Shown here: in pieces, positions 1 to 64,000 of the stretch | Numbering within the stretch: position 1 is the stretch's first letter | How the letters are laid out: the number at the start of each line of letters is the position of its first letter | NCBI RefSeq assembly: GCF_003044185.1 | Contig: NZ_PYYB01000001.1 | Coordinates: 806,001 to 870,000 of the forward strand | Reading direction: 5' to 3' | Length of the DNA stretch: 64,000 nt | Source: Paraconexibacter algicola | Lineage (GTDB): Bacteria > Actinomycetota > Thermoleophilia > Solirubrobacterales > Solirubrobacteraceae | Position numbers and translations under genes: made by a program | The notes under the pieces: model-generated | The model's input: only the letters and a program-made list of their open reading frames with translations | The model's database searches: none | Told to the model about the DNA's origin: nothing

Positions 1-143
1 TCGACGAGCTCGGTCCACAGGCCGTCGTCGTAGGTGCGCGACTCGGCGGCCGCGCGGACGCGCTCGAGCGGCGAGCGCTTGGCGAGGAGATCGTGCGCGG
101 TGCGCTTGATCTCGTGCTGGTCCTCGGAGAAGTCGAAGTTCAT
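1..143 (-). CDS. acyl-CoA dehydrogenase, N-terminal fragment (cut by window edge)
   Basis: Only the first 47 residues are inside the window, starting at the ATG at 143. They begin MNFDFSEDQHEIKRTAHDLL, the standard opening of the acyl-CoA dehydrogenase N-terminal helical domain. The family oxidises acyl-CoA to trans-2-enoyl-CoA using FAD. It lies 11 bp downstream of a second acyl-CoA dehydrogenase on the same strand, so the two are probably subunits of a heteromeric enzyme or successive enzymes of one acyl or sterol side-chain degradation operon led by the TetR gene at 1298-1981. Substrate cannot be judged from the fragment. Confidence 0.8.
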   Translation of the reverse strand, partial: MNFDFSEDQHEIKRTAHDLLAKRSPLERVRAAAESRTYDDGLWTELV

Positions 144-154
144 GGTGGTGGCTC

Positions 155-1294
155 CTAGGCGGCGCGCGGGAGGCGCAGGACGCGCTCGGCGACGATGTTC
201 TTGAGGATCTCGGTGGTGCCGCCCTCGATCGAGTTGCCGCGCGAGCGCAGCAGCTCGTAGGCCCAGGGCGTGCCGGCGACGAGGGCGTCCGCGCCGACGA
301 CGTCGGCGGCGGTCTGCGCGAGCAGCTGGTTGGTCTCCGACCACAGCCACTTGGTCAGCGACCCCTCCGGCCCGGGCTGGCCGTACCTCTCGATCGTGCT
401 GAGCCCGCGGTAGGCGAGCAGCCGGAGGTTCTCGGTGCGCAGGTGCAGGTCGCCGAGGCGGTCGGCGACGACGGGGTCGTCGATCCGGCCGTTCTGCACC
501 GCGGCGGTGACGAGGTCGTCGAGCACGTTGCGCATCCGGACCTGCAGGAAGAAGCCCAGGCCGGCGCGCTCGTTCATCAGCGTGGTCAGCGCGACCTTCC
601 AGCCGTTGCCCTCACCGCCGAGGAGGTTCTCGTGCGGGATCCGGGCCTCCTCGATGAACAGCTCGTTGAACTCGGCCTCGCCGGTGATCTGGACGAGCGG
701 CCGGACCTGGATCTCGGCCTGCTCCATGTCCATGAGGAAGTAGCTGAGCCCCTTGTGCTTGGGCACGTCCTGGTCGGTGCGCGCGACGAGCATGCACCAC
801 TTCGAGTGCTGGGCACCGGAGGTCCAGACCTTCTGGCCGGTGACGACCCACTCGTCCCCGTCGCGGACGGCCTTCGTCTTGAGCGACGCGAGGTCGGACC
901 CGGCCTCGGGCTCGGAGAAGCCCTGGCACCAGATCTCCTCGGCGCTGAGGATCGGGGTGAGGTAGCGGTCCTGCTGCTCCTCCGTGCCCCAGGCCATGAT
1001 CGTCGGACCGGCGAGCAGCAGCCCGAGGACGTTCGCGGCCAGTGGCGCACGCGCACGGCCGAGCTCCTCGAAGTAGATCGCGGACTGCGTGAGCGTCGCG
1101 TCGCGGCCCCCGTAGCGGGAGGGCCAGTGGACCGCGGCCCAGCCGCCGTCGTAGAGCGTGCGCTGCCAGTCGCGACGGAACGCGTACTGCTCGTCCTCGT
1201 CGCCGTGGGGCATCTCGCCCGGATGGTGGTCGGCCAGCCAGCTGCGCAGCTCGTCGCGGAACGCGAGCTCGGCCTCGGAGAAGGTCAGGTCCAT
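155..1294 (-). CDS. acyl-CoA dehydrogenase
   Basis: A 379-residue cytoplasmic flavoenzyme of normal family length. The N-terminal alpha domain opens MDLTFSEAELAFRDELRSWL. The middle beta domain holds the FAD/substrate signature QGFSEPEAGSDLASLKT (about residues 125-140) followed by WVVTGQKVWTSGA. The C-terminal helical domain ends with GGTTEILKNIVAERVL, the usual FAD- and dimer-contacting tail. It dehydrogenates an acyl-CoA at the alpha-beta bond. It starts 3 bp after the TetR stop and is followed after 11 bp by another acyl-CoA dehydrogenase, so the three genes are one operon. Long-chain or steroid side-chain CoA esters are plausible substrates, as paired ACADs often form heterotetramers in actinobacteria, but nothing in the sequence fixes this. 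Confidence 0.9.
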   Translation of the reverse strand: MDLTFSEAELAFRDELRSWLADHHPGEMPHGDEDEQYAFRRDWQRTLYDGGWAAVHWPSRYGGRDATLTQSAIYFEELGRARAPLAANVLGLLLAGPTIMAWGTEEQQDRYLTPILSAEEIWCQGFSEPEAGSDLASLKTKAVRDGDEWVVTGQKVWTSGAQHSKWCMLVARTDQDVPKHKGLSYFLMDMEQAEIQVRPLVQITGEAEFNELFIEEARIPHENLLGGEGNGWKVALTTLMNERAGLGFFLQVRMRNVLDDLVTAAVQNGRIDDPVVADRLGDLHLRTENLRLLAYRGLSTIERYGQPGPEGSLTKWLWSETNQLLAQTAADVVGADALVAGTPWAYELLRSRGNSIEGGTTEILKNIVAERVLRLPRAA

Positions 1295-1297
1295 CGG

Positions 1298-1981
1298 TCA
1301 GGCCCTCCTGCTTGCGGGATCGGTGGAGGCCGCGCCCGTGAGGAGCGCGGCGGCGGTGCGGACGAAGCTCTCGGTGTGGCCCGGGAGGCGCTCGACGCCC
1401 TCGGCGTGCACCCGGGCGCAGATGAGCTGGTCGAGGCCGGCGCTGACGACGAACAGCTCGTCGGCGGTGAGCGCACGCAGCGACGGGTCGAGCTTGCGGG
1501 CCAGGCGGAACGCGCGCTGGTACTCGGTCGCGAACCGGCGCAGCACGCCGTCCCGCGCGATCTGCGCGGCCGGGCCGGCGGCGTGGATCTCCAGCAGGTA
1601 GGTGCGCGCGAACTGCGGCTCGTGGGCGAGCGTGCCGAGGTAGGCCGTCATGCCGCCGCGCAGGGCGCCCCGCCAGTCCGTGCTGTCGGCACCCGCTCGA
1701 GCGCCCTCGCGGACACGGGCGAGGAGGACGTCGGTGCCGTGGGCGTATGCCTCCAGGAAGCACTGCTCCTTCGCTGCGAACAGCCCGTAGAACGTGCCGC
1801 GGCTCACGCGCGCGGCGCGGACGACGTCGGCGACGGTCGCGGCGGCGTAGCCCTTCTCGGCGACGACGCGGCTGATCGCGTCGAGGATCCGTGCCCGCTG
1901 GGCGTCCTCGACGGTCGGGCCGGCGCCCCCGAGCAACGGCTCGAGGTCCGGGTGCGTCCCGACGAGACTCCCCTGCTCCAC
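1298..1981 (-). CDS. TetR/AcrR-family transcriptional regulator
   Basis: A 227-residue repressor with an N-terminal helix-turn-helix at about residues 25-75 (RARILDAISRVVAEKGYAAA, then TVADVVRAARVSRGTFYGLF), followed by a helical ligand-binding domain. The GTG at 1981 is chosen rather than the longer open frame because a good promoter (-35 TTGCGT, 17 bp, -10 TAGGGT) lies just upstream and would start the transcript at that GTG. An upstream start would lie inside the promoter. The gene heads an operon with two acyl-CoA dehydrogenases, so it most likely senses an acyl-CoA or fatty acid and represses its own operon. Confidence 0.85.
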   Translation of the reverse strand: MEQGSLVGTHPDLEPLLGGAGPTVEDAQRARILDAISRVVAEKGYAAATVADVVRAARVSRGTFYGLFAAKEQCFLEAYAHGTDVLLARVREGARAGADSTDWRGALRGGMTAYLGTLAHEPQFARTYLLEIHAAGPAAQIARDGVLRRFATEYQRAFRLARKLDPSLRALTADELFVVSAGLDQLICARVHAEGVERLPGHTESFVRTAAALLTGAASTDPASRRA

Positions 1982-1988
1982 GCCGCGT

Positions 1989-2017
1989 ACCCTAGGAGTA
2001 CACGACGTGGAACGCAA
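1989..2017 (-). promoter_or_regulatory. leaderless promoter of the TetR-ACAD operon
   Basis: On the minus strand, -35 TTGCGT (2012-2017), a 17-bp spacer and -10 TAGGGT (1989-1994). The GTG start follows after 7 nt, so the mRNA should be leaderless. An imperfect dyad, GTAC...GTAC (1987-2001), covers the -10 box and is a candidate autoregulatory operator. Confidence 0.6.
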
Positions 2018-2027
2018 GGGTACGGGG

Positions 2028-5000
2028 TCAGCCTCCGCGGGTCGACATCATCGAGGCGCCCCGCGCGAGCGGGCTGAACCCGCCACCGTCGTTGCTGATG
2101 ATGCCGCCGCCGTTGTCGCTCACCAGGCGGCTCGTCGGGACGAACGTGGTCCCGTCGTTGGCGATCAGCCCGCCGCCGTCGTTGCTGATGATGCCCCCGC
2201 CGTCGTTGCTGATGATCGCGCCGCTCTGGTTGCTGACGATGCCCCCACCGTGGTCGGAGATCAGGCCGGCGCCGTCGTTGGCGATCAGCCGCTGGGTGCC
2301 CATCGGCTGGCCGTCGGGCGCGATCACCGTCCCGTTGTCGTTGATCAGCACCCCGTCACCACGACCGATCGACACGCCCTCGGCGCGGCCGACGACGACA
2401 CCCGAGGCGTTGACGCCGGGGAGCCGCGCGAGCCCGGTCTGCGCCGGCCGCAGTGCGGGCGTCACGACCCCGCCCGACGCGGTCGCGATCGCGGGCCGGA
2501 AGCCGGCGTCGCGACTCGCGGCGACCAGCCCTGCGGTCGTCTCGGGCGGCACGCCCAGGAGCAGCCCGTACAGGCGGGCGATGTCGGCGCGCTCGGTCTC
2601 GCTGAGCCGGTTGGCCTGCGCGATCTGCGTCGCCAGCGCGTTGGCGAGCGCGGCCAGCGACTGACGCAGGACGGTCAGCGTCACCGCCTGGGCGGCCGAG
2701 AGCTGCGCGGCGCTCGCCGCGCGCACGAAGCCGCTGCCCCGCCGGACGTAGCGACTGCCGCCGACCGACGTGAACGCCTGCCGGCGCACGACCGACCCGA
2801 GGGACATCAGGTACTCCTGACGGACCTCCTCGCGCGTCGGCGCGTTGTAGCGCGCACGGCTCACGTACACGTCGTAGCTCCCGGCGCGGCGCGGCACGAA
2901 GTCGAGCACCGCGACGCCGCGCAGGTTGGCCCGCGCCCGGGCCGCCACCTCGCCGTCCGGGCCGAACACCTCGACGAGCGCGTTGTCGGCGACCGCCCCG
3001 GTGGCGGTCTCCCGCACGGCCACGGTCAGCTCGTTCCCGACGTTGCGCGTCAGCTTCGCGTCGGCACCGAGCGGGACCCGGTTGCTCCGCGTGATCCCGT
3101 CACCCTCGGAGTAGGTGACCATGAAGTCCGTGTCCGAGCGCGGTCGGGTGACGGTCAGGATCGCCTCGTAGCGCAGCGGCTTGCGGCTGGTCCGCGCGAA
3201 CCGCACCGCGGTGACGGTCGTGCGCGTCGCCCGGGCGGAGAACGCGAAGTTCACCTCGACGTCGCAGGCGAACCGGTCGAGCAGCTCGTTCGCGGCCCCC
3301 TCGACCCGGGCGCCGGGTGCGAACTCCGCGCCCTTGAGCGCCTCGGCGAGCGTCAGCGGATCGCGACCCTGCCGCGTCACGACGGCGTCCGGCGCGCAGC
3401 GCGGCCGGCCCTTGACGTCGAGCACCGGGTCCCACGCCGCGAGCTCCACGATGACCGGGGTCAGCGCGGACCCGCGGACGGTCGTCCCCGCGGCGGGCAC
3501 CTGCCGCACCGCGCGGCCGGGCCGGGCCTGGGCGGAGATCCGCCGGGCGGCCGCCTTCGTCAGCCGGGCGACCCGCAGCGTGACCGGGAGGCCCTCGGCG
3601 TTCAGCCGCGCCGACAGCGCCGCGGCGCCGAGGCCGGCGTAGGGGGCGCGCAGCAGGTCGGGCATCGTCCGCTCCACGCCGGTGTTGAGCAGCTGCAGGC
3701 TCACGGCTCCCGGAGCGGGACCGCCCCCACCGGCGGGCGGGGTCGTGCCCCCGCCGCCACCGGCGGGCGGCGCCACCAGGTCGGGGCCGAGGCCGACCAG
3801 GGCGAACCGGACCTTGCCGTTGCGCACGACACGGGCACCCGCCACCGCCACGCCGTCCGAGGTCAGGGCGACGGGCGGTCCGCCGAGCTGCGGGCCAGAG
3901 CTGCCGAGCGGCAGGGCGGTCGCACCCTCCTCGACAGCGGAGAGGGCCACCACGCCCGCGGGGTCCAGCCCGCCGTCGAGCGAGCCGTCGGCGTTGTAGC
4001 GCGCGGCCGCGAGGTACGGGAGGAAGCCGCTGGTGAACTCGCCGACGACGACGAGGTCCTCCCCGTCGAAGGCCAGGCCCGCCCAGCTGTTGGCCGCGTC
4101 GACCGGGACGCCGCTGATCGGCGAGGGCATCAGGACGACGCCGTCACCGTCGAAGCCGGTGACCGGTGCGCCGGTCGCGTCGAGTCGCGCGACGAACCCC
4201 GCGCCGCCGTTCACCGCGGAGCCGGACACGGCGACGCCACCGCCGGGCGCGACCGCGATGCGGTCGGTGAGGACCTGCCCCAGCCCGGGCACCGCCGCGG
4301 TGAACTGTCCGGCGAGGCCGGAGCTCAGGACCAGCACGTCCGCGGTCCGCGCGGCGTCGTCCTGGAGGTTGCCGAGCACGTAGATGCGGCCCGCGCCGAG
4401 GTCGGTGACGAGGTCGGTGACCCGTGGTGTCGGGTCGGCGACCGGCGTCTCGGCCGGCGCCCCGCTGACGCCGGCCTCGCTGATCGTGCGCGCGGCGACG
4501 CGGCCGGTCCCGCCGAGGTCGAACGCGACCGCGGTCACGACGCCGCCACCGGGAGCGAGGTCGATCCCCGCGGTGCTCGCCGGGTTGAGCCCGGTCGACA
4601 CGTACGCCTGGGTGGACACGCCGTCCCCGTCGAACGTCGTGTCGACCTCGCCCGCGGCGGTCAGGCGGACGACGACGTCGTGGTACTGGCCGGCGTCGGC
4701 GTAGGCGACCTGCACGTAGGTCCGCCCGTCGTCGTCCACGACGAGGCCGCCCCACTCGACGGAGAACGGGTCGGGGATGTCGTCGACGGCCGTGCCGCCG
4801 AGCAGGTCCGCGTCGATCGTGGCCACGCCGTCGCCGCTGAAGCTCGGATCGAGCACCCCCGTCCGCGTGTGCCGCGTGACGGCGATGCCGAAGCCCTCCT
4901 CGAACCCGCCGGAGACCAGGCGGCCGTCGGGGTCGACGTCGAGGTCCTTCAGCGCCCCGACGTTGTTCGCCTGACCGACGTCGGTGACCGTGACGCCGAC

Positions 5001-5132
5001 GCCGGTCGTCCCGAACCCGTTGGACAGGAAGCCCGGCGGCGCCGCGACGGCGCTCGAGGCGGTGACGGCGAACGCCGCAGCGGCCGCTGCGGCCACGCGC
5101 CGCGCGCGTGCCCTCGACGATGTGATCCCCAT
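2028..5132 (-). CDS. secreted delta-60-repeat protein with C-terminal octapeptide array
   Basis: 1034 residues. The ATG at 5132 is chosen because it gives a clean signal peptide (Arg-rich start, Ala-rich core, AVAA-PP cleavage near residue 30); the longer frame upstream is a shadow of the cupredoxin gene. Residues about 35-430 carry delta-60-type repeats (DxDPDGRLVxGG..., DPSFSGDGVATID, DTTFDGDGVSTQA), which fold as a beta-propeller-like sheet. A Pro/Gly linker (about 455-475) leads to an unassigned region with several beta-rich modules. The last about 120 residues hold eight near-copies of [LI][IV][SA][ND]xGGG. It lies 83 bp behind the copper operon on the same strand and may be its last gene. 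Function unknown; an extracellular or surface role is inferred. Confidence 0.8.
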   Translation of the reverse strand: MGITSSRARARRVAAAAAAAFAVTASSAVAAPPGFLSNGFGTTGVGVTVTDVGQANNVGALKDLDVDPDGRLVSGGFEEGFGIAVTRHTRTGVLDPSFSGDGVATIDADLLGGTAVDDIPDPFSVEWGGLVVDDDGRTYVQVAYADAGQYHDVVVRLTAAGEVDTTFDGDGVSTQAYVSTGLNPASTAGIDLAPGGGVVTAVAFDLGGTGRVAARTISEAGVSGAPAETPVADPTPRVTDLVTDLGAGRIYVLGNLQDDAARTADVLVLSSGLAGQFTAAVPGLGQVLTDRIAVAPGGGVAVSGSAVNGGAGFVARLDATGAPVTGFDGDGVVLMPSPISGVPVDAANSWAGLAFDGEDLVVVGEFTSGFLPYLAAARYNADGSLDGGLDPAGVVALSAVEEGATALPLGSSGPQLGGPPVALTSDGVAVAGARVVRNGKVRFALVGLGPDLVAPPAGGGGGTTPPAGGGGPAPGAVSLQLLNTGVERTMPDLLRAPYAGLGAAALSARLNAEGLPVTLRVARLTKAAARRISAQARPGRAVRQVPAAGTTVRGSALTPVIVELAAWDPVLDVKGRPRCAPDAVVTRQGRDPLTLAEALKGAEFAPGARVEGAANELLDRFACDVEVNFAFSARATRTTVTAVRFARTSRKPLRYEAILTVTRPRSDTDFMVTYSEGDGITRSNRVPLGADAKLTRNVGNELTVAVRETATGAVADNALVEVFGPDGEVAARARANLRGVAVLDFVPRRAGSYDVYVSRARYNAPTREEVRQEYLMSLGSVVRRQAFTSVGGSRYVRRGSGFVRAASAAQLSAAQAVTLTVLRQSLAALANALATQIAQANRLSETERADIARLYGLLLGVPPETTAGLVAASRDAGFRPAIATASGGVVTPALRPAQTGLARLPGVNASGVVVGRAEGVSIGRGDGVLINDNGTVIAPDGQPMGTQRLIANDGAGLISDHGGGIVSNQSGAIISNDGGGIISNDGGGLIANDGTTFVPTSRLVSDNGGGIISNDGGGFSPLARGASMMSTRGG
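2077..2299 (-). repeat. in-frame octapeptide array (IISNDGGG type)
   Basis: Degenerate 24-bp units encode LIANDGAG, LISDHGGG, IVSNQSGA, IISNDGGG (twice together), LIANDGTT, LVSDNGGG and IISNDGGG, with one short break (FVPTSR). The identical DNA core gtcgttgctgatgatg recurs. The array is part of the 2028-5132 gene and probably forms a small beta-solenoid or ion-binding tail. Confidence 0.7.
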
Positions 5133-5215
5133 CGGTCGAACGTAGATGATGGCGCGCGGCCGTCGCAACGATCGCCGCGCTTCCGGCCGATCGAACCCCC
5201 GCCGACCGGACCGGC

Positions 5216-5950
5216 TCAGCGCACGGTGAACGGCACGACGACGTCGCCGCTGCGGTTGTTGTCCGCATCGGCGGCGACGAGCAGCGCGCGGTAGCGCCCG
5301 GGCTTCAGCCGCGCCTTGCGCAGGACGCCGCTGAACGCGTAGTCGTTGTAGCCGACGAAGCCGTCGAAGGTCCGGGTGCCGGCCAGGCGCCAGCGGCCCC
5401 GGACGAGCTTCTCGACGTCCAGGACGATTCGGGCGCGCTCGTCGAGCTCGAACCGCAGCGTGCCGCGCGCCCGGCGCAGGACCGGGCCGCGCGCCCACCG
5501 CGCCTGCGTGAGCTCGGGGGCGCGCCGGTCGACGTTGACGACCGGCACCGGGTCCGGCGACGGCGCCTCCGGCCGCCCCGGGTTCGGGCTGACCGTCACG
5601 CGACCGCGGACGATCCCGTGGAGCTTGCAGACGAAGTCGTACACGCCAGGGCGGGTGAACTGGCCGGTGAACGTGAAGCCCGGCGGGTGGTCCGGCGCCG
5701 CGGTCCCGGGGTCGGAGTCGATCCCCGACGTGTTGCCCGCGACCGGGCCGACCGAGTGCTGCGTGTCGGGCCCGACCCAGTGCCAGGTGACCTTCTCGTT
5801 CAGGTCGATCTGGACGTCCTGGACGCTCCACTGGAAGTTCCCGATCGCGATGTTGCGGTTCGCCGCGTCGGCCGGCAGCGCCGCCCCCAGGAGGACGGCG
5901 GTGCCGGCGGCGACCGGCAGGACGCGGCGGACGGTGCGCACGGCGATCAC
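5216..5950 (-). CDS. secreted cupredoxin (plastocyanin-like) protein
   Basis: 244 residues: signal peptide (VLPVAAGTAVLLGAALPADA), a cupredoxin domain at about residues 30-120, then a C-terminal beta domain (about 150-244) of unknown type. Candidate type-1 copper ligands are the His of WHWVGPDTQHSVGP (about residue 64) and the Cys and His of FVCKLHG (about 106-109). The usual axial Met after the Cys-His pair is absent (GIVRG), so the site may be of low potential or altered. The GTG start at 5950 overlaps the multicopper oxidase stop by 4 bp (GTGA), which implies translational coupling. It is a likely electron partner of the oxidase encoded just before it. Confidence 0.8.
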   Translation of the reverse strand: MIAVRTVRRVLPVAAGTAVLLGAALPADAANRNIAIGNFQWSVQDVQIDLNEKVTWHWVGPDTQHSVGPVAGNTSGIDSDPGTAAPDHPPGFTFTGQFTRPGVYDFVCKLHGIVRGRVTVSPNPGRPEAPSPDPVPVVNVDRRAPELTQARWARGPVLRRARGTLRFELDERARIVLDVEKLVRGRWRLAGTRTFDGFVGYNDYAFSGVLRKARLKPGRYRALLVAADADNNRSGDVVVPFTVR

Positions 5951-6990
5951 GGCTCGACGATGTACCAGCCGCTCATCCCCTCGTGGAGATGGCTGAAGAC
6001 GTGGCAGTGGTAGAACCAGCGTCCGGGGTTGTCCTCGGTGAACTCGACGGTCAGGGAGTCCGCCGGGCCGAGCGTCTCGTTGTCGACGACCTTGCCCGCC
6101 GCGTTCTTCCAGCGGTGCCCGTGCAGGTGGTACGTGTGGAAGTTCACGTCCATCGCGGTGATGTGCTGCGCCACGCGCTGCCCGACCTTCGCGCGCAGCG
6201 TCGGCGTGTTGCCGGTGTAGGCGCGGCCGTTGATGCACTGGAAGCCGCGGGCCAGGCCGGAGGTGGCGGTCGTGATCTGGTGGAACACGAGGTAGTGGTC
6301 GACGTCCGGCCGGGGCGCGCCCTTCTTGCGGACGTTGATGAAGCCGAACAGGCCCTTGTAGAGCGGCATCGGGTCCATCGGGCCGTGGTCGTGGTACGGC
6401 CACACGCCCTCGGTGCCCTCCTTGCAGTCCCAGACGTACTGGAAGGTCTTGCCGGGCTGCACGAACCCGCCGGGATCGGTGAACTGCCCCTTGTAGGCGC
6501 CGTCCATCTCGGGCGTGTACTGCACGCCGTGCGGGTGCATCGTCACCGGGATCTTCAGGTCGTTGCGGAAGTTGACGACGAGCGTGTCGCCGGTCTCCGC
6601 CTCGAGCACCGGACCGGGCATCGACACGGGGCCCTTCGGAGCGCCGAAGTTCTCGGTGTACTCGCGGTAGAACCAGCCGGTGAACTTCGTGCTCCCGGTG
6701 ATCTTCTTGTTCATCATCTCGTCGCGCTTGGTCGGCACGATGTTCCATCGGGCCTTCGTCGCGACGATCCAGTACTCCCGCCGGGTCCCGCCCGGCGCCG
6801 GGGTCGGCGTCTGGGCGGGGGTGAGCGGGTTCTGCCGCGCCGAGGCGCGGACCTTCGGCGGGACCTCGATCCCGGCCGAGAGCTTCTCCAGGTCGGGCTC
6901 GGGCCCGTCGGAGGCGATCTGCTGCCCGGCGAGGGTGCAGACGAACGCGCCCGCACCCGCACCGAGGAACGCCCGGCGATCGAGGTTCAC
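5947..6990 (-). CDS. two-domain multicopper oxidase (laccase-like), Tat-exported
   Basis: 347 residues, the size of small two-domain laccases. The N-terminus LDRRAFLGAGAGAF is a Tat signal, so the enzyme is probably exported folded with copper. All four copper motifs are present: HPHG (about 151), HDH (about 199), HTYHLHGH (about 284) and HCHVFSHLHEGM (about 327), giving the trinuclear cluster and the type-1 site with its axial Met. Members oxidise phenols or metal ions (Mn, Cu, Fe) and reduce O2 to water; the two-domain forms work as trimers. The gene lies in a tight operon between two cupredoxins (9-bp gap before, 4-bp overlap after). The physiological substrate is not visible. Confidence 0.9.
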   Translation of the reverse strand: MNLDRRAFLGAGAGAFVCTLAGQQIASDGPEPDLEKLSAGIEVPPKVRASARQNPLTPAQTPTPAPGGTRREYWIVATKARWNIVPTKRDEMMNKKITGSTKFTGWFYREYTENFGAPKGPVSMPGPVLEAETGDTLVVNFRNDLKIPVTMHPHGVQYTPEMDGAYKGQFTDPGGFVQPGKTFQYVWDCKEGTEGVWPYHDHGPMDPMPLYKGLFGFINVRKKGAPRPDVDHYLVFHQITTATSGLARGFQCINGRAYTGNTPTLRAKVGQRVAQHITAMDVNFHTYHLHGHRWKNAAGKVVDNETLGPADSLTVEFTEDNPGRWFYHCHVFSHLHEGMSGWYIVEP

Positions 6991-6999
6991 GCCGCCCTC

Positions 7000-7464
7000 C
7001 TAGGAGGCCTTCTTGACGACGAGCTTCATCTTCATCGTGCCGGAGTGGAACGTGCAGTAGATCTTGTACGTCCCGGGCTTGCTGATGACCTTCTTCAGCG
7101 ACTTGCCCTTGATGTCCTTGTTCTTGGACTTGGGCCCGATCGTCACGGTGGCGCCGGTCGCGAACGGCTCGGACTGCCACTGGATCTTGCCGCCCTTGGA
7201 GTAGGCGAAGTCGTGCGTGTCCCCGATGTCGTCGGGCCACACGAACTTCACGCTGTCGCCGGCGTTGATCGTCAGCACCGGGTCACCGGCACCGTCCTTC
7301 TTGGACTTCTTCTTCGCGCCGCCCGCCGGGATGAACTCCTCGGCGCCGTGCTGGATGGAGTACGTCTTGGGTGCCGCGGCCAGGGCCGGCGCGCCGAGCG
7401 CCAGCCCCGTGATCGCGACGAGCGCCAGGGACGCGGTCCGCTTCGTGCGCTGCTCGATGCTCAT
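7000..7464 (-). CDS. secreted cupredoxin, lysine-rich
   Basis: 154 residues with a signal peptide (ALVAITGLALGAPALAAAP). A single cupredoxin domain carries His in GDTHDFAYS (about residue 83) and the C-terminal cluster YCTFHSGTMKM (about 135-145), so Cys, His and Met ligands are all present as in plastocyanin or azurin. The mature protein is strongly basic, with KKKSKKDG and KSKNKDIKGKSLKK stretches, so it may bind an anionic surface or partner. It lies 7 bp behind the beta-helix gene and 9 bp ahead of the oxidase, and probably carries electrons to or from that oxidase. Confidence 0.85.
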   Translation of the reverse strand: MSIEQRTKRTASLALVAITGLALGAPALAAAPKTYSIQHGAEEFIPAGGAKKKSKKDGAGDPVLTINAGDSVKFVWPDDIGDTHDFAYSKGGKIQWQSEPFATGATVTIGPKSKNKDIKGKSLKKVISKPGTYKIYCTFHSGTMKMKLVVKKAS

Positions 7465-7471
7465 GTGGGGT

Positions 7472-8806
7472 TCAGCCTCCCTGCCCGTCGATGGGCGTGC
7501 GGTCGGCGCGCGGCGGGTGCGGATGCTTCTTCCACGACTCCTCCTGCGCCTCGGTCTTGGTCAGGTAGTCGGCCACCTCGGCGACCTGGGTGAGGTCGGT
7601 GGCGTTCTGCGGGTTGTTGCAGCCCGGGTACAGCAGCGGCTGCGGCAGCGCCCCGGCGTCGTAGGTGGTCCCCGCCGACTGGTTCTCCCAGCAGTTCCCG
7701 CTCCCGGCGCCGTCGTTCCAGACGTCGGTGCCGTTGGCGTCGTCGTAGGCGGCGCCCATGACGTTGAAGCGGACCTTGTTGTTGCGGTTCGTCGCCGGCG
7801 CGTAGGTCGGGTCGGACACCGTCATGATGCCCCACTTGAAGTTGCCGAAGACGAGGTTCGCGCGGATGTCCCAGTTCGTGGTGCCGAGCAGGACGATGCC
7901 CACGCCGGTCGGGTACTGGAACGAGCCGGTCGCGGCCGGCAGCGGCTTCACCTTCGAGCCGGCCTTGAAGTAGTTGAAGTTGTTCCAGTAGACGAGGTTG
8001 TCGGTGACCTTGCCGTCCTGGGCCGGCGGGAACTTCTCCGAGCCGAGCGTGTTCGGGGCCACGCCCGCACCGTTGTTGTAGAACTCGGAGAACTGGATCG
8101 TCACGTACTTCGAGTTCGTGCCGGAGTAGCCGAGGACGTTCTCGTAGCCCTCGACGTGGCTGATCAGCGACGGCTTGGGCTTCTCCTGGAACGGAGTCTG
8201 CCCGATGTAGAAGGCGGAGTCGCCGTGGCCGAAGCCCTTGGAGTAGGTCATGCGGCCGCCGATGCAGTTGAACGCGTAGAGGCCGTAGGCGCGGTTGAAG
8301 CCGGCGATCAGGCGGTCCATCACGTAGCCGTCGCAGTTGCGGACGAAGAAGCCGTTGGCCGGGAAGTTCTGCGCGGTGATGTTGCGCATCTCGACGTTGT
8401 CGGCGCCGTCGACGAAGATGCCGTTCTGGGCCGGGTTGCCGTCGGGGCGCTTGGCGCCCTTGCCCTCGAGGACGACCTCCTCGGGCTTCGTGCCGAGGCC
8501 GATGATCTTCAGGTTGTCCTTGGTGTCCTTGACGTCGACACCCTCGGTGTAGGTGCCCGGCTTGATCTTCACCGTGGCGCCCGCGGGGGCGGCGTCGACG
8601 GCCTTCTGGATCGAGCTGAACGGGCAGCCGCGACGACAGACGGTGAAGTTCGTGACCTTCTTCTTCTTCTTCGTCGCCTTCTTCTTGGCCGGCTTCTTCG
8701 TGGCGGCCGACGAGGCCGTCGGACCGGCGGCGGTGGCGACGGCGACGGGCCCGGCGGGCACGATCGCCGCCGCGACCAGCGCGGCGGTCAGGGTGATGCG
8801 CTTCAT
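7472..8806 (-). CDS. secreted right-handed beta-helix protein
   Basis: 444 residues: signal peptide, a Thr/Lys-rich stretch (KKPAKKKATKKKKK), then a parallel beta-helix that opens with FSSIQKAVDAAPAGATVKIKPGTYTEGV, the usual entry turn of pectin-lyase-fold proteins. Asn-rich ladder residues run to about residue 385 (LVYWNNFNYFKAGS, LVFGNFKWGIM). A charged, His/Pro-rich tail follows (SWKKHPHPPRAD). It is the first gene of the copper operon. NosD, a copper-linked accessory protein of nitrous oxide reductase, has the same fold, so a copper-binding or scaffold role is possible, but a polysaccharide-binding role fits the fold equally well. A good RBS (GAGGGAG) precedes the ATG. Confidence 0.75.
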   Translation of the reverse strand: MKRITLTAALVAAAIVPAGPVAVATAAGPTASSAATKKPAKKKATKKKKKVTNFTVCRRGCPFSSIQKAVDAAPAGATVKIKPGTYTEGVDVKDTKDNLKIIGLGTKPEEVVLEGKGAKRPDGNPAQNGIFVDGADNVEMRNITAQNFPANGFFVRNCDGYVMDRLIAGFNRAYGLYAFNCIGGRMTYSKGFGHGDSAFYIGQTPFQEKPKPSLISHVEGYENVLGYSGTNSKYVTIQFSEFYNNGAGVAPNTLGSEKFPPAQDGKVTDNLVYWNNFNYFKAGSKVKPLPAATGSFQYPTGVGIVLLGTTNWDIRANLVFGNFKWGIMTVSDPTYAPATNRNNKVRFNVMGAAYDDANGTDVWNDGAGSGNCWENQSAGTTYDAGALPQPLLYPGCNNPQNATDLTQVAEVADYLTKTEAQEESWKKHPHPPRADRTPIDGQGG

Positions 8807-8850
8807 GTGGTGTGGCTCCCTCGTGCGATGAACGCGGTGAACGGTCGCGT

Positions 8851-8880
8851 ACAGTAGTGGAAAGCTGGACGTCTGTCCAA
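8851..8880 (-). promoter_or_regulatory. promoter of the copper operon with overlapping inverted repeat
   Basis: Minus strand -35 TTGGAC (8875-8880), 18-bp spacer, -10 TACTGT (8851-8856), leader of about 40 nt to the ATG at 8806. The inverted repeat TGGAC-N4-GTCCA (8866-8879) overlaps the -35 box in the gap between two divergent genes and is a candidate operator. Confidence 0.5.
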
Positions 8881-8903
8881 GGTTTCTGTCCTACGATTCG
8901 GCG

Positions 8904-9260
8904 GTGTCCGTGCTGCAACGTCTCGCCCTGCTCGTTCTTGCGCTCCCGGCCCTCGCCGCGACGGGCTGCGGGGACGACGAACCGGTCCCGGCGGGCACCA
9001 CGGTCGACGTGGTCTTCGCGGCCGACGGCCTGCAGGTCACGCCGACGACGGTGCCCTCCGGCGAGGACGTGACCCTGCGCGTCTCCGCGCAGGACGGCCG
9101 CCCGCACGGCGTGACGCTCGACGGCGCCCCCACCACGGTGCGCATCGTCGTGAAGCCCGGCGAGACGCGCCAGACCCCCGCCGGCGAGCTGCCCGACGGC
9201 ACGTACCGCGTCGCGCCCGACGGCGCGACCGAGCCGGTGCCCGTGACCGTCGGGCCCTGA
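8904..9260 (+). CDS. small lipoprotein, possible cupredoxin-like fold
   Basis: 118 residues with a lipoprotein signal peptide ending LAATGC (Cys about residue 22), so it is anchored to the membrane outer face. The mature part is all-beta in style (VDVVFAADGLQVTPTTVPSGEDVTLRVSAQ...GRPHGVTLD) and recalls degenerate cupredoxins, but it has one conserved-looking His and no Cys-x-x-His pair, so copper binding is doubtful. It is divergent from the copper operon with the inverted repeat 8866-8879 between them. A TACGAT box lies 6 nt before the GTG start, which suggests a leaderless transcript. No firm function. Confidence 0.7.
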   Translation: MSVLQRLALLVLALPALAATGCGDDEPVPAGTTVDVVFAADGLQVTPTTVPSGEDVTLRVSAQDGRPHGVTLDGAPTTVRIVVKPGETRQTPAGELPDGTYRVAPDGATEPVPVTVGP

Positions 9261-9364
9261 GCGACCGCCGCGAGCGAGCGGCGCGGTGACGGATCTCCCC
9301 CTCCGGGACACGGACGCGACCGTACCGGCGTCACGCGTCGCGTGCGCGAGGCATACTGCCCACC

Positions 9365-10126
9365 GTGTCGTCCATCCGTCGCGTCCCGACCGTCGCGCTC
9401 GCCTGCGCCGTCGCCCTCGGCGCCGCCGGCTGCGGCGCCTCGGAGAAGCCGGAGCGCATCGCCCGGTTCACGATCGAGGCCCCCGAGCTCTCCCCGATCA
9501 GCCTGCCGACCTCGAGCCCGAGCGACGCGCCCTACGCGCCCGCGTCGGCGACCGGCACGACCGCGGCGCCGCGCGGCGACGGCGGCAGCGACGGGACGCG
9601 CGTCGCCGAGGGCGCCCCGACCGACGCGGAGATCGCCGCCGAGCTGCGCCAGGCGTTCAAGACGCCCGAGGGCGAGCTCGCCGACCCGGACCGCAGCATC
9701 GTCGACACCGCGACCCTCGCCTCCGGCGGCATCGCGACCGTGCCGCCGAGCGCCCCGCCGGAGGTCGCCGCGATCATCCGCGCGGCCAACCAGGTCGCCA
9801 CCAAGCCGTACATCTACGGCGGCGGGCACGGCCGGCTCGCCGGCGAGACCTGGGTCGACAGCGGCTACGACTGCTCCGGCTCGATCTCGTTCGCGTTCGC
9901 GTCCGCCGGGCTGATCGACGCCCCGATGGTCAGCGGCGCGCTCGCGAAGTGGGGCAAGCCCGGTCCGGGCAAGTGGATCACGATCTACGCCAACGGCGAG
10001 CACGCCTGGATGACCGTCGGCGGCCTGCGGTTCGACACCAGTGGCCTGCGCGAGCGCGGCTCCCGCTGGCAGACCGCCAGCCGCAGCACCGCCGGATTCA
10101 CCGTCCGGCACCCGCCCGGCCTGTAG
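9365..10126 (+). CDS. NlpC/P60-type cell-wall peptidase lipoprotein
   Basis: 253 residues. The lipobox LGAAGC (about residue 21) indicates a lipid anchor. Residues about 30-130 are a low-complexity linker, and the C-terminal about 120 residues are an NlpC/P60-like domain: Cys nucleophile in GYDCSGSISFAF (about 168) and catalytic His in NGEHAWMTVGG (about 214). The family cleaves peptide bonds in peptidoglycan stem peptides. The start (GTG) lies 7 nt after a CATACT box, again consistent with a leaderless mRNA. It precedes the ECF sigma gene by 78 bp on the same strand but need not be co-transcribed. Confidence 0.8.
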   Translation: MSSIRRVPTVALACAVALGAAGCGASEKPERIARFTIEAPELSPISLPTSSPSDAPYAPASATGTTAAPRGDGGSDGTRVAEGAPTDAEIAAELRQAFKTPEGELADPDRSIVDTATLASGGIATVPPSAPPEVAAIIRAANQVATKPYIYGGGHGRLAGETWVDSGYDCSGSISFAFASAGLIDAPMVSGALAKWGKPGPGKWITIYANGEHAWMTVGGLRFDTSGLRERGSRWQTASRSTAGFTVRHPPGL

Positions 10127-10204
10127 ACGGCCCCATCGGGCATCCGCCGGGCCGCGCGCCAACGCGCTGAAGTTCGGCCCGTCCCGTGCCGATAGCGCGG
10201 GACG

Positions 10205-11521
10205 ATGGCGCTCGCTCCCACACGTCCCGACGGCTTCGAGACCCCCCGGACGCTCCCGGCCGGACCGGCCCCGCGCCGCTGGCGCGCCGCCTCCGACGAG
10301 TTCCTCGTCCGGGCCGCCGCCCGCGGCCACGAGGGCGCGCTCGCCGCCATCCACGACCGCTACCGCGCACCGCTGGAGCGGTACTGCCGCACGATCGTGC
10401 TGCAGCACCACGACGCCGAGGACGCCGCCCAGTCCGCGCTGGCGGCCGCGCTGCGCGCGCTCGCCGACGGCCGCGCCCGCCCGCACGCCCTGCGCGCCTG
10501 GCTCTACCGGATCGCCCACCGCGAGGCGCTCGCCGTCCTGCGCCGGCGCCCGCCGGCCACCGCGGGGGACGACACGGTCCTCGCGCTGCTGCCGTCGCCG
10601 CGGCCCGACCGCGTCGACACGCGCGCCGACCTCGCCGAGCTGCTCGGCGACCTGCGTGCCCTGTCCGAGCGCAGCCGCAGCGCCCTGGTGCTGCACGAGC
10701 TCGCCGGACTGTCGTTCGACGAGATCGGCGAGACGCTCGACATCTCCTCCGCCGCCGCGCGGCAGGCCGCCTACGAGGCCCGCACGAAGCTGCGCGCCGG
10801 GCGCGCCGAGCTCGCCGCGCTGTTCCCGCTCGGGCCCGCGCTCGCGCTGGCGGGCAGCGCCGCGGGCGCCGGGGCGGCGGGCGCCGCCGGTGCGGCGACG
10901 GCCACGGGCGGGGCCGGCGCCGCCGGCCTGCTCGGCGGGATCTTCGGCGGGGCGGGGGTCGCGGCGAAGTGCGCCGCCGTCTGCGCGACGATCGGCGTCG
11001 TCGGCGCCGGGTCCTACTCCGTCACGCACCCGCCCGCCCCCGAGCGCGACCGCGACCGCCCGGCAGTCGTCGAGCGCGCCGAGTCCCGGCCTGCCGCGGA
11101 CGACCGGGCCGCCGCGCCCGCGGCCCCCGACCCGGTGGCCGCCGCCCGCGAGGCCGATGCGGCGCAGCGCGCCGCGGCGCAGCGCCGCGCCGACGCGCGC
11201 GCCGCGCGTCGCGAGCGCGCCCGCCGTGCCGCCGCTCGCGACGCCCGCGCCCAGGCCCGCGCCCGGACGCTCGAGCAGGCCCGTGACGACCGCCGCCGGC
11301 AGGCCGCGAGCACTCCCGCCACCCCGGCGCCCGAGCCCGAGCCCGACGTCCGCGGCGTCGACGTCGAGGAGAGCCCGACGGGCGGGGCGACCGATCCCGC
11401 CGCCACGGCGACGTCCCCCGCTCCCGCGACCACGGCGGCGACCGCCCCGGGGAACGCGGTCGGCTCCGGTGAGGTCACCGGCGAGGCCAGCGAGGACGTC
11501 GTCTCCATCACCGTCGAGTAA
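10205..11521 (+). CDS. ECF sigma-70 factor with C-terminal transmembrane and coiled-coil extension
   Basis: 438 residues, more than twice a usual ECF sigma. Residues about 25-120 are the sigma-2 region (DEFLVRAAARGHEGALAAIHDRY ... DAEDAAQSALAAALRAL ... RAWLYRIAHREAL). Residues about 150-200 are sigma-4 (LSERSRSALVLHELAGLSFDEIGETLDISSAAARQAAYEARTKL). After a Gly/Ala-rich linker comes one hydrophobic segment (about 255-280, KCAAVCATIGVVGAGSY), then a long charged Ala/Arg coiled coil and an acidic Thr/Pro tail. The sigma part would be cytoplasmic and the tail extracytoplasmic, so sensing and activation may sit in one polypeptide or need release by proteolysis. No separate anti-sigma gene is adjacent. 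Confidence 0.85.
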   Translation: MALAPTRPDGFETPRTLPAGPAPRRWRAASDEFLVRAAARGHEGALAAIHDRYRAPLERYCRTIVLQHHDAEDAAQSALAAALRALADGRARPHALRAWLYRIAHREALAVLRRRPPATAGDDTVLALLPSPRPDRVDTRADLAELLGDLRALSERSRSALVLHELAGLSFDEIGETLDISSAAARQAAYEARTKLRAGRAELAALFPLGPALALAGSAAGAGAAGAAGAATATGGAGAAGLLGGIFGGAGVAAKCAAVCATIGVVGAGSYSVTHPPAPERDRDRPAVVERAESRPAADDRAAAPAAPDPVAAAREADAAQRAAAQRRADARAARRERARRAAARDARAQARARTLEQARDDRRRQAASTPATPAPEPEPDVRGVDVEESPTGGATDPAATATSPAPATTAATAPGNAVGSGEVTGEASEDVVSITVE

Positions 11522-11582
11522 CGCCGACGCGCCACCTTCGCGGCGTGGCCTGACATCCGCTCCGCCGCCCCCCTCTGCAGTG

Positions 11583-11596
11583 GTGAGGCACATCAC
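11583..11596. promoter_or_regulatory. CRP/GlxR-like half-site pair GTGA-N6-TCAC
   Basis: A perfect GTGA-N6-TCAC dyad lies 97 bp upstream of the gene at 11693. It matches the core of the CRP/FNR-family site (TGTGA-N6-TCACA), although the outer bases are G instead of T/A. It may control the downstream secreted protein gene. Confidence 0.35.
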
Positions 11597-11616
11597 GCGC
11601 CTCGGTCCAAGGCACA

Positions 11617-11662
11617 CCCGTCGTGAGACGGGGTCGCAAAACCAGGGGCCTCCGCCCGGAGG
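11617..11662 (+). promoter_or_regulatory. two consecutive hairpins in the leader of the 11693 gene
   Basis: CCCGTC-GTGA-GACGGG (11617-11632, a GNRA-type tetraloop) and CCTCCG-CC-CGGAGG (11649-11662) lie between the CRP-like site and the RBS. They may form a structured leader. No known riboswitch consensus was recognised with confidence. Confidence 0.4.
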
Positions 11663-11692
11663 TCGCCCAGTCGCCCGAGAAGGAGCACCCAG

Positions 11693-12718
11693 ATGACCCG
11701 CATGTCCCGCCTCGCCGCCACGGCCCTCGCCGCCGTCGCGATCGTCCCGGCGTCCGCCCAGGTCGCCAACGCCGACGTCAAGGCCACCGCCAGCGCGAGC
11801 GCCACGATCGACGTCGCCAGCCACCTCAAGAAGGCCAGCACCGCCACCGCGAAGCTCTCCGCCCACATCGAGGCCGGGCGCGACGGCGCCGCGCTGAAGG
11901 TCCTCAAGGTCGTCCGCCGCGAGACCACCACCGCCGCCCGCGACGCCCGCCGCCTCGCCCTGCGCGTCACCGGTGATGCGTCGGCCGAGCGCGCGATCTG
12001 GGCCCTCACCGCCGCCGGTGCCGCCCAGTCGCAGGCCGCCGGCGCCTACGTCGACCTGCTCGTCGACACCGACGGGCGCCTCCAGCTCTCCCTCGCCGGC
12101 GCGCTGCCGTCGAGCGTCGCCAGCCGCGACGCGGTCGTCCAGTCGCTGACGACCCTCCTCGACAAGCTCAAGGACCCGGAGCTCCAGGCGCTCGCGTCCC
12201 AGGCGCTCGCCGCGCTCGCCGCGCAGACCCCGTCGACGCTCGACGAGCTCGCCGACATCCCCGTCGACCAGATGCCCGTCCGCGTCGCGAACATCGTCAA
12301 GACGGTCATGGGCACGACCACCCAGGCGATCGACCTGCTCACGCAGCGCATGTCCGCGCTGATCCCGACGCTGCCGACCGCGGCGCAGGCCCCGATGACC
12401 CAGGCGCTCGCCTCCGTCGGCCAGATCCTGAAGACCGTCACCGACGGCGTGGCGCAGATGTCCACGAGCATCGCCGGCTCGATCCAGCAGATCATCACCG
12501 CGCTGAAGCCGGCCGCGGCGGCCGCCCCGAACGCCGGTGGCGAGATCGACGCGGACGTCGAGACCGCGGCGCAGCTCGACGGCTCGGTCAACGTCTCGAT
12601 GCCGAGCCTCGGCAGCCTGATCCCGAACCTCAGCGGCGTCGTCCCGGGCTTCGGGGGCTTCATCAACAACCTGCTGGGCAACCTGCCGTTCGTCGGCGCG
12701 CTGCTCGGCGGCCGCTAG
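11693..12718 (+). CDS. secreted alanine-rich helical protein, function unknown
   Basis: 341 residues. A signal peptide (LAATALAAVAIVPASAQVANA, cleavage near residue 25) is followed by an almost wholly helical mature region rich in Ala, Leu and Thr with heptad-like spacing (VASHLKKASTATAKLSAHIEAG; LITPLxxRM-type turns). It ends in a Gly/Pro/Leu-rich tail (SLGSLIPNLSGVVPGFGGFINNLLGNLPFVGALLGGR) that looks membrane- or self-associating. AAGGAG sits 8 nt before the ATG. It is followed by a strong bidirectional terminator, so it is a single-gene unit with a long structured leader. No family recognised. Confidence 0.75.
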   Translation: MTRMSRLAATALAAVAIVPASAQVANADVKATASASATIDVASHLKKASTATAKLSAHIEAGRDGAALKVLKVVRRETTTAARDARRLALRVTGDASAERAIWALTAAGAAQSQAAGAYVDLLVDTDGRLQLSLAGALPSSVASRDAVVQSLTTLLDKLKDPELQALASQALAALAAQTPSTLDELADIPVDQMPVRVANIVKTVMGTTTQAIDLLTQRMSALIPTLPTAAQAPMTQALASVGQILKTVTDGVAQMSTSIAGSIQQIITALKPAAAAAPNAGGEIDADVETAAQLDGSVNVSMPSLGSLIPNLSGVVPGFGGFINNLLGNLPFVGALLGGR

Positions 12719-12735
12719 GACCCGGCGGCACCGTC

Positions 12736-12768
12736 ACGGCCCGGTCGCGCCCCGCGCGGCCGGGCCGT
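12736..12768. terminator. bidirectional hairpin terminator
   Basis: ACGGCCCGG (12736-12744) pairs with CCGGGCCGT (12760-12768); the inner bases can extend the stem. It separates the convergent genes ending at 12718 and 12787. Confidence 0.65.
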
Positions 12769-12786
12769 CGTCGTTCGCGGGCCCCC

Positions 12787-13212
12787 TCAGCGGATGCGGA
12801 ACGACCGGATCGCGCCCTCGACGTTGCAGTCGCTCTGCGCGGCGCAGTCGATCCGGTAGGCCTGCCAGTAGTAGCGGCCCGGCTTGTTGAGGAAGTAGTC
12901 CTCCAGGGCGCTGTAGGTCTCGGTCTTCTTCGAGAACGTCGAGCCCTTCTTCCCCATCTTGCGGAAGTAGAGGTCGTCCTTGGCGGCGAGCGTGCCGTCC
13001 TTGCCCTTCTTCTTGGACTTCGAGACCTTCAGGAAGACGGCGCCCTGCCCCCGCGAGCGGACCTTGAAGGTGAACGCCTTCCCGGCGGTGAGGCTCTTGC
13101 CGTTGGACGGGGCCAGCGGCGTCGGTCCGCCGGTGGCGGCGGTCGCGGACGTCCCGGTCGCCACGAGGGCGGTCGCGGCGGCCACGGCGAGGATGCGTGC
13201 GGGGCGGCTCAT
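12787..13212 (-). CDS. small secreted beta-rich protein
   Basis: 141 residues from the ATG at 13212, which opens a signal peptide (MSRPARILAVAAATALVATG). The mature part looks like a single Ig/fibronectin-like sheet: GGPTPLAPSNGKSLTAGKAFTFKVRS, then VFLKVSKSKKKGKDGTL and YFLNKPGRYYWQAYRIDC. Two Cys near the C-terminus (DCAAQSDC) may form a disulfide. The pattern opens like modules that present pre-stressed domains in Thermoleophilia surface proteins. A TACGGT box 7 nt before the ATG suggests a leaderless transcript. The long open frame that runs on upstream is a shadow of the YcaQ-like gene. Confidence 0.7.
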   Translation of the reverse strand: MSRPARILAVAAATALVATGTSATAATGGPTPLAPSNGKSLTAGKAFTFKVRSRGQGAVFLKVSKSKKKGKDGTLAAKDDLYFRKMGKKGSTFSKKTETYSALEDYFLNKPGRYYWQAYRIDCAAQSDCNVEGAIRSFRIR

Positions 13213-13229
13213 GGTGAGAACCGTAACCC

Positions 13230-14477
13230 TCAGGCGACCCGTTCGATGCGCACGTCGCTCGCGCCGCGCAGGCGCGCGAGCGCGTCGAGCGCCTCCTGCG
13301 CCGCGTCGCGCGCGCCGCGGTCCTCCAGATGGAGCGTGTGGACCCGCAGCACCCCGCTCTCGCGGTCGTGGGCGGCGTCGGCGCGGGCGACGAGCCGCTC
13401 GCCGTCGAGGATCGGCAGCACGTAGTAGCCCCAGCGGCGCTTCGGGGGCGGCACGTAGATCTCCAGCCGATGGTCGAAGCCGAACAGCGTCGCGGTGCGC
13501 GCGCGGTCGCAGAGGACGTTGTCGAACGGGGAGAGCGCCAGCCGGCGCGTGCCGGGCTCGAGCGCGGAGGCGGTCGCGAGATCCTCGCGACGCGCGTACC
13601 ACGGGCCGCGCAGCAGCTCGCCGTCGTCGCCGCGGACCGCCACCGCGGTGAGCGGACCGCGCGGCCCGCTGAGCGCGGCGAGCGTGCCGGGCAGGTCGTC
13701 GTAGCGGTTGCGGGTGAAGTGCGCGCGGACGTCGGGGCCCCGCGCGACGCCGAGCATGCCGACCGCACGCTCCACCGCCCGGCGGGTGATGCGCGACGAC
13801 GGGATCGGCGCGACGTCGGTCAGGTCGTCGGGCAGGCACCGCTCCAGCAGGTCCCAGCGCCGCGCGCTCGTCGCGGTCGGGGACGGGCCACGGTCGGCGA
13901 CCCCGACCTTCCCGGTCAGCCACAGCAGGTCGAGCATCCGCGCCACCGTCTGGCGGCCGGAGACCTCGTCGGTCCAGTGCCCGTGACGCCACGGCGCCGC
14001 CGAGCGGTCCTCGAGCGCCGCGGCCGGCAGCGGGCCCGCCTGCCGCAGCGTCCGCACCAAGGAGCGGGCGAACGCGGCGTTCTCGGCGAGGAAGGCGCGG
14101 GCGCGCGCGGCGCGCGGCGAGGACTGCGCCAGCCACCGGCGCATGCGGTGACGGTGGAACGGCAGGTCCCCGGTCCAGCACAGCGACGCCTCGTGGCACC
14201 AGTACTCGAAGAGCGCGCGCCGGCCGTACGCCGCCTCGTGCAGCGCCGCCTCGTCGATCGCCCCGAGCCGCGCGTGGAGCACGAGCAGCGGCGAGCGCGC
14301 GACGGTCGAGACCGGGTCCAGCTGCAGGCACCCGATGCGCTGCACCACGCGGGCGATCCGCGCGGCGCCGTCCCCGTCCTGCGGGCCCCAGCCCGCGGGG
14401 GTCTGCGCCCCCAGACCCTGGGCGTGCAGCGCCATCCGCCGGGCGAGGGCGGCGGGGATCTCGGGGATCTGCGCCAT
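13230..14477 (-). CDS. YcaQ/AlkX-type DNA glycosylase (winged-helix)
   Basis: 415 residues, the normal length of the HTH_42 family. Members are DNA glycosylases that unhook interstrand crosslinks and remove bulky alkylated bases. The N-terminal part shows QRIGCLQLDPVSTVARSPLLVL; the QLD triplet matches the Q-phi-D catalytic motif of the YcaQ/AlkX branch rather than the QxQ of AlkZ, which gives self-resistance to azinomycin. Later family landmarks are RRALFEYWCHEASL and LSPFDNVLCDR. No biosynthetic cluster is nearby, so general alkylation repair is the likely role. Its start is only 11 bp from the divergent DUF3159 start. Confidence 0.85.
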   Translation of the reverse strand: MAQIPEIPAALARRMALHAQGLGAQTPAGWGPQDGDGAARIARVVQRIGCLQLDPVSTVARSPLLVLHARLGAIDEAALHEAAYGRRALFEYWCHEASLCWTGDLPFHRHRMRRWLAQSSPRAARARAFLAENAAFARSLVRTLRQAGPLPAAALEDRSAAPWRHGHWTDEVSGRQTVARMLDLLWLTGKVGVADRGPSPTATSARRWDLLERCLPDDLTDVAPIPSSRITRRAVERAVGMLGVARGPDVRAHFTRNRYDDLPGTLAALSGPRGPLTAVAVRGDDGELLRGPWYARREDLATASALEPGTRRLALSPFDNVLCDRARTATLFGFDHRLEIYVPPPKRRWGYYVLPILDGERLVARADAAHDRESGVLRVHTLHLEDRGARDAAQEALDALARLRGASDVRIERVA

Positions 14478-14488
14478 GATGCCCCATC

Positions 14489-15217
14489 GTGCCCGACCAG
14501 CCCGACGCCCAGACCCGTCCCTCCGAGGCGCCGCCCTCCGCGCTCGCCGACGCGATCGGCGGGCCGCTCGGCATCGCCGAGTCGGCGCTGCCCGCCGCCG
14601 CGTTCGTCGCGGCGTCGACCGCGTCGGGCGGGGACACGACGCTCGCGGCGATCGTCGCCGTGGCGCTCGCGCTCGTCCTCGCGCTCGCCCGGATCGTGCG
14701 CGGGCAGACCGTCCAGTACGCGCTCAGCGGCCTGATCGGCGTCGGGTTCGCGGCGTTCATCGCGGCGCGCACCGGCAAGGCGGAGAACTTCTTCCTGCCG
14801 GGGCTGCTCGCCAACGCGGGCTACGCGGCCGCGTTCGCGGTGTCGATCACGCTCCGCCGCCCGCTCGCGGGCTACGTCGCCGTGGCGGTCGCGGGCGGCA
14901 ACCCGCTCGCCGCCTGGCGGGAGGACCCCGCGTACCTGCGCGTCGCGACGCGCGCCTCCTGGGTGTTCGTCGGCGTGTTCGCCGGCCGGCTCGCGGTGCA
15001 GCTGCCACTGTACCTCGCCGACGCGCTCGTCGCGCTCGGCGTCGCGCGCGTGGCGATGGGCCTGCCGCTGTTCGCGCTCGGCGGCTGGCTCGCGTGGCTG
15101 CTGATGCGCGGCGTGCCGATCCCGGCGGTCGCGCGGCCCGACGCGGACCGCGACGCGACCTCCGACGACGACGGGCCGCCCGCCGCTCCCGGCCGGCTCG
15201 CCGGGGAGGCCGACTGA
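14489..15217 (+). CDS. DUF3159 integral membrane protein
   Basis: 242 residues with about six hydrophobic segments between residues 35 and 205 (LPAAAFVAAS, TTLAAIVAVALALVLAL, YALSGLIGVGFAAFIA, NAGYAAAFAVSITL, ASWVFVGVFAGRLAVQLPLYL, MGLPLFALGGWLAWLLM), flanked by soluble polar ends. The GKAENFFLPGLLANAGYA and NPLAAWREDP stretches are typical of DUF3159. The function of the family is not known. It starts with GTG, 11 bp from the divergent glycosylase gene, and is followed after 2 bp by a DUF952 gene, so these two are co-transcribed. Confidence 0.8.
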   Translation: MPDQPDAQTRPSEAPPSALADAIGGPLGIAESALPAAAFVAASTASGGDTTLAAIVAVALALVLALARIVRGQTVQYALSGLIGVGFAAFIAARTGKAENFFLPGLLANAGYAAAFAVSITLRRPLAGYVAVAVAGGNPLAAWREDPAYLRVATRASWVFVGVFAGRLAVQLPLYLADALVALGVARVAMGLPLFALGGWLAWLLMRGVPIPAVARPDADRDATSDDDGPPAAPGRLAGEAD

Positions 15218-15219
15218 CC

Positions 15220-15552
15220 ATGGACGACCTCCTGCACGTCACCAGCGCCGACGCCTGGGACGCCGCCGGCTCGACCGGCGAGTACGCGATCCCGCCGCAG
15301 CCCGACGGCTCCCCGGCGCCGTTCATCCACCTCTGCCGTCCCGAGCAGCTCGCCGGGGTCGTCGCGCGCTTCTACCCGCCGCCGCACGACCACCTCGTCG
15401 TGCTGACCGTGCGCCCCGCCGGACTGCCGATCCTCGACGAGCCCGCGCCGGACGCCGACGGGCTCTTCCCGCACCTGTACGGGCCGCTGCCGGTCTCCGC
15501 CGTCGTGGCGGTCCGGGCGCTCGCCGGGGCGCTGCACGATCCCGCGGGGTGA
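15220..15552 (+). CDS. DUF952 domain protein
   Basis: 110 residues, a complete small cytoplasmic DUF952 protein. Family signs: LLHVTSADAWDAA at the start, PFIHLCRPEQLAGVVARFY in the middle, LVVLTVRPAGLPIL, and FPHLYGPLPVSAVVAVRAL near the end. The fold resembles ADP-ribosyl-related glutathione-independent families, but no activity is established. The ATG at 15220 follows the DUF3159 stop by 2 bp. Confidence 0.8.
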   Translation: MDDLLHVTSADAWDAAGSTGEYAIPPQPDGSPAPFIHLCRPEQLAGVVARFYPPPHDHLVVLTVRPAGLPILDEPAPDADGLFPHLYGPLPVSAVVAVRALAGALHDPAG

Positions 15553-15585
15553 ACCGGTCGCGGGGGCATCGCGTAACGTCCTCAC

Positions 15586-16116
15586 ATGGCCTTCGACACG
15601 CTGAAGATGTACTTCAAGCGCTCCAAGACGCTGGACGCGCCGACCGACGTCTACGCCCACGAGGTGGAGCTGCTCGAGGGTGGGACGCTCGACCTGTCCA
15701 CCCTGCGCGGCAAGCCGACCCTGATCGTCAACACGGCGAGCAAGTGCGGCTACACCCCGCAGTTCGAGGGGCTGCAGGAGCTCTACGCCACCTACCAGGA
15801 CCAGGGCCTCCAGATCCTCGGCTGCCCGTCGGCCGACTTCGCCGGCCAGGAGCACGACGACGCCGTCGCCACCGGTGAGGTCTGCCGCCGCAACTACGGC
15901 GTCACCTTCCCCGTCACCGCGAAGATGAGCGTCCGCGCCGATCCGCACCCGCTGTGGGAGGACCTCAACCGCCAGCCGGGCTCCAAGCCGCCGGTCTGGA
16001 ACTTCACGAAGTACCTCGTCGACGGCGACGGCAAGCTCGTCGCGCGCTGGGCGACGAAGGTCAAGCCCGACGACCCGGAGATCAAGGCCGCGATCGAGCG
16101 CGCGCTCGCGAAGTAG
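15586..16116 (+). CDS. glutathione/thioredoxin peroxidase, Cys type
   Basis: 176 residues, thioredoxin fold. The peroxidatic Cys lies in IVNTASKCGYTPQFEGL (about residue 57), and the Trp-Asn pair of the catalytic tetrad in VWNFTKYLVDGDG (about 137). The tetrad Gln region, usually CNQFGxQE, reads SADFAGQE here, so Gln is replaced by Asp. This variant occurs in other bacterial family members. The enzyme reduces H2O2 or lipid hydroperoxides; actinobacterial enzymes normally take electrons from thioredoxin. A TAACGT box 6 nt before the ATG suggests a leaderless mRNA. A hairpin terminator follows at once. Confidence 0.85.
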   Translation: MAFDTLKMYFKRSKTLDAPTDVYAHEVELLEGGTLDLSTLRGKPTLIVNTASKCGYTPQFEGLQELYATYQDQGLQILGCPSADFAGQEHDDAVATGEVCRRNYGVTFPVTAKMSVRADPHPLWEDLNRQPGSKPPVWNFTKYLVDGDGKLVARWATKVKPDDPEIKAAIERALAK

Positions 16117-16137
16117 ACCCGCCGACCTGCGGCGGGT
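16117..16137 (+). terminator. hairpin terminator after the peroxidase gene
   Basis: ACCCGCCG-N5-CGGCGGGT, an 8-bp perfect stem directly after the stop codon, followed by CGTTCGT. Confidence 0.6.
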
Positions 16138-16229
16138 CGTTCGTCGCACCGGTCCCGGGTCGACTGGCGCAACGCTCCCGGGACGACTACCGTACGTCCC
16201 CCAGGGCCCGGGCAAGGGAGCGGCGGACG

Positions 16230-18470
16230 TTGCAGCAGCACGCGCAGGACCGGCCGCGATCGCGCGGCCATCGCAGTGCCACGGGGATCCGGGCCGCGAT
16301 CGTCGGGACGATGATCGCGGGGGCGTTGCTCGGGGCCTGGGGCACCCACCGCATCGTCGACGCGCACGAGCGGTCGGATTTCGACGCCGAGGTGCAGCGG
16401 ATCGACGCGGCACTGGAGGAGCGGATGACCGCGTACGTGCAGGTGCTGCGTGGTGGGATCGGCCTGTTCCACGCCTCGACCGAGGTGACGCGCACCGACT
16501 GGCGCCGGTACGTCGACACCCTCGCGCTCGACGAGCGCTACCCGGGCTTCAAGTCACTGAGCTTCGCACGGGCGGTGCCCGCCCGGGAACTGCCGGCCTT
16601 CGTCGCCGGGGTACGGGCCGAGCCGCGCCCCCCGGGCCTCACCGTCCTGCGGTCGATGCGCGACTACCGCACGCGCGCACCCAGCGGCTCGCGGGGCATC
16701 CCGCCGGTGCACGCGCCGATCGAGTGGGTCGCGCCGTTCACCGCCGAGAACCAGGTCGTCCTCGGCGTCGACATGATGCGCGAGCCGCGACGACGGGCCG
16801 CCATGCTCGAGGCCAGCCGCCGCCGGCAGGCCGTGCTCAGCCCCCGCCTGAGGCTCTCGGGCAGTGTCGACGCGGAGGCGGGCTTCATCGCCTACGTCGC
16901 CGTGCGGCGACGCGGCCGGGTCGACGGCTGGCTGACCGCCGCCTTCCGCGCGGAGCAGTTCATGCGCGGCCTGCTCGGCCCGGCACCAAGCCCGTTGTCC
17001 TTCGAGATCCGGGACGGCGACGGTGCCCTGCTGTACTCCACCGCGGGGGTCCGCCCGGACGGCGGTCCGCGACCGCTACCCGACGTCGACGCCGTCTACG
17101 AGCGCCGCGCCACGGTGCCGATGCCGGGCCGGACGTGGGACGTCCGCTACGTCGCTCCCGCGGGCTTCGTCCCCCTGGGAAGCCGCCTGGGACCGTGGCT
17201 CGTCCTGCTCGCCGGACTGCTCACGGCCGGGGCCTTCTTCGCGCTCGGTCGCGTGGGCGATCGCTGGCGGCGGCTGGCGGATCGACTCGCCGCCCAGGCC
17301 GAGGACCTGCGCCGCGCCCGAGCCGACGCGGAGGCCGCGACGGACGCGAAGGCCGCGTTCCTGGCCACCATGTCGCACGAGATCCGCACCCCGATGAACG
17401 CCGTCGTCGGCATGAGCGCGCTCCTGGCCGAGAGCCTCGACGACGGACACCAGCGCGGCCAGGCCGAGGTCATCCGCAGCAGCGGCGACCATCTCCTGCG
17501 GGTCATCGACGACATCCTCGACGTGTCGAAGCTCGAGGCCGGCAAGCTCGCGCTGGAGCAGCAGGCGTTCTCGCCGGGCGGGTGCGCCGCCGGGGTCGTG
17601 GCGCTGCTCGACGCGGACGCGCGGTCGGCCGACGTGGCGCTCGCGCTCGACGTGGCCCCGGACGTCCCCGGTCACGTGATGGGCGACCCCGGCCGCCTGC
17701 GCCAGGTGCTGCTGAACCTCGTCGCCAATGCGGTGCGGTTCACGCCCGCAGGGGGACGCGTGGACGTGGTGGTCGGCCGTGCCGGGGACCCTGCGGACGC
17801 GCGGCTGGCGTTCGCGGTGCGCGACACCGGTCCGGGCATCGAGGCCGCAGTCCACGAGCGGCTCTTCGACGCGTTCGAGCAGGCGGACGCGTCCACCGCA
17901 CGGACCCATGGCGGCACCGGCCTGGGCCTCACCATCTCGCAGGAGCTGGTGGGCCTCATGGGCGGCCGGATCGAGATCGACAGCGCGCCCGGAAGCGGCG
18001 CGACGTTCCGCTTCACGATCCCCCTGCGCGTAGTGGCGTCGCCCGCCGCCGCGCGGGCGACGGCCACGCCCGGTGCGGCCGCGCCGCTGCGCGTGCTGGT
18101 CGCCGAGGACGGCGCGGTGAACCAGCTCGTGGCACGGACCCTGCTGGAGCGTCTCGGTCACGAGGTCGAGATCGTCGGGGACGGGGCGGCCGCGCTCGAC
18201 GCGGTCCAGCGCGACAGCTTCGACGCGGTCCTGCTGGACCTCCGCATGCCGGTGCTGGACGGCTTCGCCACCGCGCGCGAACTGCGGGCGCGGTCGGCGC
18301 CCGGCGACGGTCCGTGGCTCGTGGCCATGACCGCAGACGTGCTGCCCGCGCACCGCGAGCGGGCACGGACCGCCGGGATGGACGACTTCCTCCCCAAGCC
18401 CGTCACGCTCGCGGCGCTCGACGCGACGCTGCGCCGGGTTCCGGCGCGGGCGCGTGTGAGACGTCCATGA
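16230..18470 (+). CDS. CHASE-domain hybrid sensor histidine kinase
   Basis: 746 residues from a TTG at 16230; AAGGGAG lies 9 nt before it, and the next Met is inside the first membrane helix. Order: TM1 (about 15-38), extracytoplasmic CHASE domain (about 45-310, with WVAPFTAENQVVLGVDMMREPRRRAAM), TM2 (about 318-342), HisKA with SHEIRTPMN (phospho-His about 381), HATPase with NLVANAVRF (about 495), DTGPGIE (about 531) and GGTGLGL (about 560), and a C-terminal receiver (VLVAED about 622, phospho-Asp in LLDLRMP about 667, Thr in AMTAD, Lys in LPKPV). CHASE domains bind small extracellular ligands. The output partner (HPt or response regulator) is not in the window. Confidence 0.88.
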   Translation: MQQHAQDRPRSRGHRSATGIRAAIVGTMIAGALLGAWGTHRIVDAHERSDFDAEVQRIDAALEERMTAYVQVLRGGIGLFHASTEVTRTDWRRYVDTLALDERYPGFKSLSFARAVPARELPAFVAGVRAEPRPPGLTVLRSMRDYRTRAPSGSRGIPPVHAPIEWVAPFTAENQVVLGVDMMREPRRRAAMLEASRRRQAVLSPRLRLSGSVDAEAGFIAYVAVRRRGRVDGWLTAAFRAEQFMRGLLGPAPSPLSFEIRDGDGALLYSTAGVRPDGGPRPLPDVDAVYERRATVPMPGRTWDVRYVAPAGFVPLGSRLGPWLVLLAGLLTAGAFFALGRVGDRWRRLADRLAAQAEDLRRARADAEAATDAKAAFLATMSHEIRTPMNAVVGMSALLAESLDDGHQRGQAEVIRSSGDHLLRVIDDILDVSKLEAGKLALEQQAFSPGGCAAGVVALLDADARSADVALALDVAPDVPGHVMGDPGRLRQVLLNLVANAVRFTPAGGRVDVVVGRAGDPADARLAFAVRDTGPGIEAAVHERLFDAFEQADASTARTHGGTGLGLTISQELVGLMGGRIEIDSAPGSGATFRFTIPLRVVASPAAARATATPGAAAPLRVLVAEDGAVNQLVARTLLERLGHEVEIVGDGAAALDAVQRDSFDAVLLDLRMPVLDGFATARELRARSAPGDGPWLVAMTADVLPAHRERARTAGMDDFLPKPVTLAALDATLRRVPARARVRRP

Positions 18471-18521
18471 GAGCGCGCGCGGCACCGCGTATCCCTGCGA
18501 CGGCTGTCGCGTTCCAGGGGC

Positions 18522-19841
18522 ATGTCCGCACGCATCCCCGCCCTCTCCACCGCGGCCCTCGCGGCCGCCCTGCTCGTCCCGGCCGCGGCGCAGGCCGCGC
18601 CGCCGTGGACCGCCCCCACCCAGCTCACCGCCAGCGCCGGCCTCGCCCCGTCGCTCGCCTTCGACGGTGACGGCGACGGCGTCGCCAGCGTCCGGGTCGG
18701 CGCCATGGGCCGCGAGGCCTTCGGCGTGCGCGCCGACGGCACGAAGACCTGGAGCCGCGCCGCCTCGACGCTCGGCGCCGGCCCGATCCCCTCCGGCTCC
18801 GGCAGGACCATCTCGCTGCGCCTGCAGAAGGCCGGCGGCGCCGACCGCGTCCTCGTCGGCTGGTCGGAGGGCACGACCTCCGGCACCATCGGCACGCTGC
18901 GCCCACTGCGCACCGTGCCGCTGCGGACCTCGGAGTACGCCCTCGCCGCCGCGACCTCCGGCGACGCGGCGATCGCGTTCGTCGAGGAGCTCGGCGGTGG
19001 CCGCTCGCGCCTCTGGTTCACCACGCGCAGGGCGGGCGGCACGTTCCAGACCCCGCGCATCATCCGCGGGACGGGCTCGCAGCGCTCCGTCTCCGTCTCG
19101 GTCAACGACCGTGGCCGCTACGTCGTCGCCTGGTCGCAGAACGGCACCGGCGACCCGCGCGTCGAAGCCCGGATGGGTCGGACCTCCGGTCGCGGGAACG
19201 GACTGCTGAACGCCGGCCCCTCGCTCGGCGTCGCCCGCGTCTCGACGCTCGTGACCGGCACGGGGCGCACCACGGTCGCCTGGGGGACCGAGGACGGCGG
19301 CGAGGAGCAGAACGAGCCGACCGAGATCCGGGCCGCGGTGGCCCCGTCGACGAGCTTCGTCCTGCGGCCCTCCACGCAGATCGACCGCGCCGCCGACGGC
19401 GCCCTCGAGGGTGACGTCCCGAGCCCGTCCCTGGCCGCGGGCGCCAGCGGCACCACCACGATCGCGTACACGCTCAGCGGCCGCTTCGTCGACAACGACG
19501 CCCGGACCCCGGTGCGCGTCTCGCGCCAGGACGCGCGCGCGGTCTTCGGTGCGCCCGCGGAGCTGACCGCCGACGGCACGCACGGGGAGATCACCGCGTC
19601 CCCGGACGGGACCGTCACCGTGCCCTACGTCCTCGGCGCACAGCTGCCGTTCACCGACCTGCCGCTCCAGGTCGCCCGCCGCACCTCCGTGGAGTCGGCG
19701 TTCGGCGCGCCCGAGGAGGTCACCACCGACGCGAGCCCGTTCGTCGTCTCGGCCTCCGCGCCCGGTACCAGCGGCGCCCCGCAGATCCTCTACGTCCGCG
19801 GCGCGGCCAAGGACGTCGCGCTGACGCGGCGCGCAGGTTAG
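18522..19841 (+). CDS. secreted beta-propeller-like protein
   Basis: 439 residues with a signal peptide (STAALAAALLVPAAAQAAPP). The mature chain repeats a sheet pattern of about 60-70 residues: SLAFDGDGDGVASVRVG, VLVGWSEGTTSG, DAAIAFVEELGGGRSRLWFTTRRAGGTFQ, YVVAWSQNGTGDPRVEARMG, TTVAWGTEDGGEE, TTIAYTLSGRFVDNDARTPVRV. This recalls sialidase-like propellers, but there are no clear Asp-box motifs, so enzymatic activity is not supported. It probably acts on the cell surface. A strong terminator begins 24 nt after its stop. Confidence 0.7.
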   Translation: MSARIPALSTAALAAALLVPAAAQAAPPWTAPTQLTASAGLAPSLAFDGDGDGVASVRVGAMGREAFGVRADGTKTWSRAASTLGAGPIPSGSGRTISLRLQKAGGADRVLVGWSEGTTSGTIGTLRPLRTVPLRTSEYALAAATSGDAAIAFVEELGGGRSRLWFTTRRAGGTFQTPRIIRGTGSQRSVSVSVNDRGRYVVAWSQNGTGDPRVEARMGRTSGRGNGLLNAGPSLGVARVSTLVTGTGRTTVAWGTEDGGEEQNEPTEIRAAVAPSTSFVLRPSTQIDRAADGALEGDVPSPSLAAGASGTTTIAYTLSGRFVDNDARTPVRVSRQDARAVFGAPAELTADGTHGEITASPDGTVTVPYVLGAQLPFTDLPLQVARRTSVESAFGAPEEVTTDASPFVVSASAPGTSGAPQILYVRGAAKDVALTRRAG

Positions 19842-19860
19842 GACCGGCGCCCGACGCGGT

Positions 19861-20571
19861 ATGTGCCAGGGCGTGTCCGACACGCCCTGGCTTCCGCTGT
19901 CCCGCACCCAGGCCGCCTCGCTGCTGGAGGCCCTGAGCGCCGCCGCGCAGGACGGCGCCGACGACGGCGGCGGGGCCGAGCGCCTGCCCCGGATCCCCGA
20001 GAAGGTCCTCGTCGCCCTCGTGCGGTGCCTGCGGGCCGAGCGCCGGCACGACCTGTCCGCGGCCCCGTCGGCCGGGCGGGTCGCGCGGCGACGGGCCCGG
20101 CGGACCGCGGCCCTCGGAGGCCTGGCGGGCGCGTTCGGCGCGCTCCCCGCCGACGCCCTCGGGCTCGTCGAGGAGGCCCGGGTCGCGATCGACGCCGCCG
20201 AGCAGGCCCCGGGCGACCCGACCGACGCGGCGATCGCGGGCGACCTGCTCGTCCTCTGGGAGCTCGTCGAGGACCCGGCGGTCGCGACCGCGATGTGCGA
20301 CGGCAGCTCCGACGGGTCGCTGCTGGACCACCTCCACGGCGACACCGAGGCCCGCGTGCGCGAGGCCATCCCGGACCGCTGGACCCCGGTCGCGACGTTG
20401 CGGTTCCTCTGGCGGATGCGCGAGCTCGGCGATGCCCGCGACGCCCTCACCGGCGGCACGTTCCGGGCGATCCCGGTGCTCGGCGCCGTGCCCGCCGCGT
20501 TCGGCGCGCACCGCGACATGCGCGAGTTCCAGCGCGTCGTCGCCGCCTACTACGCGCCGCAGGCGGCGTAG
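19861..20571 (+). CDS. hypothetical helical protein, start uncertain
   Basis: 236 residues, mainly helical and Ala/Leu/Arg rich (QAASLLEALSAAAQDG; EKVLVALVRCLRAERRHDL; AIAGDLLVLWELVEDPAVATAM), with a weakly hydrophobic C-terminal part (GGTFRAIPVLGAVPAAFGAHRDMREFQRVVAAYY). No family recognised; no signal peptide. The ATG at 19861 lies on a perfect 12-bp hairpin and has no RBS, so either the true start is a later non-ATG codon, or the hairpin controls translation. The coding sense is supported by amino-acid pattern and third-position GC past about codon 12. It converges on the next gene with a 19-bp gap. Confidence 0.6.
   Translation: MCQGVSDTPWLPLSRTQAASLLEALSAAAQDGADDGGGAERLPRIPEKVLVALVRCLRAERRHDLSAAPSAGRVARRRARRTAALGGLAGAFGALPADALGLVEEARVAIDAAEQAPGDPTDAAIAGDLLVLWELVEDPAVATAMCDGSSDGSLLDHLHGDTEARVREAIPDRWTPVATLRFLWRMRELGDARDALTGGTFRAIPVLGAVPAAFGAHRDMREFQRVVAAYYAPQAA
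19865..19891. terminator. very strong 12-bp hairpin overlapping the next gene's 5' end
   Basis: GCCAGGGCGTGT-N3-ACACGCCCTGGC is perfectly self-complementary and followed by TTCCG. It should terminate the gene ending at 19841, but it also covers the first codons of the frame that starts at 19861. Confidence 0.7.
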
Positions 20572-20590
20572 GCGAGCCGTCGGTCCCGGG

Positions 20591-21298
20591 TCAGCCCGGG
20601 CTGGTCCCGGTGCCGACGTCGGGGGCGATCTCGCCCGTCGCGCGCCGCACGATCACCTTGGTCGCGTACGGCGCGGCGAACGCCACGACCTCGTCGAACT
20701 GCGCCTGCCCGGCCGACCGGGCGACCTCGACGACGACCGCCTCGCGGCCGGTCGCACGGTCCAGGACGACGCCGAAGGACTGCACCGCGGACGCGACCGG
20801 GCTCGCGGGGAGGCGCCGCTCGACGTCGGCGAACGTGTCGAGGATCTCCCGGTGGCTGTGGGGGACCGCGTACAGCCGCAGCCGGCTGCGCAGCAGCGCC
20901 CGCTCCGCCTTCGTGACCGCGACGCGGGACAGCGCGCGGCGCGCCGCGCCCGTCGCGGCCGCCGTGTCGATCGCGCCCACCCGCAGCTGCGCCGTGGAGG
21001 TCAGGTACACCGCGCCGACGAGGAACGGCGGCATCGCCCGCTGGATCCGGTCGGTGCGCCCGAGCACGAGGAACCGCGTCATCTCGCGCTGCGCCGCCAC
21101 GCGCCGGGACACCCGCTCGGTGCGGGCGACCTGCGCCACCCGCGCCCGCCACGCCGTCGCGCAGCGCGCCTTGGCGCTGGGCGCAGCGGCCTCGGGGCGG
21201 TCGCACGGGGAGGGGACCGCCGCGGCCGGGGCGGCGCCGGCCGGAGACGCGACCGCAAACGACGCGAGCGCAGCACACAGGATCTTGGTCACTCGCAC
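20591..21298 (-). CDS. secreted protein of unknown function
   Basis: 235 residues. The signal peptide (ILCAALASFAVASPAGAAPA) is followed by a short Pro/Ala linker and a domain with two Cys (PCDRPEAAAPSAKARC). The remainder is mixed alpha-beta (RVAAQREMTRFLVLGRTDRIQRAMPPFLVGAVYLTSTAQLRV; SAVQSFGVVLDRATGREAVVVEVARSAGQAQFDEVVAFA). No motif recognised. It starts with GTG 9 bp after the thioesterase gene on the same strand and is probably co-transcribed with it; a TAGAGT box 6 nt before the start could give an extra leaderless transcript. Confidence 0.65.
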   Translation of the reverse strand: MRVTKILCAALASFAVASPAGAAPAAAVPSPCDRPEAAAPSAKARCATAWRARVAQVARTERVSRRVAAQREMTRFLVLGRTDRIQRAMPPFLVGAVYLTSTAQLRVGAIDTAAATGAARRALSRVAVTKAERALLRSRLRLYAVPHSHREILDTFADVERRLPASPVASAVQSFGVVLDRATGREAVVVEVARSAGQAQFDEVVAFAAPYATKVIVRRATGEIAPDVGTGTSPG

Positions 21299-21307
21299 GG
21301 GCGGACT

Positions 21308-21808
21308 CTACGCGCCCCCACCCCCGTCCGCCACCTCCCCGTCCGCGGACGTCGGGGCCTGGAACGCCTCGCGCTCCGCGAGCCGGTTGCTGCGGCGCGC
21401 CTGCGCCTCGCGGCCGCGGCGCAGCGCGACCGGATCGTCGGTCGGCGGCAGCGGCGGCACCGGCATCGGCCCGCCCGCGTCGTTGATCGCCACCATCGTC
21501 AGGTAGGCCGTGGAGGTGTGGCGCACCTCACCGGTGCGGACGTTCTCGGCGGTGACGCGCACCCCGACCTCCATCGAGGTGCGCCAGACCGCGTTGACGG
21601 TGGCGTCGAGCGTCACCACCTCGCCGATGTCGACGCGCGAGACGAACGACATGCGGTCCATCCCGGCGGTCACGCAGCGCATGCGGCAGTGCCGGAAGGC
21701 GGCGAGGCCGGCGGCCTCGTCGCACAGCTTCATGATCGTTCCCCCGTGCACGAACCCGCCGCCGTTGGCGTCCTGCGGGCCCATCCACTCCACCAGCGTC
21801 GCGCGCAT
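21308..21808 (-). CDS. acyl-CoA thioesterase, hotdog fold
   Basis: 166 residues. It matches the YciA/BFIT-type acyl-CoA hydrolases: the helix-entry motif GGGFVHGGTIMKLCDEAAGLAAF (about 16-38), VDIGEVVTLDATVNAVWRTSMEVGVRV, and RTGEVRHTSTAYLTMVAI (about 91-108). The catalytic Asp is in LCDEAAG and Asn in DANGGG. The enzyme hydrolyses cytoplasmic acyl-CoA to fatty acid and CoA. The C-terminal 50 residues are a polar, Pro/Arg-rich tail seen in several actinobacterial homologues. Confidence 0.85.
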   Translation of the reverse strand: MRATLVEWMGPQDANGGGFVHGGTIMKLCDEAAGLAAFRHCRMRCVTAGMDRMSFVSRVDIGEVVTLDATVNAVWRTSMEVGVRVTAENVRTGEVRHTSTAYLTMVAINDAGGPMPVPPLPPTDDPVALRRGREAQARRSNRLAEREAFQAPTSADGEVADGGGGA

Positions 21809-21846
21809 GCCCGGGAGCCTCGCACGCCGCGCGGGCGGACCGGCCG

Positions 21847-22044
21847 TCAGGCGGCGTCGACGCGCCGCTCGGGCAGCACCTGCCCGGCCGCGTCGAGCGC
21901 GAGGACCTCGGCGACGTGGCCGTCGCGCCGGGCCTCGACGATCACACCCCAGACGACGCGATGCGCGCGCACCTCGGCGCCCGGGTGGCGCCAGCGCAGC
22001 TGCGCGATCGCCCGCGCCTGCGTGGGGGTGAGCTCGACGTCCAT
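21847..22044 (-). CDS. small hypothetical protein
   Basis: 65 residues from the ATG at 22044 (MDVELTPTQARAIAQLRWRH...GVIVEARRDGHVAEVLALD). A short helix then a beta hairpin is likely. An upstream in-frame start (22077) is possible, but a GATAGT box 6 nt before 22044 favours the shorter form. The sequence has normal codon use and a real-looking amino-acid pattern, but no family is recognised. It lies 38 bp upstream of the thioesterase gene on the same strand. Confidence 0.55.
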   Translation of the reverse strand: MDVELTPTQARAIAQLRWRHPGAEVRAHRVVWGVIVEARRDGHVAEVLALDAAGQVLPERRVDAA

Positions 22045-22147
22045 GCCACCACTATCGGCAGGAACGCTGAGCGACACGACAACGCCAGCTCAAGAGTTCA
22101 TGAGGATTCCTCGCCGGCCGGCGGCGCGGGTGCGGCATGATGGGCCC

Positions 22148-22537
22148 GTGAGCCCCGAGCGATCCCGTCCCTGGCCCGTCGCCGCGTTCTTCGTGCTGAC
22201 CGGCGTGCTGCACCTGACCGTCGCGCGGCGGTTCTTCGAGTCGATCGTGCCACCGTGGGTCCCGGGCGGCCCCAAGCGCGTCAACGAGGCGGCCGGCGTG
22301 GCCGAGATCGCCGGTGGCGTCCTGGCGGTCGTGCCGGGCGCCGAGCGGCACGCGCGCACCTACCTCACGGCGCTGCTGCTCGCCGTCTACCCGGCGAACA
22401 TCCACATGGCGGTGCGCCCGCAGGACATCCCGGGCGCGCGCGGCGTCCCGCGGGCGCTGCTGTGGGCGCGCCTGCCGCTGCAGGTGCTCCCGATCGTCTG
22501 GGTGCACCGCACCGTCCGCGGCCGGCACGAGTCGTGA
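22148..22537 (+). CDS. DoxX-like membrane protein
   Basis: 129 residues with four hydrophobic helices (VAAFFVLTGVLHLTVA; NEAAGVAEIAGGVLAVVPGAE; YLTALLLAVYPANIHMAV; ALLWARLPLQVLPIVWV). The AGVAEIAGGVLAVVP and YPANIHMA segments are typical of the DoxX-like family of small inner-membrane proteins, some of which take part in redox or thiol stress responses. The GTG start at 22148 is supported by the hydrophobic first helix and the 4-bp GTGA overlap with the next gene at the 3' end. Confidence 0.8.
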   Translation: MSPERSRPWPVAAFFVLTGVLHLTVARRFFESIVPPWVPGGPKRVNEAAGVAEIAGGVLAVVPGAERHARTYLTALLLAVYPANIHMAVRPQDIPGARGVPRALLWARLPLQVLPIVWVHRTVRGRHES

Positions 22538-23418
22538 GCGCGCTCGCGGAGCGCCTGCGCGTCCCGGGCGTCTGGACCTTCACCGACGCGCTCGGGGCCC
22601 GCGAGGCGGCCGACGTCGCCCGCCGGATCGAGGCGCTCGGCTACTCGGCGCTCTGGCACCCGGAGACCGTCGGGCGCGAGCCCTTCTCGCACCTCGCCCA
22701 CCTCGCGGGCGCCACCGACACGCTGCTGCTCGCGACCGGGATCGCGAACCTCTACAACCGCCACCCGGGCGCGATGAAGCAGGCCGCGATGACCCTCGCC
22801 GAGCAGTCCGACGGGCGCTTCCTCAACGGCATCGGCGTCTCGCACCGGCCGCTCGTGGAGGGCCTGCGCGGCCTGAGCTACGACAAGCCGCTCACCGCGA
22901 TGCGCACGTACCTCGACGCGATGGACGCCTCCCCCTACGCGGGCCCGCAGCCCGCGGAGCCCGCGCCCGTCGTGCTCGCGGCGCTCGGCCCCAAGATGCT
23001 CGCCCTCGCGGCGGAGCGGGCCGCCGGCGCGCACCCGTACTTCACGACGCCCGAGCACACCCGCCGCGCCCGCGAGATCCTCGGGCCGGACAAGCTGCTG
23101 TGCGTCGAGCAGAAGGTCATCCTCAGCACCGACGAGGCCGCCGCCCGCGCCGCCGCGCACCAGCAGACCGAGCGCTACGGCGCGCTGCCGAACTACCGCA
23201 ACAACTGGAAGCGGCTCGGCTACACCGAGGAGCAGATCGCCGCCAACGACCCGGCGTTCGTGGACGACCTGATCGTCTGGGGGGACGGCGGCACGATCCG
23301 CGCCCGGATCGACGAGCACTACGCGGCCGGGGCGACGCACGTCTGCATCCAGCCGATCTCGCTCGAGGGCCGTCCGACCCCGGATCTCGACGTGCTCGAG
23401 GCGCTCGCCCCCGCCTGA
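22534..23418 (+). CDS. LLM-class (F420-type) oxidoreductase
   Basis: 294 residues, TIM-barrel of the luciferase-like monooxygenase family. Opening VWTFTDALGAREAADVARRIEALGYSALWHPE matches the TIGR03620-type actinobacterial F420-dependent group; further landmarks are LLLATGIANLYNRHPGAMKQAAMTLAEQSDGRFLNGIGVSH and APVVLAALGPKMLALAAERAAGAHPYF. These enzymes transfer hydride with reduced F420 (or FMN); the substrate is not predictable. The GTG start overlaps the DoxX stop by 4 bp, so the two are translationally coupled, which links this oxidoreductase to the membrane protein. Confidence 0.88.
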   Translation: MSALAERLRVPGVWTFTDALGAREAADVARRIEALGYSALWHPETVGREPFSHLAHLAGATDTLLLATGIANLYNRHPGAMKQAAMTLAEQSDGRFLNGIGVSHRPLVEGLRGLSYDKPLTAMRTYLDAMDASPYAGPQPAEPAPVVLAALGPKMLALAAERAAGAHPYFTTPEHTRRAREILGPDKLLCVEQKVILSTDEAAARAAAHQQTERYGALPNYRNNWKRLGYTEEQIAANDPAFVDDLIVWGDGGTIRARIDEHYAAGATHVCIQPISLEGRPTPDLDVLEALAPA

Positions 23419-23533
23419 CACCCCGGAAACCCGTCCGACCCTGGACGGACGTACGAGTCGCACGGAGGCCGCCGCAGGCACTACCCTCCCTGCTTCTCAG
23501 CAGGTCCACAGGGGAACATCGGGAGGGCAGGAC

Positions 23534-24874
23534 ATGCTCGGCGGAGCACGCAGCGGGGGCTGCGACCATCGTGCAGGACGGACGCGCGCGCTCGGCGCGC
23601 TGACCGCGGTGACGGTCGCGCTCGGCGTCGGCCTCGGCGCGGCGACGATCGCCCCGGCGGCCGACGAGCCGACGCAGCAGCCGGCGACGCAGAGCCTCCT
23701 GGGCATCAACGTCTCGCGCGGGCACGTCCAGATGCTGATGCTCGCGCCCGTCGACTCGACGGTCACGTTCTTCGAAGAGATCGACGGCGCCCGCACCGAG
23801 CTCGGCACCTCGACCGCGGTCCCGCCCGCGACCGGCGGCCCCGACGGCGCCGCGCCCGTCCCCGTCGCGATCCCGTGGCGCTGCGACCGCACCACCCGCC
23901 GCTTCCACGCCGTCGCCCGGACGACCGACGGCCGCACGATCGAGGCCAGCAACGAGGCGCTCACCCCGAGCTGCCGCGACCGCGTCGCGATCGTCGCCCC
24001 CAAGCAGGTGCAGCCGGGAAGCGCCGCGACGATCCAGCTGAAGGACCGCTGGCAGCTCGGCGACCTGCCCGTCCGCGTCTGCGTCGGCCGCAAGCCCACC
24101 GGTCGGCGCTGCACGTCGCTGCGCTTCGAGCCCGGTCAGCGGCTGCTGTCGTTCCGCCGCAACGTCGGCGCCGGCATCGGCGACTTCACGATCGACCTGT
24201 ACGTCAGCGGCTTCCGCACCCAGCAGCGGATCGGCGTCGGCCGCGCCGCCACGAAGGCCGCGCGCCAGGGCATGCTGATCACGGGCGACTCGATGATGCA
24301 GGGCATCGACGCGCTGCTCGCCGACCGGCTCGAGAAGGACTACCGGATCATCCGCCAGACGCGGCCCGGCACCGGGATCAGCAAGGACCTCGGGAAGAAG
24401 TGGACGGTGCTCGCCCGCGAGCAGGCCGCTCGCCACAAGCCCGCCGTCACCGTCGTGCTGCTCGGCGGCAACGACGGGTTCCCGATGAAGAACGAGTCGG
24501 GCGTCGAGATCAAGTGCTGCAGCGAGGCGTGGCGGCAGGAGTACCTGCGCCGCCTCGAGGAGATGGCCACCGCCTACGCCCGCAACGGGCGCGGCACCGT
24601 CCTGTGGTCGCTGCTGCCGCCCACCCGCCGCGAGGACCTCACCGCGCCGATCAGCGCCGTCAACGACGCGATCCGCCGCCTCGCCGCCCGCATGCCCGCC
24701 GTCCGCCTCGTGCCGCTGGACAAGGTCTTCGGCCCCGGCTACCGCGACACGATCGACGGCGAGAAGGTCCGTGATCCCGACGGGCTGCACTTCTCGCTCG
24801 CCGGCCAGCGGCTCGCCACCCAGGCGATCCTGTCCGTCCTGCGCACCCCCGCCACCACCCCGACCGGAAGGTGA
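23534..24874 (+). CDS. SGNH/GDSL-type hydrolase-like protein of the O-acetylation operon
   Basis: 446 residues. A membrane anchor or signal (TRALGALTAVTVALGVGLGAATIA, about 16-40) places it outside the membrane. Residues about 60-230 are an all-beta region with several Cys. The C-terminal about 200 residues are SGNH-like (DUF459 style): MLITGDSMMQGID (Ser block, about 248), LLGGNDGFPM (Asn block, about 313) and RDPDGLHFSLAGQ (Asp-His block, about 415). Such proteins load or remove acetyl groups on exported polysaccharides with an MBOAT partner. GGGAGGG precedes the ATG. It overlaps the next gene by 4 bp and heads a four-gene operon. Confidence 0.8.
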   Translation: MLGGARSGGCDHRAGRTRALGALTAVTVALGVGLGAATIAPAADEPTQQPATQSLLGINVSRGHVQMLMLAPVDSTVTFFEEIDGARTELGTSTAVPPATGGPDGAAPVPVAIPWRCDRTTRRFHAVARTTDGRTIEASNEALTPSCRDRVAIVAPKQVQPGSAATIQLKDRWQLGDLPVRVCVGRKPTGRRCTSLRFEPGQRLLSFRRNVGAGIGDFTIDLYVSGFRTQQRIGVGRAATKAARQGMLITGDSMMQGIDALLADRLEKDYRIIRQTRPGTGISKDLGKKWTVLAREQAARHKPAVTVVLLGGNDGFPMKNESGVEIKCCSEAWRQEYLRRLEEMATAYARNGRGTVLWSLLPPTRREDLTAPISAVNDAIRRLAARMPAVRLVPLDKVFGPGYRDTIDGEKVRDPDGLHFSLAGQRLATQAILSVLRTPATTPTGR

Positions 24875-25260
24875 CCCCGATGTCCCACCGTCTGCCCCTC
24901 GGACTGCTCGCCGCCGCCATCGGCTGCCTGTCCCTGGTCCCCGCCTCGGCGTCCGCCGCGACCTGCTCGCTGAGCGCCGACGACAAGTACCACAAGGCCA
25001 ACAACGCCAAGCCGACCTACACCCGCTCGCTGAAGGCGACCGGTGGCGCGTCCTGCGCGACCGCGAAGAAGATGATCGGCGCGTACTACAAGTGCCGCGT
25101 CTCGGGCGGCAAGGGCAAGAAGGGCCGCTGCTCCAAGAAGGTCCTCGGCTACTCGTGCAGCGAGAAGCGCAGCAACGTCATCGCCACGCAGTTCGACGCG
25201 ACCGCCACCTGCCGCAAGGGCAAGGCGCGGATCGTCACCGCGTACACGCAGTTCACCTGA
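24871..25260 (+). CDS. small secreted cysteine-rich protein
   Basis: 129 residues. Signal peptide (LPLGLLAAAIGCLSLVPASASAA), then a compact basic domain with six Cys (ATCSLS, ASCATA, YKCRV, GRCSKK, YSCSEK, ATCRKG) that could form three disulfides. Many Lys suggest binding to an acidic polymer. The GTG at 24871 overlaps the previous stop (GTGA); an ATG at 24880 is an alternative start. Its place inside the O-acetylation operon suggests a role at the exported polysaccharide. No family recognised. Confidence 0.7.
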   Translation: MTPMSHRLPLGLLAAAIGCLSLVPASASAATCSLSADDKYHKANNAKPTYTRSLKATGGASCATAKKMIGAYYKCRVSGGKGKKGRCSKKVLGYSCSEKRSNVIATQFDATATCRKGKARIVTAYTQFT

Positions 25261-25289
25261 GCCCGCGGGCGTAGAGCGGTCCGGCGTCC

Positions 25290-26687
25290 ATGGTCTTCCC
25301 GACGATCACGTTCGCGATCTTCTTCGCGGTCGTGCTCCCGGCGTCCTGGGCGCTGATGCGGCACATGGGGGCGTGGAAGGCGTTCCTGCTCCTGGCGAGC
25401 TACCTCTTCTACGCCACCGCGGACTGGCGCTTCGCGTTCCTGCTCGGCGCCATCACCGTCGGCAACCACGTCTTCGCGAAGGCGATCCACGCGTCCGACG
25501 ACGCGCGGCGGCGGCTGCTGCTCGTGCGCGTCGCGGTCGTGCTGGACCTCGCCGTCCTCGGCGTCTTCAAGTACTACGGGTTCTTCGTCGAGCAGGCGGC
25601 GGGCGCCCTGGACGGGATCGGGCTCGGCGCGCCGTTCCCGGTCCTGGCGGTCGCGCTGCCGATCGGCATCTCGTTCATCACGTTCCACGCGATCAGCTAC
25701 GTCGTGGACGTGCACCGCCGTCAGCTCGAGCCGCCGACGCTCACCGACCTGGCGCTGTACATCAGCTTCTTCCCGCACCTCGTCGCCGGTCCGATCGTCC
25801 GCGCCTCGGAGTTCCTGCCGCAGCTGAAGGAGAAGCGCGACCCGTCGCAGGTCGCGGTCGGCGCCGCGGTCTGCCTGATCGCGCTGGGCCTGTTCAAGAA
25901 GATCGCGGTCGCCGACGTGCTCGCCCGCGAGGTCGTCGACCCCGTCTTCACGGTGCCGGAGGCGTACGCGTCCCCGGACGTGATCCTCGCGCTCTACGCC
26001 TACGCGGTGCAGATCTACTGCGACTTCTCCGGGTACACCGACATGGCGATCGGCATCGCGCTGCTGATGGGCCTGACGTTCCCGCAGAACTTCGACCGGC
26101 CGTTCCGCTCGCGCAGCCTCGCGGAGTTCTGGCGGCGCTGGCACATCACGCTCGGCCGCTTCCTGCGCGACTACGTGTTCATCCCGCTCGGCGGCAGCCG
26201 CAAGGGACCCGCGCGCGCCGCGGTGAACCTGTGGCTGACGATGCTGCTGGCCGGGATCTGGCACGGCCCGACCTGGGGGTTCGTGATCTTCGGCGCCATG
26301 CACGGCACCTGGATGGTCGGCGAGCGGATCGCGGCCGCGAAGACCTCATGGCGGCCGCCCGGCTGGGTCAGCACCGTGGTGATCGTGAGCTTCTTCGCGC
26401 TCTCCGCCGTGCCGTTCCGCTCCCCCGACTTCGACCTCGGCAGCGCCCTGATCGAAGGGATCCTCTCCCCTGGCGCCGCCACGCTGTGGACGCCGACGGC
26501 GGTGCTGCTGACGTTCGGCGTGATCTTCAGCCACCAGCTGCCCGCCGCCCCGCTGCGGGCGATCAAGCTCCGCATCGCCACCCTGCCGGTCCCGGCGCTC
26601 AGCGCCGGTCTCGCGGTCTCGATCCTCGCGGTCGCGGCCACCATCCCGTCCCAGGGCGTCCCGCCCTTCATCTACTTCCAGTTCTAG
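25290..26687 (+). CDS. MBOAT-family O-acyltransferase (AlgI-like)
   Basis: 465 residues with about eleven membrane helices, as in AlgI/PatA/DltB-type acyltransferases. Signatures: ISFITFHAISYVVDVHRR, FPHLVAGPIVRASEFLPQL, YCDFSGYTDMAIGIALLMG, EFWRRWHITLGRFLRDYVFIPLGGSRKG and the catalytic His in GIWHGPTWGFVIFGAMHG (about residue 325). It moves acyl groups across the membrane to an exported glycan or lipid. It has SGNH partners on both sides, the usual arrangement in alginate, peptidoglycan or exopolysaccharide O-acetylation systems. No polymer synthase is near, so the acceptor is unknown. Confidence 0.92.
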   Translation: MVFPTITFAIFFAVVLPASWALMRHMGAWKAFLLLASYLFYATADWRFAFLLGAITVGNHVFAKAIHASDDARRRLLLVRVAVVLDLAVLGVFKYYGFFVEQAAGALDGIGLGAPFPVLAVALPIGISFITFHAISYVVDVHRRQLEPPTLTDLALYISFFPHLVAGPIVRASEFLPQLKEKRDPSQVAVGAAVCLIALGLFKKIAVADVLAREVVDPVFTVPEAYASPDVILALYAYAVQIYCDFSGYTDMAIGIALLMGLTFPQNFDRPFRSRSLAEFWRRWHITLGRFLRDYVFIPLGGSRKGPARAAVNLWLTMLLAGIWHGPTWGFVIFGAMHGTWMVGERIAAAKTSWRPPGWVSTVVIVSFFALSAVPFRSPDFDLGSALIEGILSPGAATLWTPTAVLLTFGVIFSHQLPAAPLRAIKLRIATLPVPALSAGLAVSILAVAATIPSQGVPPFIYFQF

Positions 26688-27746
26688 ATGAGCGCTCCTG
26701 ACACCACCCCGCCCCGGTCGGAGGTCCCCCCGGCCGCCCACGTCCCCACCGCCGACGACCACCTCCGCGGTGGCGCCCGCATGACCGCGAAGGCCGCCAT
26801 CACGATGGTGCTGCTGACGTTCGCGCTGCTCGTCGTCGCCGACGGCGACGGCATCCGCCACCAGGGCGAGCGCATGGACGACGGCACCGAGAAGGACGTC
26901 GTGCTCGCGGTCGGCCGGCCCGCGGGCTGGATCGCCGACCAGCTGCCCGTCGCCCCGGTGGTCGACCAGATGCTCGGCTGGCTGTCCCCCGACGAGGACC
27001 TCGGCAACGACGACGGCACGTTCTCCGCGAGCGGCGGGACGGGCGGCGGCGCGGTGTCGCCGGGCGCCTTCGACCCGGCGGCGCTCGGCCTGCCGGCGGC
27101 CAAGCCGCGCAAGCTCCGCTCGCTGCTGGTGACCGGCGACTCGATGTCCCAGCCGATGGACGGGGAGCTCGCCCGCGCACTCACCCCGATCGGGGTGCGC
27201 ACGAAGCGCGACCCGAAGTTCGGCACCGGCATCTCGAAGACCGACCTCCTGGACTGGGGGGCGTACTCGGGCGTGCAGGCGCGGCGCGACGAGCCGGACG
27301 CGACCGTCGTGCTGCTGGGCGCCAACGAGGGCTTTCCGATGACCACGAAGGCCGGCACGGTCGAGTGCTGCGACCTCGACTGGGCCGCCGAGTACGCGAC
27401 CCGCGTGCGGGCGATGATGGCCACGTACACGCGCGGCGGGGCGGGACGCGTCTACTGGCTGCTGATCCCGAACTCCAACGACGCGGCGCGCAACCGGATC
27501 ATCAGGGTCGTCAACACGACGATCAAGCTCGCGGCGGCTCCGTACGGGGAGCAGGTCCGCGTCGTCGACATCGCCTCCGTGTTCACCCCGGGCGGCCGGT
27601 TCCGCTCGGCGATGGACGTCGACGGGCGCCCGCAGGTCGTCCGCGACCCCGACGGGGCGCACCTCAACGACGTCGGCGGGCGCGTCGCGGCGGACACGGT
27701 CCGCGAGGTGCTCGCGAAGGACTTCGACCTGGGCGGGGCCGCCTGA
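26688..27746 (+). CDS. membrane-anchored SGNH/DUF459-type O-acetyltransferase partner
   Basis: 352 residues. A short cytoplasmic N-terminus precedes one membrane helix (AAITMVLLTFALLVVADGDG, about 32-50), a linker, and an SGNH domain: LLVTGDSMSQPMDGEL (Ser, about 148), LLGANEGFPM (Asn, about 208), RDPDGAHLNDVGGRVAAD (Asp-His, about 325). The ATG abuts the MBOAT stop without any gap, so translation is coupled. It shares its plan with the protein at 23534, and the two may act at different sites or on different acceptors. Known relatives transfer acetyl from the MBOAT to the exported polymer. Confidence 0.85.
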   Translation: MSAPDTTPPRSEVPPAAHVPTADDHLRGGARMTAKAAITMVLLTFALLVVADGDGIRHQGERMDDGTEKDVVLAVGRPAGWIADQLPVAPVVDQMLGWLSPDEDLGNDDGTFSASGGTGGGAVSPGAFDPAALGLPAAKPRKLRSLLVTGDSMSQPMDGELARALTPIGVRTKRDPKFGTGISKTDLLDWGAYSGVQARRDEPDATVVLLGANEGFPMTTKAGTVECCDLDWAAEYATRVRAMMATYTRGGAGRVYWLLIPNSNDAARNRIIRVVNTTIKLAAAPYGEQVRVVDIASVFTPGGRFRSAMDVDGRPQVVRDPDGAHLNDVGGRVAADTVREVLAKDFDLGGAA

Positions 27747-27768
27747 GCGCGGCACCCCCGACGACGAC

Positions 27769-27799
27769 GGGGCCCGCCCGCACCGGGCGGACGGGCCCC
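27769..27799. terminator. bidirectional hairpin terminator
   Basis: GGGGCCCG (27769-27776) pairs with CGGGCCCC (27792-27799); a nested CCCG/CGGG stem lies between. It separates the O-acetylation operon from katG. Confidence 0.7.
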
Positions 27800-27816
27800 G
27801 CGTCACGACCGGCGCG

Positions 27817-30018
<2,202 letters not shown>

Positions 30019-30450
30019 TCAGGGGGTTGTCTCGGAACGGCAGTCGGGGCACAGGCCCCGGAAGACGACCTCGGCCTCGTCGATGACGAAGCCGTGGTCG
30101 TCGGACGCGACCAGGCACGGCGCGTGGCCGACGGCGCACTCGACGTCGGCGATCGCCCCGCAGGATCGACAGACCACGTGGTGGTGGTTGTCACCGACCC
30201 GTGACTCGTAGCGGGCGACCGAGCCCGGAGGCTGGATGCGGCGCACGAGCTGCGCGTCGGTGAGCGCCTGCAGCACGTCGTAGACGGCCTGCTGGGAGAC
30301 GTCGCGCAGGTCCCGGCGGACGTGGCCGATGATCGAGGCCGTGTCCGCGTGCGGGTGGTCGTGCACCACGCCGAGGACCGCGATCCGGGGTCGCGTCACG
30401 CGCAGGGAGGCCCCGCGGAGAAGCTGCTCGAGATCGGCGGTCGCCGGCAC
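30019..30450 (-). CDS. furA: Fur-family redox/metal repressor
   Basis: 143 residues. Winged-helix DNA-binding half (LRVTRPRIAVLGVVHDHPHADTASIIGHVRRDLRDVSQQAVYDVLQALTD), then the dimerisation half with the metal ligands NHHHVVCRSCGAIADVEC (about 85-100) and CPDC near the C-terminus (structural zinc). The GTG at 30450 is chosen because it lies 7 nt after a CATACT -10 box with a -35 TGGACT at 17 bp; the longer frame starts inside the promoter. In mycobacteria furA also gives a leaderless mRNA and represses furA-katG, with relief by peroxide. The katG neighbour supports the same role here. Confidence 0.92.
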   Translation of the reverse strand: MPATADLEQLLRGASLRVTRPRIAVLGVVHDHPHADTASIIGHVRRDLRDVSQQAVYDVLQALTDAQLVRRIQPPGSVARYESRVGDNHHHVVCRSCGAIADVECAVGHAPCLVASDDHGFVIDEAEVVFRGLCPDCRSETTP

Positions 30451-30457
30451 TCCGACG

Positions 30458-30487
30458 AGTATGCCACTCATTCTGGAACAAGTCCAG
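30458..30487 (-). promoter_or_regulatory. leaderless furA-katG promoter with candidate FurA operator
   Basis: Minus strand -35 TGGACT (30481-30486), 17-bp spacer, -10 CATACT (30458-30463). A perfect inverted repeat CTGGA-N5-TCCAG (30473-30487) covers the -35 box, where FurA would block polymerase. Confidence 0.65.
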
Positions 30488-30523
30488 TTTACGGCGGTGG
30501 AGGCGCGCCAGCCCGGCGCGGGA

Positions 30524-30550
30524 TTCACACGACGGTCACAGGACCGTCAC
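30524..30550 (+). promoter_or_regulatory. PHO box: three direct repeats at 11-bp spacing
   Basis: TTCAC (30524), GTCAC (30535) and GTCAC (30546) recur at exactly 11 bp, each followed by A or C. This is the arrangement of actinobacterial PhoP boxes. It lies about 60-80 bp before the PhoX-type phosphatase start, with TACCAA (30574-30579) as a possible -10. Confidence 0.6.
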
Positions 30551-30606
30551 CCATGTGCGACACGGTGCGCAGGTACCAACCCCACCCCACGGAGTCCGCA
30601 CACACC

Positions 30607-32013
30607 ATGGCACCCGTTCCCCCCACCGCCGTCGAGCCGGACGAGCCCACCGGCCTCTCCCGCCGCGAGATGCTCTCGCGCAGCGCCCAGGGCGGCCTCG
30701 GCCTCGCCCTCTCCGGCAGCCTCGGCCTGCTCTTCGGCGGCCCCGCCGCCGCCCACGGCCGCCCCGCCGGCTACGGCCCGCTGATCCCCGACCCCGCCGG
30801 GATCCTCTCGCTCCCGCAGGGCTTCCACTACTCGGTCATCGCCGAGTCCGGCGTCACCCGCCTGGAGACCGGCGAGCCCACCCCCGCCGACCCGGACGGC
30901 AGCGCCGCGTTCCCGCTGCGCCGCGGCGGCACCGCGCTGATCGTCAACCACGAGATCTCCGGCAGCGACGCGCCGACCGTCCCCACCGTCCCCGACCACA
31001 CGTTCAACCCGGCCGCCGGCGGCGGCACCACGACGATCGAGGTCGACGCGCGCGGTCGCCGCGTCCGCGAGTACGTGTCGCTCGCGGGCACCGTCAACAA
31101 CTGCGCCGGCGGTCGCTCGCCGTGGGGCACCTGGCTGACCTGCGAGGAGACGGAGGCGACCGTCGCCGGCGTCCAGCACGGCTGGGTCTTCGAGGTCGAC
31201 CCGTACGACCAGCGCGCCAACCGCGCCCCGAAGCCGATCAAGGCGCTCGGCCGGTTCTCCCACGAGTCGGTCGCCGTCGACCCGCTGCGCGGCGTCATCT
31301 ACGAGACCGAGGACGCCGGGACCCCCAACGGCCTGTTCTACCGCTGGACCCCGCCGCGCGGCCTGCGCCGGCTCGGCCGCGGCGTCCTGCGCACGCTGCC
31401 CGACGATGCGGGCACGCTCGAGGCGCTGCGGGCCCTGCGCCCGGACGGGACCTTCGTGCCGGACCTCTCCCCCGCCCGCGAGGTCGGGACGCGGTACCGC
31501 ACCCGCTGGGTCACCGTCCCCGACCGGTTCGCGGCGACCACCCCCACGCGCAAGCAGGCCTACGCCGAGGAGCCGACCCGCTCGCGCAAGCTCGAGGGCA
31601 TGTGGTGGGGCGACGGCGGCTGCTACTTCGTCTGCTCGTTCGCCCGCACCGCCGACGGCAGCGCCGGGGTCCACGACGGGCAGGTCTGGTTCCTCGACCC
31701 GCGCGCGCAGACGATCGAGCTGAAGATCCACTTCGAGTACACGCCCGACCAGGACGGCGACGCGGACGGGCCCGACAACATCACCGTCAGCCCGTACGGC
31801 GGGCTGGTCATCGCCGAGGACGGGGAGGGCGCCAGCCACCTCGTCGGCTCGACCGCCTCCGGGGAGACGTTCTTCCTCGCGCGCAACGAGCTGGCGGGCG
31901 AGTCGGAGTTCACCGGCTCGACGTTCTCGGCCGACCGCCGCACCCTGTTCGCCAACGTGCAGTCCCCCGGGCACGTGTTCGCGATCACCGGGCCGTTCCG
32001 CCGCCAGCGGTAG
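30607..32013 (+). CDS. PhoX-type phosphatase (DUF839), Tat-exported
   Basis: 468 residues. A Tat signal (LSRREMLSRSAQGGLGLALSGSLGLLFGGP, about 16-50) implies export folded with its metal cofactor. The body is the PhoX/DUF839 beta-propeller: NHEISGSDAP, NNCAGGRSPWGTWLTCEETEA, GRFSHESVAVDP, YETEDAGTPNGLFYRW, LEGMWWGDGGCYFVCSFA, DGPDNITVSPYGGLVIAEDGEG. PhoX enzymes use Ca and Fe to release phosphate from organic esters outside the membrane. The upstream three-repeat PHO box fits induction by phosphate starvation. ACGGAG precedes the ATG. A perfect 13-bp terminator follows. Confidence 0.88.
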   Translation: MAPVPPTAVEPDEPTGLSRREMLSRSAQGGLGLALSGSLGLLFGGPAAAHGRPAGYGPLIPDPAGILSLPQGFHYSVIAESGVTRLETGEPTPADPDGSAAFPLRRGGTALIVNHEISGSDAPTVPTVPDHTFNPAAGGGTTTIEVDARGRRVREYVSLAGTVNNCAGGRSPWGTWLTCEETEATVAGVQHGWVFEVDPYDQRANRAPKPIKALGRFSHESVAVDPLRGVIYETEDAGTPNGLFYRWTPPRGLRRLGRGVLRTLPDDAGTLEALRALRPDGTFVPDLSPAREVGTRYRTRWVTVPDRFAATTPTRKQAYAEEPTRSRKLEGMWWGDGGCYFVCSFARTADGSAGVHDGQVWFLDPRAQTIELKIHFEYTPDQDGDADGPDNITVSPYGGLVIAEDGEGASHLVGSTASGETFFLARNELAGESEFTGSTFSADRRTLFANVQSPGHVFAITGPFRRQR

Positions 32014-32022
32014 GCCCCCGGC

Positions 32023-32051
32023 CCGTCCGGTGCGCGCCGCGCACCGGACGG
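32023..32051. terminator. bidirectional hairpin terminator
   Basis: CCGTCCGGTGCGC (32023-32035) and GCGCACCGGACGG (32039-32051) form a perfect 13-bp stem with a 3-nt loop between convergent genes. Confidence 0.75.
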
Positions 32052-32058
32052 CCGACGG

Positions 32059-33213
32059 TCAGCCCGCGGCCGGGCCGCAGGTCGCGAACGTGCGGGTCGT
32101 GCGCAGCAGCCGGCCGTCCGCGGTCCGCCCGCGGACGCGGACCACGGCGACCCCGGGCGGCCGGCCGCGCAGGTCGACGCGCACGCGCGCGGGCGCCCGG
32201 CCGGTGGCCGCGACGCGCACCCCGTCGATCGTCGCCACGACGCCACGGACCGGCGTGCGCCGCGAGCCGAGCGTCACCGTCAGCACGCGGCGCGAGGCGC
32301 AGGTCGCCCGGACCGGGGCCGCCGGGGCGCTGCCGACGCTCCAGGCGCGCGTCGCCGGGGACGGGTCCGGACGGCCGAACCCGTCGACGGCGCGGACCGC
32401 GAAGACGTGGTCCCCGACGCCCACCCCGGTGAGCGTGAGCCCGGAGGCGGCGCAGGCGCTGAAGGCCCCGCCGTCGACCGCGCACTCGAACCACGGCGCC
32501 GGATCGTCGGGGGACGAGTAGGAGAACCGGGCGGTCGGATCGGTCAGCCGGCCGAAGGGCCCCGCGTCGATGCGGGTGTCGGGCGGCGTGGCGTCCGAGC
32601 TCCAGGTCACGACGGCGGGCGTCGGGTCGGGGTTGCCCGCCACGTCGAACGCGCGCACGAGGACCTGGTGGGCCCCGTCGGCGAGCCCGCTCAGCGCGAG
32701 CTCCGCCCCGCACGGGTTCAGCGGCCCGCCGTCCACCGCGCAGCGGTACCCGGCGACGGGCTCGTCGGCGGAGAACGTCAGTCGCGCCTCGCCGCTCGGG
32801 CTGCGCGCGGGCGGCGCGGTGACGATCGTCGTCTGCGGCGCGGTGACGTCGAGCACGAGCGAGACCGTCGCGGGGGTCGGGTCGACGGTGACGCCGTCCG
32901 AGGCGATCGCGGCGATCCGGAGCTCGAAGGGACCGTCGGACAGCCCGAACGCTCCCGCGGAGATCGGGGAGTCGCAGCCGAGGTCGCCGGACCCGACGAC
33001 GGTGCAGACGAACCCGCCGCCGCCGTCGCCGACGGCGCGGAAGACGATCGGGGTCGACGCGTTCACCCGGGTGCCGGACGCGGGCGAGTCGATCACGGTG
33101 TCCGGTGGGTCGACGAGGGCCTGCGCGAGCGCGCCCGGGGCGGCGACGAGCCAGGCGAGCGCGGCGATCAGCGCCACGAGGACGCGGCGGCGGGCGGGAC
33201 GGTGCTGCGGCAT
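32059..33213 (-). CDS. secreted multi-Ig-domain protein
   Basis: 384 residues: signal peptide (VLVALIAALAWLVAAPGALAQA), then four beta-sandwich repeats of about 80-90 residues starting at about 35, 125, 210 and 290. Each carries the pattern DTxIDxxP ... FxFSADEPxxxYxCAVDGGxxxxC ... LxxGxHxxxVRAxDxxGNxDPTPA, the Ig-like module common in Thermoleophilia surface proteins; paired Cys in each may be disulfide bonded. The last about 65 residues are Arg/Thr rich. It probably acts as an adhesion or wall-surface protein. GAAGGAG precedes the ATG at 33213, 32 bp behind the CotH-like gene on the same strand. Confidence 0.8.
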   Translation of the reverse strand: MPQHRPARRRVLVALIAALAWLVAAPGALAQALVDPPDTVIDSPASGTRVNASTPIVFRAVGDGGGGFVCTVVGSGDLGCDSPISAGAFGLSDGPFELRIAAIASDGVTVDPTPATVSLVLDVTAPQTTIVTAPPARSPSGEARLTFSADEPVAGYRCAVDGGPLNPCGAELALSGLADGAHQVLVRAFDVAGNPDPTPAVVTWSSDATPPDTRIDAGPFGRLTDPTARFSYSSPDDPAPWFECAVDGGAFSACAASGLTLTGVGVGDHVFAVRAVDGFGRPDPSPATRAWSVGSAPAAPVRATCASRRVLTVTLGSRRTPVRGVVATIDGVRVAATGRAPARVRVDLRGRPPGVAVVRVRGRTADGRLLRTTRTFATCGPAAG

Positions 33214-33245
33214 GACGACGGCTCCTTCTCGGGGACGGCGCGGGG

Positions 33246-34838
33246 TCATCGGACGGGGACCCGGACGGTGGCGGTGAGGGCGCGGCGCGGGGCCGCGGAC
33301 AGACGGGCGCGGACGAGCAGCGGGCGGCCCTCGCGGCGGGCGCGCGCGAGCGCGGTGGCCGCGATCCGGCAGGTGAGGACGACCGGGCGGTCCGCGGCGA
33401 GCGGGCGGGTGCGGCGGCAGCCGGGCGCCGTCACGGCGACGGTCCCGGCGTACGGGGCGCGGACGGTGACGCGCAGCCGCCCGCGGTCGCCGAGCGTCGC
33501 GCGGGCGCGCAGCCGTGCGGGCGCGACGGGGGCGGCCGGCGCGGTGGTCGGGCCGGCCGCCGTCGCGGGCGCCGTCGTGCCGAGGTCCAGCACGGCGGGC
33601 GGCGCCGCCGCGGCGGGCGGGTCGGACGGGACCGACACCGGCGTCCGCTCGGCGGGCCCCGGCCCGGCCGCGGGGGTACGCAGGTCCGCGTCGGCGGGGC
33701 GCTCGCGCGCGAACCGGACGGTCGCGTCGACCGCGGCGGCGATCTCCGCGAGGCTGTGCTCGCGGCGCGGGTCGCGCTCCTGCCACGGGGCGAGGAGCGC
33801 GGCGGTGCGCTGCGCGAGCTCGTCCAGGCCGGCGGTCGCGAGCGTCGTGCGCACGTCGTGGACGGCGTCGGCGTAGGCGCGCAGGCAGGCCGGGTCGCTC
33901 TGGCAGCCGGCGGCGAGCGCGCCGCCCGCCGCGGCGCCGTAGGGGATCCGCTCGCGGAACGCCTGGTCCATGCCCCACGGCAGCAGCGAGAAGACGCCGT
34001 CGGGGCCCGCGTGGAAGAAGACGTTGGACGGGGTCTCCCCGGCCAACCCGGCGTAGCCGTCGAACTGCCCGACGTACCGCTCGGTCGCGAGGTAGCGGAC
34101 GAGCGCGGGGACGTCGAGCGCGGGCGCCACCCGGCGCGCCCAGCCCTCGCCCGGCGTCGCCGCGAGGGCGGCGAGCCGCTCGAGGTCGGTGCGATCGTCG
34201 GGACCCTGGTCGAGCTCGAACGCGTCGGTCATCCCCGGGACCGCGTCGGCCGGCAGGGACGGCGGTCCCTCCGCCTCGTACAGGTGGGTGGTCGCCGGGA
34301 AGTGCCGGGCCAGGAGCGCGGGCTCGTAGGTCTCGACGTTGGCGTAGAGGCCGTAGGGCTCGCCGTCGAGCCGCACGAACGCGTAGCCGACCCGCGGGGC
34401 GGGCAGGCCGACCGCCGCGAACGCCGTGTACGCGAGCAACTCGTGGACCATCGACGGGTCCTGAACCATGTTGTTCAGCGTCAGGGTCCGCACGCCGTCG
34501 GGGCGGTGCCCGCTGTCGAAGCGCAGCTTGAAGGCGGCCTTGCCGTCGAGGTCGCGGAAGGAGGTCGAGCCCTTCAGCCGGATCCGGCCCGGGGCCGCGG
34601 CGACCGTGCGGCCCGGGGTGCGGACGGCGATGGTCGCGGGCGCGTAGGTCGCGGGTGCGCGCCGCAGCGCGTCACGGCTGCCCGCGGCGAGCGTCACGTC
34701 GATCTCGGCGACGGCCGCCGGATCGTAGAGCCAGGCAGCGGGGAGCGCCGCGGCGTGCGCGGTGGCTCCCGGTACGGCCGCCGCGCAGAGCGCGGCGGCC
34801 ATCGTGGGGAGGATCGCCGGGAACCGGCGACCCCTCAT
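33246..34838 (-). CDS. CotH-kinase-like secreted protein
   Basis: 530 residues. Signal peptide (AILPTMAAALCAAAVPGATAHAA), then the CotH core at about 40-350: RIRLKGSTSFRDLDGKAAFKLRF, TLTLNNMVQDPSMVHELLAYTAFAAVGLPAPRVGYAFVRLDGEPYGLYANVE, and NVFFHAGPDGVFSLLPWGMDQAFRE. CotH proteins are atypical secreted kinases that phosphorylate surface proteins. Here the usual PWDxD reads PWGMD, so one of the two acidic residues is lost and activity may differ. A Pro/Ala linker and a C-terminal Ig-like module follow. The ATG overlaps the upstream gene's stop by 4 bp (ATGA). Confidence 0.8.
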   Translation of the reverse strand: MRGRRFPAILPTMAAALCAAAVPGATAHAAALPAAWLYDPAAVAEIDVTLAAGSRDALRRAPATYAPATIAVRTPGRTVAAAPGRIRLKGSTSFRDLDGKAAFKLRFDSGHRPDGVRTLTLNNMVQDPSMVHELLAYTAFAAVGLPAPRVGYAFVRLDGEPYGLYANVETYEPALLARHFPATTHLYEAEGPPSLPADAVPGMTDAFELDQGPDDRTDLERLAALAATPGEGWARRVAPALDVPALVRYLATERYVGQFDGYAGLAGETPSNVFFHAGPDGVFSLLPWGMDQAFRERIPYGAAAGGALAAGCQSDPACLRAYADAVHDVRTTLATAGLDELAQRTAALLAPWQERDPRREHSLAEIAAAVDATVRFARERPADADLRTPAAGPGPAERTPVSVPSDPPAAAAPPAVLDLGTTAPATAAGPTTAPAAPVAPARLRARATLGDRGRLRVTVRAPYAGTVAVTAPGCRRTRPLAADRPVVLTCRIAATALARARREGRPLLVRARLSAAPRRALTATVRVPVR

Positions 34839-37093
34839 CGCGTGACGACCCGGGGCAGCGACGCGACGACGCGCCCGGCGGCGTTGCGGGCGGACAGCCG
34901 GACCTCGACGGCCGAGCCGGTGACGGGCAGCGGCGCGCGCAGCGTCACGGTGCCGTCGGCGGCCGCGCGCCCGGTGCTGCGCAGCAGCACGCCGCCACAT
35001 CCCGGGGTGCGCACGCGCAGCCGCACGGTGCGGGTCCGCCGGGCCAGTGCGCGGCCGATCGAGCCCTGCACGACGATCTCGGTCCCCTGGACCGTCGCAC
35101 CGGTGAGCCGCAGCGGGGCGGTCGGCGGCACCGCGTCGGAGCGCTGCCCGCTGACGCGGGCGCGGTCCGCTCCCTGCAGCCCGGCGCCGGGCCGCGCGAT
35201 CGTGACGGTCGCGTTCCCGGCGGCGTCCAGGGTCGTGCTGCCGAGGCGCTCGAGGCCGCGGTGGACGGCGGCGGGCAGCCCGCCGAGGCTCGTGCCGGCG
35301 GCGATCGTGTAGCGGACGGTGCGGCGCGTCGGCCGGGTGACGCCGAGCAGGACGCGCGGCGGGGTCGTGCACGCGGTGGAGGCGCCCCGCACGGTGGTGA
35401 CGCGGTAGCCGCAGGTCACCGACGTGGCGTTGCCCGCGACGTCCCGGGCGGTCAGGACGACGGTCCGCTCGCCCGGGCTGCGGGTGTCGGCGGGTGCCTC
35501 CACGGCGCTCTCGGCGATCCCGGACCCGGTGTCGCCCGCGGTGCCGCGGACGATCCCGGCACTGCCGACGGCGAACTCCGGTGTCCCGGCGGGGCAGGCG
35601 ACGGCCGGCGCGGTCGCGTCGACGCGCACGGTGCGGCGCAGGACGCCCGAGGCCTGGCCGAGCGCGTCCTGCGCGGCGACCTCGACGACGCGGACCCCGT
35701 CGGCGAGCGTCCCGGACGGGGACAGCGAGCAGCCGTCGGGGAGGGTCGCGGCACTCGGCGAGGGCACGGGCGCGTCGATCGCGCAGCGCACCCGCGCACC
35801 GGCGGGCGCCGGGCTCGTGGCGACGGCGGCGGTCGGGGGCGTGCGGTACCAGCCCTCGCCCCCGTCGGGAGCCGCCGGGGTCAGGCGCAGCTCGGGCTCC
35901 AGCGACACGAGCAGCCGGGCGGTGAGGACGCGGCCGATCTCGAAGGGGGGCTCGTCGATCGTCGCGATCGCCCGGTCGTCGAGCTGCGCGAGCCCGGCCG
36001 CGATGTTCGGGGGCAGGGCGGCGAGCCCGACGGTCAGCGGCTCGAGGAACCAGCCCGGGTCCTGGCGGTCGACGGCGACCGGTCGCCGGACCGGCCCGTC
36101 GTCACCGCTGAACTGGCGGGCGACGAGCACGCGGCGACCGTCGGTGGCGGCCGCCGATTGGACACCGGGGGTCAGCCCGTCGGTGCGCGCGGCGCTCACC
36201 GTGCGGGTGACCGCCAGCTCCCCGGCCCAGCCGCCCGCCGGGCGGGGCAGGACGTACGCGTCGACGTCCACGCCGGGGGCGCGCCGGTCGATCGACGGGA
36301 CGACGATCGCCTCGTCCGCGACGACGGGGTCGCCGACCACCCCGCCGACGGTGGCGGTGGCGGCCGGGGCCGTCGGGTCGAGCGCGGCCCAGCCGGTCGC
36401 GGGGCGCTCGTAGACGATGACCGTGCCGGGGTTCCCGGCCATGACGACCAGCAGCGATCCGCGGGCGCCGACCGCGCTCGTCGTCGGCAGCGTGCTCACG
36501 GGTCGGTCGGGGAGGACCGTCGCGGCCGGCTGGCCCTCGCCGAAGCCCGTGGGGCCGGGCTCCCAGACGGTCACGGGCCCGCCGCGCCGCGAGCGCCCGG
36601 GCGCGACGCCGGGCCCGGCGACGAGCGCGGTCCCGGCGAACGCGAGCACGTCCGCGTTGGCGGGGCGCGCGAGCGTCACGGGCCCGCTCCAGCCGGCGGT
36701 GCCGCGCTGCCAGACCAGGACGTCACGGCCGGCGGTCACCGCCACGACGCCGTCCCGGGCGGCGATCGCGTTCGGGCTCTGGGGCGTCCCGCTGGCGCTG
36801 TCCGGGATCGTGAGCGTGGTGTCGGGCCGGCGCTCGGCGAGCGTCGCCGGCCAGCCCGCCACCGGGCGGTCGTAGAGGTCGACGACGCCCGGGAACGCGT
36901 CGTCGACGGTGAAGCGCGGGCCGCGGGCGACGGCGACGAGGCGGTCGCTGCCCGCCAGGACGGCGGTGCGCCCGTCGAGGTCGGTCACCGACGGGACGAG
37001 CGGGGCCGCGGGCACGAGCGGGCCGGTGGCGGCGTGCCCGACCGTCGGGAACGCGGCGAGCGCGAGCAGCGCCGTCGAGAGCTGGCGAATCAT
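34835..37093 (-). CDS. secreted beta-propeller plus Ig-domain protein
   Basis: 752 residues. Signal peptide (LSTALLALAAFPTVGHAA). Residues about 30-400 are FG-GAP-like propeller blades: NAIAARDGVVAVTAGRDVLVWQRG, DVLAFAGTALVAGPG, SAVGARGSLLVVMAGNPGTVIVYERPATGW, QSAAATDGRRVLVARQFSGDDG. Then Ig-like modules with paired Cys (RVRCAIDAPVPSPSAATLPDGC; SVTCGYRV) and a C-terminal sheet domain (TRTVRLRVRTPGCGGVLLRS). It is a likely surface protein; it is coupled by a 4-bp overlap to the CotH-like gene, so it may be that protein's phosphorylation substrate or carrier. Confidence 0.75.
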   Translation of the reverse strand: MIRQLSTALLALAAFPTVGHAATGPLVPAAPLVPSVTDLDGRTAVLAGSDRLVAVARGPRFTVDDAFPGVVDLYDRPVAGWPATLAERRPDTTLTIPDSASGTPQSPNAIAARDGVVAVTAGRDVLVWQRGTAGWSGPVTLARPANADVLAFAGTALVAGPGVAPGRSRRGGPVTVWEPGPTGFGEGQPAATVLPDRPVSTLPTTSAVGARGSLLVVMAGNPGTVIVYERPATGWAALDPTAPAATATVGGVVGDPVVADEAIVVPSIDRRAPGVDVDAYVLPRPAGGWAGELAVTRTVSAARTDGLTPGVQSAAATDGRRVLVARQFSGDDGPVRRPVAVDRQDPGWFLEPLTVGLAALPPNIAAGLAQLDDRAIATIDEPPFEIGRVLTARLLVSLEPELRLTPAAPDGGEGWYRTPPTAAVATSPAPAGARVRCAIDAPVPSPSAATLPDGCSLSPSGTLADGVRVVEVAAQDALGQASGVLRRTVRVDATAPAVACPAGTPEFAVGSAGIVRGTAGDTGSGIAESAVEAPADTRSPGERTVVLTARDVAGNATSVTCGYRVTTVRGASTACTTPPRVLLGVTRPTRRTVRYTIAAGTSLGGLPAAVHRGLERLGSTTLDAAGNATVTIARPGAGLQGADRARVSGQRSDAVPPTAPLRLTGATVQGTEIVVQGSIGRALARRTRTVRLRVRTPGCGGVLLRSTGRAAADGTVTLRAPLPVTGSAVEVRLSARNAAGRVVASLPRVVTR

Positions 37094-37250
37094 GGTGTCC
37101 CCCTACTGACCGTGATCGCGTCCCGGACCCTGCGCCCGGACCGCACCACCGGGCGCTTGGACCGCCGGCGGCGCGTTGAATGCTACGTGGCGCGCAGGCG
37201 CCTCGCCACCCCGGTCGGCGCGCGGGCGCTCGCGCGGACCGGCGTCCGGC

Positions 37251-39227
37251 TCAGCGGAAGGTGAGCGCCTTCGTGGTCGTGGTGCCGATGGTGGCTCCGC
37301 GCGCGTCGACCGCCGCGGCGGTGAGCCGCAGCTTCAGCGCGCGCCCGCGCCGGACGGCCTTCAGCCGGCGCGTGCCCGCCTTGGTGGTTCGCAGCGTCAC
37401 CCGGACCGTGCCGGCCCCGGTGCGGCGGCCGCTGCCGGTCGCGACGACCGTGCGGCCGGCCGTCAGGCGCAGCCGCACCGAGCAGGTCGCGGTGCAGCGC
37501 ACGGTCGCCCGCCACCGCTTCGCGCGGAGGGTCTTCAGCACCGCCTTGGGCGTCGTGACCCGGCCGAGCGGCGAGCGCACGAGCGGGGCCGTCCCGCCGC
37601 CCGGCGTCGTGCCGCCACCCGGCGTGGTCCCGCCGCCCGGCGCCGGCACGGCGGCGGTGCGGACGGTGAACGGCGCCGAGAACTCGCTGTCGGACGCCGA
37701 GACGCCCAGCCGGTAGACGGTGTCGGGCCGGGCGCCGTCGACCCGCAGGGTGCCCGTCAGCGGTCCGGCCGCGTCGGGCAGGCCGTGGCGGTCGATCGTG
37801 CGAACCTCGGCGTCGTCGAGGAGCCGCAGGTCGATCTCGGGGATCTGCGCGCTCGGGTTCGAGGTCAGGGTGTAGGGCACCTCGATCGTCGTGGCGGTGA
37901 CCGTGGGCGCTCCCAGCGTGAGGGCCGGCGCGAGCGGCGGCGTCGGCCGTGTGAACGAGGCGACCGGCGTCGAGAGCACGTCCCCGTCCTCGGTCCGCAG
38001 CACGGCGCGGTAGTGGACGGTGGCGCCGTTGGGCGCGTAGGCGAAGGCACCGTCGGAGGCGAAGGCGTACTGCCCGTCGTCGTAGTCGCGGCCGACGATC
38101 CGCTTGGCGGTGACCGTCCCCAGCGCGGGGGTGGTGCCGTACTCCAGCCAGGTCTCGCCGACCAGCCCGTTGGTGTCGACGCTCCAGGTCGGGATGCCGA
38201 TCCCCTGGACGTCGCGCAGCGCCAGGCGCGGCGTGCCGCACGGCCTGCTGGATGCGGGGAGCTGGGCGGTCGCCGGGGACGGGTCGAGGTTCAGGGCCCG
38301 GTCGACCGCCTGTACGGTCAGCGTGCGCGTCCGCGCGCAGAGGTTGGCGACGAACGCGCCGGTCGCCGCGCACGCCGACGGGGTCAGGCTGCCGATCCCG
38401 CAGCGGAAGGTCGCGTCCTCGTCGGCCGCGAGGCTCAGCAGCGGCGTGGCGGGATCGGTGGCGTTCACGCCCGGGGTCGCGGTCTGCGGCGGGGTGCGGT
38501 CGACGAGGAACGGCAGCACGAAGGGTGAGGGGTCGCTGAGGCCCTCGGCGGTCGACGTCGCGCTGACCGTGTGGGCGCCCTCGGACAGCGCGGCCAGGGA
38601 CCGGGCCTGCAGGCACGGCTGTGGAGCCCCGCCGTCGACGCTGCAGCTGCCCGCGAGATCGGTGCCGCGGGCCAGGGCGACCCGGCCCGCGACCCGCGGC
38701 GCGACGAGGCCGCCGACGCCGGGGAGGATGTCGGCCGTGGTCGCGCCCCCGCGGTACAGCTCGCCGCTGAAGCCGCCGGGCGCCGCCGAGATCTGCCCGT
38801 CCTCGACCACGATCGTGTACTCGCGGCCGGGGACCGCGCGCCAGGTCTTCACGGTGGACGGACGGGCCCCCGGGCAGGCGTTCGTCGCCGACGCGGCGAA
38901 CCCCCGCGGCGTGGCGTTCTCGTCGTAGACGTTCAGCAGCGGGCGCTCCGTGCCGGTGATCGGCCCGCACAGCTCCACCGAGGTCACGCCCGCACCCGCG
39001 GGAGCGATCCACCGGTACCAGACGTCCCGTCCACCGAGCACGACACCCTCCGGCGAGTCGGTCGCGTCGGTGAGCGTCCCGGAGAAGGCACCGCCCCCCG
39101 CCGCGATCGACTCCGCGTTCAGATACTGGTCGTTCGGTGGCGCGGCAGCCTGCGCCAGGGGCGCCGCGGCGACCAGCCCGAGTCCCGTCGCGATGAGCGT
39201 GGCGATCGTCCGTGCGCGCGTCCCCAT
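37251..39227 (-). CDS. secreted protein with N-terminal PPC-like domain and Ig modules
   Basis: 658 residues from the ATG at 39227; the signal peptide (TLIATGLGLVAAAPLAQAAAP) fixes this start. Residues about 28-140 resemble bacterial pre-peptidase C-terminal domains (PPNDQYLNAESIAAGGGAFSGTLTDATDS, VWYRWIAP, REYTIVVEDG). Ig-like and fibronectin-like modules follow (about 180-560), a (TPGGG)n linker (about 540-560), and a C-terminal Arg/Thr-rich sheet (RATVRCTATCSVRLRLTAG). It has no protease domain, so it is probably a binding or structural surface protein. A -10 box sits 8 nt before the ATG. Confidence 0.75.
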   Translation of the reverse strand: MGTRARTIATLIATGLGLVAAAPLAQAAAPPNDQYLNAESIAAGGGAFSGTLTDATDSPEGVVLGGRDVWYRWIAPAGAGVTSVELCGPITGTERPLLNVYDENATPRGFAASATNACPGARPSTVKTWRAVPGREYTIVVEDGQISAAPGGFSGELYRGGATTADILPGVGGLVAPRVAGRVALARGTDLAGSCSVDGGAPQPCLQARSLAALSEGAHTVSATSTAEGLSDPSPFVLPFLVDRTPPQTATPGVNATDPATPLLSLAADEDATFRCGIGSLTPSACAATGAFVANLCARTRTLTVQAVDRALNLDPSPATAQLPASSRPCGTPRLALRDVQGIGIPTWSVDTNGLVGETWLEYGTTPALGTVTAKRIVGRDYDDGQYAFASDGAFAYAPNGATVHYRAVLRTEDGDVLSTPVASFTRPTPPLAPALTLGAPTVTATTIEVPYTLTSNPSAQIPEIDLRLLDDAEVRTIDRHGLPDAAGPLTGTLRVDGARPDTVYRLGVSASDSEFSAPFTVRTAAVPAPGGGTTPGGGTTPGGGTAPLVRSPLGRVTTPKAVLKTLRAKRWRATVRCTATCSVRLRLTAGRTVVATGSGRRTGAGTVRVTLRTTKAGTRRLKAVRRGRALKLRLTAAAVDARGATIGTTTTKALTFR

Positions 39228-39235
39228 GGGCGCGC

Positions 39236-39264
39236 AGGGTACGCCACGGCGCCCCGGCCGTCGA
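39236..39264 (-). promoter_or_regulatory. probable promoter of the PPC-like protein gene
   Basis: Minus strand -35 TCGACG (39259-39264), 17-bp spacer, -10 TACCCT (39236-39241), 8 nt to the ATG. The -35 is moderate. Confidence 0.4.
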
Positions 39265-39297
39265 TCTCGGATCGGTCGCAGATCGGGCTCGCGACGC

Positions 39298-39337
39298 ACG
39301 ACGGCCCCGGGGCGCCGAGGCGCTCCGGGGCCGTCGT
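39298..39337 (-). terminator. terminator of the giant repeat-protein gene
   Basis: ACGACGGCCCCGG pairs with CCGGGGCCGTCGT in a perfect 13-bp stem; the 14-nt loop can extend it. It lies 25 bp after the stop at 39363. Confidence 0.75.
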
Positions 39338-39362
39338 GGGCGGGCGGTGCCCGGGACCGGAC

Positions 39363-42300
39363 TCAGCTGCTGCAGACCGGCAGCAGCGCGAAGTTCAGCC
39401 CGAGGACGTTCAGCACGTTGATGTTGCCCAGACCCGTCGAGATCAGCAGCTCGCGCCGTCCGCCGCAGGCCAACGAGCCCGTGGAGGTCGAGGCGGGCGC
39501 CGTCACGATCGAGCCGTCGCCGCGCGCCCACACGAAGCGGGCCGAGGCGGTCGCCTTCGACGCCTGCGTGCCGACGTTGAACGAGTTCACCAGCGGCGGG
39601 TAGGAGATCCCGTCCATCACGAACGGCTGCGCCACCCCGCCCGCGTTGCGCGAGTCGAAGAACATGTAGAGCAGCGGCAGGTTCTGCCCGAACGAGCTGA
39701 TCGTCGTGTTCGCCGGCCCGGTCCCGAGGTCCAGGCTGAACGTCTTGAACGTCAGGCCGCCCGCGTTCGTGTCCGGGTCACCGAACTTGATCTCCGGGTC
39801 GGTCGGCGTGAGCTTCAGCTTCGCGCGGAAGGTCGTGAAGTCCGTCGCCGCCGTGCCGGTGCCGAGCGACCCCTGGTCGTCGAAGTTCAGCGACGCCGAG
39901 GCCTTGTACGGCCGGCCGTTGCCGTTGGCGTTGTAGCGGTTGCCGATCTTGTCCTGCGGCGGGCCGCTGCACGGGTTGAAGATGTTGCCGCCCGAGCACC
40001 CGCGCGGCCCCGAGGTCGTGTTCCCCGGGACGTTGGGGTTCGGCCGGCGGCACCCGTTGCCCGGGTCGAGGCACGCGGTGAGCTTCGGCGCGACGTTGTC
40101 GAACGCGAGCTTCGCCGACGGGATCGACCCGAGGTTGGTCGCGAACAGCTCCAGGCGCGCGAGCTTCTGCGAGTTGTCGAAGTTGATCGACGACGGCACC
40201 GACGGGTCGTTGGAGAGGTTCACGAACAGCTTCGTCGAGGCCCCCGGGCGGTTGATCAGGCCGTCCACGTCCGACACGGTGGTCCCCGCGGGGATCGCCG
40301 CGTCGATCGTGATCGGCCGCGCCTTCGCCGGGTCCTGCTGCAGCTGCAGCGCGACCGGCTCGAGGTTGACGTCGATGACCTTCGCCCCCGTGAGCCGCAG
40401 GGCGATCCCGAAGTTCGCCGGATCGGTCGCGAACTTCAGCAGGTCGTTGCTGGCCGTGGCCTGCGTGACCGTGCCGGGGATCGGCGACGCCGGGTCGATG
40501 AACTGCGGCAGCGTGCCGGAGCCCCCGTGGGCGGCCAGGCGGATCTGCCCGATCGGGTCCGGCTGCCCGGCCCCGTTGAGCCCGGCGATCGTCGCGAGCG
40601 AGCCCTCCTCGGGGATCGTGATCGTCGTGCTCAGCGGCAGGTCGTGCAGCGCCGCCTGGACCACGGACGCCCCGGGCAGCAGCTCCAGGCCGCTGGTGTC
40701 GAGCGTCACGAGGCCGATGCGGGCGTTGCCGAGGACCTGCAGCCGCGTGCCGTTCGGCCCGTTGGCGCCCGGGTTGTCCCCGAGCTCGAGCGTCAGGTCC
40801 GACGGGAGGCTGTCGACGAGCGCCTTGACACTGACCGGCGCGCCGCCCTCCTCGAGCGGCACCTCGGCGTCGATGTCGAGCTTCTTGCCGCCGTTGGTGA
40901 GGCCGCGCAGCTTGACCGGGTCGAGGTCCAGCGTGATCGACCGGACGCCGGACAGCCGCGTGCGGATGTCGAAGCCGGAGGTCTGGCTGAACTTCAGGAG
41001 GTCGTTGAGCGTGCCCGCGCCGCCCGCGGCCGCGTCGTAGTCGTCGGCCGGCAGGTTCGCCGTGCCGCTGCCCGCGGCGAGCCGCAGCTGGCCGATCGGG
41101 GTGAGCTGGCCCTGCGCGTCCCGCGCGGTGACCCGGGCGAGGTCGCCCTGGTCGGGCAGCGTCACGTCGACGTCGACCGGCAGGTTCTCGATCTCCGCCT
41201 CGACGGCGTCGGCGCCCTCCAGCAGCTCGAGGCCGCGGGTGGAGAGCTTGACGAGGTCGATCGGCTCGCTGCCCTTGAGCATGAGCTTCGACCCGTTGAC
41301 GGTGTCGCCCTCGAGGTTGTCCCCGAGGCCGAGCTCGACGACGGCGGGCAGCCGGTCGATCGTGCCGGCGACCTCGAGGTCACGGCGCGGCGTGCCGTCC
41401 TCCGCGGTCTGCGGGAGCTTGGCGTCGACCGTGAACACGCGGCCGGCCTGCATCTCGGTCTTCAGCACGAGCGGCGCGAGGTTGACCTCGAGGCGCTTGA
41501 GCTGGAAGACGCGCAGGGCGAGCGCGAGCTGCTCCTGGGTCGGGTCCTCGGCCTTCTCCTCGTCGGTGAGGGTGGCATCGATGATCGCCCCGGCGGTGCC
41601 CGCGGGCAGCACCGGGTAGGAGCGGTTGCGGCTGCGCGCACGGATGTTCACGGAGCCGATCGGCTGGTCGGCCGTCAGCTTGATGCCCGAGAGGTCGGTC
41701 GCCTCCGGGTCCGCCTCGTTGGCCGTGCCGAGACCGAGCGTGAACGCCTGCGGGACGTCCCGCAGGTCGACCTCGATGCCGGTGGCACCGAGGAAGAGCG
41801 GCTCGCGCCCGTCGATGTCGGCGAAGATCTGCCCGATCGGCGCGGAGCCGGTGTACCGGACCTCCCCGGCCTGCAGGTCGAGGTCGAGCGTCAGCTCCTG
41901 CGGCAGGTCGAGGATCTTCGCCTGCGCCGCGAACGCCTCGGTCGAGACGTCGGCGACGAACGGGCCGCCGGCGGTCTTGGACTTCAGGCTGATCGCCTCG
42001 TCGAACTGCACGCTGAGCTCGCGGAGCTCGAGCACGCGGATGCCGACGCGGAACGGCTCGCCCGGCTTGGAGCGCAGGACCGCGCCCTGGGCCGGCTGGC
42101 CCTCCGAGGTCGGGTAGGTGAACTGGCCGGCCTCGTCGGAGGCGGCGAGCTCGATCTTGCCGACCGGGGTGCCGTCGGCGTCCGGGTCGTTCGGGTCGAT
42201 CGCCTTGACGGTCGCGCGCCCGTTGGCCTGCGAGAACGACAGGGCCACGTCGGACGGCAGGCGCTCGATGTCGCCCTGGATGTAGCGGCCGCCGCCGAGG

Positions 42301-45300
42301 ATCGGCTCGTCGGACTCGGCGGACAGCGTCAGGCGCTGGATGCCGACCGGGTCGCCGTTCTCGTCCCGGCCCTTGAACGTCAGGGCGTTCGGGTTGTCGC
42401 TGGAGCCGTCGAGGTCGACGGCGAGCTCCGCCGAGGCGGGCAGGTCGGCGATGTCGGCGACCGCGGTGAGCAGGCCGTCGACGTCGACGTCGGCGACGAA
42501 GCGGCTGCCGGCGGTGCGGTCGATCTGCAGGCCGATGCCGCTGCCGGTGTCGAGGCCGACCGCGAGCTTCTTCAGCCCGGTGACCTTGACCGCGATGCCG
42601 TAGTCGTCGGCGGTGTCGTGGTAGCGGACGCCCTGCTCGGTGAGCGGGAACGGCGCGTCCACGTCGTCGGCGACGTGCAGCTCGAGGTCGCCGAGCGCCT
42701 GGCCGTCCGGGATCGCGACCGTGGCGCCGTTGCCGGCGGAGTCGAGGCCGACGGTGAGGTCGGACGGGACGTCGGTGAGGCGACCCTGGAGCTTGCGCGC
42801 CCGGTCGAAGATCGGCTGGTCGGAGCGGGCCGAGAAGGAGATCTCGTCCACGCCGACGGGCTCGTCGTCGTCGTTGCGGCCCGCGTAGGTGAACCGCGCG
42901 TTCTGCAGGTCGAACCCGAGCGAGGTGCGGGCGGGCAGCTTGTCGATGCGCGCCGTGGCCGTCAGGTCGTCGGTGGTGGCGTCGATCGAGAACGGCGTGC
43001 TGCGCAGCCGCGCGTCGATGTCGACGTCCTGGCCGTCGAGCTGCAGCCCGATGCGGCGGAGGTCGAGGAGGCGGGCGGCGAGCACGAACGGCTGGCCGGC
43101 CTTGTCCTGGTAGATCGCGCCCTGCTCGCCGTCGGCGATCGCCGGGGCGGCCTGGTCCTCGGGGAGGTCGGTCGCGAGGATCGACACCTCCTCGATCGGG
43201 GAGTCCGCGTCGACCGTCGCCGACGGGGCGGCGGGGTCGATCGTGATCGAGGCCCGCTTGGCGAGCCTGCGGATCGTGCCCTCGACGCGGGTGGCGCGCC
43301 CGAGCAGCGTGCCGGTGCGGGCGATCGCCTTGAGGGTGATCTCGTCGATGACGTCGCTGTTGTCGAACTGCAGCGCGCCGCCGTCGAGGTCGAGCGTGGC
43401 GTCGAGCGCGGACGGCAGGTCGGCGATGCGGGCGTCCGCGTCGAGGTCCGCGGTGCGGGCCTTGATCGTGAACGGGCCGCTCGCGGTGCGGGTCACGAGC
43501 GTGACGGTGTCGTCGAGGAGCGCCACGACCTTCTTCAGGCCGCGGACGCGGGCGCCGACCGCGTAGCGGACGGGCGTGTCCAGCAGGACGGCGCCCTGGT
43601 CGTCGTCGGCCGGGAGGGCGTCGGCGAGGCCGGCGACCGTGTCGGCGGCTGCGACCTCGACGAGGCCGATCGGCTCGTTGGCCTCGACGCGGGCGCCGTT
43701 GCCGGCCTGCGCGAGGTCGACGACGGTCAGCGGCGCGAGGCCCTCGACGCGGGCGCGGACCGCGGTCGCGCGGCCGAGCAGCGGCCGGGTGGAGACCGCG
43801 TCGAGCAGGACGCGGTCGATGCCCTCGCCGTGGCCGTCGACGGTGAGCTTGCCGGCGGGCAGGTCGAGGGTCGCGTCGAGCTCCTTCGGGAGGTTCTCGA
43901 TGCGGCCGGTGGCGTTCAGCTCGTCGGTGCGGAAGCGGACCGAGAACGGGCCGCCCTCCGTCTTGGTGCCGACGCGCACGACGTCCCCGGCGACGCGGGC
44001 CGCGACCTTCTCGAACTCGCGGATGCGGGCCGCGATCGTGAACTCGGTGGCGGTGTCGACGACCTTCGCGCCCTGCTCGTCCCCGGCCGGGAGGTCGGCG
44101 GCGCGGTCGGGCGGGGTCGCGGAGACGATGACCTCGGCGGAGCCGATCGGCTCGTTGGCCTCGAGGCGGGCGCCCTCGCCGTCCTGCGCGATGTCGAGCA
44201 CGAGGTCGGCGGGGATCCGCTTGACGGTGGCGTCGAGGTACTTCGCCCGGCCGAGGAGGGCCTCGCGGGCCGCGAGGGCGACGTCGAGGCGCTCGATCGT
44301 GGCGGGCGAGTCGTCGGCGTCGCGACCGACCACGGTGACCTTGCCGTTCGGCAGGTCGAGGGTCGTGTCGAGCTTCGCCGGCAGGTCGCGGACCTGGGCG
44401 GTGCCGGTGAGGTCGTCGGTGTCGACCGCGAGGTCGAACGGGCCGCCGCGCGTGTGCGTCCTCAGCCGCACGAGGTCCTGGCCGAGCGCGGCGCTGACGG
44501 ACTTCAGGCCGAGGATGCGGGCGCCGACGGCGAAGGTGCCGCCGGTGCGGTCGACCAGGGTCGCGCCCTGGCGGTCGTCGGCGGGCAGGTCGCCGCCGGA
44601 GCGGAAGTCGATCGCGCGGTTCGCCGCGACGAGCTCGATCGAGCCGATCGCGTTGGAGGCGTCGACGGACAGGTCGTCCCCGTCGGTGTCGAACCGCAGG
44701 TCCAGGGAGGCGGGGATGTCCTTGACGCGCCCCTGGATCCGGGTGGCGCGGGCGATGAGCGCGCTGCCGGGCCGCGGGTCCGCGGCCGTCAGGTCGAGCT
44801 GCCCGATGCCGCGGGGGCTGCCGTCGGCGGCCTTGCCCTCGAAGGTCAGGCGGCCACCGTCGAGGTCGAACCCGAGGTCGACGTCGGCGGGCAGGTCGCG
44901 GATGTCGCCCGCGACGTCCAGCGCGTCGGTGCGCAGGGCGACCGAGAACGGGCCGCCCGCCGTGACGGCGGAGAGGCGGGGCGCCCCGGTGGTGTCGAAG
45001 GCGACCTTGCGGATCCCGTCGACGCGGGCGGAGACGAGGTACTCGCCGCCGGGCAGGTCGCGGTAGATGGCGCCCTGGCCGCCGCCGGCCGGGAGGGTCT
45101 CGGGGCCGTTGGAGGCGATGATCTCGGCGCGGCCGAGCGCGCGGTCGAGCGTGATGCCGCCCTTGCCGTTCGCGGTCTCGATGCGCGCGTCGAGGCTCGA
45201 CGGGAGGTCGACGAGCGTGCCCTTGAGCTTCGTGGCGCGGCCGAAGAACGGGGTCGTGGAGACGGCGTCGAGCTCGATCCGGCCGATCCCGGTGCCGTGG

Positions 45301-46772
45301 CCGTCGTAGGTGAGGCGGCCGTTGTCGAGGTCGAGGCTGGCGTCGAACCAGGCGGGCACGTTCTTGACGCGGGCGTCGATGCGCTGGCGGGTGTCGACGA
45401 TGCGGGCGAGCAGCGGCGTGGACGCGAGCTTGGCGGACACGGTCGGCGTGCCGCTCAGGCGGGCGGTCGCGGACTGCAGGCCGGGGATCTTCGCGCTGAC
45501 GGAGCGCAGCGTGCCGTCGTCGTCGCTGTAGACGTAGGCGGGCTCGGTGTCGGGGAGGAACTTCGGCTCGCCGTTGGCCTGGCCGAGCTTCGCGAGGCCG
45601 AGCGGGCCGCCGGTGGTGGCGACCTGGACGTCGTCGCCCGCGACCGTGGCGGTGAGCCCGGTCGGCACGTCGGCGAGGTTGAGCTTCGTCTTCTGGCGCA
45701 GGACGCCGTTCTCGGTGCGCTGCAGGGTCGCGTCGATGGTCGCGACGCGCGCCGAGGCCGAGTAGGTGGCGCGGGTGCCGCCGGCGGTGCTGGCGGCGAT
45801 GCTGAGCGTGCCGGGGAGGTTCGTGATCTGCGCGTCGAACGCGTCGGTGGTGGTGCCGTCGACGACGCGGCCGGCCACGGTGGTCGGGCCGGGGCGGTTG
45901 GTCGTCAGGGTCGCGGCGAGGTCGGAGCCGGCGCGCGCGACGATGGTGGCGGTGTCGGGCGAGGCGCCGTAGTCGATCGAGACCTCGGTGGGGTTGACGC
46001 GGGCGCTGGAGGTGCCGTCGAAGAGCCCGGCGATGAGCTTGATGCGGTTGCGCCGCAGCGTCTGGCTGAGGGTGACGCGGAAGTCGCCGCCCGGGCGGGT
46101 GATCGTGTCGAGCGGGGTCTCCAGCGTGAAGCCGCCGGGCGCCTGGTCGGCGGTGGCGTCGTAGCCGAAGGAGAGGTTGCGGCGGCCGAGGATGCGGGTG
46201 GAGGTGTCGGAGACGACGACCTCGACGGACACCGGGAGGTTCGCGGCCGACTTGAGCAGGTCGCGGTTGACCTTGAGGCCGATCGTGTTCAGGGAGGTGA
46301 GGGTGAGCGTCGCGTTGAGGTCGGCGAGCGCCTCGTCGTCGACGTTCAGGGCGGCGGGGACGCCGATCAGCGCGGGGGTCGAGCGGGTGAGGATCGTGCC
46401 GTTGGGGCGCTTGTAGCGCGTGACGACCTCGTAGTGCAGCAGCGAGGAGGCGCAGGTCAGGGAGGTGAGCCCGGAGCCGATGGCGCCGAGGCCGTTGCCG
46501 AGCCCGGGGACGGTCGCGAGCTGCTGGCTGAGCGAGCCGACGGTCGGGCAGACGACGCCGTTGACGAGGGTCGTGGTGGCCCCGAGGGTCTGGGAGACCA
46601 GGCCGGAGGTGGCGGTCGTGGTCTGGTTGACGGTCTGGTTCGTCGTGGTGACGACCGGACCGAGCAGCCCGCCGAGCAGGCCGGCGTTGGCCGCGGGCGC
46701 CGCGGCGAGCGGCGCGGCGACGGCGACGGATGCGACCAGCGCGGCGCGCACGCCGCGAGTGGACCCGAGCAT
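39363..46772 (-). CDS. giant secreted repeat protein (about ten 170-residue repeats)
   Basis: 2469 residues, the longest gene in the window. The ATG at 46772 follows GAAGAGG and opens a signal peptide (VRAALVASVAVAAPLAAAPAANA). Then a Thr/Asn/Gln stretch (TTTNQTVNQTTTATSG), a unique region to about 465, about ten repeats (about 467-2170), and a distinct C-terminal domain with several Cys (ACLDPGNGCRRPNPN, GCSGGNIFNPC). Each repeat contains LPxxLDxxLDLxxGxLTxxG, then RATxxxGxVxxLPxxL, then GSxExxAxx and LPAxDxQGAxxxD, then xVxARxxGLxxV and GPFxVxxxTDxLxAxARI. The chain is almost all beta and acidic. A long beta-groove or filament is plausible. No known family recognised; it has its own regulated promoter and terminator. 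Confidence 0.85.
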   Translation of the reverse strand: MLGSTRGVRAALVASVAVAAPLAAAPAANAGLLGGLLGPVVTTTNQTVNQTTTATSGLVSQTLGATTTLVNGVVCPTVGSLSQQLATVPGLGNGLGAIGSGLTSLTCASSLLHYEVVTRYKRPNGTILTRSTPALIGVPAALNVDDEALADLNATLTLTSLNTIGLKVNRDLLKSAANLPVSVEVVVSDTSTRILGRRNLSFGYDATADQAPGGFTLETPLDTITRPGGDFRVTLSQTLRRNRIKLIAGLFDGTSSARVNPTEVSIDYGASPDTATIVARAGSDLAATLTTNRPGPTTVAGRVVDGTTTDAFDAQITNLPGTLSIAASTAGGTRATYSASARVATIDATLQRTENGVLRQKTKLNLADVPTGLTATVAGDDVQVATTGGPLGLAKLGQANGEPKFLPDTEPAYVYSDDDGTLRSVSAKIPGLQSATARLSGTPTVSAKLASTPLLARIVDTRQRIDARVKNVPAWFDASLDLDNGRLTYDGHGTGIGRIELDAVSTTPFFGRATKLKGTLVDLPSSLDARIETANGKGGITLDRALGRAEIIASNGPETLPAGGGQGAIYRDLPGGEYLVSARVDGIRKVAFDTTGAPRLSAVTAGGPFSVALRTDALDVAGDIRDLPADVDLGFDLDGGRLTFEGKAADGSPRGIGQLDLTAADPRPGSALIARATRIQGRVKDIPASLDLRFDTDGDDLSVDASNAIGSIELVAANRAIDFRSGGDLPADDRQGATLVDRTGGTFAVGARILGLKSVSAALGQDLVRLRTHTRGGPFDLAVDTDDLTGTAQVRDLPAKLDTTLDLPNGKVTVVGRDADDSPATIERLDVALAAREALLGRAKYLDATVKRIPADLVLDIAQDGEGARLEANEPIGSAEVIVSATPPDRAADLPAGDEQGAKVVDTATEFTIAARIREFEKVAARVAGDVVRVGTKTEGGPFSVRFRTDELNATGRIENLPKELDATLDLPAGKLTVDGHGEGIDRVLLDAVSTRPLLGRATAVRARVEGLAPLTVVDLAQAGNGARVEANEPIGLVEVAAADTVAGLADALPADDDQGAVLLDTPVRYAVGARVRGLKKVVALLDDTVTLVTRTASGPFTIKARTADLDADARIADLPSALDATLDLDGGALQFDNSDVIDEITLKAIARTGTLLGRATRVEGTIRRLAKRASITIDPAAPSATVDADSPIEEVSILATDLPEDQAAPAIADGEQGAIYQDKAGQPFVLAARLLDLRRIGLQLDGQDVDIDARLRSTPFSIDATTDDLTATARIDKLPARTSLGFDLQNARFTYAGRNDDDEPVGVDEISFSARSDQPIFDRARKLQGRLTDVPSDLTVGLDSAGNGATVAIPDGQALGDLELHVADDVDAPFPLTEQGVRYHDTADDYGIAVKVTGLKKLAVGLDTGSGIGLQIDRTAGSRFVADVDVDGLLTAVADIADLPASAELAVDLDGSSDNPNALTFKGRDENGDPVGIQRLTLSAESDEPILGGGRYIQGDIERLPSDVALSFSQANGRATVKAIDPNDPDADGTPVGKIELAASDEAGQFTYPTSEGQPAQGAVLRSKPGEPFRVGIRVLELRELSVQFDEAISLKSKTAGGPFVADVSTEAFAAQAKILDLPQELTLDLDLQAGEVRYTGSAPIGQIFADIDGREPLFLGATGIEVDLRDVPQAFTLGLGTANEADPEATDLSGIKLTADQPIGSVNIRARSRNRSYPVLPAGTAGAIIDATLTDEEKAEDPTQEQLALALRVFQLKRLEVNLAPLVLKTEMQAGRVFTVDAKLPQTAEDGTPRRDLEVAGTIDRLPAVVELGLGDNLEGDTVNGSKLMLKGSEPIDLVKLSTRGLELLEGADAVEAEIENLPVDVDVTLPDQGDLARVTARDAQGQLTPIGQLRLAAGSGTANLPADDYDAAAGGAGTLNDLLKFSQTSGFDIRTRLSGVRSITLDLDPVKLRGLTNGGKKLDIDAEVPLEEGGAPVSVKALVDSLPSDLTLELGDNPGANGPNGTRLQVLGNARIGLVTLDTSGLELLPGASVVQAALHDLPLSTTITIPEEGSLATIAGLNGAGQPDPIGQIRLAAHGGSGTLPQFIDPASPIPGTVTQATASNDLLKFATDPANFGIALRLTGAKVIDVNLEPVALQLQQDPAKARPITIDAAIPAGTTVSDVDGLINRPGASTKLFVNLSNDPSVPSSINFDNSQKLARLELFATNLGSIPSAKLAFDNVAPKLTACLDPGNGCRRPNPNVPGNTTSGPRGCSGGNIFNPCSGPPQDKIGNRYNANGNGRPYKASASLNFDDQGSLGTGTAATDFTTFRAKLKLTPTDPEIKFGDPDTNAGGLTFKTFSLDLGTGPANTTISSFGQNLPLLYMFFDSRNAGGVAQPFVMDGISYPPLVNSFNVGTQASKATASARFVWARGDGSIVTAPASTSTGSLACGGRRELLISTGLGNINVLNVLGLNFALLPVCSS
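40260..45370 (-). repeat. about ten degenerate in-frame repeats of about 500-540 bp
   Basis: Repeat starts are marked in the protein by NVPAWFD, RDLPADVD, RDLPAKLD, ENLPKELD, ADLPSALD, DKLPARTS, ADLPASAE, LDLPQELT, DRLPAVVE and DSLPSDLT. The copies are diverged in DNA but keep order and length, so the expansion is old; the last three are more divergent than the first seven. Confidence 0.8.
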
Positions 46773-46816
46773 TGGAACCTCTTCCCCTGATGGCGTTCCG
46801 ACCGCGCTCCCGGCAC

Positions 46817-46860
46817 GGCCGACCCCTATGGACAGCCAGGCCCACCCGCAGGGGTCGGCC
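46817..46860 (-). promoter_or_regulatory. perfect 10-bp inverted repeat in the giant gene's leader
   Basis: GGCCGACCCC (46817-46826) and GGGGTCGGCC (46851-46860), loop 24 nt. In the mRNA it lies a few bases from the predicted 5' end and 44 nt before the start codon, so it may stabilise or regulate the transcript; as DNA it could be an operator. Confidence 0.55.
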
Positions 46861-46872
46861 CGGACGTGGCGC

Positions 46873-46902
46873 ACGGTAGTGCACCGTCTTGTCGCAGGTC
46901 AA
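46873..46902 (-). promoter_or_regulatory. promoter of the giant repeat-protein gene
   Basis: Minus strand -35 TTGACC (46897-46902), 18-bp spacer, -10 TACCGT (46873-46878). The leader is about 94 nt, unlike the leaderless genes around it. Confidence 0.65.
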
Positions 46903-46910
46903 GAGACCGT

Positions 46911-46941
46911 TTGCCGGTGCTACACCCGGTTTTCCGGTGCT
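46911..46941. promoter_or_regulatory. 11-bp direct repeat upstream of the giant gene's -35
   Basis: TTGCCGGTGCT (46911-46921) and TTTCCGGTGCT (46931-46941) are 20 bp apart, two helical turns, and lie just upstream of the -35 box. This is the usual place for an activator that binds as a tandem dimer. Confidence 0.5.
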
Positions 46942-46980
46942 TTTGATGAACGCCCGCGTCTTTCTGAGAGATTGCGCATG

Positions 46981-47025
46981 GAATAGCGGTTTTCACACGA
47001 AAGCTGGCGCGTTGGAGCGCTATTC
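46981..47025. promoter_or_regulatory. 8-bp inverted repeat GAATAGCG...CGCTATTC
   Basis: Arms at 46981-46988 and 47018-47025 in the most AT-rich stretch of the region (about 46903-47035), between the giant gene and the VOC gene. It is a possible upstream regulator or nucleoid-protein site. Confidence 0.4.
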
Positions 47026-47049
47026 TGCGGACCGTTCCTCGGCGTTCGC

Positions 47050-47068
47050 GAGCCCCGCGCCGGGGCTC
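47050..47068 (-). terminator. hairpin overlapping the stop of the VOC gene
   Basis: GAGCCCCG-N3-CGGGGCTC, an 8-bp perfect stem at the 3' end of the minus-strand gene. Confidence 0.55.
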
Positions 47069-47525
47069 AGGCCCAACTCTGGAGCTCGAGGATGTTGCCC
47101 TCGGGGTCGCGGGCGTACACGACGGTGAGCTCGCCCACGCCGGGGATCGTGGTGTGGGCGACGCGGCCCAGCTCGCCGCCTCCCGCCCGCAGCAGCGCGG
47201 CGAGCGTGCCGGGCACGTCCTCGACGCGGAACGCCAGGTGGCCGAACCCGAGCCGGTCGGCGACCGGGTCGGTCTGCTCCACGGGGTCGTCGTACTGGAA
47301 GAGCTCGAGCGTCGGCCAGGTCTGCGGGTCGGCCTCGGGCGGCCCGGGGAGCCGCAGGTGCGCCCCGCGCAGGCGCGCGCCCGCCGCCAGTCCCGCCGAG
47401 TCCTCGAGCCACGCGCCGCGCAGGTCCCGCTCGGGGAGCAGCAGCTCGCAGCCGAAGACGGGGACGTAGAAGTCCGCGAGGGCGCGCCAGTCCCGCGCGA
47501 CCAGGTTCGTGTGGACGTAGCGCAC
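47067..47525 (-). CDS. VOC (glyoxalase/bleomycin resistance fold) family protein
   Basis: 152 residues with two beta-alpha-beta-beta-beta modules. Opening MRYVHTNLVARDWRALADFYVPVFGCELL, middle LRLPGPPEADPQTWPTLELFQYD, and the second module RLGFGHLAFRVEDVPGTLAALLRAGGGELG...VYARDPEGNILELQSW. Candidate metal ligands are His6, Glu in TLELFQ, His in GFGHLAFRV and Glu in NILELQ, the full set of the superfamily. Members are lyases, dioxygenases or antibiotic-binding proteins; the specific function cannot be told. Single gene with a hairpin at its 3' end. Confidence 0.85.
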   Translation of the reverse strand: MRYVHTNLVARDWRALADFYVPVFGCELLLPERDLRGAWLEDSAGLAAGARLRGAHLRLPGPPEADPQTWPTLELFQYDDPVEQTDPVADRLGFGHLAFRVEDVPGTLAALLRAGGGELGRVAHTTIPGVGELTVVYARDPEGNILELQSWA

Positions 47526-47624
47526 GCCCGGAGGCTAGCGGCGAGATCCCGCTGACGGCCCGGCCGAACCGGCGGTCGGGCCCGGGGGTCGCTGCTACGG
47601 TCGCGGTCCCCGAAGGAGGCACCG

Positions 47625-48158
47625 ATGCTCAAGCAGGCCGTCGCCGTTCCCACCACCGTCGCCGTCCTCGCGCTCACGGCGTCCGCGACCGGCGCCCCGC
47701 CCGCCGAGCTCACCGCGCCGGCCGCGACCGCGGCACCGACGGCGAGCGCCACGGCGAGCTCCCGCGCCGCGAACGAGCGGGCGATCCGCACGTGCGTGAA
47801 CCGCGAGCGCGAGAAGCGCGGCCTCGCGCCGCTGCGGGTCAACCCGTCGCTCGCGCGGGCCGCGCGCGATCACGCGGAGAACATGCGCCGTCAGGGGTTC
47901 TTCGACCACACCGACCCGGAGGGCCGTGGTCCCTCGGAGCGGGTGGAGCGCCTGACGGGCGTGTTCTCGGGTGTCGGGGAGAACATCGGGGGCGGCTACG
48001 CGACCGGGGCGGCGGCATGCCGCGCGTGGATGCGCAGCAGCGGCCACCGGGCGAACATCCTGCGGTCCTCGTACGCGCGGATCGGCACCGGCTACGCGCG
48101 CGGCGGCCGGCTGCGGCACTACTGGGTGCAGGTCTTCGCGACCGCGCCGCGCGGCTGA
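47625..48158 (+). CDS. secreted CAP-domain (SCP-like) protein
   Basis: 177 residues. Signal peptide, an Ala/Thr/Pro linker (about 25-48), and a CAP domain: RTCVNREREKRGLAPLRVNPSLARAARDHAENMRRQGFFDHTDPEGRGPSERVE (His in RDHAENM), GENIGGGYATGAAACRAWMRSSGHRANIL and RIGTGYARGGRLRHYWVQVFA. This is the bacterial YkwD-type family; the His/Glu cleft is complete, but the substrate (lipid, glycan or protein) is unknown. A strong AAGGAGG lies 4-5 nt before the ATG. Confidence 0.88.
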   Translation: MLKQAVAVPTTVAVLALTASATGAPPAELTAPAATAAPTASATASSRAANERAIRTCVNREREKRGLAPLRVNPSLARAARDHAENMRRQGFFDHTDPEGRGPSERVERLTGVFSGVGENIGGGYATGAAACRAWMRSSGHRANILRSSYARIGTGYARGGRLRHYWVQVFATAPRG

Positions 48159-48188
48159 GCGCGGCGCGGCCGGGCGACCGGGTCCGGC

Positions 48189-50135
48189 TCAGGCGATCCG
48201 GACCTCGCGACGCCCGTCGAGCTCGACCTCGAGCAGCGCGCTGCCGTCGGCGGCGGCGATGAGCTCGTCCACGAGGCCACCGCGGACGGTGTACTGCCGG
48301 CCGGGCACGAGCTGCTCCAGCCGCAGCGTCGTGCGGACGGGTCCGGCACCGGGCCGCAGGACGAGGTCGAGCGCGTGGCCGTCGGTGACGGCGCGGGCGA
48401 CCTGCACCTCCGGGTAGGCGGCCTCGGCGAGGCGGGGACCGGTCGTCCAGGTCTCGGGCACGCCGTGGGCGATGAGGTCGCGCAGGCCGCTGCGCCGCCC
48501 GAACCGGGCCAGGTTCGCGTAGCAGTTGGCCAGCGGCGAGGCACCGTCGTAGCGGCGGGCGCCGTGGTGGTCGGCGGTGGGGGTGCCGGCGGCGAGCGCC
48601 GTCTCGGCGGCGCGGGCGACGTCCTCGTCGCCGAGCTCGCGCGCGGCCAGCGTGGTGGCGACGTGGCCGAAGGTCTCGGAGCCGAGCTTGTAGTTGCCGG
48701 GGTCCAGGCGGTCGGACACGGCGCGCGGCGTGTGCAGGACGCCGTCGCGCAGCGTCAGCGTGTTCTCGCGCAGCAGCCACCAGGTGCGGTGGGCGATCTC
48801 CGGGAGGGTCGGGTTGAGCCAGAACGAGGTGCCGAGCTGCAGCGCCGCTCCGGTCCAGAAGTTCCAGGACAGGCCGAGGTGCGCGGAGCGCACGCCGACC
48901 ATGCGGCCGTCCGGGCGCAGGAAGTCCGACTCGTAGGCGGCACGCAGGCGGGGCTCGGTGGCGGCGAAGTGGTCGGTGCCGTGCAGCCGGTCGTGGCTGA
49001 GCAGCGTGTTCATCCCGAAGGAGTTGCAGACCGGGTAGATCCAGTTCGGCTCGCAGGCGAAGAGCGCGTAGGGCGAGGCGTCGACGTTGCGGCGGATCTG
49101 GTCGGCGAGCCCGCCGAAGTCGTAGGCGTAGGCCTCGTCCTGCGACCAGCGGAAGGTCAGGGCGCCGGGCCGGCTGTAGCGGTCGTCGTTCAGCGTTGCG
49201 TAGGCCCCGACCATGATCCCGTGCCAGCCCGAGAGCATGATGTTCTCGTGGGTGTCGAGCGGGTCGCGGTTGAGCGACAGGTTCCCCCACGCGTTCTCGA
49301 TCGCCCAGTAGCCCCAGACGCGCCGGTCCAGCATCTTCTCGATCGCGTTGCGCTGGCCCTCGGCGAGGTAGCCGCCGAACGCGGGCGTGCGGGTCAGCTG
49401 GGCCATCGCGAGGCTGTTGGACAGCGCGGTGAGCTGGTACCGCAGCGCCGCCTCGCGGAACTGGTCGATGTGCGTGAAGCCGTCGAAGCGGTCGAGCGGC
49501 TGCAGGGCGAGGTCGAGGCTGTAGCGCAGGTGCGCGAGGTCGTCCTCGGAGTGCTCGACGACGGGCAGGTGCGCCTCGACGGTCGGCGGACCGGTGACGG
49601 TGAAGCGCTCGTGCGCGAGGCGATCGTTGGCCACGCGGCGGCGGGCGAGCTGGCGGCGGTGGCGGACCTCGACGACGAGCCGCGCGAGCAGGGCGAGCGC
49701 GGGGACGGCCAGCGCGACGGCGATCACGGCGCCGGTGCCCGGGGCGGCGTCGTCGGCGCGCCAGGCGGCGAGCCCGGCGGTGAGCGCGAGGACGATCGGG
49801 GGCAGCACGACGGGGCCGGCCGCCCACCAGATCGACAGCGACGAGACGAACGCGAGGGTCGCGACGAGTCCGAGGATCGGCGAGCCCTGGGCCCACAGCC
49901 CGCCGCCCGGGGCGACGATGCCGAGCCCGAGCGCCTGCAGCGCCGCGGACGCCCCGAGGACCGCGGGCAGGACGCCGAGGACCCAGACGGCGGCGTAGAC
50001 CGCGAGCGCCCGGCGCATCCGGGCGGCGCTGACGGGTCCGAGCGCGCCCGCCGGCGGGGGGATCAGCGCGGTGACGGCACGGTCCCCCGGCCGGTCCTGG
50101 GTCACGGGCTGGGGACGGACGAGCAGATCGGTCAT
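48189..50135 (-). CDS. membrane-anchored linalool dehydratase/isomerase-like enzyme
   Basis: 648 residues. Residues about 35-160 hold four hydrophobic helices. The remainder matches the alpha/alpha-barrel of linalool dehydratase/isomerase: RFDGFTHIDQFREAALRYQLTALSNSLA, HENIMLSGWHGIMVGAYATL (His 296/305), and the paired-cysteine motif ACEPNWIYPVCNSFGMN with Cys 361 and Cys 370 nine residues apart, as in the family's active site, followed by HDRLHGTDHFAA. That enzyme interconverts linalool, myrcene and geraniol in Castellaniella. A tertiary or allylic alcohol dehydratase activity is inferred here; the substrate is unknown. Its ATG overlaps the stop of the upstream small membrane protein (ATGA), and the operon lies under a TetR operator. 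Confidence 0.8.
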   Translation of the reverse strand: MTDLLVRPQPVTQDRPGDRAVTALIPPPAGALGPVSAARMRRALAVYAAVWVLGVLPAVLGASAALQALGLGIVAPGGGLWAQGSPILGLVATLAFVSSLSIWWAAGPVVLPPIVLALTAGLAAWRADDAAPGTGAVIAVALAVPALALLARLVVEVRHRRQLARRRVANDRLAHERFTVTGPPTVEAHLPVVEHSEDDLAHLRYSLDLALQPLDRFDGFTHIDQFREAALRYQLTALSNSLAMAQLTRTPAFGGYLAEGQRNAIEKMLDRRVWGYWAIENAWGNLSLNRDPLDTHENIMLSGWHGIMVGAYATLNDDRYSRPGALTFRWSQDEAYAYDFGGLADQIRRNVDASPYALFACEPNWIYPVCNSFGMNTLLSHDRLHGTDHFAATEPRLRAAYESDFLRPDGRMVGVRSAHLGLSWNFWTGAALQLGTSFWLNPTLPEIAHRTWWLLRENTLTLRDGVLHTPRAVSDRLDPGNYKLGSETFGHVATTLAARELGDEDVARAAETALAAGTPTADHHGARRYDGASPLANCYANLARFGRRSGLRDLIAHGVPETWTTGPRLAEAAYPEVQVARAVTDGHALDLVLRPGAGPVRTTLRLEQLVPGRQYTVRGGLVDELIAAADGSALLEVELDGRREVRIA

Positions 50136-50557
50136 GCGAGGGGCCTGAGGGTGTCGGGGACGGGGCGGCGGGACGCCGGGGCGTAGGCGTCGCGGACCAG
50201 GAGCGCGAGGCCCGCGACGACGAGCACGGGACCGGGCGCGTGCAGGAGCTGCGAGTGCGCGACGACGTGGAGCACGTGCGCGAGGAGCTCGGTGACGAGC
50301 AGCCAGGCGAACCCGGCGGCGATGAGCGCCGACGGCAGCGTCGGGCGGCGGAGTCGGCGCGCCCGACGGGGCCCGGCGGCCTCGGGTCGTGGCGCGACGG
50401 CCGGCCGCTCGGGCGCGACGACCGGGTCGGTGCCCGGCACCGGCCGGCGGGCGGGCGGCGCGAGCAGCTCGGCGGTGGCGAAGCGCCCGGGCATGAGCCG
50501 GGCGAGCGCGGGGCGCAGGGCGCCCAGGACGAGTGCGATGGCGATGCAGCAACCCAT
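50132..50557 (-). CDS. small membrane protein of the Ldi-like operon
   Basis: 141 residues with three hydrophobic segments: the N-terminus (MGCCIAIALVLGALRPAL), about 78-98 (LPSALIAAGFAWLLVTELLAHVLHVVA) and about 105-122 (APGPVLVVAGLALLVRDAY), with a Pro/Arg-rich cytoplasmic loop between. No family recognised. Its 3' end overlaps the enzyme gene by 4 bp, and its promoter lies within the TetR operator region, so it is probably a subunit or membrane partner of the Ldi-like enzyme. Confidence 0.7.
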   Translation of the reverse strand: MGCCIAIALVLGALRPALARLMPGRFATAELLAPPARRPVPGTDPVVAPERPAVAPRPEAAGPRRARRLRRPTLPSALIAAGFAWLLVTELLAHVLHVVAHSQLLHAPGPVLVVAGLALLVRDAYAPASRRPVPDTLRPLA

Positions 50558-50581
50558 GGTGGTGTGGCGCCGGACCAGAAG

Positions 50582-50599
50582 TGAGACGGGACCGTGTCA
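50582..50599. promoter_or_regulatory. second, imperfect TetR operator
   Basis: TGAGACG-N4-CGTGTCA, the same layout as the perfect operator 45 bp away with one mismatched pair. It lies just downstream of the predicted start of the minus-strand transcript. Confidence 0.5.
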
Positions 50600-50615
50600 G
50601 GTCCGGCGTGCCCGG

Positions 50616-50645
50616 ACGGTACGAGTTGACACGACGCCGTGTCAA
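50616..50645 (-). promoter_or_regulatory. promoter with perfect 20-bp TetR operator
   Basis: Minus strand -35 TTGACA (50640-50645), 18-bp spacer, -10 TACCGT (50616-50621). The perfect palindrome TTGACACG-N4-CGTGTCAA (50626-50645) covers the -35 and spacer. It lies between the divergent TetR gene and the Ldi-like operon and is the obvious repressor site. Confidence 0.75.
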
Positions 50646-50688
50646 GTCGGTGGCGGCGTCGGACCGCGCGCGCTGCGAGGATGACCGC

Positions 50689-51285
50689 GTGCCCCCCGTC
50701 CGGCCCTACCGCGGCGTCAGCGCCAGCGAGCGCACCGCGCTACGCCGCCGGCAGCTCCTCGCCGCCGGCCTCGTGGTCGTCGGACGGGACGGCGTGGCCG
50801 GCACGACGGTCGGCGCGGTGTGCACCGAGGCCGGCCTGACGAAGCGCTACTTCTACGAGGCGTTCAGCGAGCGCGAGGCGCTGCTGACGACGCTGCTGGA
50901 CGACTTCCACCGCACGCTGCTCGCGGACATCGTGGCCGCGCTCGACGGGATCCCGGCCGACCCGGTGGCGCGCACGCGCGTGGCGATCGACCGTCTCGTC
51001 TCGTCGCTCGAGGACCCCGCGACGGCCCGGCTCTACGTCGAGGCGGTCGCCGTCCCCGCCCTCGAGGCCCTGCGTGAGCAGGCCTACGAGGACTTCGCCG
51101 ATCTCGTGCTGCGGCACGTGCTGGGCCTGCGCCGCCCCGGCCGCAAGGACCGCGTGACCGCGCTCGTGCTCGTCACCGGCATCACGCAGGCGGTGATCAC
51201 GTGGCTGCGCGGCAGCACCGGGCTGGAACGACGCACGCTGGTCGCGCACCTCACCGCGATGTCGGTGCGCGCCGCGGCGCGCTGA
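50689..51285 (+). CDS. TetR-family regulator of the Ldi-like operon
   Basis: 198 residues from the GTG at 50689 (GCGAGGA precedes it). N-terminal helix-turn-helix RRRQLLAAGLVVVGRDGVAGTTVGAVCTEAGLTKRYFYEAFSEREALL (about 18-65), then a helical effector domain. It is divergent from the small membrane protein/Ldi-like operon, with two dyads of equal layout between them (50582-50599 and 50626-50645). Repression of that operon and of itself is likely, with a terpenoid, sterol or other lipid alcohol or its CoA ester as possible inducer. Confidence 0.85.
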   Translation: MPPVRPYRGVSASERTALRRRQLLAAGLVVVGRDGVAGTTVGAVCTEAGLTKRYFYEAFSEREALLTTLLDDFHRTLLADIVAALDGIPADPVARTRVAIDRLVSSLEDPATARLYVEAVAVPALEALREQAYEDFADLVLRHVLGLRRPGRKDRVTALVLVTGITQAVITWLRGSTGLERRTLVAHLTAMSVRAAAR

Positions 51286-51372
51286 CGGTCGCGCTGGCGC
51301 GCCGGCGCCCGCTGCGCCACCATGTCGCGGCGCGGGTCGTCCGACCCCGCTCCACACGATCACCGGGGACCC

Positions 51373-53031
51373 ATGACCGCACCGCGCCTCCTGCTGCCGG
51401 CGTGTCTCGCCGCGCTCGCCCTCCTGCCCGCGTCGGCGTCGGCGACGACGTTCTGCGTGCCGACCTTCAGCGCCGCGTGCCCGAACGACGGGACGACCGT
51501 CGCCCAGGCCAGCCTCGAGACCGCGATGAGCACGAGCGGCAGCGACGGGACCGCCGACACGATCGTCCTGGGCCCCGGGGTCTTCTCGACGACCTCGACG
51601 TTCACGCCGACCGGCACGGACGCGCTGACCGTCGTGGGGCAGGGCGCCGGCGCGAGCTTCCTGACCAGCAGCTCGGGCGCCAACGTGTTCGTCGTGTCGC
51701 TCACGGGCCGCGGACCGACGCTGCTGCGCGACCTCTCGATCGTCGTCGGCGAGAGCTTCCCCACCGACAACGGGAGCGCGCTCAACGCCGACGCCGGGAC
51801 GATCCTGCGGGACGTCGAGGTCGAGCTGCGCAACCCGCCGTCGCCCGGCGGCACGGGCTCCTACGGCCTGACGTTCAACGGGGGCATCAGCAGCCTCGAG
51901 CGCGTCCGCATCGCCCCGTCGGGCAGCGGCGCGCTCGCGACCGCGCTGGACGTCGGATCGGCCACCCCCACCGGCCTGACGGCGACGCAGCTGACGATCG
52001 AGCAGCCGCGGGTCACGGCGATCCGCGCCGAGAGCGGCTCACCGGTGACCGCGTCCCGTGTCGTCGTCCTCGGGGCGCGCTCGACCGCGGTGCTCGCCCG
52101 GCCCGCGACGGTGACGCTGACGAACCTCCTGCTGACGATGGCCGCGGACGCCCCGCCCGTCGCCGCGACGTCGCCGAACGCGACCGCGTCGTCGGTGACG
52201 CTCGACCACGCGACGATCGTGTCCTCCGCCCCCGGGGCGACCACCCCGCCGGTGGCGGCGACGGCCCAGTCGACCGGTGGCGCGACCGTCACGGTGACGA
52301 ACTCGATCGTGGCCGGGTTCACGGCCGCCGGGCAGCGCTCGGCCACGGGCGTCGGGCCGGCGCGGATCGCCCTGAGCGCCAGCCACGTGCCCGGCGTCGT
52401 CGGCGCGGCCGGCCCGGGCAGCACGTCGGCCACCGACATGGTGCTGAGCGCCCCCACGTTCGCGGACCCTGCGGGGTCCGACTTCTCGCTCGCCGCCGGA
52501 TCCGCGGGCGTCGACGCGGGCACGCCGGGGACCGCGTCGCCGACCGTGGACCTGAACGGGAACCCGCGGGTCGTCGACGGGAACGGCGACGGGACCGCGA
52601 TCCGTGACATCGGCGCCTACGAGCGCCCGGCGCCGCCGCCCGCGCCCGCGCCCCAGCCCTCGCCCACCCCGACGCCGACGCCCGCGCCGGGGACGGGGAC
52701 GGGGACGCCCGGGACGGGCACGGTGCCGGGTCCGGGCGGCGGCACGATGGCCGGGCCCGCCGACACGACCGCCCCGGAGACGTTCCGGCGCGGTGGCCCC
52801 GGGTCGCGCCTGCGCCGCGGGATCGCGACGTTCCGCTTCGGCGCCAGCGAGCGCGGCGTCCGCTTCCAGTGCCGCCTGGACGGCGGCCGCGCGCGGCCGT
52901 GCACGAGCCCGCTGACCCTTCGGCGCCTGCGTGCCGGCCGGCACGTGCTGCGCGTCCGCGCGATCGACGCCTCGGGCAACGCGGACCGCACCCCGCTCGT
53001 GCTGCGGTTCACGGTGCCGCGGCGCCGCTGA
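51373..53031 (+). CDS. secreted choice-of-anchor-Q beta-helix protein with Ig tail
   Basis: 552 residues from the ATG at 51373, which opens a signal peptide (LLLPACLAALALLPASASATT). Residues about 30-400 are a parallel beta-helix (ADTIVLGPGVFSTTSTFTPTG, TLLRDLSIVVGE, SSVTLDHATIVSS, VTVTNSIVAGFTAAG) that closes with the signature DLNGNPRVVDGNGDGTAIRDIGAYE of choice-of-anchor-Q proteins. A Pro/Thr/Gly linker (about 425-470) leads to one Ig-like module (ATFRFGASERGVRFQCRLDGGRARPCTSPLTL...). It is probably a surface glycan-binding or adhesion protein. A strong terminator follows. Confidence 0.82.
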   Translation: MTAPRLLLPACLAALALLPASASATTFCVPTFSAACPNDGTTVAQASLETAMSTSGSDGTADTIVLGPGVFSTTSTFTPTGTDALTVVGQGAGASFLTSSSGANVFVVSLTGRGPTLLRDLSIVVGESFPTDNGSALNADAGTILRDVEVELRNPPSPGGTGSYGLTFNGGISSLERVRIAPSGSGALATALDVGSATPTGLTATQLTIEQPRVTAIRAESGSPVTASRVVVLGARSTAVLARPATVTLTNLLLTMAADAPPVAATSPNATASSVTLDHATIVSSAPGATTPPVAATAQSTGGATVTVTNSIVAGFTAAGQRSATGVGPARIALSASHVPGVVGAAGPGSTSATDMVLSAPTFADPAGSDFSLAAGSAGVDAGTPGTASPTVDLNGNPRVVDGNGDGTAIRDIGAYERPAPPPAPAPQPSPTPTPTPAPGTGTGTPGTGTVPGPGGGTMAGPADTTAPETFRRGGPGSRLRRGIATFRFGASERGVRFQCRLDGGRARPCTSPLTLRRLRAGRHVLRVRAIDASGNADRTPLVLRFTVPRRR

Positions 53032-53050
53032 GGCGAGCGGGCGGAAACGG

Positions 53051-53078
53051 CGGAGGCCCCGCGCGTGCGGGGCCTCCG
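53051..53078. terminator. bidirectional hairpin terminator
   Basis: CGGAGGCCCCGC-N4-GCGGGGCCTCCG, a perfect 12-bp stem between convergent genes. Confidence 0.75.
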
Positions 53079-53105
53079 GGTCCTGCCGATGCGGTCCGTG
53101 GGGAC

Positions 53106-54449
53106 CTACGAGATGCCGGCGAGCTCGTCCTCGGCGTAGTCCTGGCCGAGGTGCGTGATGACCTCTTCGCCCATCATCCAGCGCAGCGTGTTCTTCAGCT
53201 TGGTCAGCTGGATGAACAGGTCGTGCTCGGGGTACAGGCCGGGCGCCACCTGCGGGGACTTGTAGTAGAAGCTCAGCCACTCCTGGATGCCGCCCATGCC
53301 GGCCCGCTGGGCGAGGTCCATGAACAGGCAGAGGTCGAGCGCCAGCGGCGCCGCCAGGATCGAGTCGCGGCAGAGGAAGTCGACCTTCATCTGCATCGGG
53401 TAGCCGAGCCACCCGAAGAGGTCGATGTTGTCCCAGCCCTCCTTCGCGTCACCGCGCGGCGGGTAGTAGTTGATGCGGACCTTGTGGTAGACGTCGCCGT
53501 AGAGCTGCGGGAAGCGCTCCGGCTCCAGGACGTCCTCGAGCACGCCGAGCTTCGACGTCTCCTTGGTCTTGAAGTTCTCGGGGTCGTCGAGGACCTCGCC
53601 GTCCCGGTTGCCGAGGATGTTCGTCGAGTACCAGCCGTTGAGGCCGAGCATGCGGGCCTTGAGCATCGGCGCCAGCACGGTCTTCAGGAGGGTCTGGCCC
53701 GTCTTGTAGTCCTTGCCGGAGATCGCGACGCCCTGCTGCTCGGCGAGCGTGCGCAGCGCCGACGTGTCGACGGCGAGGTTCGGCGCGCCGTTGGCGTAGG
53801 GGACGCCCTCGAGCAGCGCCGCGTAGGCGTAGAGCATCGACGGGGCGATCGACGGATCCTCGGCGTCGATGGCGGCCTCGAAGGCGTCGAGGCTGGCGTG
53901 GGCGGCACCGGGCTCGATGTAGACCTCGGTCGAGCCGGACCAGATCATCACCAGGCGGGCGCAGCCGTGCTCCTCGCGGAAGCTGCGGATGTCCTTGCGG
54001 ATCTGCTCGAGCATGCCGCGCTTGGAGGTGTCCGCCATGACGTTCTCGGGCTCGAGGCGCTTGACGTAGGCGCCGTCGAAGGCGGCGGGCATCGGCTTGA
54101 TCGCGCGCAGCGCGTCCTCGATCGGGGCGAGGTGCTCGTGGCGGTCCAGGACGCCGGCGTTGACGGCGGCCTCGTAGGCGTCGGCCTTGTAGGGGTCCCA
54201 GGCGCCGAAGACGATGTCCTCGAGGGCGGCGAGCGGGACGAAGTCCTTGATCAGCGGCACGTTGTCGTCGGTGCGCTTGCCCAGGCGGATGGTGCCCATC
54301 TGGGTGAGCGAGCCGACGGGCTCGCCGAGACCGCGCTTGGCGAGCTCGACGCCGGCGATCAGCGTGGTGGTGACGGCACCGAGGCCGACGTTGAGGATCC
54401 CGAGCTTGCCCTCAGCGGGCGCGACGGTGGGAGCAGGCGTGTCAGGCAT
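53106..54449 (-). CDS. ino1: inositol-3-phosphate synthase
   Basis: 447 residues. NAD-binding start GKLGILNVGLGAVTTTLIAGV (about 14-34), then DIVFGAWDPYKADAYEAA, KDIRSFREEHGCARLVMIWSGSTEVY, YANGAPNLAVDTSALRTLAEQQGVAISGKDYKTGQTLLKTVLAPMLKARMLGLNGWYSTNILGNRDGEVLDDPENFKTKETSK (NGWYSTN and the Lys cluster are catalytic), and MKVDFLCRDSILAAPLALDL. It converts glucose 6-phosphate to inositol 3-phosphate, the entry to phosphatidylinositol and, in actinobacteria, mycothiol. The ATG at 54449 is preferred; a TACGTT box lies 6 nt before it. It is divergent from a LysR gene. Confidence 0.92.
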   Translation of the reverse strand: MPDTPAPTVAPAEGKLGILNVGLGAVTTTLIAGVELAKRGLGEPVGSLTQMGTIRLGKRTDDNVPLIKDFVPLAALEDIVFGAWDPYKADAYEAAVNAGVLDRHEHLAPIEDALRAIKPMPAAFDGAYVKRLEPENVMADTSKRGMLEQIRKDIRSFREEHGCARLVMIWSGSTEVYIEPGAAHASLDAFEAAIDAEDPSIAPSMLYAYAALLEGVPYANGAPNLAVDTSALRTLAEQQGVAISGKDYKTGQTLLKTVLAPMLKARMLGLNGWYSTNILGNRDGEVLDDPENFKTKETSKLGVLEDVLEPERFPQLYGDVYHKVRINYYPPRGDAKEGWDNIDLFGWLGYPMQMKVDFLCRDSILAAPLALDLCLFMDLAQRAGMGGIQEWLSFYYKSPQVAPGLYPEHDLFIQLTKLKNTLRWMMGEEVITHLGQDYAEDELAGIS

Positions 54450-54472
54450 ATGCCCAACGTAAGCCATTCCGC

Positions 54473-54511
54473 ACGGACAGTTACGTTCGTGAAGAAAGTC
54501 CGTTGTATGGT
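54473..54511. promoter_or_regulatory. divergent LysR/ino1 control region
   Basis: The inverted repeat ACGGAC (54473-54478) ... GTCCGT (54498-54503) lies between the two starts. A TATGGT box (54506-54511) precedes the LysR GTG by 9 nt, and TACGTT on the other strand (54456-54461) precedes ino1. This is a typical LysR-regulated arrangement. Confidence 0.45.
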
Positions 54512-54520
54512 CTCCGAGCG

Positions 54521-55393
54521 GTGAACGATCAGATCCTGCCCAACCTCACGGTCCAGCAGCTCGAGTACCTCGTCGCCGCGGCCCGCGAGCCGACGTTCGC
54601 CAGCGCGGCCCGCGCCGTCGGGGTCTCCCCCTCCGCGCTCTCGCAGGGCCTCGCCGAGCTCGAGCGCCGCGTCGGCGTGCGGATCTTCCGGCCCGTCGGC
54701 CGCGGGCGCGCGCTCACCGAGGACGCCGACGTCGTGCTCCGCTACGCCGAGCGCGTGCTCGCCGAGACCGGGGAGCTCGCCCGCTGGACCGCGCAGCGGC
54801 GCTCCGGGCACGCCGGCCCGCTGCGCGTCGGGATGATCGACGTGGCCGCGGTCGACCACTTCCCCGCCGCGCTGCGCACGTTCCGGGCCGACCGGCCGGA
54901 CGTCGACCTGCGCCTCACCGTCGCGCCGTCCGCCGCCCTGCTCGACCAGCTCCACCGCGGCAGCCTGGACCTCGTCGTCTGCGTCGTGCCCGACGACGAC
55001 ACCGGCCTCACGGTGACGCGGCTGCGGGAGGAGCCGCTGGCGGTCTACGCCCCGCCCGGCACCCGGATCGGCCGACCCGCCACCTGGGGTCCGTGGGTGA
55101 CGTTCCCGCCGGACTCGCGCACGCGCGCGATCGTGGCCGAGGCCCTGCGCCGCACCGGCGCCCGCTTCGACGTCGTCGCCGAGTCCGGCCAGCCCGAGGT
55201 GCTCGCCGCGATGGTCCGCCTGGGCGTCGGCTGGAGCGTCCTGCCCGTCGCGCAGGCGCAGCGCGGCCCGGAGCCGCTGACGCCGCTCCCGGGCGAGGCG
55301 CTCGCCCGCCGCACGCTCGCGGCGGTCCAGCGGGCTGGGCACGCGACCACCCCCGCGGCGCAGGCGCTCCTGGCCGGGCTGACGGGCACGTAG
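54521..55393 (+). CDS. LysR-family transcriptional regulator
   Basis: 290 residues from the GTG at 54521 (a TTG 18 bp upstream is possible but lies on the -10 box). N-terminal winged helix: LTVQQLEYLVAAAREPTFASAARAVGVSPSALSQGLAELERRVGVRIFRPVGRGRALTEDADVVL (about 7-75), then the two-lobed effector domain (LRVGMIDVAAVDHFPAALRTFRADRPDVDLRLTV ... AAMVRLGVGWSVLPVAQAQ). It is divergent from inositol-3-phosphate synthase with an inverted repeat between, so control of inositol synthesis is the best inference. The inducer is unknown. Confidence 0.85.
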   Translation: MNDQILPNLTVQQLEYLVAAAREPTFASAARAVGVSPSALSQGLAELERRVGVRIFRPVGRGRALTEDADVVLRYAERVLAETGELARWTAQRRSGHAGPLRVGMIDVAAVDHFPAALRTFRADRPDVDLRLTVAPSAALLDQLHRGSLDLVVCVVPDDDTGLTVTRLREEPLAVYAPPGTRIGRPATWGPWVTFPPDSRTRAIVAEALRRTGARFDVVAESGQPEVLAAMVRLGVGWSVLPVAQAQRGPEPLTPLPGEALARRTLAAVQRAGHATTPAAQALLAGLTGT

Positions 55394-55422
55394 GAGGCGG
55401 CGACCCGGCCCGGGCGCGGGCG

Positions 55423-56280
55423 TCAGTCCATGGTGAGCGGGCCCATCGACTCGCCCGCGAGGAACTGCCGGATGAACGGGTTGTCGCTGTTGAGCATGTC
55501 CTGCGCCGGACCCGCCTCCACGATCTTCCCCCGCCACAACACCGAGATGTACTCCGCCACCCGACGGCAGGTCATGATGTCGTGACTGATGATCGCGAAC
55601 GCCGGCATGTGCTTACGCCCATCCGCCCGCGCCTCGTTCATCACCGTCTCGTGGATCTCCTGGATCAACTCCCCCAGGAGCGCCGTACGCACCGGATCCA
55701 GACCCGAGTCCGGCTCGTCGAACAGCACGATGTCCGGATCCAGCACCAGCGCCCGCGCGAACCCCGCACGCTTGCGCATGCCACCCGACAGCTCGTTGGG
55801 GAACTTGTCCTTCGCCGCCCCGAGACCGACCTCCTCCATGCGCTGATCCACGATCTGCGCGATCTCCTCCTCGGACTTCTCCGTGTGCTGCCGCAGCGGG
55901 AACGCCACGTTGTCGAAGATGTTCATCGACCCGAACAACGCACCGTCCTGGAACAGCACCCCGAACTTCTTGCGCATCTCGAACAGATCGTCGTCGGGCA
56001 TGTTCGGCACCGACTCCCCATGCACCAGCACATCACCCTCGTCCGGGTACAGCAACCCGACCATGTGCTTGATGCACACCGACTTCCCCGTCCCCGACGG
56101 CCCCAGGATCATCGAGATCTTCCCCTCCGGAAGACCCATGTTCAGACCCCGCAGGATCTTGTTGCGCCCGAACGCCTTGTGCACATCGATGAACTCCACC
56201 GCATCCGGCGTCCCCGCCGGGGTGGAGACGCCGGAGTGGTAGCGGTACTCGTCGGCGTCGTGCTGCGGGTGCTGGCTCAT
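55423..56280 (-). CDS. MlaF/Mkl-type ABC transporter ATPase
   Basis: 285 residues, cytoplasmic. Walker A LGPSGTGKSVCIKHM (about 58-72), Q-loop VLFQDGALFGSMNIFDNVAFPLRQHT, signature LSGGMRKRAGFARAL (about 166), Walker B PDIVLFDEPDSGLDPV (about 183-198), H-loop AIISHD (about 233). The long insertion after VGLGAAKDKFPNELSGG and the PDSGLDP form are those of lipid-transport (Mla/Mce) ATPases. No YrbE permease or Mce gene is beside it, so it is an orphan that probably serves Mce systems elsewhere, as Mkl does in mycobacteria. The middle of the gene uses C-ending codons in a run unlike its two ends. A strong leaderless promoter precedes it. Confidence 0.9.
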   Translation of the reverse strand: MSQHPQHDADEYRYHSGVSTPAGTPDAVEFIDVHKAFGRNKILRGLNMGLPEGKISMILGPSGTGKSVCIKHMVGLLYPDEGDVLVHGESVPNMPDDDLFEMRKKFGVLFQDGALFGSMNIFDNVAFPLRQHTEKSEEEIAQIVDQRMEEVGLGAAKDKFPNELSGGMRKRAGFARALVLDPDIVLFDEPDSGLDPVRTALLGELIQEIHETVMNEARADGRKHMPAFAIISHDIMTCRRVAEYISVLWRGKIVEAGPAQDMLNSDNPFIRQFLAGESMGPLTMD

Positions 56281-56286
56281 GCCGCG

Positions 56287-56321
56287 ACCCTAACCCGCCG
56301 CGGACACCATGTCCATACATG
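56287..56321 (-). promoter_or_regulatory. leaderless promoter of the ABC ATPase gene with inverted repeat
   Basis: Minus strand -35 TGGACA (56310-56315), 17-bp spacer, -10 TAGGGT (56287-56292), 6 nt to the ATG. The inverted repeat CATGT-N4-ACATG (56308-56321) covers the -35 box. Confidence 0.65.
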
Positions 56322-56329
56322 CCGTTCGC

Positions 56330-56600
56330 TCACGGTGCGTGCTCGGGCACTGCTGGGCCGCACAGCTTCCGCAGCGCCTTTGCGACGTGGTCCTTGTGTG
56401 AGCTCCAGCTCGTCGCGGGCGTGCGCTGGCTTGCCGGGACGACGAGTCGGCTGGCGTGCTGCTCGGCGGCGATCACGACCAGGGCGCGCCCGTACAGCTC
56501 ACCGGCGATCTTGGCGCCATCGACGAACTTCCGCAGCCAGGCGATGGCGGCCTGCGGGTCGCGGTGGTCGCCGTAGTCGGCGACCTTCTCCTCAAGCCCG
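56330..56600 (-). pseudogene. 3' remnant of an unknown gene
   Basis: About 90 residues (LEEKVADYGDHRDPQAAIAW ... FVDGAKIAGELYGRALVVIAAEQ ... SWSSHKDHVAKALRKLCG) look like real protein and end at a normal stop. There is no start codon or RBS upstream in this frame before the TetR promoter region, and the frame degenerates into Ser/Arg-rich shadow. It is best explained as a truncated gene. No family recognised. Confidence 0.4.
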
Positions 56601-56655
56601 CTGCTGCTGCACGAGTCGCTGCACGTGGACGCGTCCGTCGGGGGCCCCGGTCCGT

Positions 56656-56680
56656 GGGACCGGTCCCGCTGGCCTAGCAT
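56656..56680 (+). promoter_or_regulatory. TetR promoter with 12-bp palindrome
   Basis: The perfect palindrome GGGACCGGTCCC (56656-56667) lies directly upstream of a TAGCAT -10 box (56675-56680), which is 7 nt before the GTG start. Autorepression is likely. The -35 is weak. Confidence 0.5.
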
Positions 56681-56687
56681 CACGCCG

Positions 56688-57284
56688 GTGCCCGCCCCGC
56701 GCAATCCCGGCCGCACCCGCGTGCAGATCCTCGACGCCGCGCTCGGGGTGATCGCGGACCGGGGCCACGCGGGCACCACGATGCAGCGGGTCGCAGACAC
56801 GGCCGGCGTCGACAAGGCGCTCCTGCACTACTACTTCACGAGCAAGGCCGGATTGCTTGCGGCGGCGATCGTCCACCTCGGCGACCGGCTGCTCGCGGAC
56901 GTCGAGGCGGCGGTCGCGGGGCTCGACGATCCGGCGGAGGTCGTGGAGGTCGGGTTCGGGACCATGTGGGACCACGTGGTCGGCGACCCCCGGCTGCACG
57001 CCGCGTGGCTGAGCTTGTACGCCGCCGCCATCACCGATCCGGCGCTCGCCGAGCCGGTGAGGAAGGTGCGTGCTCGCTACCGCGAGATGGTGCGCGCGCG
57101 GCTCTCGGCGATGCTCGCCGCAGGGTGGCGCGCGTCGCTGCCGGACGCGGCGATGGTGACGCTCGTGCTCGCGTCGATCGACGGCTTCACGGTCGCCCTG
57201 CTCGAGGACGGCCGTACGCCCGCGCTGGACGAGGCGATCGCCGCGACCCAGGAGATGGTGCGCGCACTCTTCGGCCGCGCGTAG
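56688..57284 (+). CDS. TetR-family regulator of the MMPL transporter
   Basis: 198 residues from the GTG at 56688. Helix-turn-helix GRTRVQILDAALGVIADRGHAGTTMQRVADTAGVDKALLHYYFTSKAGLLAAAI (about 8-60), and a TetR_C-like effector domain (WDHVVGDPRLHAAWLSLYAAAITDPALAEPVRKVRARYREMV; ASIDGFTVALLEDG). It lies 57 bp ahead of the MMPL gene on the same strand, with perfect dyads before both genes (56656-56667 and 57307-57322). It probably represses both and responds to a lipid or drug handled by the transporter. Confidence 0.88.
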   Translation: MPAPRNPGRTRVQILDAALGVIADRGHAGTTMQRVADTAGVDKALLHYYFTSKAGLLAAAIVHLGDRLLADVEAAVAGLDDPAEVVEVGFGTMWDHVVGDPRLHAAWLSLYAAAITDPALAEPVRKVRARYREMVRARLSAMLAAGWRASLPDAAMVTLVLASIDGFTVALLEDGRTPALDEAIAATQEMVRALFGRA

Positions 57285-57285
57285 C

Positions 57286-57322
57286 TTGACACCCCGTCAG
57301 GTCTTCTTCACCATCTGGTGAA
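57286..57322 (+). promoter_or_regulatory. MMPL promoter and operator
   Basis: A consensus -35 TTGACA (57286-57291) is followed at 17 bp by a weak -10 (CACCAT). The perfect dyad TTCACCA-N2-TGGTGAA (57307-57322) covers the -10 region, a classic repressor position. Confidence 0.6.
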
Positions 57323-57341
57323 TGAGGAGGGGCACGGTCCT

Positions 57342-59855
57342 GTGGGCGCGCTGAGCGGGCTGGCGCTTCGCCGGCCGCGACTCGTGCTCGTCGTGTGGCT
57401 CGTGCTGACCGCCGCGCTCGCCTACAACGGGACGCAGCTCGAGTCGCACATCGCCCCGACGTCCATCGAGGTCCCGGGGACGCGCGCACAGGCCGCGCAG
57501 GATCTGGCCGACGCGGAGATCGGCAGCCGCGGGCAGGCGCCGGTCCTGCTCCAAGGGCCGGCGCCGGCCGTCCGCGCGCAGACCGCGCGGCTGGCGGCGC
57601 GACTGCGAGCGGATCCGCGCAACACGGTGCTGTCCGCCTTCGACAAGGGGGCGCCGCCGCAGCTGCGGCCGGCCGGCGGGGCGGTGGTCCTCGTGGAGCG
57701 CCCGACCGACGAGACGTTCGGCCCGGAGGTCGCCGACGCGGTGCAGCCCGTCGTCGACGCGGTTGTGCGGCCGCCGGTGCGCGCATCGGTGACCGGCTTC
57801 TCGGCCATCGGAAGCGCGATCTCCGACGCGTCCGTCGAGCAGGCCCACGAGGCGGAGAAGCTCGCAGTCCCGATCCTGCTGCTCGTCCTGCTGCTCGTGT
57901 TCCGCTCGCCGCTCGGCGCGGCGATCCCCGCGGTCCTCGGCGGGGCGACGGTCGCGAGCGCGCTCGGCGTCGCCGACCTCGTCGCCCGCACCCGCGACAT
58001 CACCGACGTCTGCACGCCCATCGCCTCGATGATGGGGCTCGCGCTCGGCGTCGACTACTCGCTGCTGATGGTCTCGCGGTTCCGCGAGGCGCGCCGCGAC
58101 GGCGCCAGCGTGGACGCGGCGGCGGCGACGGCGGCCCAGACCGCCGGCCGGACGGTCGTCGTCGCGGGCGCGACGATCCTGGTGACGATGGGCGTGGCGA
58201 TCCTGCTCGCCCCGGGCACGTTTCTGCAGTCGGCCGCGGTCGGCGCGGCCGCGGCGGCCGTCGTCGGCGTCCTCTCCGCGCTCACCGCCGTCCCGGCCGC
58301 CCTCGTCCTCGTCGGCGGGCACCTCGAGCGGCTGCGGTTCGGCCGGGCGCCGGCGGACGGCGGCGGCCTCTGGGGCGGGCTCGCCGCCGGGCTGCTCCGG
58401 CGACCGGTGCTCACCGCGCTGCCGGCGGTCGCCGTGCTCGGTGCGCTCGCCGTCCCAGGGGTCGGACTCGACGCCGGGCCGCCCGATGTCCGCGTCCTGC
58501 CGCCCGACGCACCCGTCCGCACCGACGCCGAGCGGGTCGTCCGCGCGCTGGGTCCCGGCTGGAGCGCGCCGCTCGAGGTGATCGCCGTCGACCGCCGCGC
58601 CACCCTCGACACCCCGGCCGGCCGGCGCGCGCTCGGCGTCCTCCGCGCCGGGCTCGTGGACGACCGCGACGTCGCGCTCGTCCTCGGCCCCCGGCCGGTC
58701 GGCCGCTCGACGCTGCTGACCGTCGTCCCCCGCTCGGGCCCGAACGATCCCGCCACCGCCGGCCTCTACGACCGCGTCCGCCGCGCCGCCGACCGGCTGC
58801 ACGCGAGCACGGGGGCGGACGCCCGCGTCGGCGGCGTCGCCGCGCAGTTGACCGACTACCGGCGCGCGTTCAACGCGCGCCTGCCGTGGCTGGTCGCCGC
58901 GCTGAGTGCCGTCGCCTTCGCCGCGCTCGTCCTCGTTCTCCGGGCGCTGCTGCTGCCGCTGGTCGCGGTCCTGCTGAACGCGCTCGTCGTGGCGGGGTCC
59001 TTCGGCGTGCTGTCGCTGCTCTCCACCGGGTCCGACCCGCTCCTCGGCGGCGCCGGCTTCGCCGACGCCCTCTCGCTCCTCGCACTGCTGTCACTCATCT
59101 TCGGGCTCTCGCTCGACTACCAGATCTTCATCCTCACGCGGCTGCGCGAGAACTGGCTGCGGTCGGGCGACGTCGGCACCGCGATCCGCTCGGCCATCGT
59201 CCGGACCGGGCCCGTCATCATGGGCGCGGCGGCGATCATGTCCGGCGTCTTCCTCGCCTTCATGACGCCCGACCTGCAGACGATCCGCCAGACAGGCGCC
59301 GGCCTGGTCGCCACCGTCCTGCTCGCCGCGTCCGCCGTCTGCCTCATCGCGCTCCCCGCCGCCCTGCGCCTCGCCGGCCCGGCCGCCTTCTGGATCCCCG
59401 CGTGGCTCGACCGGCTGCTCCCGGTGGTCGACCTCGAGGGGGATGGGGCGGCCGCCGAACCGGCCGCCGGCGTGTCCGCGCCCCGCCCCACCGCCACGGG
59501 TGCGGCGGACGCCGCCGGCCGCTGGTCCGGCCAGCTGCTCGTCGGTCCCGAGCACGAGGGCCCGCCCGGCCGCGCCGACGGCACCGTCCTCCCCTCGGCC
59601 CTGCACCACATCTTCCTTGAGCTCGCCGCCGACCACGGCCACGGGCAGGCGATCGACGTCGAGACCCGCATCACCCACCGCGCCCCGCTGCGCATCGACC
59701 GCGACGTCCACATCGAGGCCTGGTGCTCCCGCCACGACGGGCCCTGGCGCACGCTCGAGGCGACCGTCCGCGACGGGCCCATCACGATCGCGCATGCGGA
59801 GACCACCGTCTACGTCCTGAACGGCGGCGCCGGGCGCTCGAGCCGCGACGCCTGA
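57342..59855 (+). CDS. MMPL/RND-family transporter with C-terminal hotdog-like domain
   Basis: 837 residues from the GTG at 57342, which GAGGAGGGG precedes by 8 nt; an in-frame GTG at 57318 lies in the operator. About eleven or twelve membrane helices in two halves: TM1 (LVLVVWLVLTAALAYNG), a 140-residue outer loop, TM2-6 (LALGVDYSLLMVSRFREARRDG carries the family motif), a second loop, and TM7-12 (GLSLDYQIFILTRLRENWLRSGD). MMPL proteins export lipids or hydrophobic compounds using the proton gradient. Unusually, residues about 726-837 resemble a PaaI-type hotdog thioesterase (PSALHHIFLELAADHGHG, VETRITHRAPLRIDRDVHIEAWCSRHDG, ITIAHAETTVYVL), although the usual HGG motif reads ADGT. It is under a TetR operator. 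Confidence 0.85.
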   Translation: MGALSGLALRRPRLVLVVWLVLTAALAYNGTQLESHIAPTSIEVPGTRAQAAQDLADAEIGSRGQAPVLLQGPAPAVRAQTARLAARLRADPRNTVLSAFDKGAPPQLRPAGGAVVLVERPTDETFGPEVADAVQPVVDAVVRPPVRASVTGFSAIGSAISDASVEQAHEAEKLAVPILLLVLLLVFRSPLGAAIPAVLGGATVASALGVADLVARTRDITDVCTPIASMMGLALGVDYSLLMVSRFREARRDGASVDAAAATAAQTAGRTVVVAGATILVTMGVAILLAPGTFLQSAAVGAAAAAVVGVLSALTAVPAALVLVGGHLERLRFGRAPADGGGLWGGLAAGLLRRPVLTALPAVAVLGALAVPGVGLDAGPPDVRVLPPDAPVRTDAERVVRALGPGWSAPLEVIAVDRRATLDTPAGRRALGVLRAGLVDDRDVALVLGPRPVGRSTLLTVVPRSGPNDPATAGLYDRVRRAADRLHASTGADARVGGVAAQLTDYRRAFNARLPWLVAALSAVAFAALVLVLRALLLPLVAVLLNALVVAGSFGVLSLLSTGSDPLLGGAGFADALSLLALLSLIFGLSLDYQIFILTRLRENWLRSGDVGTAIRSAIVRTGPVIMGAAAIMSGVFLAFMTPDLQTIRQTGAGLVATVLLAASAVCLIALPAALRLAGPAAFWIPAWLDRLLPVVDLEGDGAAAEPAAGVSAPRPTATGAADAAGRWSGQLLVGPEHEGPPGRADGTVLPSALHHIFLELAADHGHGQAIDVETRITHRAPLRIDRDVHIEAWCSRHDGPWRTLEATVRDGPITIAHAETTVYVLNGGAGRSSRDA

Positions 59856-60059
59856 TCGCGGAGCCGCCTCGCGCGCCCGCGCGGCAATCGACGGCGCGCC
59901 GCGGTGCCGGCGGCGACGCGCCTCGCGACGAGTCATGACGAGCTCCGCCGACGTACCTGCGACGGTCGCGACATCAGCCGAACGGCTGCTGCCCATCCGA
60001 TGCGGTCGTCCCGTCACCGCGGCAGCGGGTCTTGCCGGTCGAGCGGCGGTCGCGGTTGG

Positions 60060-60998
60060 TCAGGTCGTGCTGGCGAGCAGTCGGCGGAGGGTCACCGCGT
60101 TGGCGTAGCCGACGCGGTGCGCGATCTGATCCATCGAGAGGTCGGTGGTGCGGCGGAGGTGCTTGGCGCGCTCGGCGCGCAGGCGTCGGACCAGCTGGTT
60201 GGGGGTCGCTCCGGTCCGTAGGCGAACGTGGCGCTCGAGCGTGCGCCTGGTGACGCCGAGCGCGTCGGCGAGGTCGGTCACGGAGAGGTCGTCCGAGATG
60301 CGGCGTCGGACCTCGTCCTCGAGCCGTGTGACGAGCGTGTCGGTGACGGCGAGGTGTGCGTGTACCGCTTCCATCGATCGCGCGGGTCGCTCATCGATGA
60401 GGAGGTGGTGGACGACGGTCTCCGCGAGCCGCGGGGAGGTTTCGGCGACGAGGCTGACGGCGAGGTCGATGTGCGCGAAGGCCGCGCCTGCGGTCAGGAC
60501 GCTGCTGCTGCGTACGACCATCCGCGAGGTGTCCAGATCGACCTTCGGGTATCGACGTCGGAAGGTCTCGCTGAGCCACCAGCTCGTGGCCGCCGTCACG
60601 CCGTCGAGCCGGCCGGCCTCGGCGAGCAGGAACGTCCCGGTGCACGCGCCCGCCAGGCGCGGCAGTTCGGCCTCCGGGCTGTCGTGCAGGACGGCGCGGA
60701 GCCGGCGAATCTCCGGCAGGGCGAGCGCATCTTCCACGGCCGGCGCAGACAGCGCCCCGAGTGCGGGAACCACAAGGACGTCATAGTCGTCGAGGCCGTC
60801 GTCGAGCGCGCGGTCGGCCTCGACGATCAGCCCGCCGGCGGTTCTCACGGACGGGCGCAGGCCGACGACCGTCGTTTCGAGCGGCGGGATGTCGCGGTCC
60901 ACCGAGGGCCGCAGCATCTCGGCGACTCGCAGGATGTCGAGCACGCTGGTGAACGCCGAGTCGAAGGTACCGGGGATCGCGACGACGCCGATGCGCAT
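60060..60998 (-). CDS. GlxA-type AraC-family regulator (DJ-1/PfpI plus HTH)
   Basis: 312 residues. N-terminal DJ-1/PfpI-like domain (MRIGVVAIPGTFDSAFTSVLDIL ... YDVLVVPALGA ... LAGACTGTFLLAEAGRLDG, with the nucleophile-elbow Cys at about residue 120). C-terminal double helix-turn-helix of AraC type: RISDDLSVTDLADALGVTRRTLERHVRLRTGATPNQLVRRLRAERAKHLRRTTDLSMDQIAHRVGYANAVTLRRLL (about 235-310). It is divergent from an ABM monooxygenase gene, 82 bp apart, and probably regulates it. A TATCGT box lies 7 nt before the ATG. Confidence 0.9.
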   Translation of the reverse strand: MRIGVVAIPGTFDSAFTSVLDILRVAEMLRPSVDRDIPPLETTVVGLRPSVRTAGGLIVEADRALDDGLDDYDVLVVPALGALSAPAVEDALALPEIRRLRAVLHDSPEAELPRLAGACTGTFLLAEAGRLDGVTAATSWWLSETFRRRYPKVDLDTSRMVVRSSSVLTAGAAFAHIDLAVSLVAETSPRLAETVVHHLLIDERPARSMEAVHAHLAVTDTLVTRLEDEVRRRISDDLSVTDLADALGVTRRTLERHVRLRTGATPNQLVRRLRAERAKHLRRTTDLSMDQIAHRVGYANAVTLRRLLASTT

Positions 60999-61080
60999 GG
61001 CGCAAACGATACGTACAGCGTCGCGTTGGGTGCAGGCGGGTGCGGCACCGTCGGTGCCCCACTACCGAAGGAGCACCCTC

Positions 61081-61386
61081 ATGGCCCGTCCCGGACTCGT
61101 CATCCAGTTCAAGACCAAGCCCGACACCGCCGAGCAGTTCAGCGACATCCTCGTCGCTGCGCTGGAGCACGTCGAGGCGGAGGCCGGCACCCGTCCGTGG
61201 CTGACGTTGCGGGCCGAGCAGGACCCGACCGTCTTCTACCTCGTCGACCTCTTCGACGACGAGGACGCCCGCAACATCCACCTGAACGGCGCCGCCGCCG
61301 AGCTGATCCTCGGCACCGGAGGGGCGTTGCTCGCCGAGCAGCCGAGCCCGGTCCCGGTGACGCTCGTGATCGGCAAGGCCGTGTGA
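61081..61386 (+). CDS. antibiotic biosynthesis monooxygenase (ABM) family protein
   Basis: 101 residues, the full length of the small ferredoxin-like ABM/YgiN fold: LVIQFKTKPDTAEQFSDILVAALEHVEAEAGTRPWLTLRAEQDPTVFYLVDLFDDEDARNIHLNGAAAELILG. Members are cofactor-independent quinol or anthrone monooxygenases or heme-degrading enzymes. No Asn-Trp-His heme triad is evident, so a quinol-type or unknown substrate is more likely. AAGGAG precedes the ATG. It is divergent from the GlxA-type regulator. Confidence 0.85.
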   Translation: MARPGLVIQFKTKPDTAEQFSDILVAALEHVEAEAGTRPWLTLRAEQDPTVFYLVDLFDDEDARNIHLNGAAAELILGTGGALLAEQPSPVPVTLVIGKAV

Positions 61387-61861
61387 CCGCGGGCGAGCGA
61401 CGCATCGGCGACCGGGTCGCATGGTCCGTTCGGCAGTGTCCGACGTGGCGGTACGCCGGTCGGGAACCACCGATGGGCTCAGCCGCTCGCTCGTCGTCGG
61501 GGAGGTGCGCGTCGGTGCCGGCAGGTCAGCGGCACGCCCTCCGCGACTGAAGGTCTCGCCATTCCGAACCTCACCATCGACCCGTGGTCGCGACCACGTC
61601 GCGGAGGCGACCCCTACTCGTCGAACCCGACGAGGACGCCGCCGGCGCGAGCCTGATCGACGTCGCTGTCGTCGAACCGCACCGTCGGCGGGCCGGAGGC
61701 GTGGCGGTCAAGGTGCTTGCGCAGCTTCTCGGCCGCGGCGCTCGGCGGCCCAGGCGTTGCCGTCGTCGCAGCCGAAAATCGACGGCAAGGAGCTCCGTTT
61801 GCTCCTCGCGGCCGCTACTCGCGGCGCGCGCGTTCTCCCTGCAAGCGAGCCCCGAAACGAC
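61387..61861. other. gene-poor stretch with one coding-like remnant
   Basis: No complete gene is supported. On the minus strand a 40-codon tail ending at 61614 (AAAEKLRKHLDRHASGPPTVRFDDSDVDQARAGGVLVGFDE) looks like the C-terminus of a lost gene, covering about 61614-61735. Composition drops from the usual third-position GC pattern here. Confidence 0.35.
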
Positions 61862-61886
61862 AGAAGCCCCGCGCGTGCAGGCTTCT
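61862..61886 (-). terminator. terminator of the truncated tRNA
   Basis: On the minus strand AGAAGCC-N11-GGCTTCT followed by GTCGTTTCG, 7 nt downstream of the tRNA 3' end. Confidence 0.6.
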
Positions 61887-61892
61887 CCGTGA

Positions 61893-61939
61893 CGGGAGCG
61901 ACGGGACTCGAACCCGCGACCGCCGGCGTGACAGGCCTG
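61893..61939 (-). tRNA. 3' half of tRNA-Asp (GTC), truncated
   Basis: Read on the minus strand: anticodon loop CTGTCAC (61934-61928), anticodon 3' stem GCCGG, 5-nt variable loop CGGTC, T arm GCGGG-TTCGAGT-CCCGT, acceptor 3' strand CGCTCCC and discriminator G (61893). All spacings are those of a class I tRNA; G73 fits Asp. The D arm and acceptor 5' strand are missing; four of five anticodon-stem pairs can still form. CCA is not encoded. This is the footprint left by integration of an element into a tRNA gene. Confidence 0.7.
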
Positions 61940-62066
61940 AGATCATTGGCCTGAGTCCCCCGATGTCTGTCTTCAATCGAGAATAGAACCGTACACCCCA
62001 GATGGGTGATCTGCGACCAGCTTATCGCGGCATTCAACGCGTTCGGCCTCCCAGTCGAGATCGTCA

Positions 62067-62258
62067 ACCCTCGAACGCGCATTCCGTGGCTACGAAGAGT
62101 GGGACCGCGAGGTGGACGCGCTGACCGAACAACTCCAGTTGCGATCTGCCGCCCACGCGCGGGCGGCTGGTGGCAGCTTGGCGTCCGGCGCGTCAGGCTG
62201 GGGGCTTCCGCGGATCGTCGAGGCCGCTGAGAAGCAGTCCCGTCGCTTCGCGGACTAA
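62067..62258 (+). pseudogene. 3' remnant of an unknown gene
   Basis: About 63 codons ending at a TAA (62256-62258) translate to STLERAFRGYEEWDREVDAL, then TEQLQLRSAAHARAAGG and LPRIVEAAEKQSRRFAD, a natural helical pattern. No start codon precedes it in frame. It lies next to the tRNA remnant and is probably the end of a gene broken when the element decayed. Confidence 0.4.
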
Positions 62259-62342
62259 GGTGCTGACGAGCTTCAGCTCCCTGAGCGCGTCCAGGCCTAC
62301 GCGGCGCGCCGATGATCAGCGGCCAGGTAGAGCTTCGTCGCC

Positions 62343-62869
62343 GTGAAGAGGTCAACCGCACTGACCGGCGACGCCGGCGTGTTTCTCGTCGCCGCCGAGC
62401 TCGCCCAGAGAGGCTGGCCGGCGGCGCTCGCAACGACGAACACGCGACGCACCGATCTTCTTGCGCAGGTCGGCGCCGCCCAACTTCCGGTTGCCGTTCA
62501 GGTGAAGACCAAGAGCGAACGGAGCAACGATTTTCAGCTCGGGAGTGTGCGAGAACCCTCGACCCGCCGGCGAACGAATGGGTCGTGCTGGTTGCGCTCG
62601 ACGGCGATCGCAAGCATGCCTTCTACGTGGTTCCACGCGACGTCGTGGTCGCGACTGTCAACGCGATTCACGTAGCGTTTGACGGCCCGGAGCGTGTGCT
62701 TCTTGGCCCGTAGGAGTACGTCGGCTACCTCGGTGCGAGGCACCTGATGGCGCGGCCGGCGCAGGAAGCCCCGTGGAGAATGAAGACCTGGGTGGCCAAC
62801 AGGCTCGGCGAGATGCCCTGGCCCGCCGATCACCCGGGGTCGCCGTCGGCGATCGAGATCACGAATTAG
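62343..62869 (+). pseudogene. PD-(D/E)XK-nuclease-like protein, frameshifted and interrupted
   Basis: From a GTG at 62343: LTGDAGVFLVAAELAQRGW, ATTNTRRTDLLAQVG, LPVAVQVKTKSERSNDFQLG. The Asp of TDLLA and the QVKTK pattern match small endonuclease-fold proteins of the group-I-intron/DUF4365 type. Past about 62540 the same protein continues in another frame (NEWVVLVALDGDRKHAFYVVPRDVVVATVNAIH), so a frameshift lies there. A TAG at 62711 then breaks a plausible tail (EYVGYLGARHLMARPAQ ... MKTWVANRLGEMPWP) that ends at 62869. Such proteins are common in mobile elements and defence islands. Two lesions make it very likely dead. Confidence 0.55.
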
Positions 62870-63016
62870 CGCCGCGGCGGATTCGCGGCCTCGCCCGCAA
62901 CGCAACGCCCGCGCTGAGCCGCCGGTTCCGCAGGCCAGAACCATCTGGCTCCTGCACGCCGCCTGCCGCCATCGACGCCGCTCAGCTAAGTGCGATGCGC
63001 TCGCCGCAGACGTGCC

Positions 63017-63045
63017 TTGGCGGCGGTATCGCGCCAGGTGATACT
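63017..63045 (+). promoter_or_regulatory. leaderless promoter of the 63054 gene
   Basis: -35 TTGGCG (63017-63022), 17-bp spacer, -10 GATACT (63040-63045), 8 nt to the ATG at 63054. Confidence 0.65.
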
Positions 63046-63053
63046 GCGCCATC

Positions 63054-64000
63054 ATGAGCAACGCCTCGGGATGGTCGATCAGCGACTCGCTTTCTACCCG
63101 CGAGTGCACGGTGGTCAGCGAGATCCTCGGCTACGTCTCGGAGCCCCGAGAAGGCACCACTCCCGAGGGCGCGTTCTTTCGCGCGTACTACAGGCCGGTC
63201 GAGACGATGCTTGGCGAGCGCGGTTACACGATCGACGAGCTCGACGCTGCCGACCAGGAGATCGCCCGTCTGCTGCTCGCCACCCGTGCCCCGGCTGCCT
63301 TTGACTCTCTGGTCCTGGCACTCGACGGGGTGATCACCCGCCTCAAGGCCCTTGGTCAGACCTACGCCGACATCGTGGAGCACCTCAAGCCCAACGGCCA
63401 AGGGGCGGTCGCCGACCTCCTCGCCGCAAATGGGAGAGCGGAGGACGAGGAGCCCGACAGCGAGGACCACCGGGTCACCGAGCCCGAGGACGAGGAGCTC
63501 GAGCTGCGTGCCGAGGCCGTTGACGGTCTGCTGACCTTGGTCGAGCCTGGCGCCGACGCCAAGCCACCGAAAGGGGAGCACCTGGTGGCCGGGACCTACC
63601 GGCGAGCCCACTGGCTAGCGCACCCGTTGCGCTTCGGCGACCCGGAGCTGTTGATCTGCCTGCTGGGGCTCGACATGCACGCCACCGGGAGGACGTTGCC
63701 GGGATACGACCGCCGAGAGCGAGAGATGGGCCAGGAGCGCGCCGGACGCACTTGGGCGGTCTGGTACTCCGCAGAGCTGAGCGCGCACCTGTGCTATTTC
63801 AACAGACCCGCCCCCTGCCTCATGCTCGTCGGCCACGAACCGTGGGATGAGGGGGATGCCGAGGACGACAGCAAGTTCCGCGTCTGGCAACTGCAGAACG
63901 AGTGGCTGGCTGGTGGCGGCCTTCTCGCGACTTTCGGCGCCCTCGCATTCAAGCGGCTGCAAGACGACCTGGATCGCGCGCTCTCGCAGACGATGATCCT
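63054..64000 (+). CDS. hypothetical protein, 3' end beyond the window
   Basis: At least 315 codons, open from the ATG at 63054 to the window edge (begins MSNASGWSISDSLSTREC). It has no signal peptide or membrane helix. An N-terminal helical region (EGAFFRAYYRPVETMLGERG; ADQEIARLLLATRAPAAFDSL) is followed by an acidic linker (EDEEPDSEDHRVTEPEDEELEL) and a mixed domain (LRFGDPELLICLLGLDMHATGRTLPGYD; AVWYSAELSAHLCYFNRP). GC is lower and codon use less biased than in the main chromosome, so it belongs to the inserted element. A good promoter precedes it. No family recognised. Confidence 0.7.
   Translation, partial: MSNASGWSISDSLSTRECTVVSEILGYVSEPREGTTPEGAFFRAYYRPVETMLGERGYTIDELDAADQEIARLLLATRAPAAFDSLVLALDGVITRLKALGQTYADIVEHLKPNGQGAVADLLAANGRAEDEEPDSEDHRVTEPEDEELELRAEAVDGLLTLVEPGADAKPPKGEHLVAGTYRRAHWLAHPLRFGDPELLICLLGLDMHATGRTLPGYDRREREMGQERAGRTWAVWYSAELSAHLCYFNRPAPCLMLVGHEPWDEGDAEDDSKFRVWQLQNEWLAGGGLLATFGALAFKRLQDDLDRALSQTMI

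Follow-up and report, generated by a model that had tools for sequence, protein, structure and literature searches.

Here, we propose that the CotH-like protein encoded in the window (the whole 64,000-nucleotide stretch of Paraconexibacter algicola DNA that was analysed) comes from a conserved CotH branch where glycine has taken the place of the metal-binding aspartate of the D251 type and an aspartate two residues further on (+2) is obligatory. On sequence grounds, we see an even chance that this G-x-D protein is an active exported phosphotransferase with Asp291 as a relocated metal ligand. We advance tentatively, with a little under even confidence, the wider proposal that the catalytic Asp moved by two residues once (from D-x-D to G-x-D) and that the branch, whose records name six phyla, stayed an active exported phosphotransferase for which, beside VTC polyphosphate polymerase genes, even a donor other than ATP would be possible. 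The CotH family itself is known and the G-x-D branch appears to be new: neither the branch nor such a catalytic variant was found described in the literature searched, and the founding CotH paper (Nguyen 2016), which lay outside that search, may show it.

Family, fold and export

The gene on the minus strand at 33246..34838 encodes a protein of 530 aa (P0001). The Pfam CotH family (PF08757) matches residues 86-381 (33696..34583, minus strand) with an E-value of 1.8e-30 and 107 bits, against a curated cut-off of 23.8, and the match covers positions 1-319 of the 322 in the profile. The fold was tested on a predicted model of residues 28-395, built with 72 relatives in the alignment and reaching a pLDDT of 93.9. 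Its closest solved structure is Bacillus cereus CotH, both by Foldseek (5jda, E 1.5e-19) and by VIA (5jd9, Z 35.7, rmsd 2.5 over 330 residues), with the next family at Z 11.5, and the branch profile aligns to the same protein (5jd9) at 7.3e-35. By descent, the gene product thus belongs to the CotH fold family, and the sequence-only reading of a CotH-type protein is borne out. Fam20, HipA and PI4K are distant fold matches to the domain (Z about 8-11.5) which have only the architecture in common with it, and none of them appears among the PDB sequence matches.

The window protein shares with the CotH proteins of B. subtilis and B. cereus (PF08757; 5jd9, 5jda) the fold over 330 residues, the D228-type Asp, the Asn that follows it and the Trp of the adenine sandwich. 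It differs from them in having Gly for the D251-type Asp, a constant Asp at +2 and a pair of cysteines, as well as a signal-peptide-like start, an extra C-terminal tail and no CotB- or CotG-like neighbour. Judged by eye, the N-terminus MRGRRFPAILPTMAAALCAAAVPGATAHA is a signal-peptide-like stretch, and the protein is apparently exported. At the other end, an Ala/Pro/Thr-rich linker and tail (residues 395-530; 33249..33656, minus strand) has no relative among the CotH loci compared.

The altered motif and its surroundings

The motif that had been noticed as altered, PWGMD (residues 287-291, with Trp288, Gly289 and Asp291; 33966..33980, minus strand), is indeed so: the corresponding stretch of B. 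cereus CotH reads PWDYD, and Gly289 occupies the position of the D251-type Asp of B. subtilis CotH, so that the D251-type metal Asp is absent in the alignment. Excerpts of PMC7821199 call the D228Q and D251A forms of B. subtilis CotH catalytically inactive. We take D251 to be the first Asp of PWDYD, since the distance from the DGF Asp to that residue in 5jd9 is 23 residues, the same as from D228 to D251 in B. subtilis. According to portions of PMC12189002, CotH retains equivalents of PKA D166, N171 and D184 without a DFG motif, and its adenine is sandwiched by Tyr142 and Trp245. D251 would then be the D184 equivalent, and Trp245 would by residue count be the Trp of PWDYD, provided that the numbering starts from 0, as the chain range of 5jda (0-358) suggests.

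The other active-site residues are kept in the branch alignment of 73 sequences, which consists of the window protein and 72 of 84 references picked for Gly at the motif; Gly at 73/73 is therefore there by construction and is left uncounted as evidence. K89, D127, D260 and D291 are present in 73/73, and K100, E169 and N272 in 72/73. Asp260 (34059..34061, minus strand) aligns with D228 of B. subtilis CotH, and Asn272 (34023..34025, minus strand) aligns with the CotH Asn five residues past the D228-type Asp and would be of the PKA N171 type, its role being taken from the same portions of PMC12189002. Trp288 aligns with the adenine-stacking Trp245 and is found in 66/73 members of the branch, being absent from the other 7. 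Tyr187 aligns with Tyr142 of the sandwich in one alignment and is one residue off in the other. A cysteine pair, C312/C318 (33885..33905, minus strand), is present at 70/73 and 66/73 in the branch and could form a disulfide.

Were the protein active, ATP would be bound against Trp288 and an aromatic residue near Tyr187, Asp260 and Asn272 would serve as they do in CotH, and Asp291 would take over the metal from the lost D251-type Asp. The enzyme would be an ATP-dependent phosphotransferase acting outside the cytoplasm on some surface component.

Census and tree of the G-x-D branch

In a census of 129 CotH domains, which includes the loci from the best 80 of 110 relatives, 94 are G-x-D, 22 D-x-N, 12 D-x-D and 1 D-x-S. 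Asp stands at +2 in 94/94 G-x-D domains, and no domain has the Gly without it. A previous tally made with the branch profile covered 121 domains: 96 were G-x-D, 19 D-x-N and 5 D-x-D, and the single D-x-S domain had Glu at the D228 position. The 129 remained from 143 domain hits after the removal of 14: 2 identical rows, 10 with fewer than 240 aligned columns (two PWGTD, one doubtful APYGHD, and others that were D-type, misaligned or gapped) and 2 in an odd context, both with Asp at the position. A private mutation, a sequencing error or a decaying motif is ruled out by the 93 other G-x-D domains.

The scan of the genome collection that gave the best 80 of 110 relatives as loci searched for two patterns, TLNNMV and KAAFK, and not for the motif itself. 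Among these 80 loci, 75 were counted with a G-x-D domain and the remaining 5 were taken to duplicate the contigs of loci L003, L004 and L010-L012, where G-x-D also occurs; in domain rows, the scan loci have G-x-D in 89/92. The sampling favours the branch, as the loci from family surveys and one protein search (L001-L065) have G-x-D in only 10/49, a figure that counts the window protein twice and includes one doubtful row. The phyla named on G-x-D records are Actinomycetota, Myxococcota, Pseudomonadota, Chloroflexota, Verrucomicrobiota and Bdellovibrionota, and since most of the titles are those of metagenome bins, single phylum labels may be wrong.

In an unrooted tree built with the motif columns omitted, the G-x-D domains form one side of a branch (97/95, and 96% of 200 bootstrap trees). 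The tree took 86 of the 129 domains, namely every non-G row, all of L001-L065 and every second one of the remainder. Its 35 rows with the first Asp carry Asn (22), Asp (12) or Ser (1) at +2, which needs at least 5 changes, and its 51 G rows all carry Asp. The +2 Asp therefore varies where the first Asp stands and is fixed where the first Asp has been lost. As the Gly switch occurred once on the tree, the covariation of Gly and +2 Asp cannot rest on repeated events. On a simple reading of this one switch in an unrooted tree, the ancestor would have had Asp at both positions, and the second would then have been lost in some lines and the first in the G-x-D branch; D-x-D forms exist, and the +2 Asp may predate the switch to Gly.

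The sequence-only reading took the missing Asp, if essential and uncompensated, as fatal to kinase activity. In B. subtilis CotH the residue is essential, according to excerpts of PMC7821199; that the loss is uncompensated is made less likely by a Gly that marks a large branch with Asp at +2 in 94/94.

The branch also differs from its nearest counterparts, the D-x-N and D-x-D CotH proteins of Actinomycetota, which are of the same family but keep the first Asp, have Asn, Asp or once Ser at +2 and lack the cysteine pair (0/35 D-type rows, with the second Cys alone in one of these). A TLNN block is found in 0/35 D-type rows against 47/51 branch rows, a comparison in which the scan pattern favoured the block.

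Distribution, domains and neighbours

CotH is rare near the window's genome, which has one copy, with 0 in 7 other genomes of the genus. Counting the window's genome each time, it is present in 5/61 genomes of the set of relatives, 18/399 of the class and 31/396 of the phylum. The domain comparison covers 63 full-length branch members, namely the window protein plus 62 out of 88 further sequences. Each of them matches CotH; 24 also carry LTD, 15 Lectin_C, 15 MopE and 6 fn3. At the 80 scan loci, the best of 110 relatives, the recurrent neighbours are DUF4956 (12), NAGPA phosphodiester glycosidase (9), cadherin-like repeat proteins (8) and VTC (5), these counts resting on crude gene calls and the family names on Pfam matches to a single member of each cluster. 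VTC or DUF4956 genes adjoin both G-type and D-type CotH, in several loci of each type, and genes for VTC-domain and CotH proteins are near neighbours in a locus of Clostridium perfringens listed in part of PMC2879425. Neither VTC nor DUF4956 is found in the window's genome (95.6% complete). A viral or plasmid origin is rejected, as two scans of viral contigs returned no relatives and the sole plasmid match, in Alicyclobacillus, is distant (24% identity).

Active enzyme, pseudokinase or other chemistry

What else might the branch be? One option, which we hold to be unlikely though deserving of serious attention, is a conserved pseudokinase that binds a nucleotide or other ligand and has a scaffolding or sensing role on the cell surface, with no transfer of phosphate. 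Every one of the 94 branch domains lacks the essential metal Asp of B. subtilis CotH (described in excerpts of PMC7821199), the lectin, LTD, MopE or fn3 modules on many members suggest adhesion, and an exported kinase would have no evident supply of ATP, extracellular ATP being not obvious. Against this option, there is almost no variation at the D228-type Asp, the two Lys, the Glu or the Asn, and the +2 Asp is fixed only in the G-x-D branch. Pseudokinases often lose some of these catalytic positions (Asp, Lys, Glu and Asn), yet a conserved pseudokinase that binds a ligand could retain the same residues.

Rather improbable, in our view, is a different chemistry on the same fold, such as nucleotidylation, or the phosphorylation of a sugar or phosphate polymer instead of a protein. 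Glutamylation and AMPylation are named for families of the clan in excerpts of PMC9758233, VTC or NAGPA phosphodiester-glycosidase genes adjoin some branch members, and a C-type lectin domain is present on 15/63 of them; the lack of both VTC and DUF4956 in the window's genome speaks against it only indirectly.

The active phosphotransferase with a relocated metal ligand would, if correct, be a clear natural case of such a relocation in a kinase-like fold, and would indicate that many environmental bacteria phosphorylate components of their surface. A judgement from the catalytic residues alone would write off the whole branch as dead; and if it is in fact dead, it is a large pseudokinase branch under strict conservation.

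The locus and the upstream protein

The CotH gene is preceded on the minus strand by the gene for a 752-aa protein, P0002 (34835..37093, minus strand), whose stop codon (TGA) falls in a 4-bp overlap with the CotH start (ATG). The bases at 34835..34838 (minus strand) read ATGA, which confirms the overlap that had been described as joining the CotH-type gene to that of a large protein. The two are likely co-translated. Such overlaps are common among bacteria and are weak evidence for a functional pair.

The protein had been described as a propeller/Ig surface protein. It does have five propeller-like repeats of about 50 aa, of the type VxVYxRPxxGW, at residues 71, 125, 174, 225 and 277 (spacing 49-54). 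Five such repeats were reached in 0/2000 shuffles, with a pattern that was picked after inspecting P0002, and self-alignment over all lags scored 49 against a shuffled maximum of 47, which is barely higher. The propeller fold is putative, as the single-sequence structure model has a pLDDT of 34. The modules that follow are weakly Ig-like, the Ig part of the description coming down to a sub-threshold match to Big_13 (E 0.073).

The same reading had made the two proteins a kinase and its substrate. We consider it improbable, and do not favour, that CotH phosphorylates this translationally coupled surface protein. Besides the overlap, both proteins have signal-peptide-like starts (by eye), and the cotH gene of Bacillus lies in a cluster with cotG and cotB, as stated in an excerpt of PMC7821199. 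A conserved pair is nevertheless rejected: P0002 was not found in 60 close relatives, and a search of 398 further genomes of the class gave just three partial matches, which fall on residues 403-586; both searches scored only some candidates per genome, so that distant relatives could be missed. P0002 is also absent from the ORFs of at least 150 aa at the other CotH loci, with flanks of mostly 1.5 or 8 kb that are often limited by the contig end. Neither P0002 nor the downstream P0003 has Ser/Lys/Arg-rich repeats of the kind seen in known CotH substrates; both have zero Lys, and no 60 residues of either hold more than 16 S/K/R. The proposed pair lacks both conservation beside the relatives searched and the features of known substrates.

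In gene order, the surface protein comes first, CotH second and a gene with Ig-like repeats third. This last gene encodes P0003 (384 aa; 32059..33213, minus strand), begins 32 bp downstream of CotH and probably shares an operon with it. Two further proteins with signal-like starts are encoded upstream, at 37251-39227 and from 39363 to about 46769.

Genomic context of the CotH variant

We infer that the CotH-like gene, which overlaps the upstream gene for a 752-aa protein, lies within a cluster of genes for likely surface proteins. This is because the proteins encoded on either side of the pair (37251-39227 and 32059-33213, both - strand) carry Ig-like repeats that are related to each other (blastp, 1e-13). 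Also on the - strand, the gene at 39363-46769 encodes a repeat protein of ~2470 aa (repeat spacing of about 474-510 nt) that may be a giant surface protein; a Pfam search at E 0.01 assigned it to no family.

Among CotH-bearing loci from other genomes (neighbours named from a Pfam scan of one member per cluster, using crude gene calls), an NAGPA-like phosphodiester glycosidase adjoins the CotH variant in L108, L116, L117, L121, L124, L126, L128, L132, and L140, with a cadherin-like repeat protein also beside it in 8 of these 9. Together the three form a conserved group, which merits separate study. In another locus, L056, a single open reading frame appears to hold both a VTC and a CotH domain.

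The gene for the alkaline phosphatase PhoX (30322-32013, + strand; Pfam, 5.3e-77) adjoins the CotH cluster in convergent orientation. A peroxidase-family gene (27817-30528, - strand), which we take to be similar to catalase-peroxidase, has a Fur-family regulator immediately upstream. The MBOAT acyltransferase and two DUF459/SGNH-type genes at 23534-27746 (+ strand) look like a polymer acylation unit.

What the first reader, a model, noticed from the sequence alone, without database searches (positions are those of the whole stretch)
39363..46772. A 2469-residue secreted protein built of about ten 170-residue repeats with no recognised family
Seen: signal peptide, unique N-terminal 440 residues, about ten ordered repeats (LPxxLD ... 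RAT ... LPAxDxQGA ... GPFxV ... ARI), Cys-containing C-terminal domain, own promoter, leader and terminator. The all-beta, amphipathic repeat pattern could form a long groove or filament like bridge-type lipid-transfer or adhesive proteins. That is inference; it is the best candidate here for an undescribed system, together with the surface-protein genes beside it.
Basis: partly seen in the sequence, partly recalled or inferred. Interest (0 to 1): 0.8.

Follow-up and report, generated by a model that had tools for sequence, protein, structure and literature searches.

The report
Giant secreted amphipathic beta-repeat protein family
This actinobacterium exports a 2,469-residue protein made of eleven all-beta repeats that match no described family; it is predicted to form a long sheet that is greasy on one face, and in its order it is found mainly in genomes packed with MCE-type lipid-transporter genes.

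Summary
The gene is on the minus strand (window 39363-46772): 2,469 aa, with a signal peptide, an N-terminal domain (repeats start at residue ~313, not 440), eleven repeats of 138-167 aa, and a C-terminal domain with four invariant cysteines. Pfam, NCBIfam, PHROGs and PDB sequences give nothing significant. The family is real and undescribed: homologues with the same three-part plan and 1-13 repeats occur in 11 of 232 genomes of the order (including Patulibacter, six loci in P. medicamentivorans) and in two distant actinobacterial families. AlphaFold gives a confident all-beta, single-body model (pLDDT 84.5/77.0, pTM 0.73/0.67) with about 13 strands per repeat. Strands alternate hydrophobic and polar residues as strongly as in TamB and YhdP. 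The best PDB fold match of the C-terminal part is LPD-3, a bridge-like lipid-transfer protein, but it is weak (E 2.9e-4, TM 0.11). No carrier tested has Omp85 or TamB, so a classical inter-membrane bridge is unlikely. Within Solirubrobacterales, carriage goes with large MCE/MlaD expansion (within-genus p 5e-4; no control family tested). Best reading: an extracellular amphipathic beta-rod that binds hydrophobic ligands or surfaces. Structure moderately likely, function inferred. CotH synteny is not conserved.

The parts
39363..46772 (-). gene for the 2469-aa secreted repeat protein
46683..46772 (-). signal peptide (aa 1-30, predicted cut after ANA)
   Evidence: sequence; same pattern in L007, L012, L013
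46440..46682 (-). N-terminal low-complexity/helical segment with Cys75 and Cys107 (aa 31-111)
45837..46439 (-). N-terminal beta domain (aa 112-312), marks the family; acidic loop LNVDDE/LNVDDD
   Evidence: alignment A2, model, found in all members that reach it
45384..45836 (-). repeat 1 (divergent)
44916..45380 (-). repeat 2
44406..44915 (-). repeat 3
43914..44402 (-). repeat 4
43443..43913 (-). repeat 5
42963..43442 (-). repeat 6
42489..42962 (-). repeat 7
41928..42464 (-). repeat 8
41409..41927 (-). repeat 9
40857..41372 (-). repeat 10
40290..40829 (-). repeat 11
39366..40289 (-). C-terminal domain with a CX6C pair, a later Cys and a Cys two residues from the end (2234, 2241, 2436, 2467 invariant)
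   Evidence: alignment A5
46777..46786 (-). purine-rich ribosome-binding-like stretch before the ATG
   Evidence: sequence
46873..46902 (-). TTGACC-18-TACCGT, possible promoter; below the scan threshold
   Evidence: sequence; scan negative
39297..39338 (-). GC-rich hairpin after the stop codon, no T run
   Evidence: sequence; scan negative

Best explanation
A secreted giant protein of a previously undescribed actinobacterial family. Its tandem repeats (about 13 short strands each, arranged as three four-strand sub-repeats) join into one long, continuous, amphipathic beta sheet that makes a rod or gutter, closed at both ends by cysteine-containing caps. One face of the sheet is almost wholly aliphatic and the other polar and acidic. 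Outside the cell the hydrophobic face most likely holds hydrophobic ligands or lies on hydrophobic surfaces (lipids, sterols, oils), concentrating them for the cell; repeat number sets the length. Shown here: the gene, the repeats, the family, the alternation, the all-beta prediction and the co-occurrence with MCE transporters. Inferred: one continuous sheet, open groove, ligand binding, link to uptake.
For: Signal peptide and no predicted anchor. Confident all-beta models with pTM 0.73 for 716 residues and 0.67 for 854 residues, high for a flexible string of domains. Fold-search lists are dominated by long antiparallel meanders (outer-membrane barrels, ApoB, LptD, LPD-3, teneurin shells), not by strings of Ig-like domains; LPD-3 is the top PDB hit of the C-terminal part (E 2.9e-4, prob 0.35). 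Hydrophobic alternation z = 8.9 versus 10.2 for TamB and 6.4 for YhdP, visible in the consensus of 95 repeats. Within Solirubrobacterales carriers are the MCE-rich genomes: 8 of 14 genomes with at least 35 first-look PF02470 candidates carry it, against 3 of 218 others; within-genus permutation p = 5e-4, exact p = 0.00125 in genomes at least 90% complete.
Against: TM-scores to all solved structures are about 0.1, so no fold assignment is made. The coordinates could not be inspected: an amphipathic sheet can equally be folded on itself with a buried core. The distant carrier family f22 has no MCE genes at all, and one MCE-rich genome (G007, 94% complete) lacks the protein. MCE genes were the only family tested for co-occurrence, without a control family. 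No MCE gene was seen beside the gene in the neighbours examined.
Confidence: 0.4

Rival explanations
1. A structural or adhesive surface rod: the repeats bury their hydrophobic face against themselves or a partner and simply make a stiff stalk or matrix fibre, with the end domains doing the binding. Hydrophobic ligands play no part.
For: Secreted, no enzyme motif, repeat number varies from 1 to 13, paralogue expansion in P. medicamentivorans. In the distant family f22 the gene sits in a cluster of secreted proteins (Ig-like Big_3_5 protein, NHL-repeat protein, two small secreted proteins; a subtilase-like gene in one) shared by two genera. One member carries FG-GAP-like repeats in front (weak).
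Against: The f22 cluster is not found around the Solirubrobacterales genes. It does not explain the MCE co-occurrence. No cell-wall anchor found.
Confidence: 0.33
2. A bridge-like lipid-transfer protein in the strict sense, spanning two membranes and letting lipids slide along a continuous groove.
For: Length, repeat architecture, amphipathic alternation, LPD-3 as top fold hit.
Against: No Omp85 and no TamB in ten carrier genomes, while controls ring: no sign of a second membrane. A cleavable-type signal peptide instead of a membrane anchor. No RBG helix-plus-crossing-loop element seen. hhalign to TamB and YhdP is null.
Confidence: 0.06
3. An ordinary array of independent beta-sandwich domains (Ig-like or similar) too diverged for Pfam.
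For: All-beta repeats in a secreted protein are commonest in Ig-like adhesins (general knowledge); amphipathic alternation also fits sandwiches.
Against: Pfam scan of 65 repeats gives only scattered hits, one member with Big_3_5 at E 0.28. The fold lists are not led by Ig-like arrays. pTM of 0.67-0.73 implies a fixed arrangement across repeats.
Confidence: 0.15

Closest known systems
Repeating beta-groove (RBG) bridge-like lipid-transfer proteins (VPS13, ATG2, LPD-3/BLTP1)
   Same: Very long chains of beta-meander repeats of about 150 residues with one hydrophobic and one hydrophilic face (definition in PMC7613979); LPD-3 is the best PDB fold hit of the C-terminal part.
   Different: About 13 strands per repeat in three four-strand sub-repeats instead of five strands plus a crossing helix/loop; secreted, Cys-capped, bacterial; TM about 0.1; no sequence hit.
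Bacterial AsmA-like proteins (TamB, YhdP)
   Same: Large beta-rich proteins with the same strength of hydrophobic alternation; described as large open beta-sheet structures with a hydrophobic groove (PMC10665443).
   Different: Envelope-spanning proteins of diderm cells; no Pfam hit and no hhalign match; carriers lack TamB and Omp85.
ApoB100 beta sheets of lipoprotein particles
   Same: Long amphipathic antiparallel sheets for a lipid surface; appears in both fold-search lists.
   Different: Weak match (prob about 0.1, TM about 0.1); eukaryotic; no sequence relation.
Teneurin/Rhs YD-repeat beta shells
   Same: Long strip of antiparallel sheet; teneurins are hits 2-4 below 1e-3 in one search.
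   Different: No RHS/YD repeat match in Pfam; TM about 0.06.
Repeat-built bacterial surface adhesins (Ig-like, Big domains)
   Same: Secreted, giant, variable number of tandem beta repeats.
   Different: No Ig-like match, no anchor, one-body rather than bead-like prediction.

Membership tests
RBG bridge-like lipid-transfer proteins | Repeat of a five-stranded meander plus a helix/loop crossing back over the groove | tested here: not met
   DSSP of the model shows 13 strands in repeat 2 and no helix in the repeats; definition from PMC7613979
RBG bridge-like lipid-transfer proteins | Concave hydrophobic, convex hydrophilic groove | tested here: inconclusive
   Strand alternation z = 8.9, but no coordinates to see curvature
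RBG bridge-like lipid-transfer proteins | Sequence or fold homology | tested here: inconclusive
   No Pfam hit; LPD-3 top fold hit E 2.9e-4 but TM 0.11
RBG bridge-like lipid-transfer proteins | Two membranes to connect | tested here: not met
   No Omp85 in ten carriers, controls positive
AsmA-like / TamB family | TamB or AsmA domain | tested here: not met
   Pfam none; hhalign to TamB E 0.38 and YhdP E 0.2, probability below 1%
AsmA-like / TamB family | N-terminal membrane anchor | tested here: not met
   Cleavable-type signal peptide (sequence)
Ig-like / Big-domain adhesins | Match to an Ig-like or Big Pfam family | tested here: not met
   (one of 65 repeats at E 0.28)
Rhs/teneurin YD shell | RHS/YD repeat | tested here: not met
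   Pfam none
The new family defined here | N-terminal beta domain + one or more of the 145-column repeats + Cys C-terminal domain | tested here: met
   N-domain found in the window protein and all homologues that reach it, Cys pattern kept, repeats 1-13
Extracellular hydrophobic-ligand binder | Binds lipid, sterol or hydrocarbon | not testable with these tools
   Only indirect: alternation and MCE co-occurrence

The most novel reading that the evidence does not exclude
An extracellular hydrophobic conduit of single-membrane bacteria: a secreted beta-groove tens of nanometres long that collects lipids, sterols or oils outside the cell and hands them through the wall to the many MCE importers, which would explain why monoderm Solirubrobacterales hold dozens of MCE genes of unknown function.
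Probability: 0.15. Interest if true: 0.85.

Novelty: new variant of a known kind. Interest (0 to 1): 0.55.

Why it matters
It defines an unannotated protein family with a new repeat, a fixed three-part plan and a confident all-beta prediction, in poorly studied actinobacteria. If the hydrophobic-face reading is right, it would be a bridge-like beta sheet working outside a single-membrane cell. It would also give a testable partner for MCE transporters, whose presence in multiple copies in monoderm Solirubrobacterales has been noted as unexplained (PMC10665443).

Tried and rejected
Database identity: Pfam, NCBIfam, PHROGs and PDB sequences for whole protein, N-domain and repeats: nothing significant. 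Viral structures: two weak hits below 1e-3 with TM 0.1, not followed. Plasmids by tblastn: none. Synteny with CotH and the surface genes: not conserved; only orthologous position next to inositol-phosphate synthase in G014. Homology to TamB/YhdP by hhalign: none. Named genomes by single-sequence scan: none; worked with alignment A2. An alignment mixing C-terminal rows with three-repeat rows (A4) was messy and dropped for A5. Literature on these proteins: nothing found. The tRNA-Ala that ARAGORN places inside the gene is taken as a false positive, since it lies in conserved coding sequence of repeat 1 on the opposite strand.

Full report
Observation. The feature is a real gene on the minus strand, 46772-39363, 2469 aa, with codon-position GC 0.70/0.50/0.99 as in the other genes of the window. 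Shuffled copies of the protein give no hit. Repeats within the protein are only 14-43% identical, so the array is old.

Family. The same genome holds a second copy, 2068 aa, on another contig. Full-length homologues occur in one other genome of the genus (2236 aa) and one other genus (about 2791 aa), 44-49% identical over the alignment, differing mainly by whole repeats. Window repeats 1-10 match repeats 1, 2, 3, 6, 7, 8, 9, 10, 11, 12 of the 2791-aa protein in order, so that one has extra internal repeats; this gene and the window gene also share the nearby inositol-1-phosphate synthase gene. A profile search of 232 genomes of the order finds carriers in 11, in six genera. In 399 genomes drawn from the class all hits lie in this order. 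Named carriers are Patulibacter minatonensis, P. medicamentivorans, another Patulibacter and uncultured Solirubrobacterales; the P. medicamentivorans genome has six N-domain loci. In 397 genomes drawn from the phylum the repeat also turns up in three genomes of two distant families, f22 and f74, with 2-10 repeats, the same N-domain and the same Cys-rich end. Repeat number runs from 1 to 13. A tree of the N-domain separates f22/f74 from the Solirubrobacterales and shows at least two older subfamilies in the latter, though most deep forks are weakly supported.

Anatomy. The N-terminal region carries a conserved Cys pair in a helical segment and an acidic loop LNVDDD..PDL. Each repeat has three sub-parts with a common pattern of a strand x-A-x-I, a kink at LP and a strand L-x-L-x-L (by eye). 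Cysteines are confined to the end domains; a CX6C pair, a later Cys and a Cys at or near the C-terminus are kept in nearly all complete members, distant families included. No anchor, LPXTG or wall-binding motif was seen.

Structure. AlphaFold2 on residues 73-788 with 52 rows gives mean pLDDT 84.5 and pTM 0.73; on residues 1616-2469 with 17 rows, 77.0 and 0.67. Both are almost entirely strand. Repeat 2 alone has 13 strands. For the second the best hit is LPD-3, a bridge-like lipid-transfer protein (E 2.9e-4, probability 0.35, TM 0.11), then teneurins. These targets share a long antiparallel meander; I read this as a long continuous sheet, not as homology. If 13 strands per repeat stack at 4.8 A, eleven repeats would have a contour near 70 nm at most (inference).

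Amphipathy. In the repeats 21% of 8-residue windows alternate strongly, against 9% in shuffles (z 8.9); TamB gives z 10.2, YhdP 6.4, TamA 2.3. The mean profile of 95 repeats shows alternation in nearly every strand. One face is therefore aliphatic and the other polar; the mature protein is strongly acidic (316 D+E, 222 K+R).

Is it a lipid bridge? Ten carrier genomes lack Omp85 and TamB while the control genomes ring, so there is no sign of an outer membrane to reach, and the protein is exported without a membrane anchor. hhalign with TamB and YhdP is null. The RBG definition (five strands plus a crossing helix/loop, PMC7613979) is not met. It may work like such a protein; it is not shown to be one.

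MCE link. PMC10665443 reports multiple MlaDE homologues of unknown function in monoderm Solirubrobacterales. I tested PF02470 as the one family suggested by the hypothesis. Carriers G000, G006, G014, G187, G188, G193 and G230 have 35-91 MCE domain matches; 13 chosen non-carriers have 0-13, except G007 with 85; carriers G098 and G128 have 6. Genome size does not explain it in genus g8, where three larger genomes lack the protein. Caveats: one family tested, no control families, MAG incompleteness, and f22 carriers have no MCE genes.

Context. In the window the downstream genes on the same strand are two secreted proteins without Pfam hits and a CotH-kinase gene; upstream lie a glyoxalase-like gene, a CAP-domain gene and a linalool dehydratase/isomerase-domain gene. 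None of this is kept at the other Solirubrobacterales loci, except that a CAP-like gene lies about 10 kb from the G014 orthologue. In f22 two genera share a cluster: Ig-like (Big_3_5) protein, NHL-repeat protein, the giant, and two small secreted proteins. That supports an extracellular assembly and is the main support for the rival structural reading.

Conclusion. The most likely mechanism is an extracellular amphipathic beta rod that handles hydrophobic material, at about 40%, with a purely structural or adhesive rod close behind at about 33%. Settled here: gene, repeats, family, spread, predicted all-beta single body, alternation. Not settled: groove geometry, ligand, partner.

Noticed in passing
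window 33246-35372 (-): CotH-kinase gene (PF08757, E 3.8e-30) at the end of a run of secreted-protein genes; not linked to the giant gene at other loci.
   Followed up: partly
window 48189-50645 (-): 818-aa protein with a linalool dehydratase/isomerase domain (PF18566, E 6e-83), terpene-related by name, near the giant gene.
   Followed up: no
window 45662-45756 (+): ARAGORN calls a tRNA-Ala inside conserved coding sequence of repeat 1 on the other strand; probably a false positive.
   Followed up: partly
G000, G006, G007, G014, G187: 60-91 MCE/MlaD domain matches per genome in some monoderm Solirubrobacterales, against 0-13 in most relatives examined.
   Followed up: partly
L099:3904-17290 and L100:345-12238: Conserved cluster of secreted proteins (Ig-like, NHL repeat, giant, two small secreted proteins; a subtilase-like gene in L100) in two genera of a distant actinobacterial family.
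   Followed up: partly
L077:1385-8028: Two family genes in tandem in P. medicamentivorans, the second cut by the contig end.
   Followed up: no
L050:7287-10043: A one-repeat member whose N-domain is preceded by FG-GAP-like repeats (weak, E 0.004).
   Followed up: no
window 27817-30000 (-) and 30322-32013 (+): Peroxidase-domain gene (PF00141) and a PhoX phosphatase gene; ordinary.
   Followed up: no

Follow-up and report, generated by a model that had tools for sequence, protein, structure and literature searches.

What a membrane-bound relative of linalool dehydratase/isomerase (Ldi) does in the actinobacterium Paraconexibacter algicola, and whether the small membrane protein encoded with it belongs to the same system, is the question raised by the minus strand at positions 48189–50645 of the window analysed here (a 64,000-nucleotide stretch of contig NZ_PYYB01000001.1). 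A first-pass annotation had given this interval to an enzyme with a coupled small membrane protein; it holds not one gene but two on the same strand, P0002 followed by P0001, which overlap by ATGA. P0001 (48189–50135, minus strand) encodes a membrane-anchored Ldi/Lis-type enzyme of 648 aa and begins with the ATG at 50135 that overlaps the upstream stop codon; homologues favour this start, and the one at 50645 is merely an extension of the open frame. P0002 (50132–50557, minus strand, ATG start) encodes a 141-aa membrane protein with three hydrophobic segments, which we assign to a family named here M-x-CC. Divergent to the pair lies P0003 (50689–51285, plus strand, GTG start), which encodes a TetR-family regulator (PF00440, E 2.6e-6; TetR_N domain scored at 27.5 bits, cut-off 24). 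P0001 is the sole gene in its genome that matches the Ldi family. The neighbours of the operon in the window are unrelated (a glyoxalase-like protein, a CAP domain, a predicted secreted protein with no Pfam match and myo-inositol-1-phosphate synthase), and no pathway gene adjoins it there. At 39363–46772 (minus strand) the window encodes a predicted secreted protein of ~2469 aa with apparently long degenerate repeats, and at 56688–59855 (plus strand) it holds another TetR gene with an MMPL-family transporter gene directly after it.

P0001 is a genuine Ldi-family protein. Residues 232–533 match the Pfam family PF18566 (Ldi) over profile positions 1–316 of 318 (E 3.7e-83; 280 bits against a curated cut-off of 26.1 bits), and the Castellaniella Ldi entries in the PDB were found by phmmer (E 3.7e-10) and by profile search (E 5.5e-16). 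An AF2 model built from six aligned sequences, of moderate confidence (mean pLDDT 64), retrieved Ldi first from the PDB (Foldseek E 2.6e-9). A better fit to another alpha/alpha-barrel family, which the first-pass annotation had named as a refutation, did not emerge: the model aligns with Ldi at Z 25.8 (323 residues, rmsd 3.4), against 17.0 for the next family, and unsaturated glucuronyl hydrolases, cellobiose epimerases and GH76 could be set aside, all at Z ≤17. In this structural comparison, residues 190–563 align with Ldi at ~20% identity, and a C-terminal part (~566–648) that lies beyond the aligned stretch is beta-rich in the model. The N-terminal membrane region (residues ~43–155; 49671–50009, minus strand) contains four to five hydrophobic segments by hydropathy, in keeping with the helices that had been predicted for it, and the model places helices at residues 35–59, 64–74, 86–106, 111–127 and 134–174. 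Positive charge precedes the first and follows the last hydrophobic segment, so that both ends of the protein are probably cytoplasmic. Surveys found Ldi-family genes in ~2–8% of sampled actinobacterial genomes, and they occur in Alphaproteobacteria too.

The membrane helices are indeed absent from soluble Ldi, as had been claimed, but the novelty that this implied does not stand, given a precedent published in 2016 (PMC4791888). Linalool isomerase (Lis) of Thauera linaloolentis is a 644-aa protein with four N-terminal transmembrane helices and a cytosolic domain; it was enriched and assayed, its activity was found in the inner membrane and required a reductant, and it has 20% overall identity to Ldi (PMC4791888). 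Judged from this published description of the 47Lol enzyme (ENO87364; EC 5.4.4.4, ~645 aa), Lis and P0001 are alike in their four N-terminal helices, cytosolic Ldi-like domain, lack of a signal peptide and distant similarity to Ldi. Because P0001, with 648 aa and positively charged flanks, has the Lis layout (four N-terminal helices and a cytosolic Ldi domain, ~644 aa), it adds one more enzyme to a kind already known, and an anchored Ldi-type enzyme is not new.

P0001 could be a plain Lis orthologue that converts linalool and geraniol for breakdown, in which case P0002 would be a chance neighbour. Its length, helix count and domain order equal those of Lis (PMC4791888), and Thauera lis is grouped with the atu genes, with a TetR repressor gene hit in linalool-growth mutants (PMC4847356). 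In the window, by contrast, the operon has no atu, geoA or geoB neighbours, and no AtuA match was found in the genome; the latter is a weak negative, as control genomes gave no match either, although it hints that the organism may lack the common pathway for degrading geraniol. The lis gene was moreover reported as isolated by >150 bp, with no small partner mentioned and with atu genes (PMC4791888), unlike P0001 with its coupled M-x-CC protein and divergent TetR gene. We therefore regard a plain Lis orthologue as unlikely.

The active site resembles that of Ldi only in part. In Ldi, the key residues are Asp38, Tyr44, His128, Cys170 and Cys179 (PMC12455561), and a Cys48–Cys101 disulfide caps the pocket (PMC6600392); we checked the residue numbering against 5HLR. 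The cysteine pair reported by the first-pass annotation, nine residues apart in a CEP context, is present: Cys361 and Cys370 of P0001 (CEPNWIYPVC; 49026–49055, minus strand) align with Cys170 and Cys179, and both columns are invariant in 39 of 39 aligned sequences, as is that of Ldi Met124. Compared with Castellaniella defragrans Ldi/LinD (PDB 5HLR, 5G1U, 5I3T), P0001 thus has in common the alpha/alpha barrel, CEP-x6-C, DRLHGTD and Met124, whereas Ldi/LinD is periplasmic and has neither the membrane anchor nor the C-terminal beta-rich part. The His motif had been described as kept. This holds for DRLHGTD but not for the substrate-contacting His128, which is replaced in P0001 by Trp304 (49224–49226, minus strand) and gives way to W, F or Y in each of the 38 non-Ldi sequences, His occurring in Ldi only; the motif therefore does not establish Ldi chemistry. 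P0001 also lacks the Ldi disulfide cysteines, as is expected of a cytosolic enzyme; its only cysteines are Cys361, Cys370 and Cys538. Towards the N terminus, where the register is uncertain, Asp208 (invariant in alignment A2) lies at most about one residue away from Ldi Asp38 in the structural register, and Tyr44 is seemingly replaced; the MAFFT placing of these two residues was not trusted, its N-terminal register being clearly wrong.

Terpene-alcohol chemistry is something that we infer for P0001 from family membership. The enzyme might instead act on another tertiary or allylic alcohol, in sterol- or acyl-CoA-linked metabolism, or might have lost Ldi chemistry. His128 is replaced throughout the clade, and two of the four paralogues in genome G256 adjoin genes for an AMP-ligase, a thiolase-like protein, an enoyl-CoA hydratase and SCP2. 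Against this stand the invariance of the Cys pair and Met124 in 39 sequences and the activity of Lis, which, like P0001, is only distantly related to Ldi, and we consider such a departure from terpene alcohols improbable. The G256 paralogues (loci L036, L037 and L038) are spread over two contigs, where acyl-CoA, thiolase-like, SCP2 and SDR genes surround them, and all four are without an M-x-CC protein.

The small membrane protein had been described as coupled to the enzyme, and the ATGA overlap and its recurrence in relatives both uphold this. P0002 begins MGCCIAIALVLG and runs from MGCC through a helix and an APPARRP motif to a C-terminal membrane extension with four His. Its vicinal cysteines, Cys3–Cys4 (50546–50551, minus strand), correspond in alignment A3 to a nearly invariant and an invariant position, respectively. 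Frames of the same pattern, in which M-x-CC (or M-CPAC) is followed by a hydrophobic helix, then by basic residues and in many cases by FAPPARRP, adjoin Ldi/Lis-type genes in 28 of 35 testable membrane-clade loci in Actinomycetota and Alphaproteobacteria, as counted from frames called from sequence in this analysis. Most lie directly upstream of the Ldi gene, and those at L031, L032, L047, L081, L082 and L093–L095 lie downstream; some of the proteins have 36–56 aa and others carry a C-terminal membrane extension, as in P0002. A strict motif scan found M-x-CC at 21 of 35 Ldi loci (a slightly different set, which includes soluble forms and omits plasmids) and at none of 287 control genes. With a profile of the CC proteins, matches at E < 1e-5 occurred in only 4 of 101 related genomes, all with a transmembrane-type Ldi. 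P0002 matches at E 6.9e-13, the window sequence itself being in the model; matches outside the training sequences came from G038 (E 3e-12, on another contig), Rhodococcus opacus, Aureimonas and Novosphingobium. Mapped onto a tree, presence of the CC protein is clustered, with 6 changes where shuffles gave 11.4. In L043, L045 and L040 the enzyme has lost its membrane domain and the CC protein is kept. Retention so far beyond chance speaks against an incidental bystander of a plain Lis orthologue.

The CC protein is not a universal partner. It is absent near seven testable membrane-clade loci (L036, with two copies, L037, L046, L073, L079 and L080), and the profile found no match elsewhere in G256, G1190 or G830, nor any in the soluble-Ldi-only genomes G118, G737 and G173 or in G002, which has a weak partial match. 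A known family is not apparent either: the short CC proteins have no match above cut-off in Pfam or NCBIfam, and a weak Tad hit of the L031 protein probably reflects its hydrophobic helix. In L081 and L082 the M-x-CC N terminus is fused to a CtaG domain (Caa3_CtaG, PF09678), and in R. opacus a CtaG gene sits between the Ldi gene and the microprotein; the C-terminal extensions in L030 and L043 are weakly similar, below the curated cut-off, to DUF2243 (PF10002), on which our literature search found no publication. P0002 itself matches neither DUF2243 nor Caa3_CtaG, even at E 10. A partnership of M-x-CC proteins with Ldi/Lis-type enzymes seems not to have been described before. We tentatively suggest that the two form a two-component system in which the enzyme would depend on the microprotein to be active. 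The microprotein might be a subunit for redox or metal handling, given that some lineages fuse it to the CtaG oxidase-assembly domain or encode the two side by side; this may be so, although we would not yet count on it.

Genes that accompany the enzyme in relatives fit isoprenoid substrates and fix none. A gene of the MPAB/Lcp oxygenase family (PF09995, which includes rubber oxygenase and MpaB') overlaps the Ldi gene in L039 and L078, overlaps or adjoins it in L042, and lies a few genes away in L044 and L072; the assignments in L039, L042 and L078 were made by similarity to the L044 protein, not by Pfam. This linkage points to isoprenoid chains. On Aureimonas sp. AU20 plasmid pAU20b (L094, 2340–5930), an operon encodes a winged-helix regulator, a UppS-type prenyltransferase whose gene overlaps that of the membrane Ldi-type enzyme, a DAGK-type kinase after the Ldi gene and an unannotated 38-aa MACC microprotein, and is perhaps a prenol-processing cassette. 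A Rhodococcus opacus DSM 44186 plasmid (L093, 1–9329) carries an Ldi-type gene, CtaG and an unannotated 36-aa MACC microprotein together with genes for an aldehyde dehydrogenase, a P450, an alcohol dehydrogenase and an MFS transporter, and looks like a terpene-alcohol catabolic island.

These neighbours raise the prospect that the substrates are longer isoprenoid alcohols (farnesol/nerolidol, geranylgeraniol, polyprenols or apocarotenoid fragments), handled in concert with prenyl-chain enzymes or an MPAB/rubber-oxygenase-type oxygenase, which would be a narrower form of the explanation that we favour below. Five relatives have an MPAB/Lcp gene next to the Ldi gene or close to it, which agrees with this idea, as do the prenyltransferase and kinase of pAU20b, and a membrane anchor would suit long chains. 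The operon in the window nevertheless has no such neighbours; the four PF09995 genes of this genome are distant from it and only weakly like the Ldi-linked type, and relatives show many other neighbours. For P0001 we therefore hold this narrower form to be rather doubtful.

How the operon is controlled can be read from the gap between the divergent genes, where two operator-like dyads of the same layout had been noted, one of them described as a perfect 20-bp palindrome on the −35 element. Two N4-spaced dyads are present, and the position over a plausible −35 stands, but the symmetry is 18 of 20. Dyad 1 (TTGACACG-ACGC-CGTGTCAA; 50626–50645) consists of two perfectly matched 8-bp arms around a 4-bp spacer and covers TTGACA, the probable −35 element of the operon. 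Dyad 2 (50581–50600), between the promoter and P0002, differs from it at 3 of 16 positions. Arms of 8 bp arose in the gap in 104 of 2000 shuffles, so that they are only mildly unusual alone. Dyad 1 is nevertheless unique in the genome (4.7 Mb) at ≤2 mismatches, and a genome-wide TetR regulon was rejected for want of any further site at that threshold. Homologues of P0003 with ~36–47% identity adjoin homologous Ldi genes. An N4-spaced element lies beside homologous TetR genes in the window and in L003, L044, L070, L072, L075 and L076 (0–1 of 500 shuffles as good) and in L042 (5 of 500), and is weak or not significant in L039, L071, L074 and L078; L003, L042 and L070 have the two-dyad layout of the window. 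The recurrence of such elements in other genera endorses the proposed link between the dyads and the regulator and, with the uniqueness of dyad 1, makes control of the operon by TetR through these putative operators well supported.

Together, these results lead us to consider it probable, on a reading that we favour without regarding it as settled, that this TetR-regulated operon encodes a membrane-anchored Lis/Ldi-type isomerase/dehydratase of a hydrophobic isoprenoid alcohol and a dedicated M-x-CC partner. The first-pass annotation had proposed a membrane terpene/alcohol dehydratase system; the Ldi homology, the hydrophobic N-terminal domain, the small partner and the TetR control agree with it, and the missing Ldi His128 and disulfide do not. 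Against the explanation that we favour also count the lack of an AtuA match and of an adjoining pathway gene, the ~20% identity to Ldi and the seven testable membrane-clade loci with no CC protein nearby.

In the working that we propose, the substrate, the direction of reaction, the role of the CC protein, the TetR ligand and the sign of control are inferred. P0001 would be anchored in the cytoplasmic membrane with its alpha/alpha barrel in the cytosol. The TetR protein would leave the two N4-spaced dyads, one of which covers the −35, in response to an alcohol carried in the membrane or to a hydrophobe that signals this alcohol. The CC protein would then be translated first, coupled to the enzyme through the ATGA overlap, and because of this coupling both proteins would be made at one place in the membrane. 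Cys361 and Cys370 would take the acid and base roles proposed for the Ldi pair, acting at the hydroxyl group and the allylic system, and the aromatic residue would stand in for His128. The CC protein could present or position the enzyme, handle a metal or keep the catalytic thiols reduced; Lis requires a reductant.

For the family, the M-x-CC partner occurs in two phyla and often goes unannotated through its shortness (the plasmid versions of R. opacus and Aureimonas have 36–38 aa). The MPAB/Lcp and UppS/DAGK-type kinase links suggest that substrates of the family extend to isoprenoids larger than linalool. If the two-component reading is true, earlier work on such enzymes would have missed half of the system, and, if that partner is required, the production of these terpene/diene biocatalysts would change.
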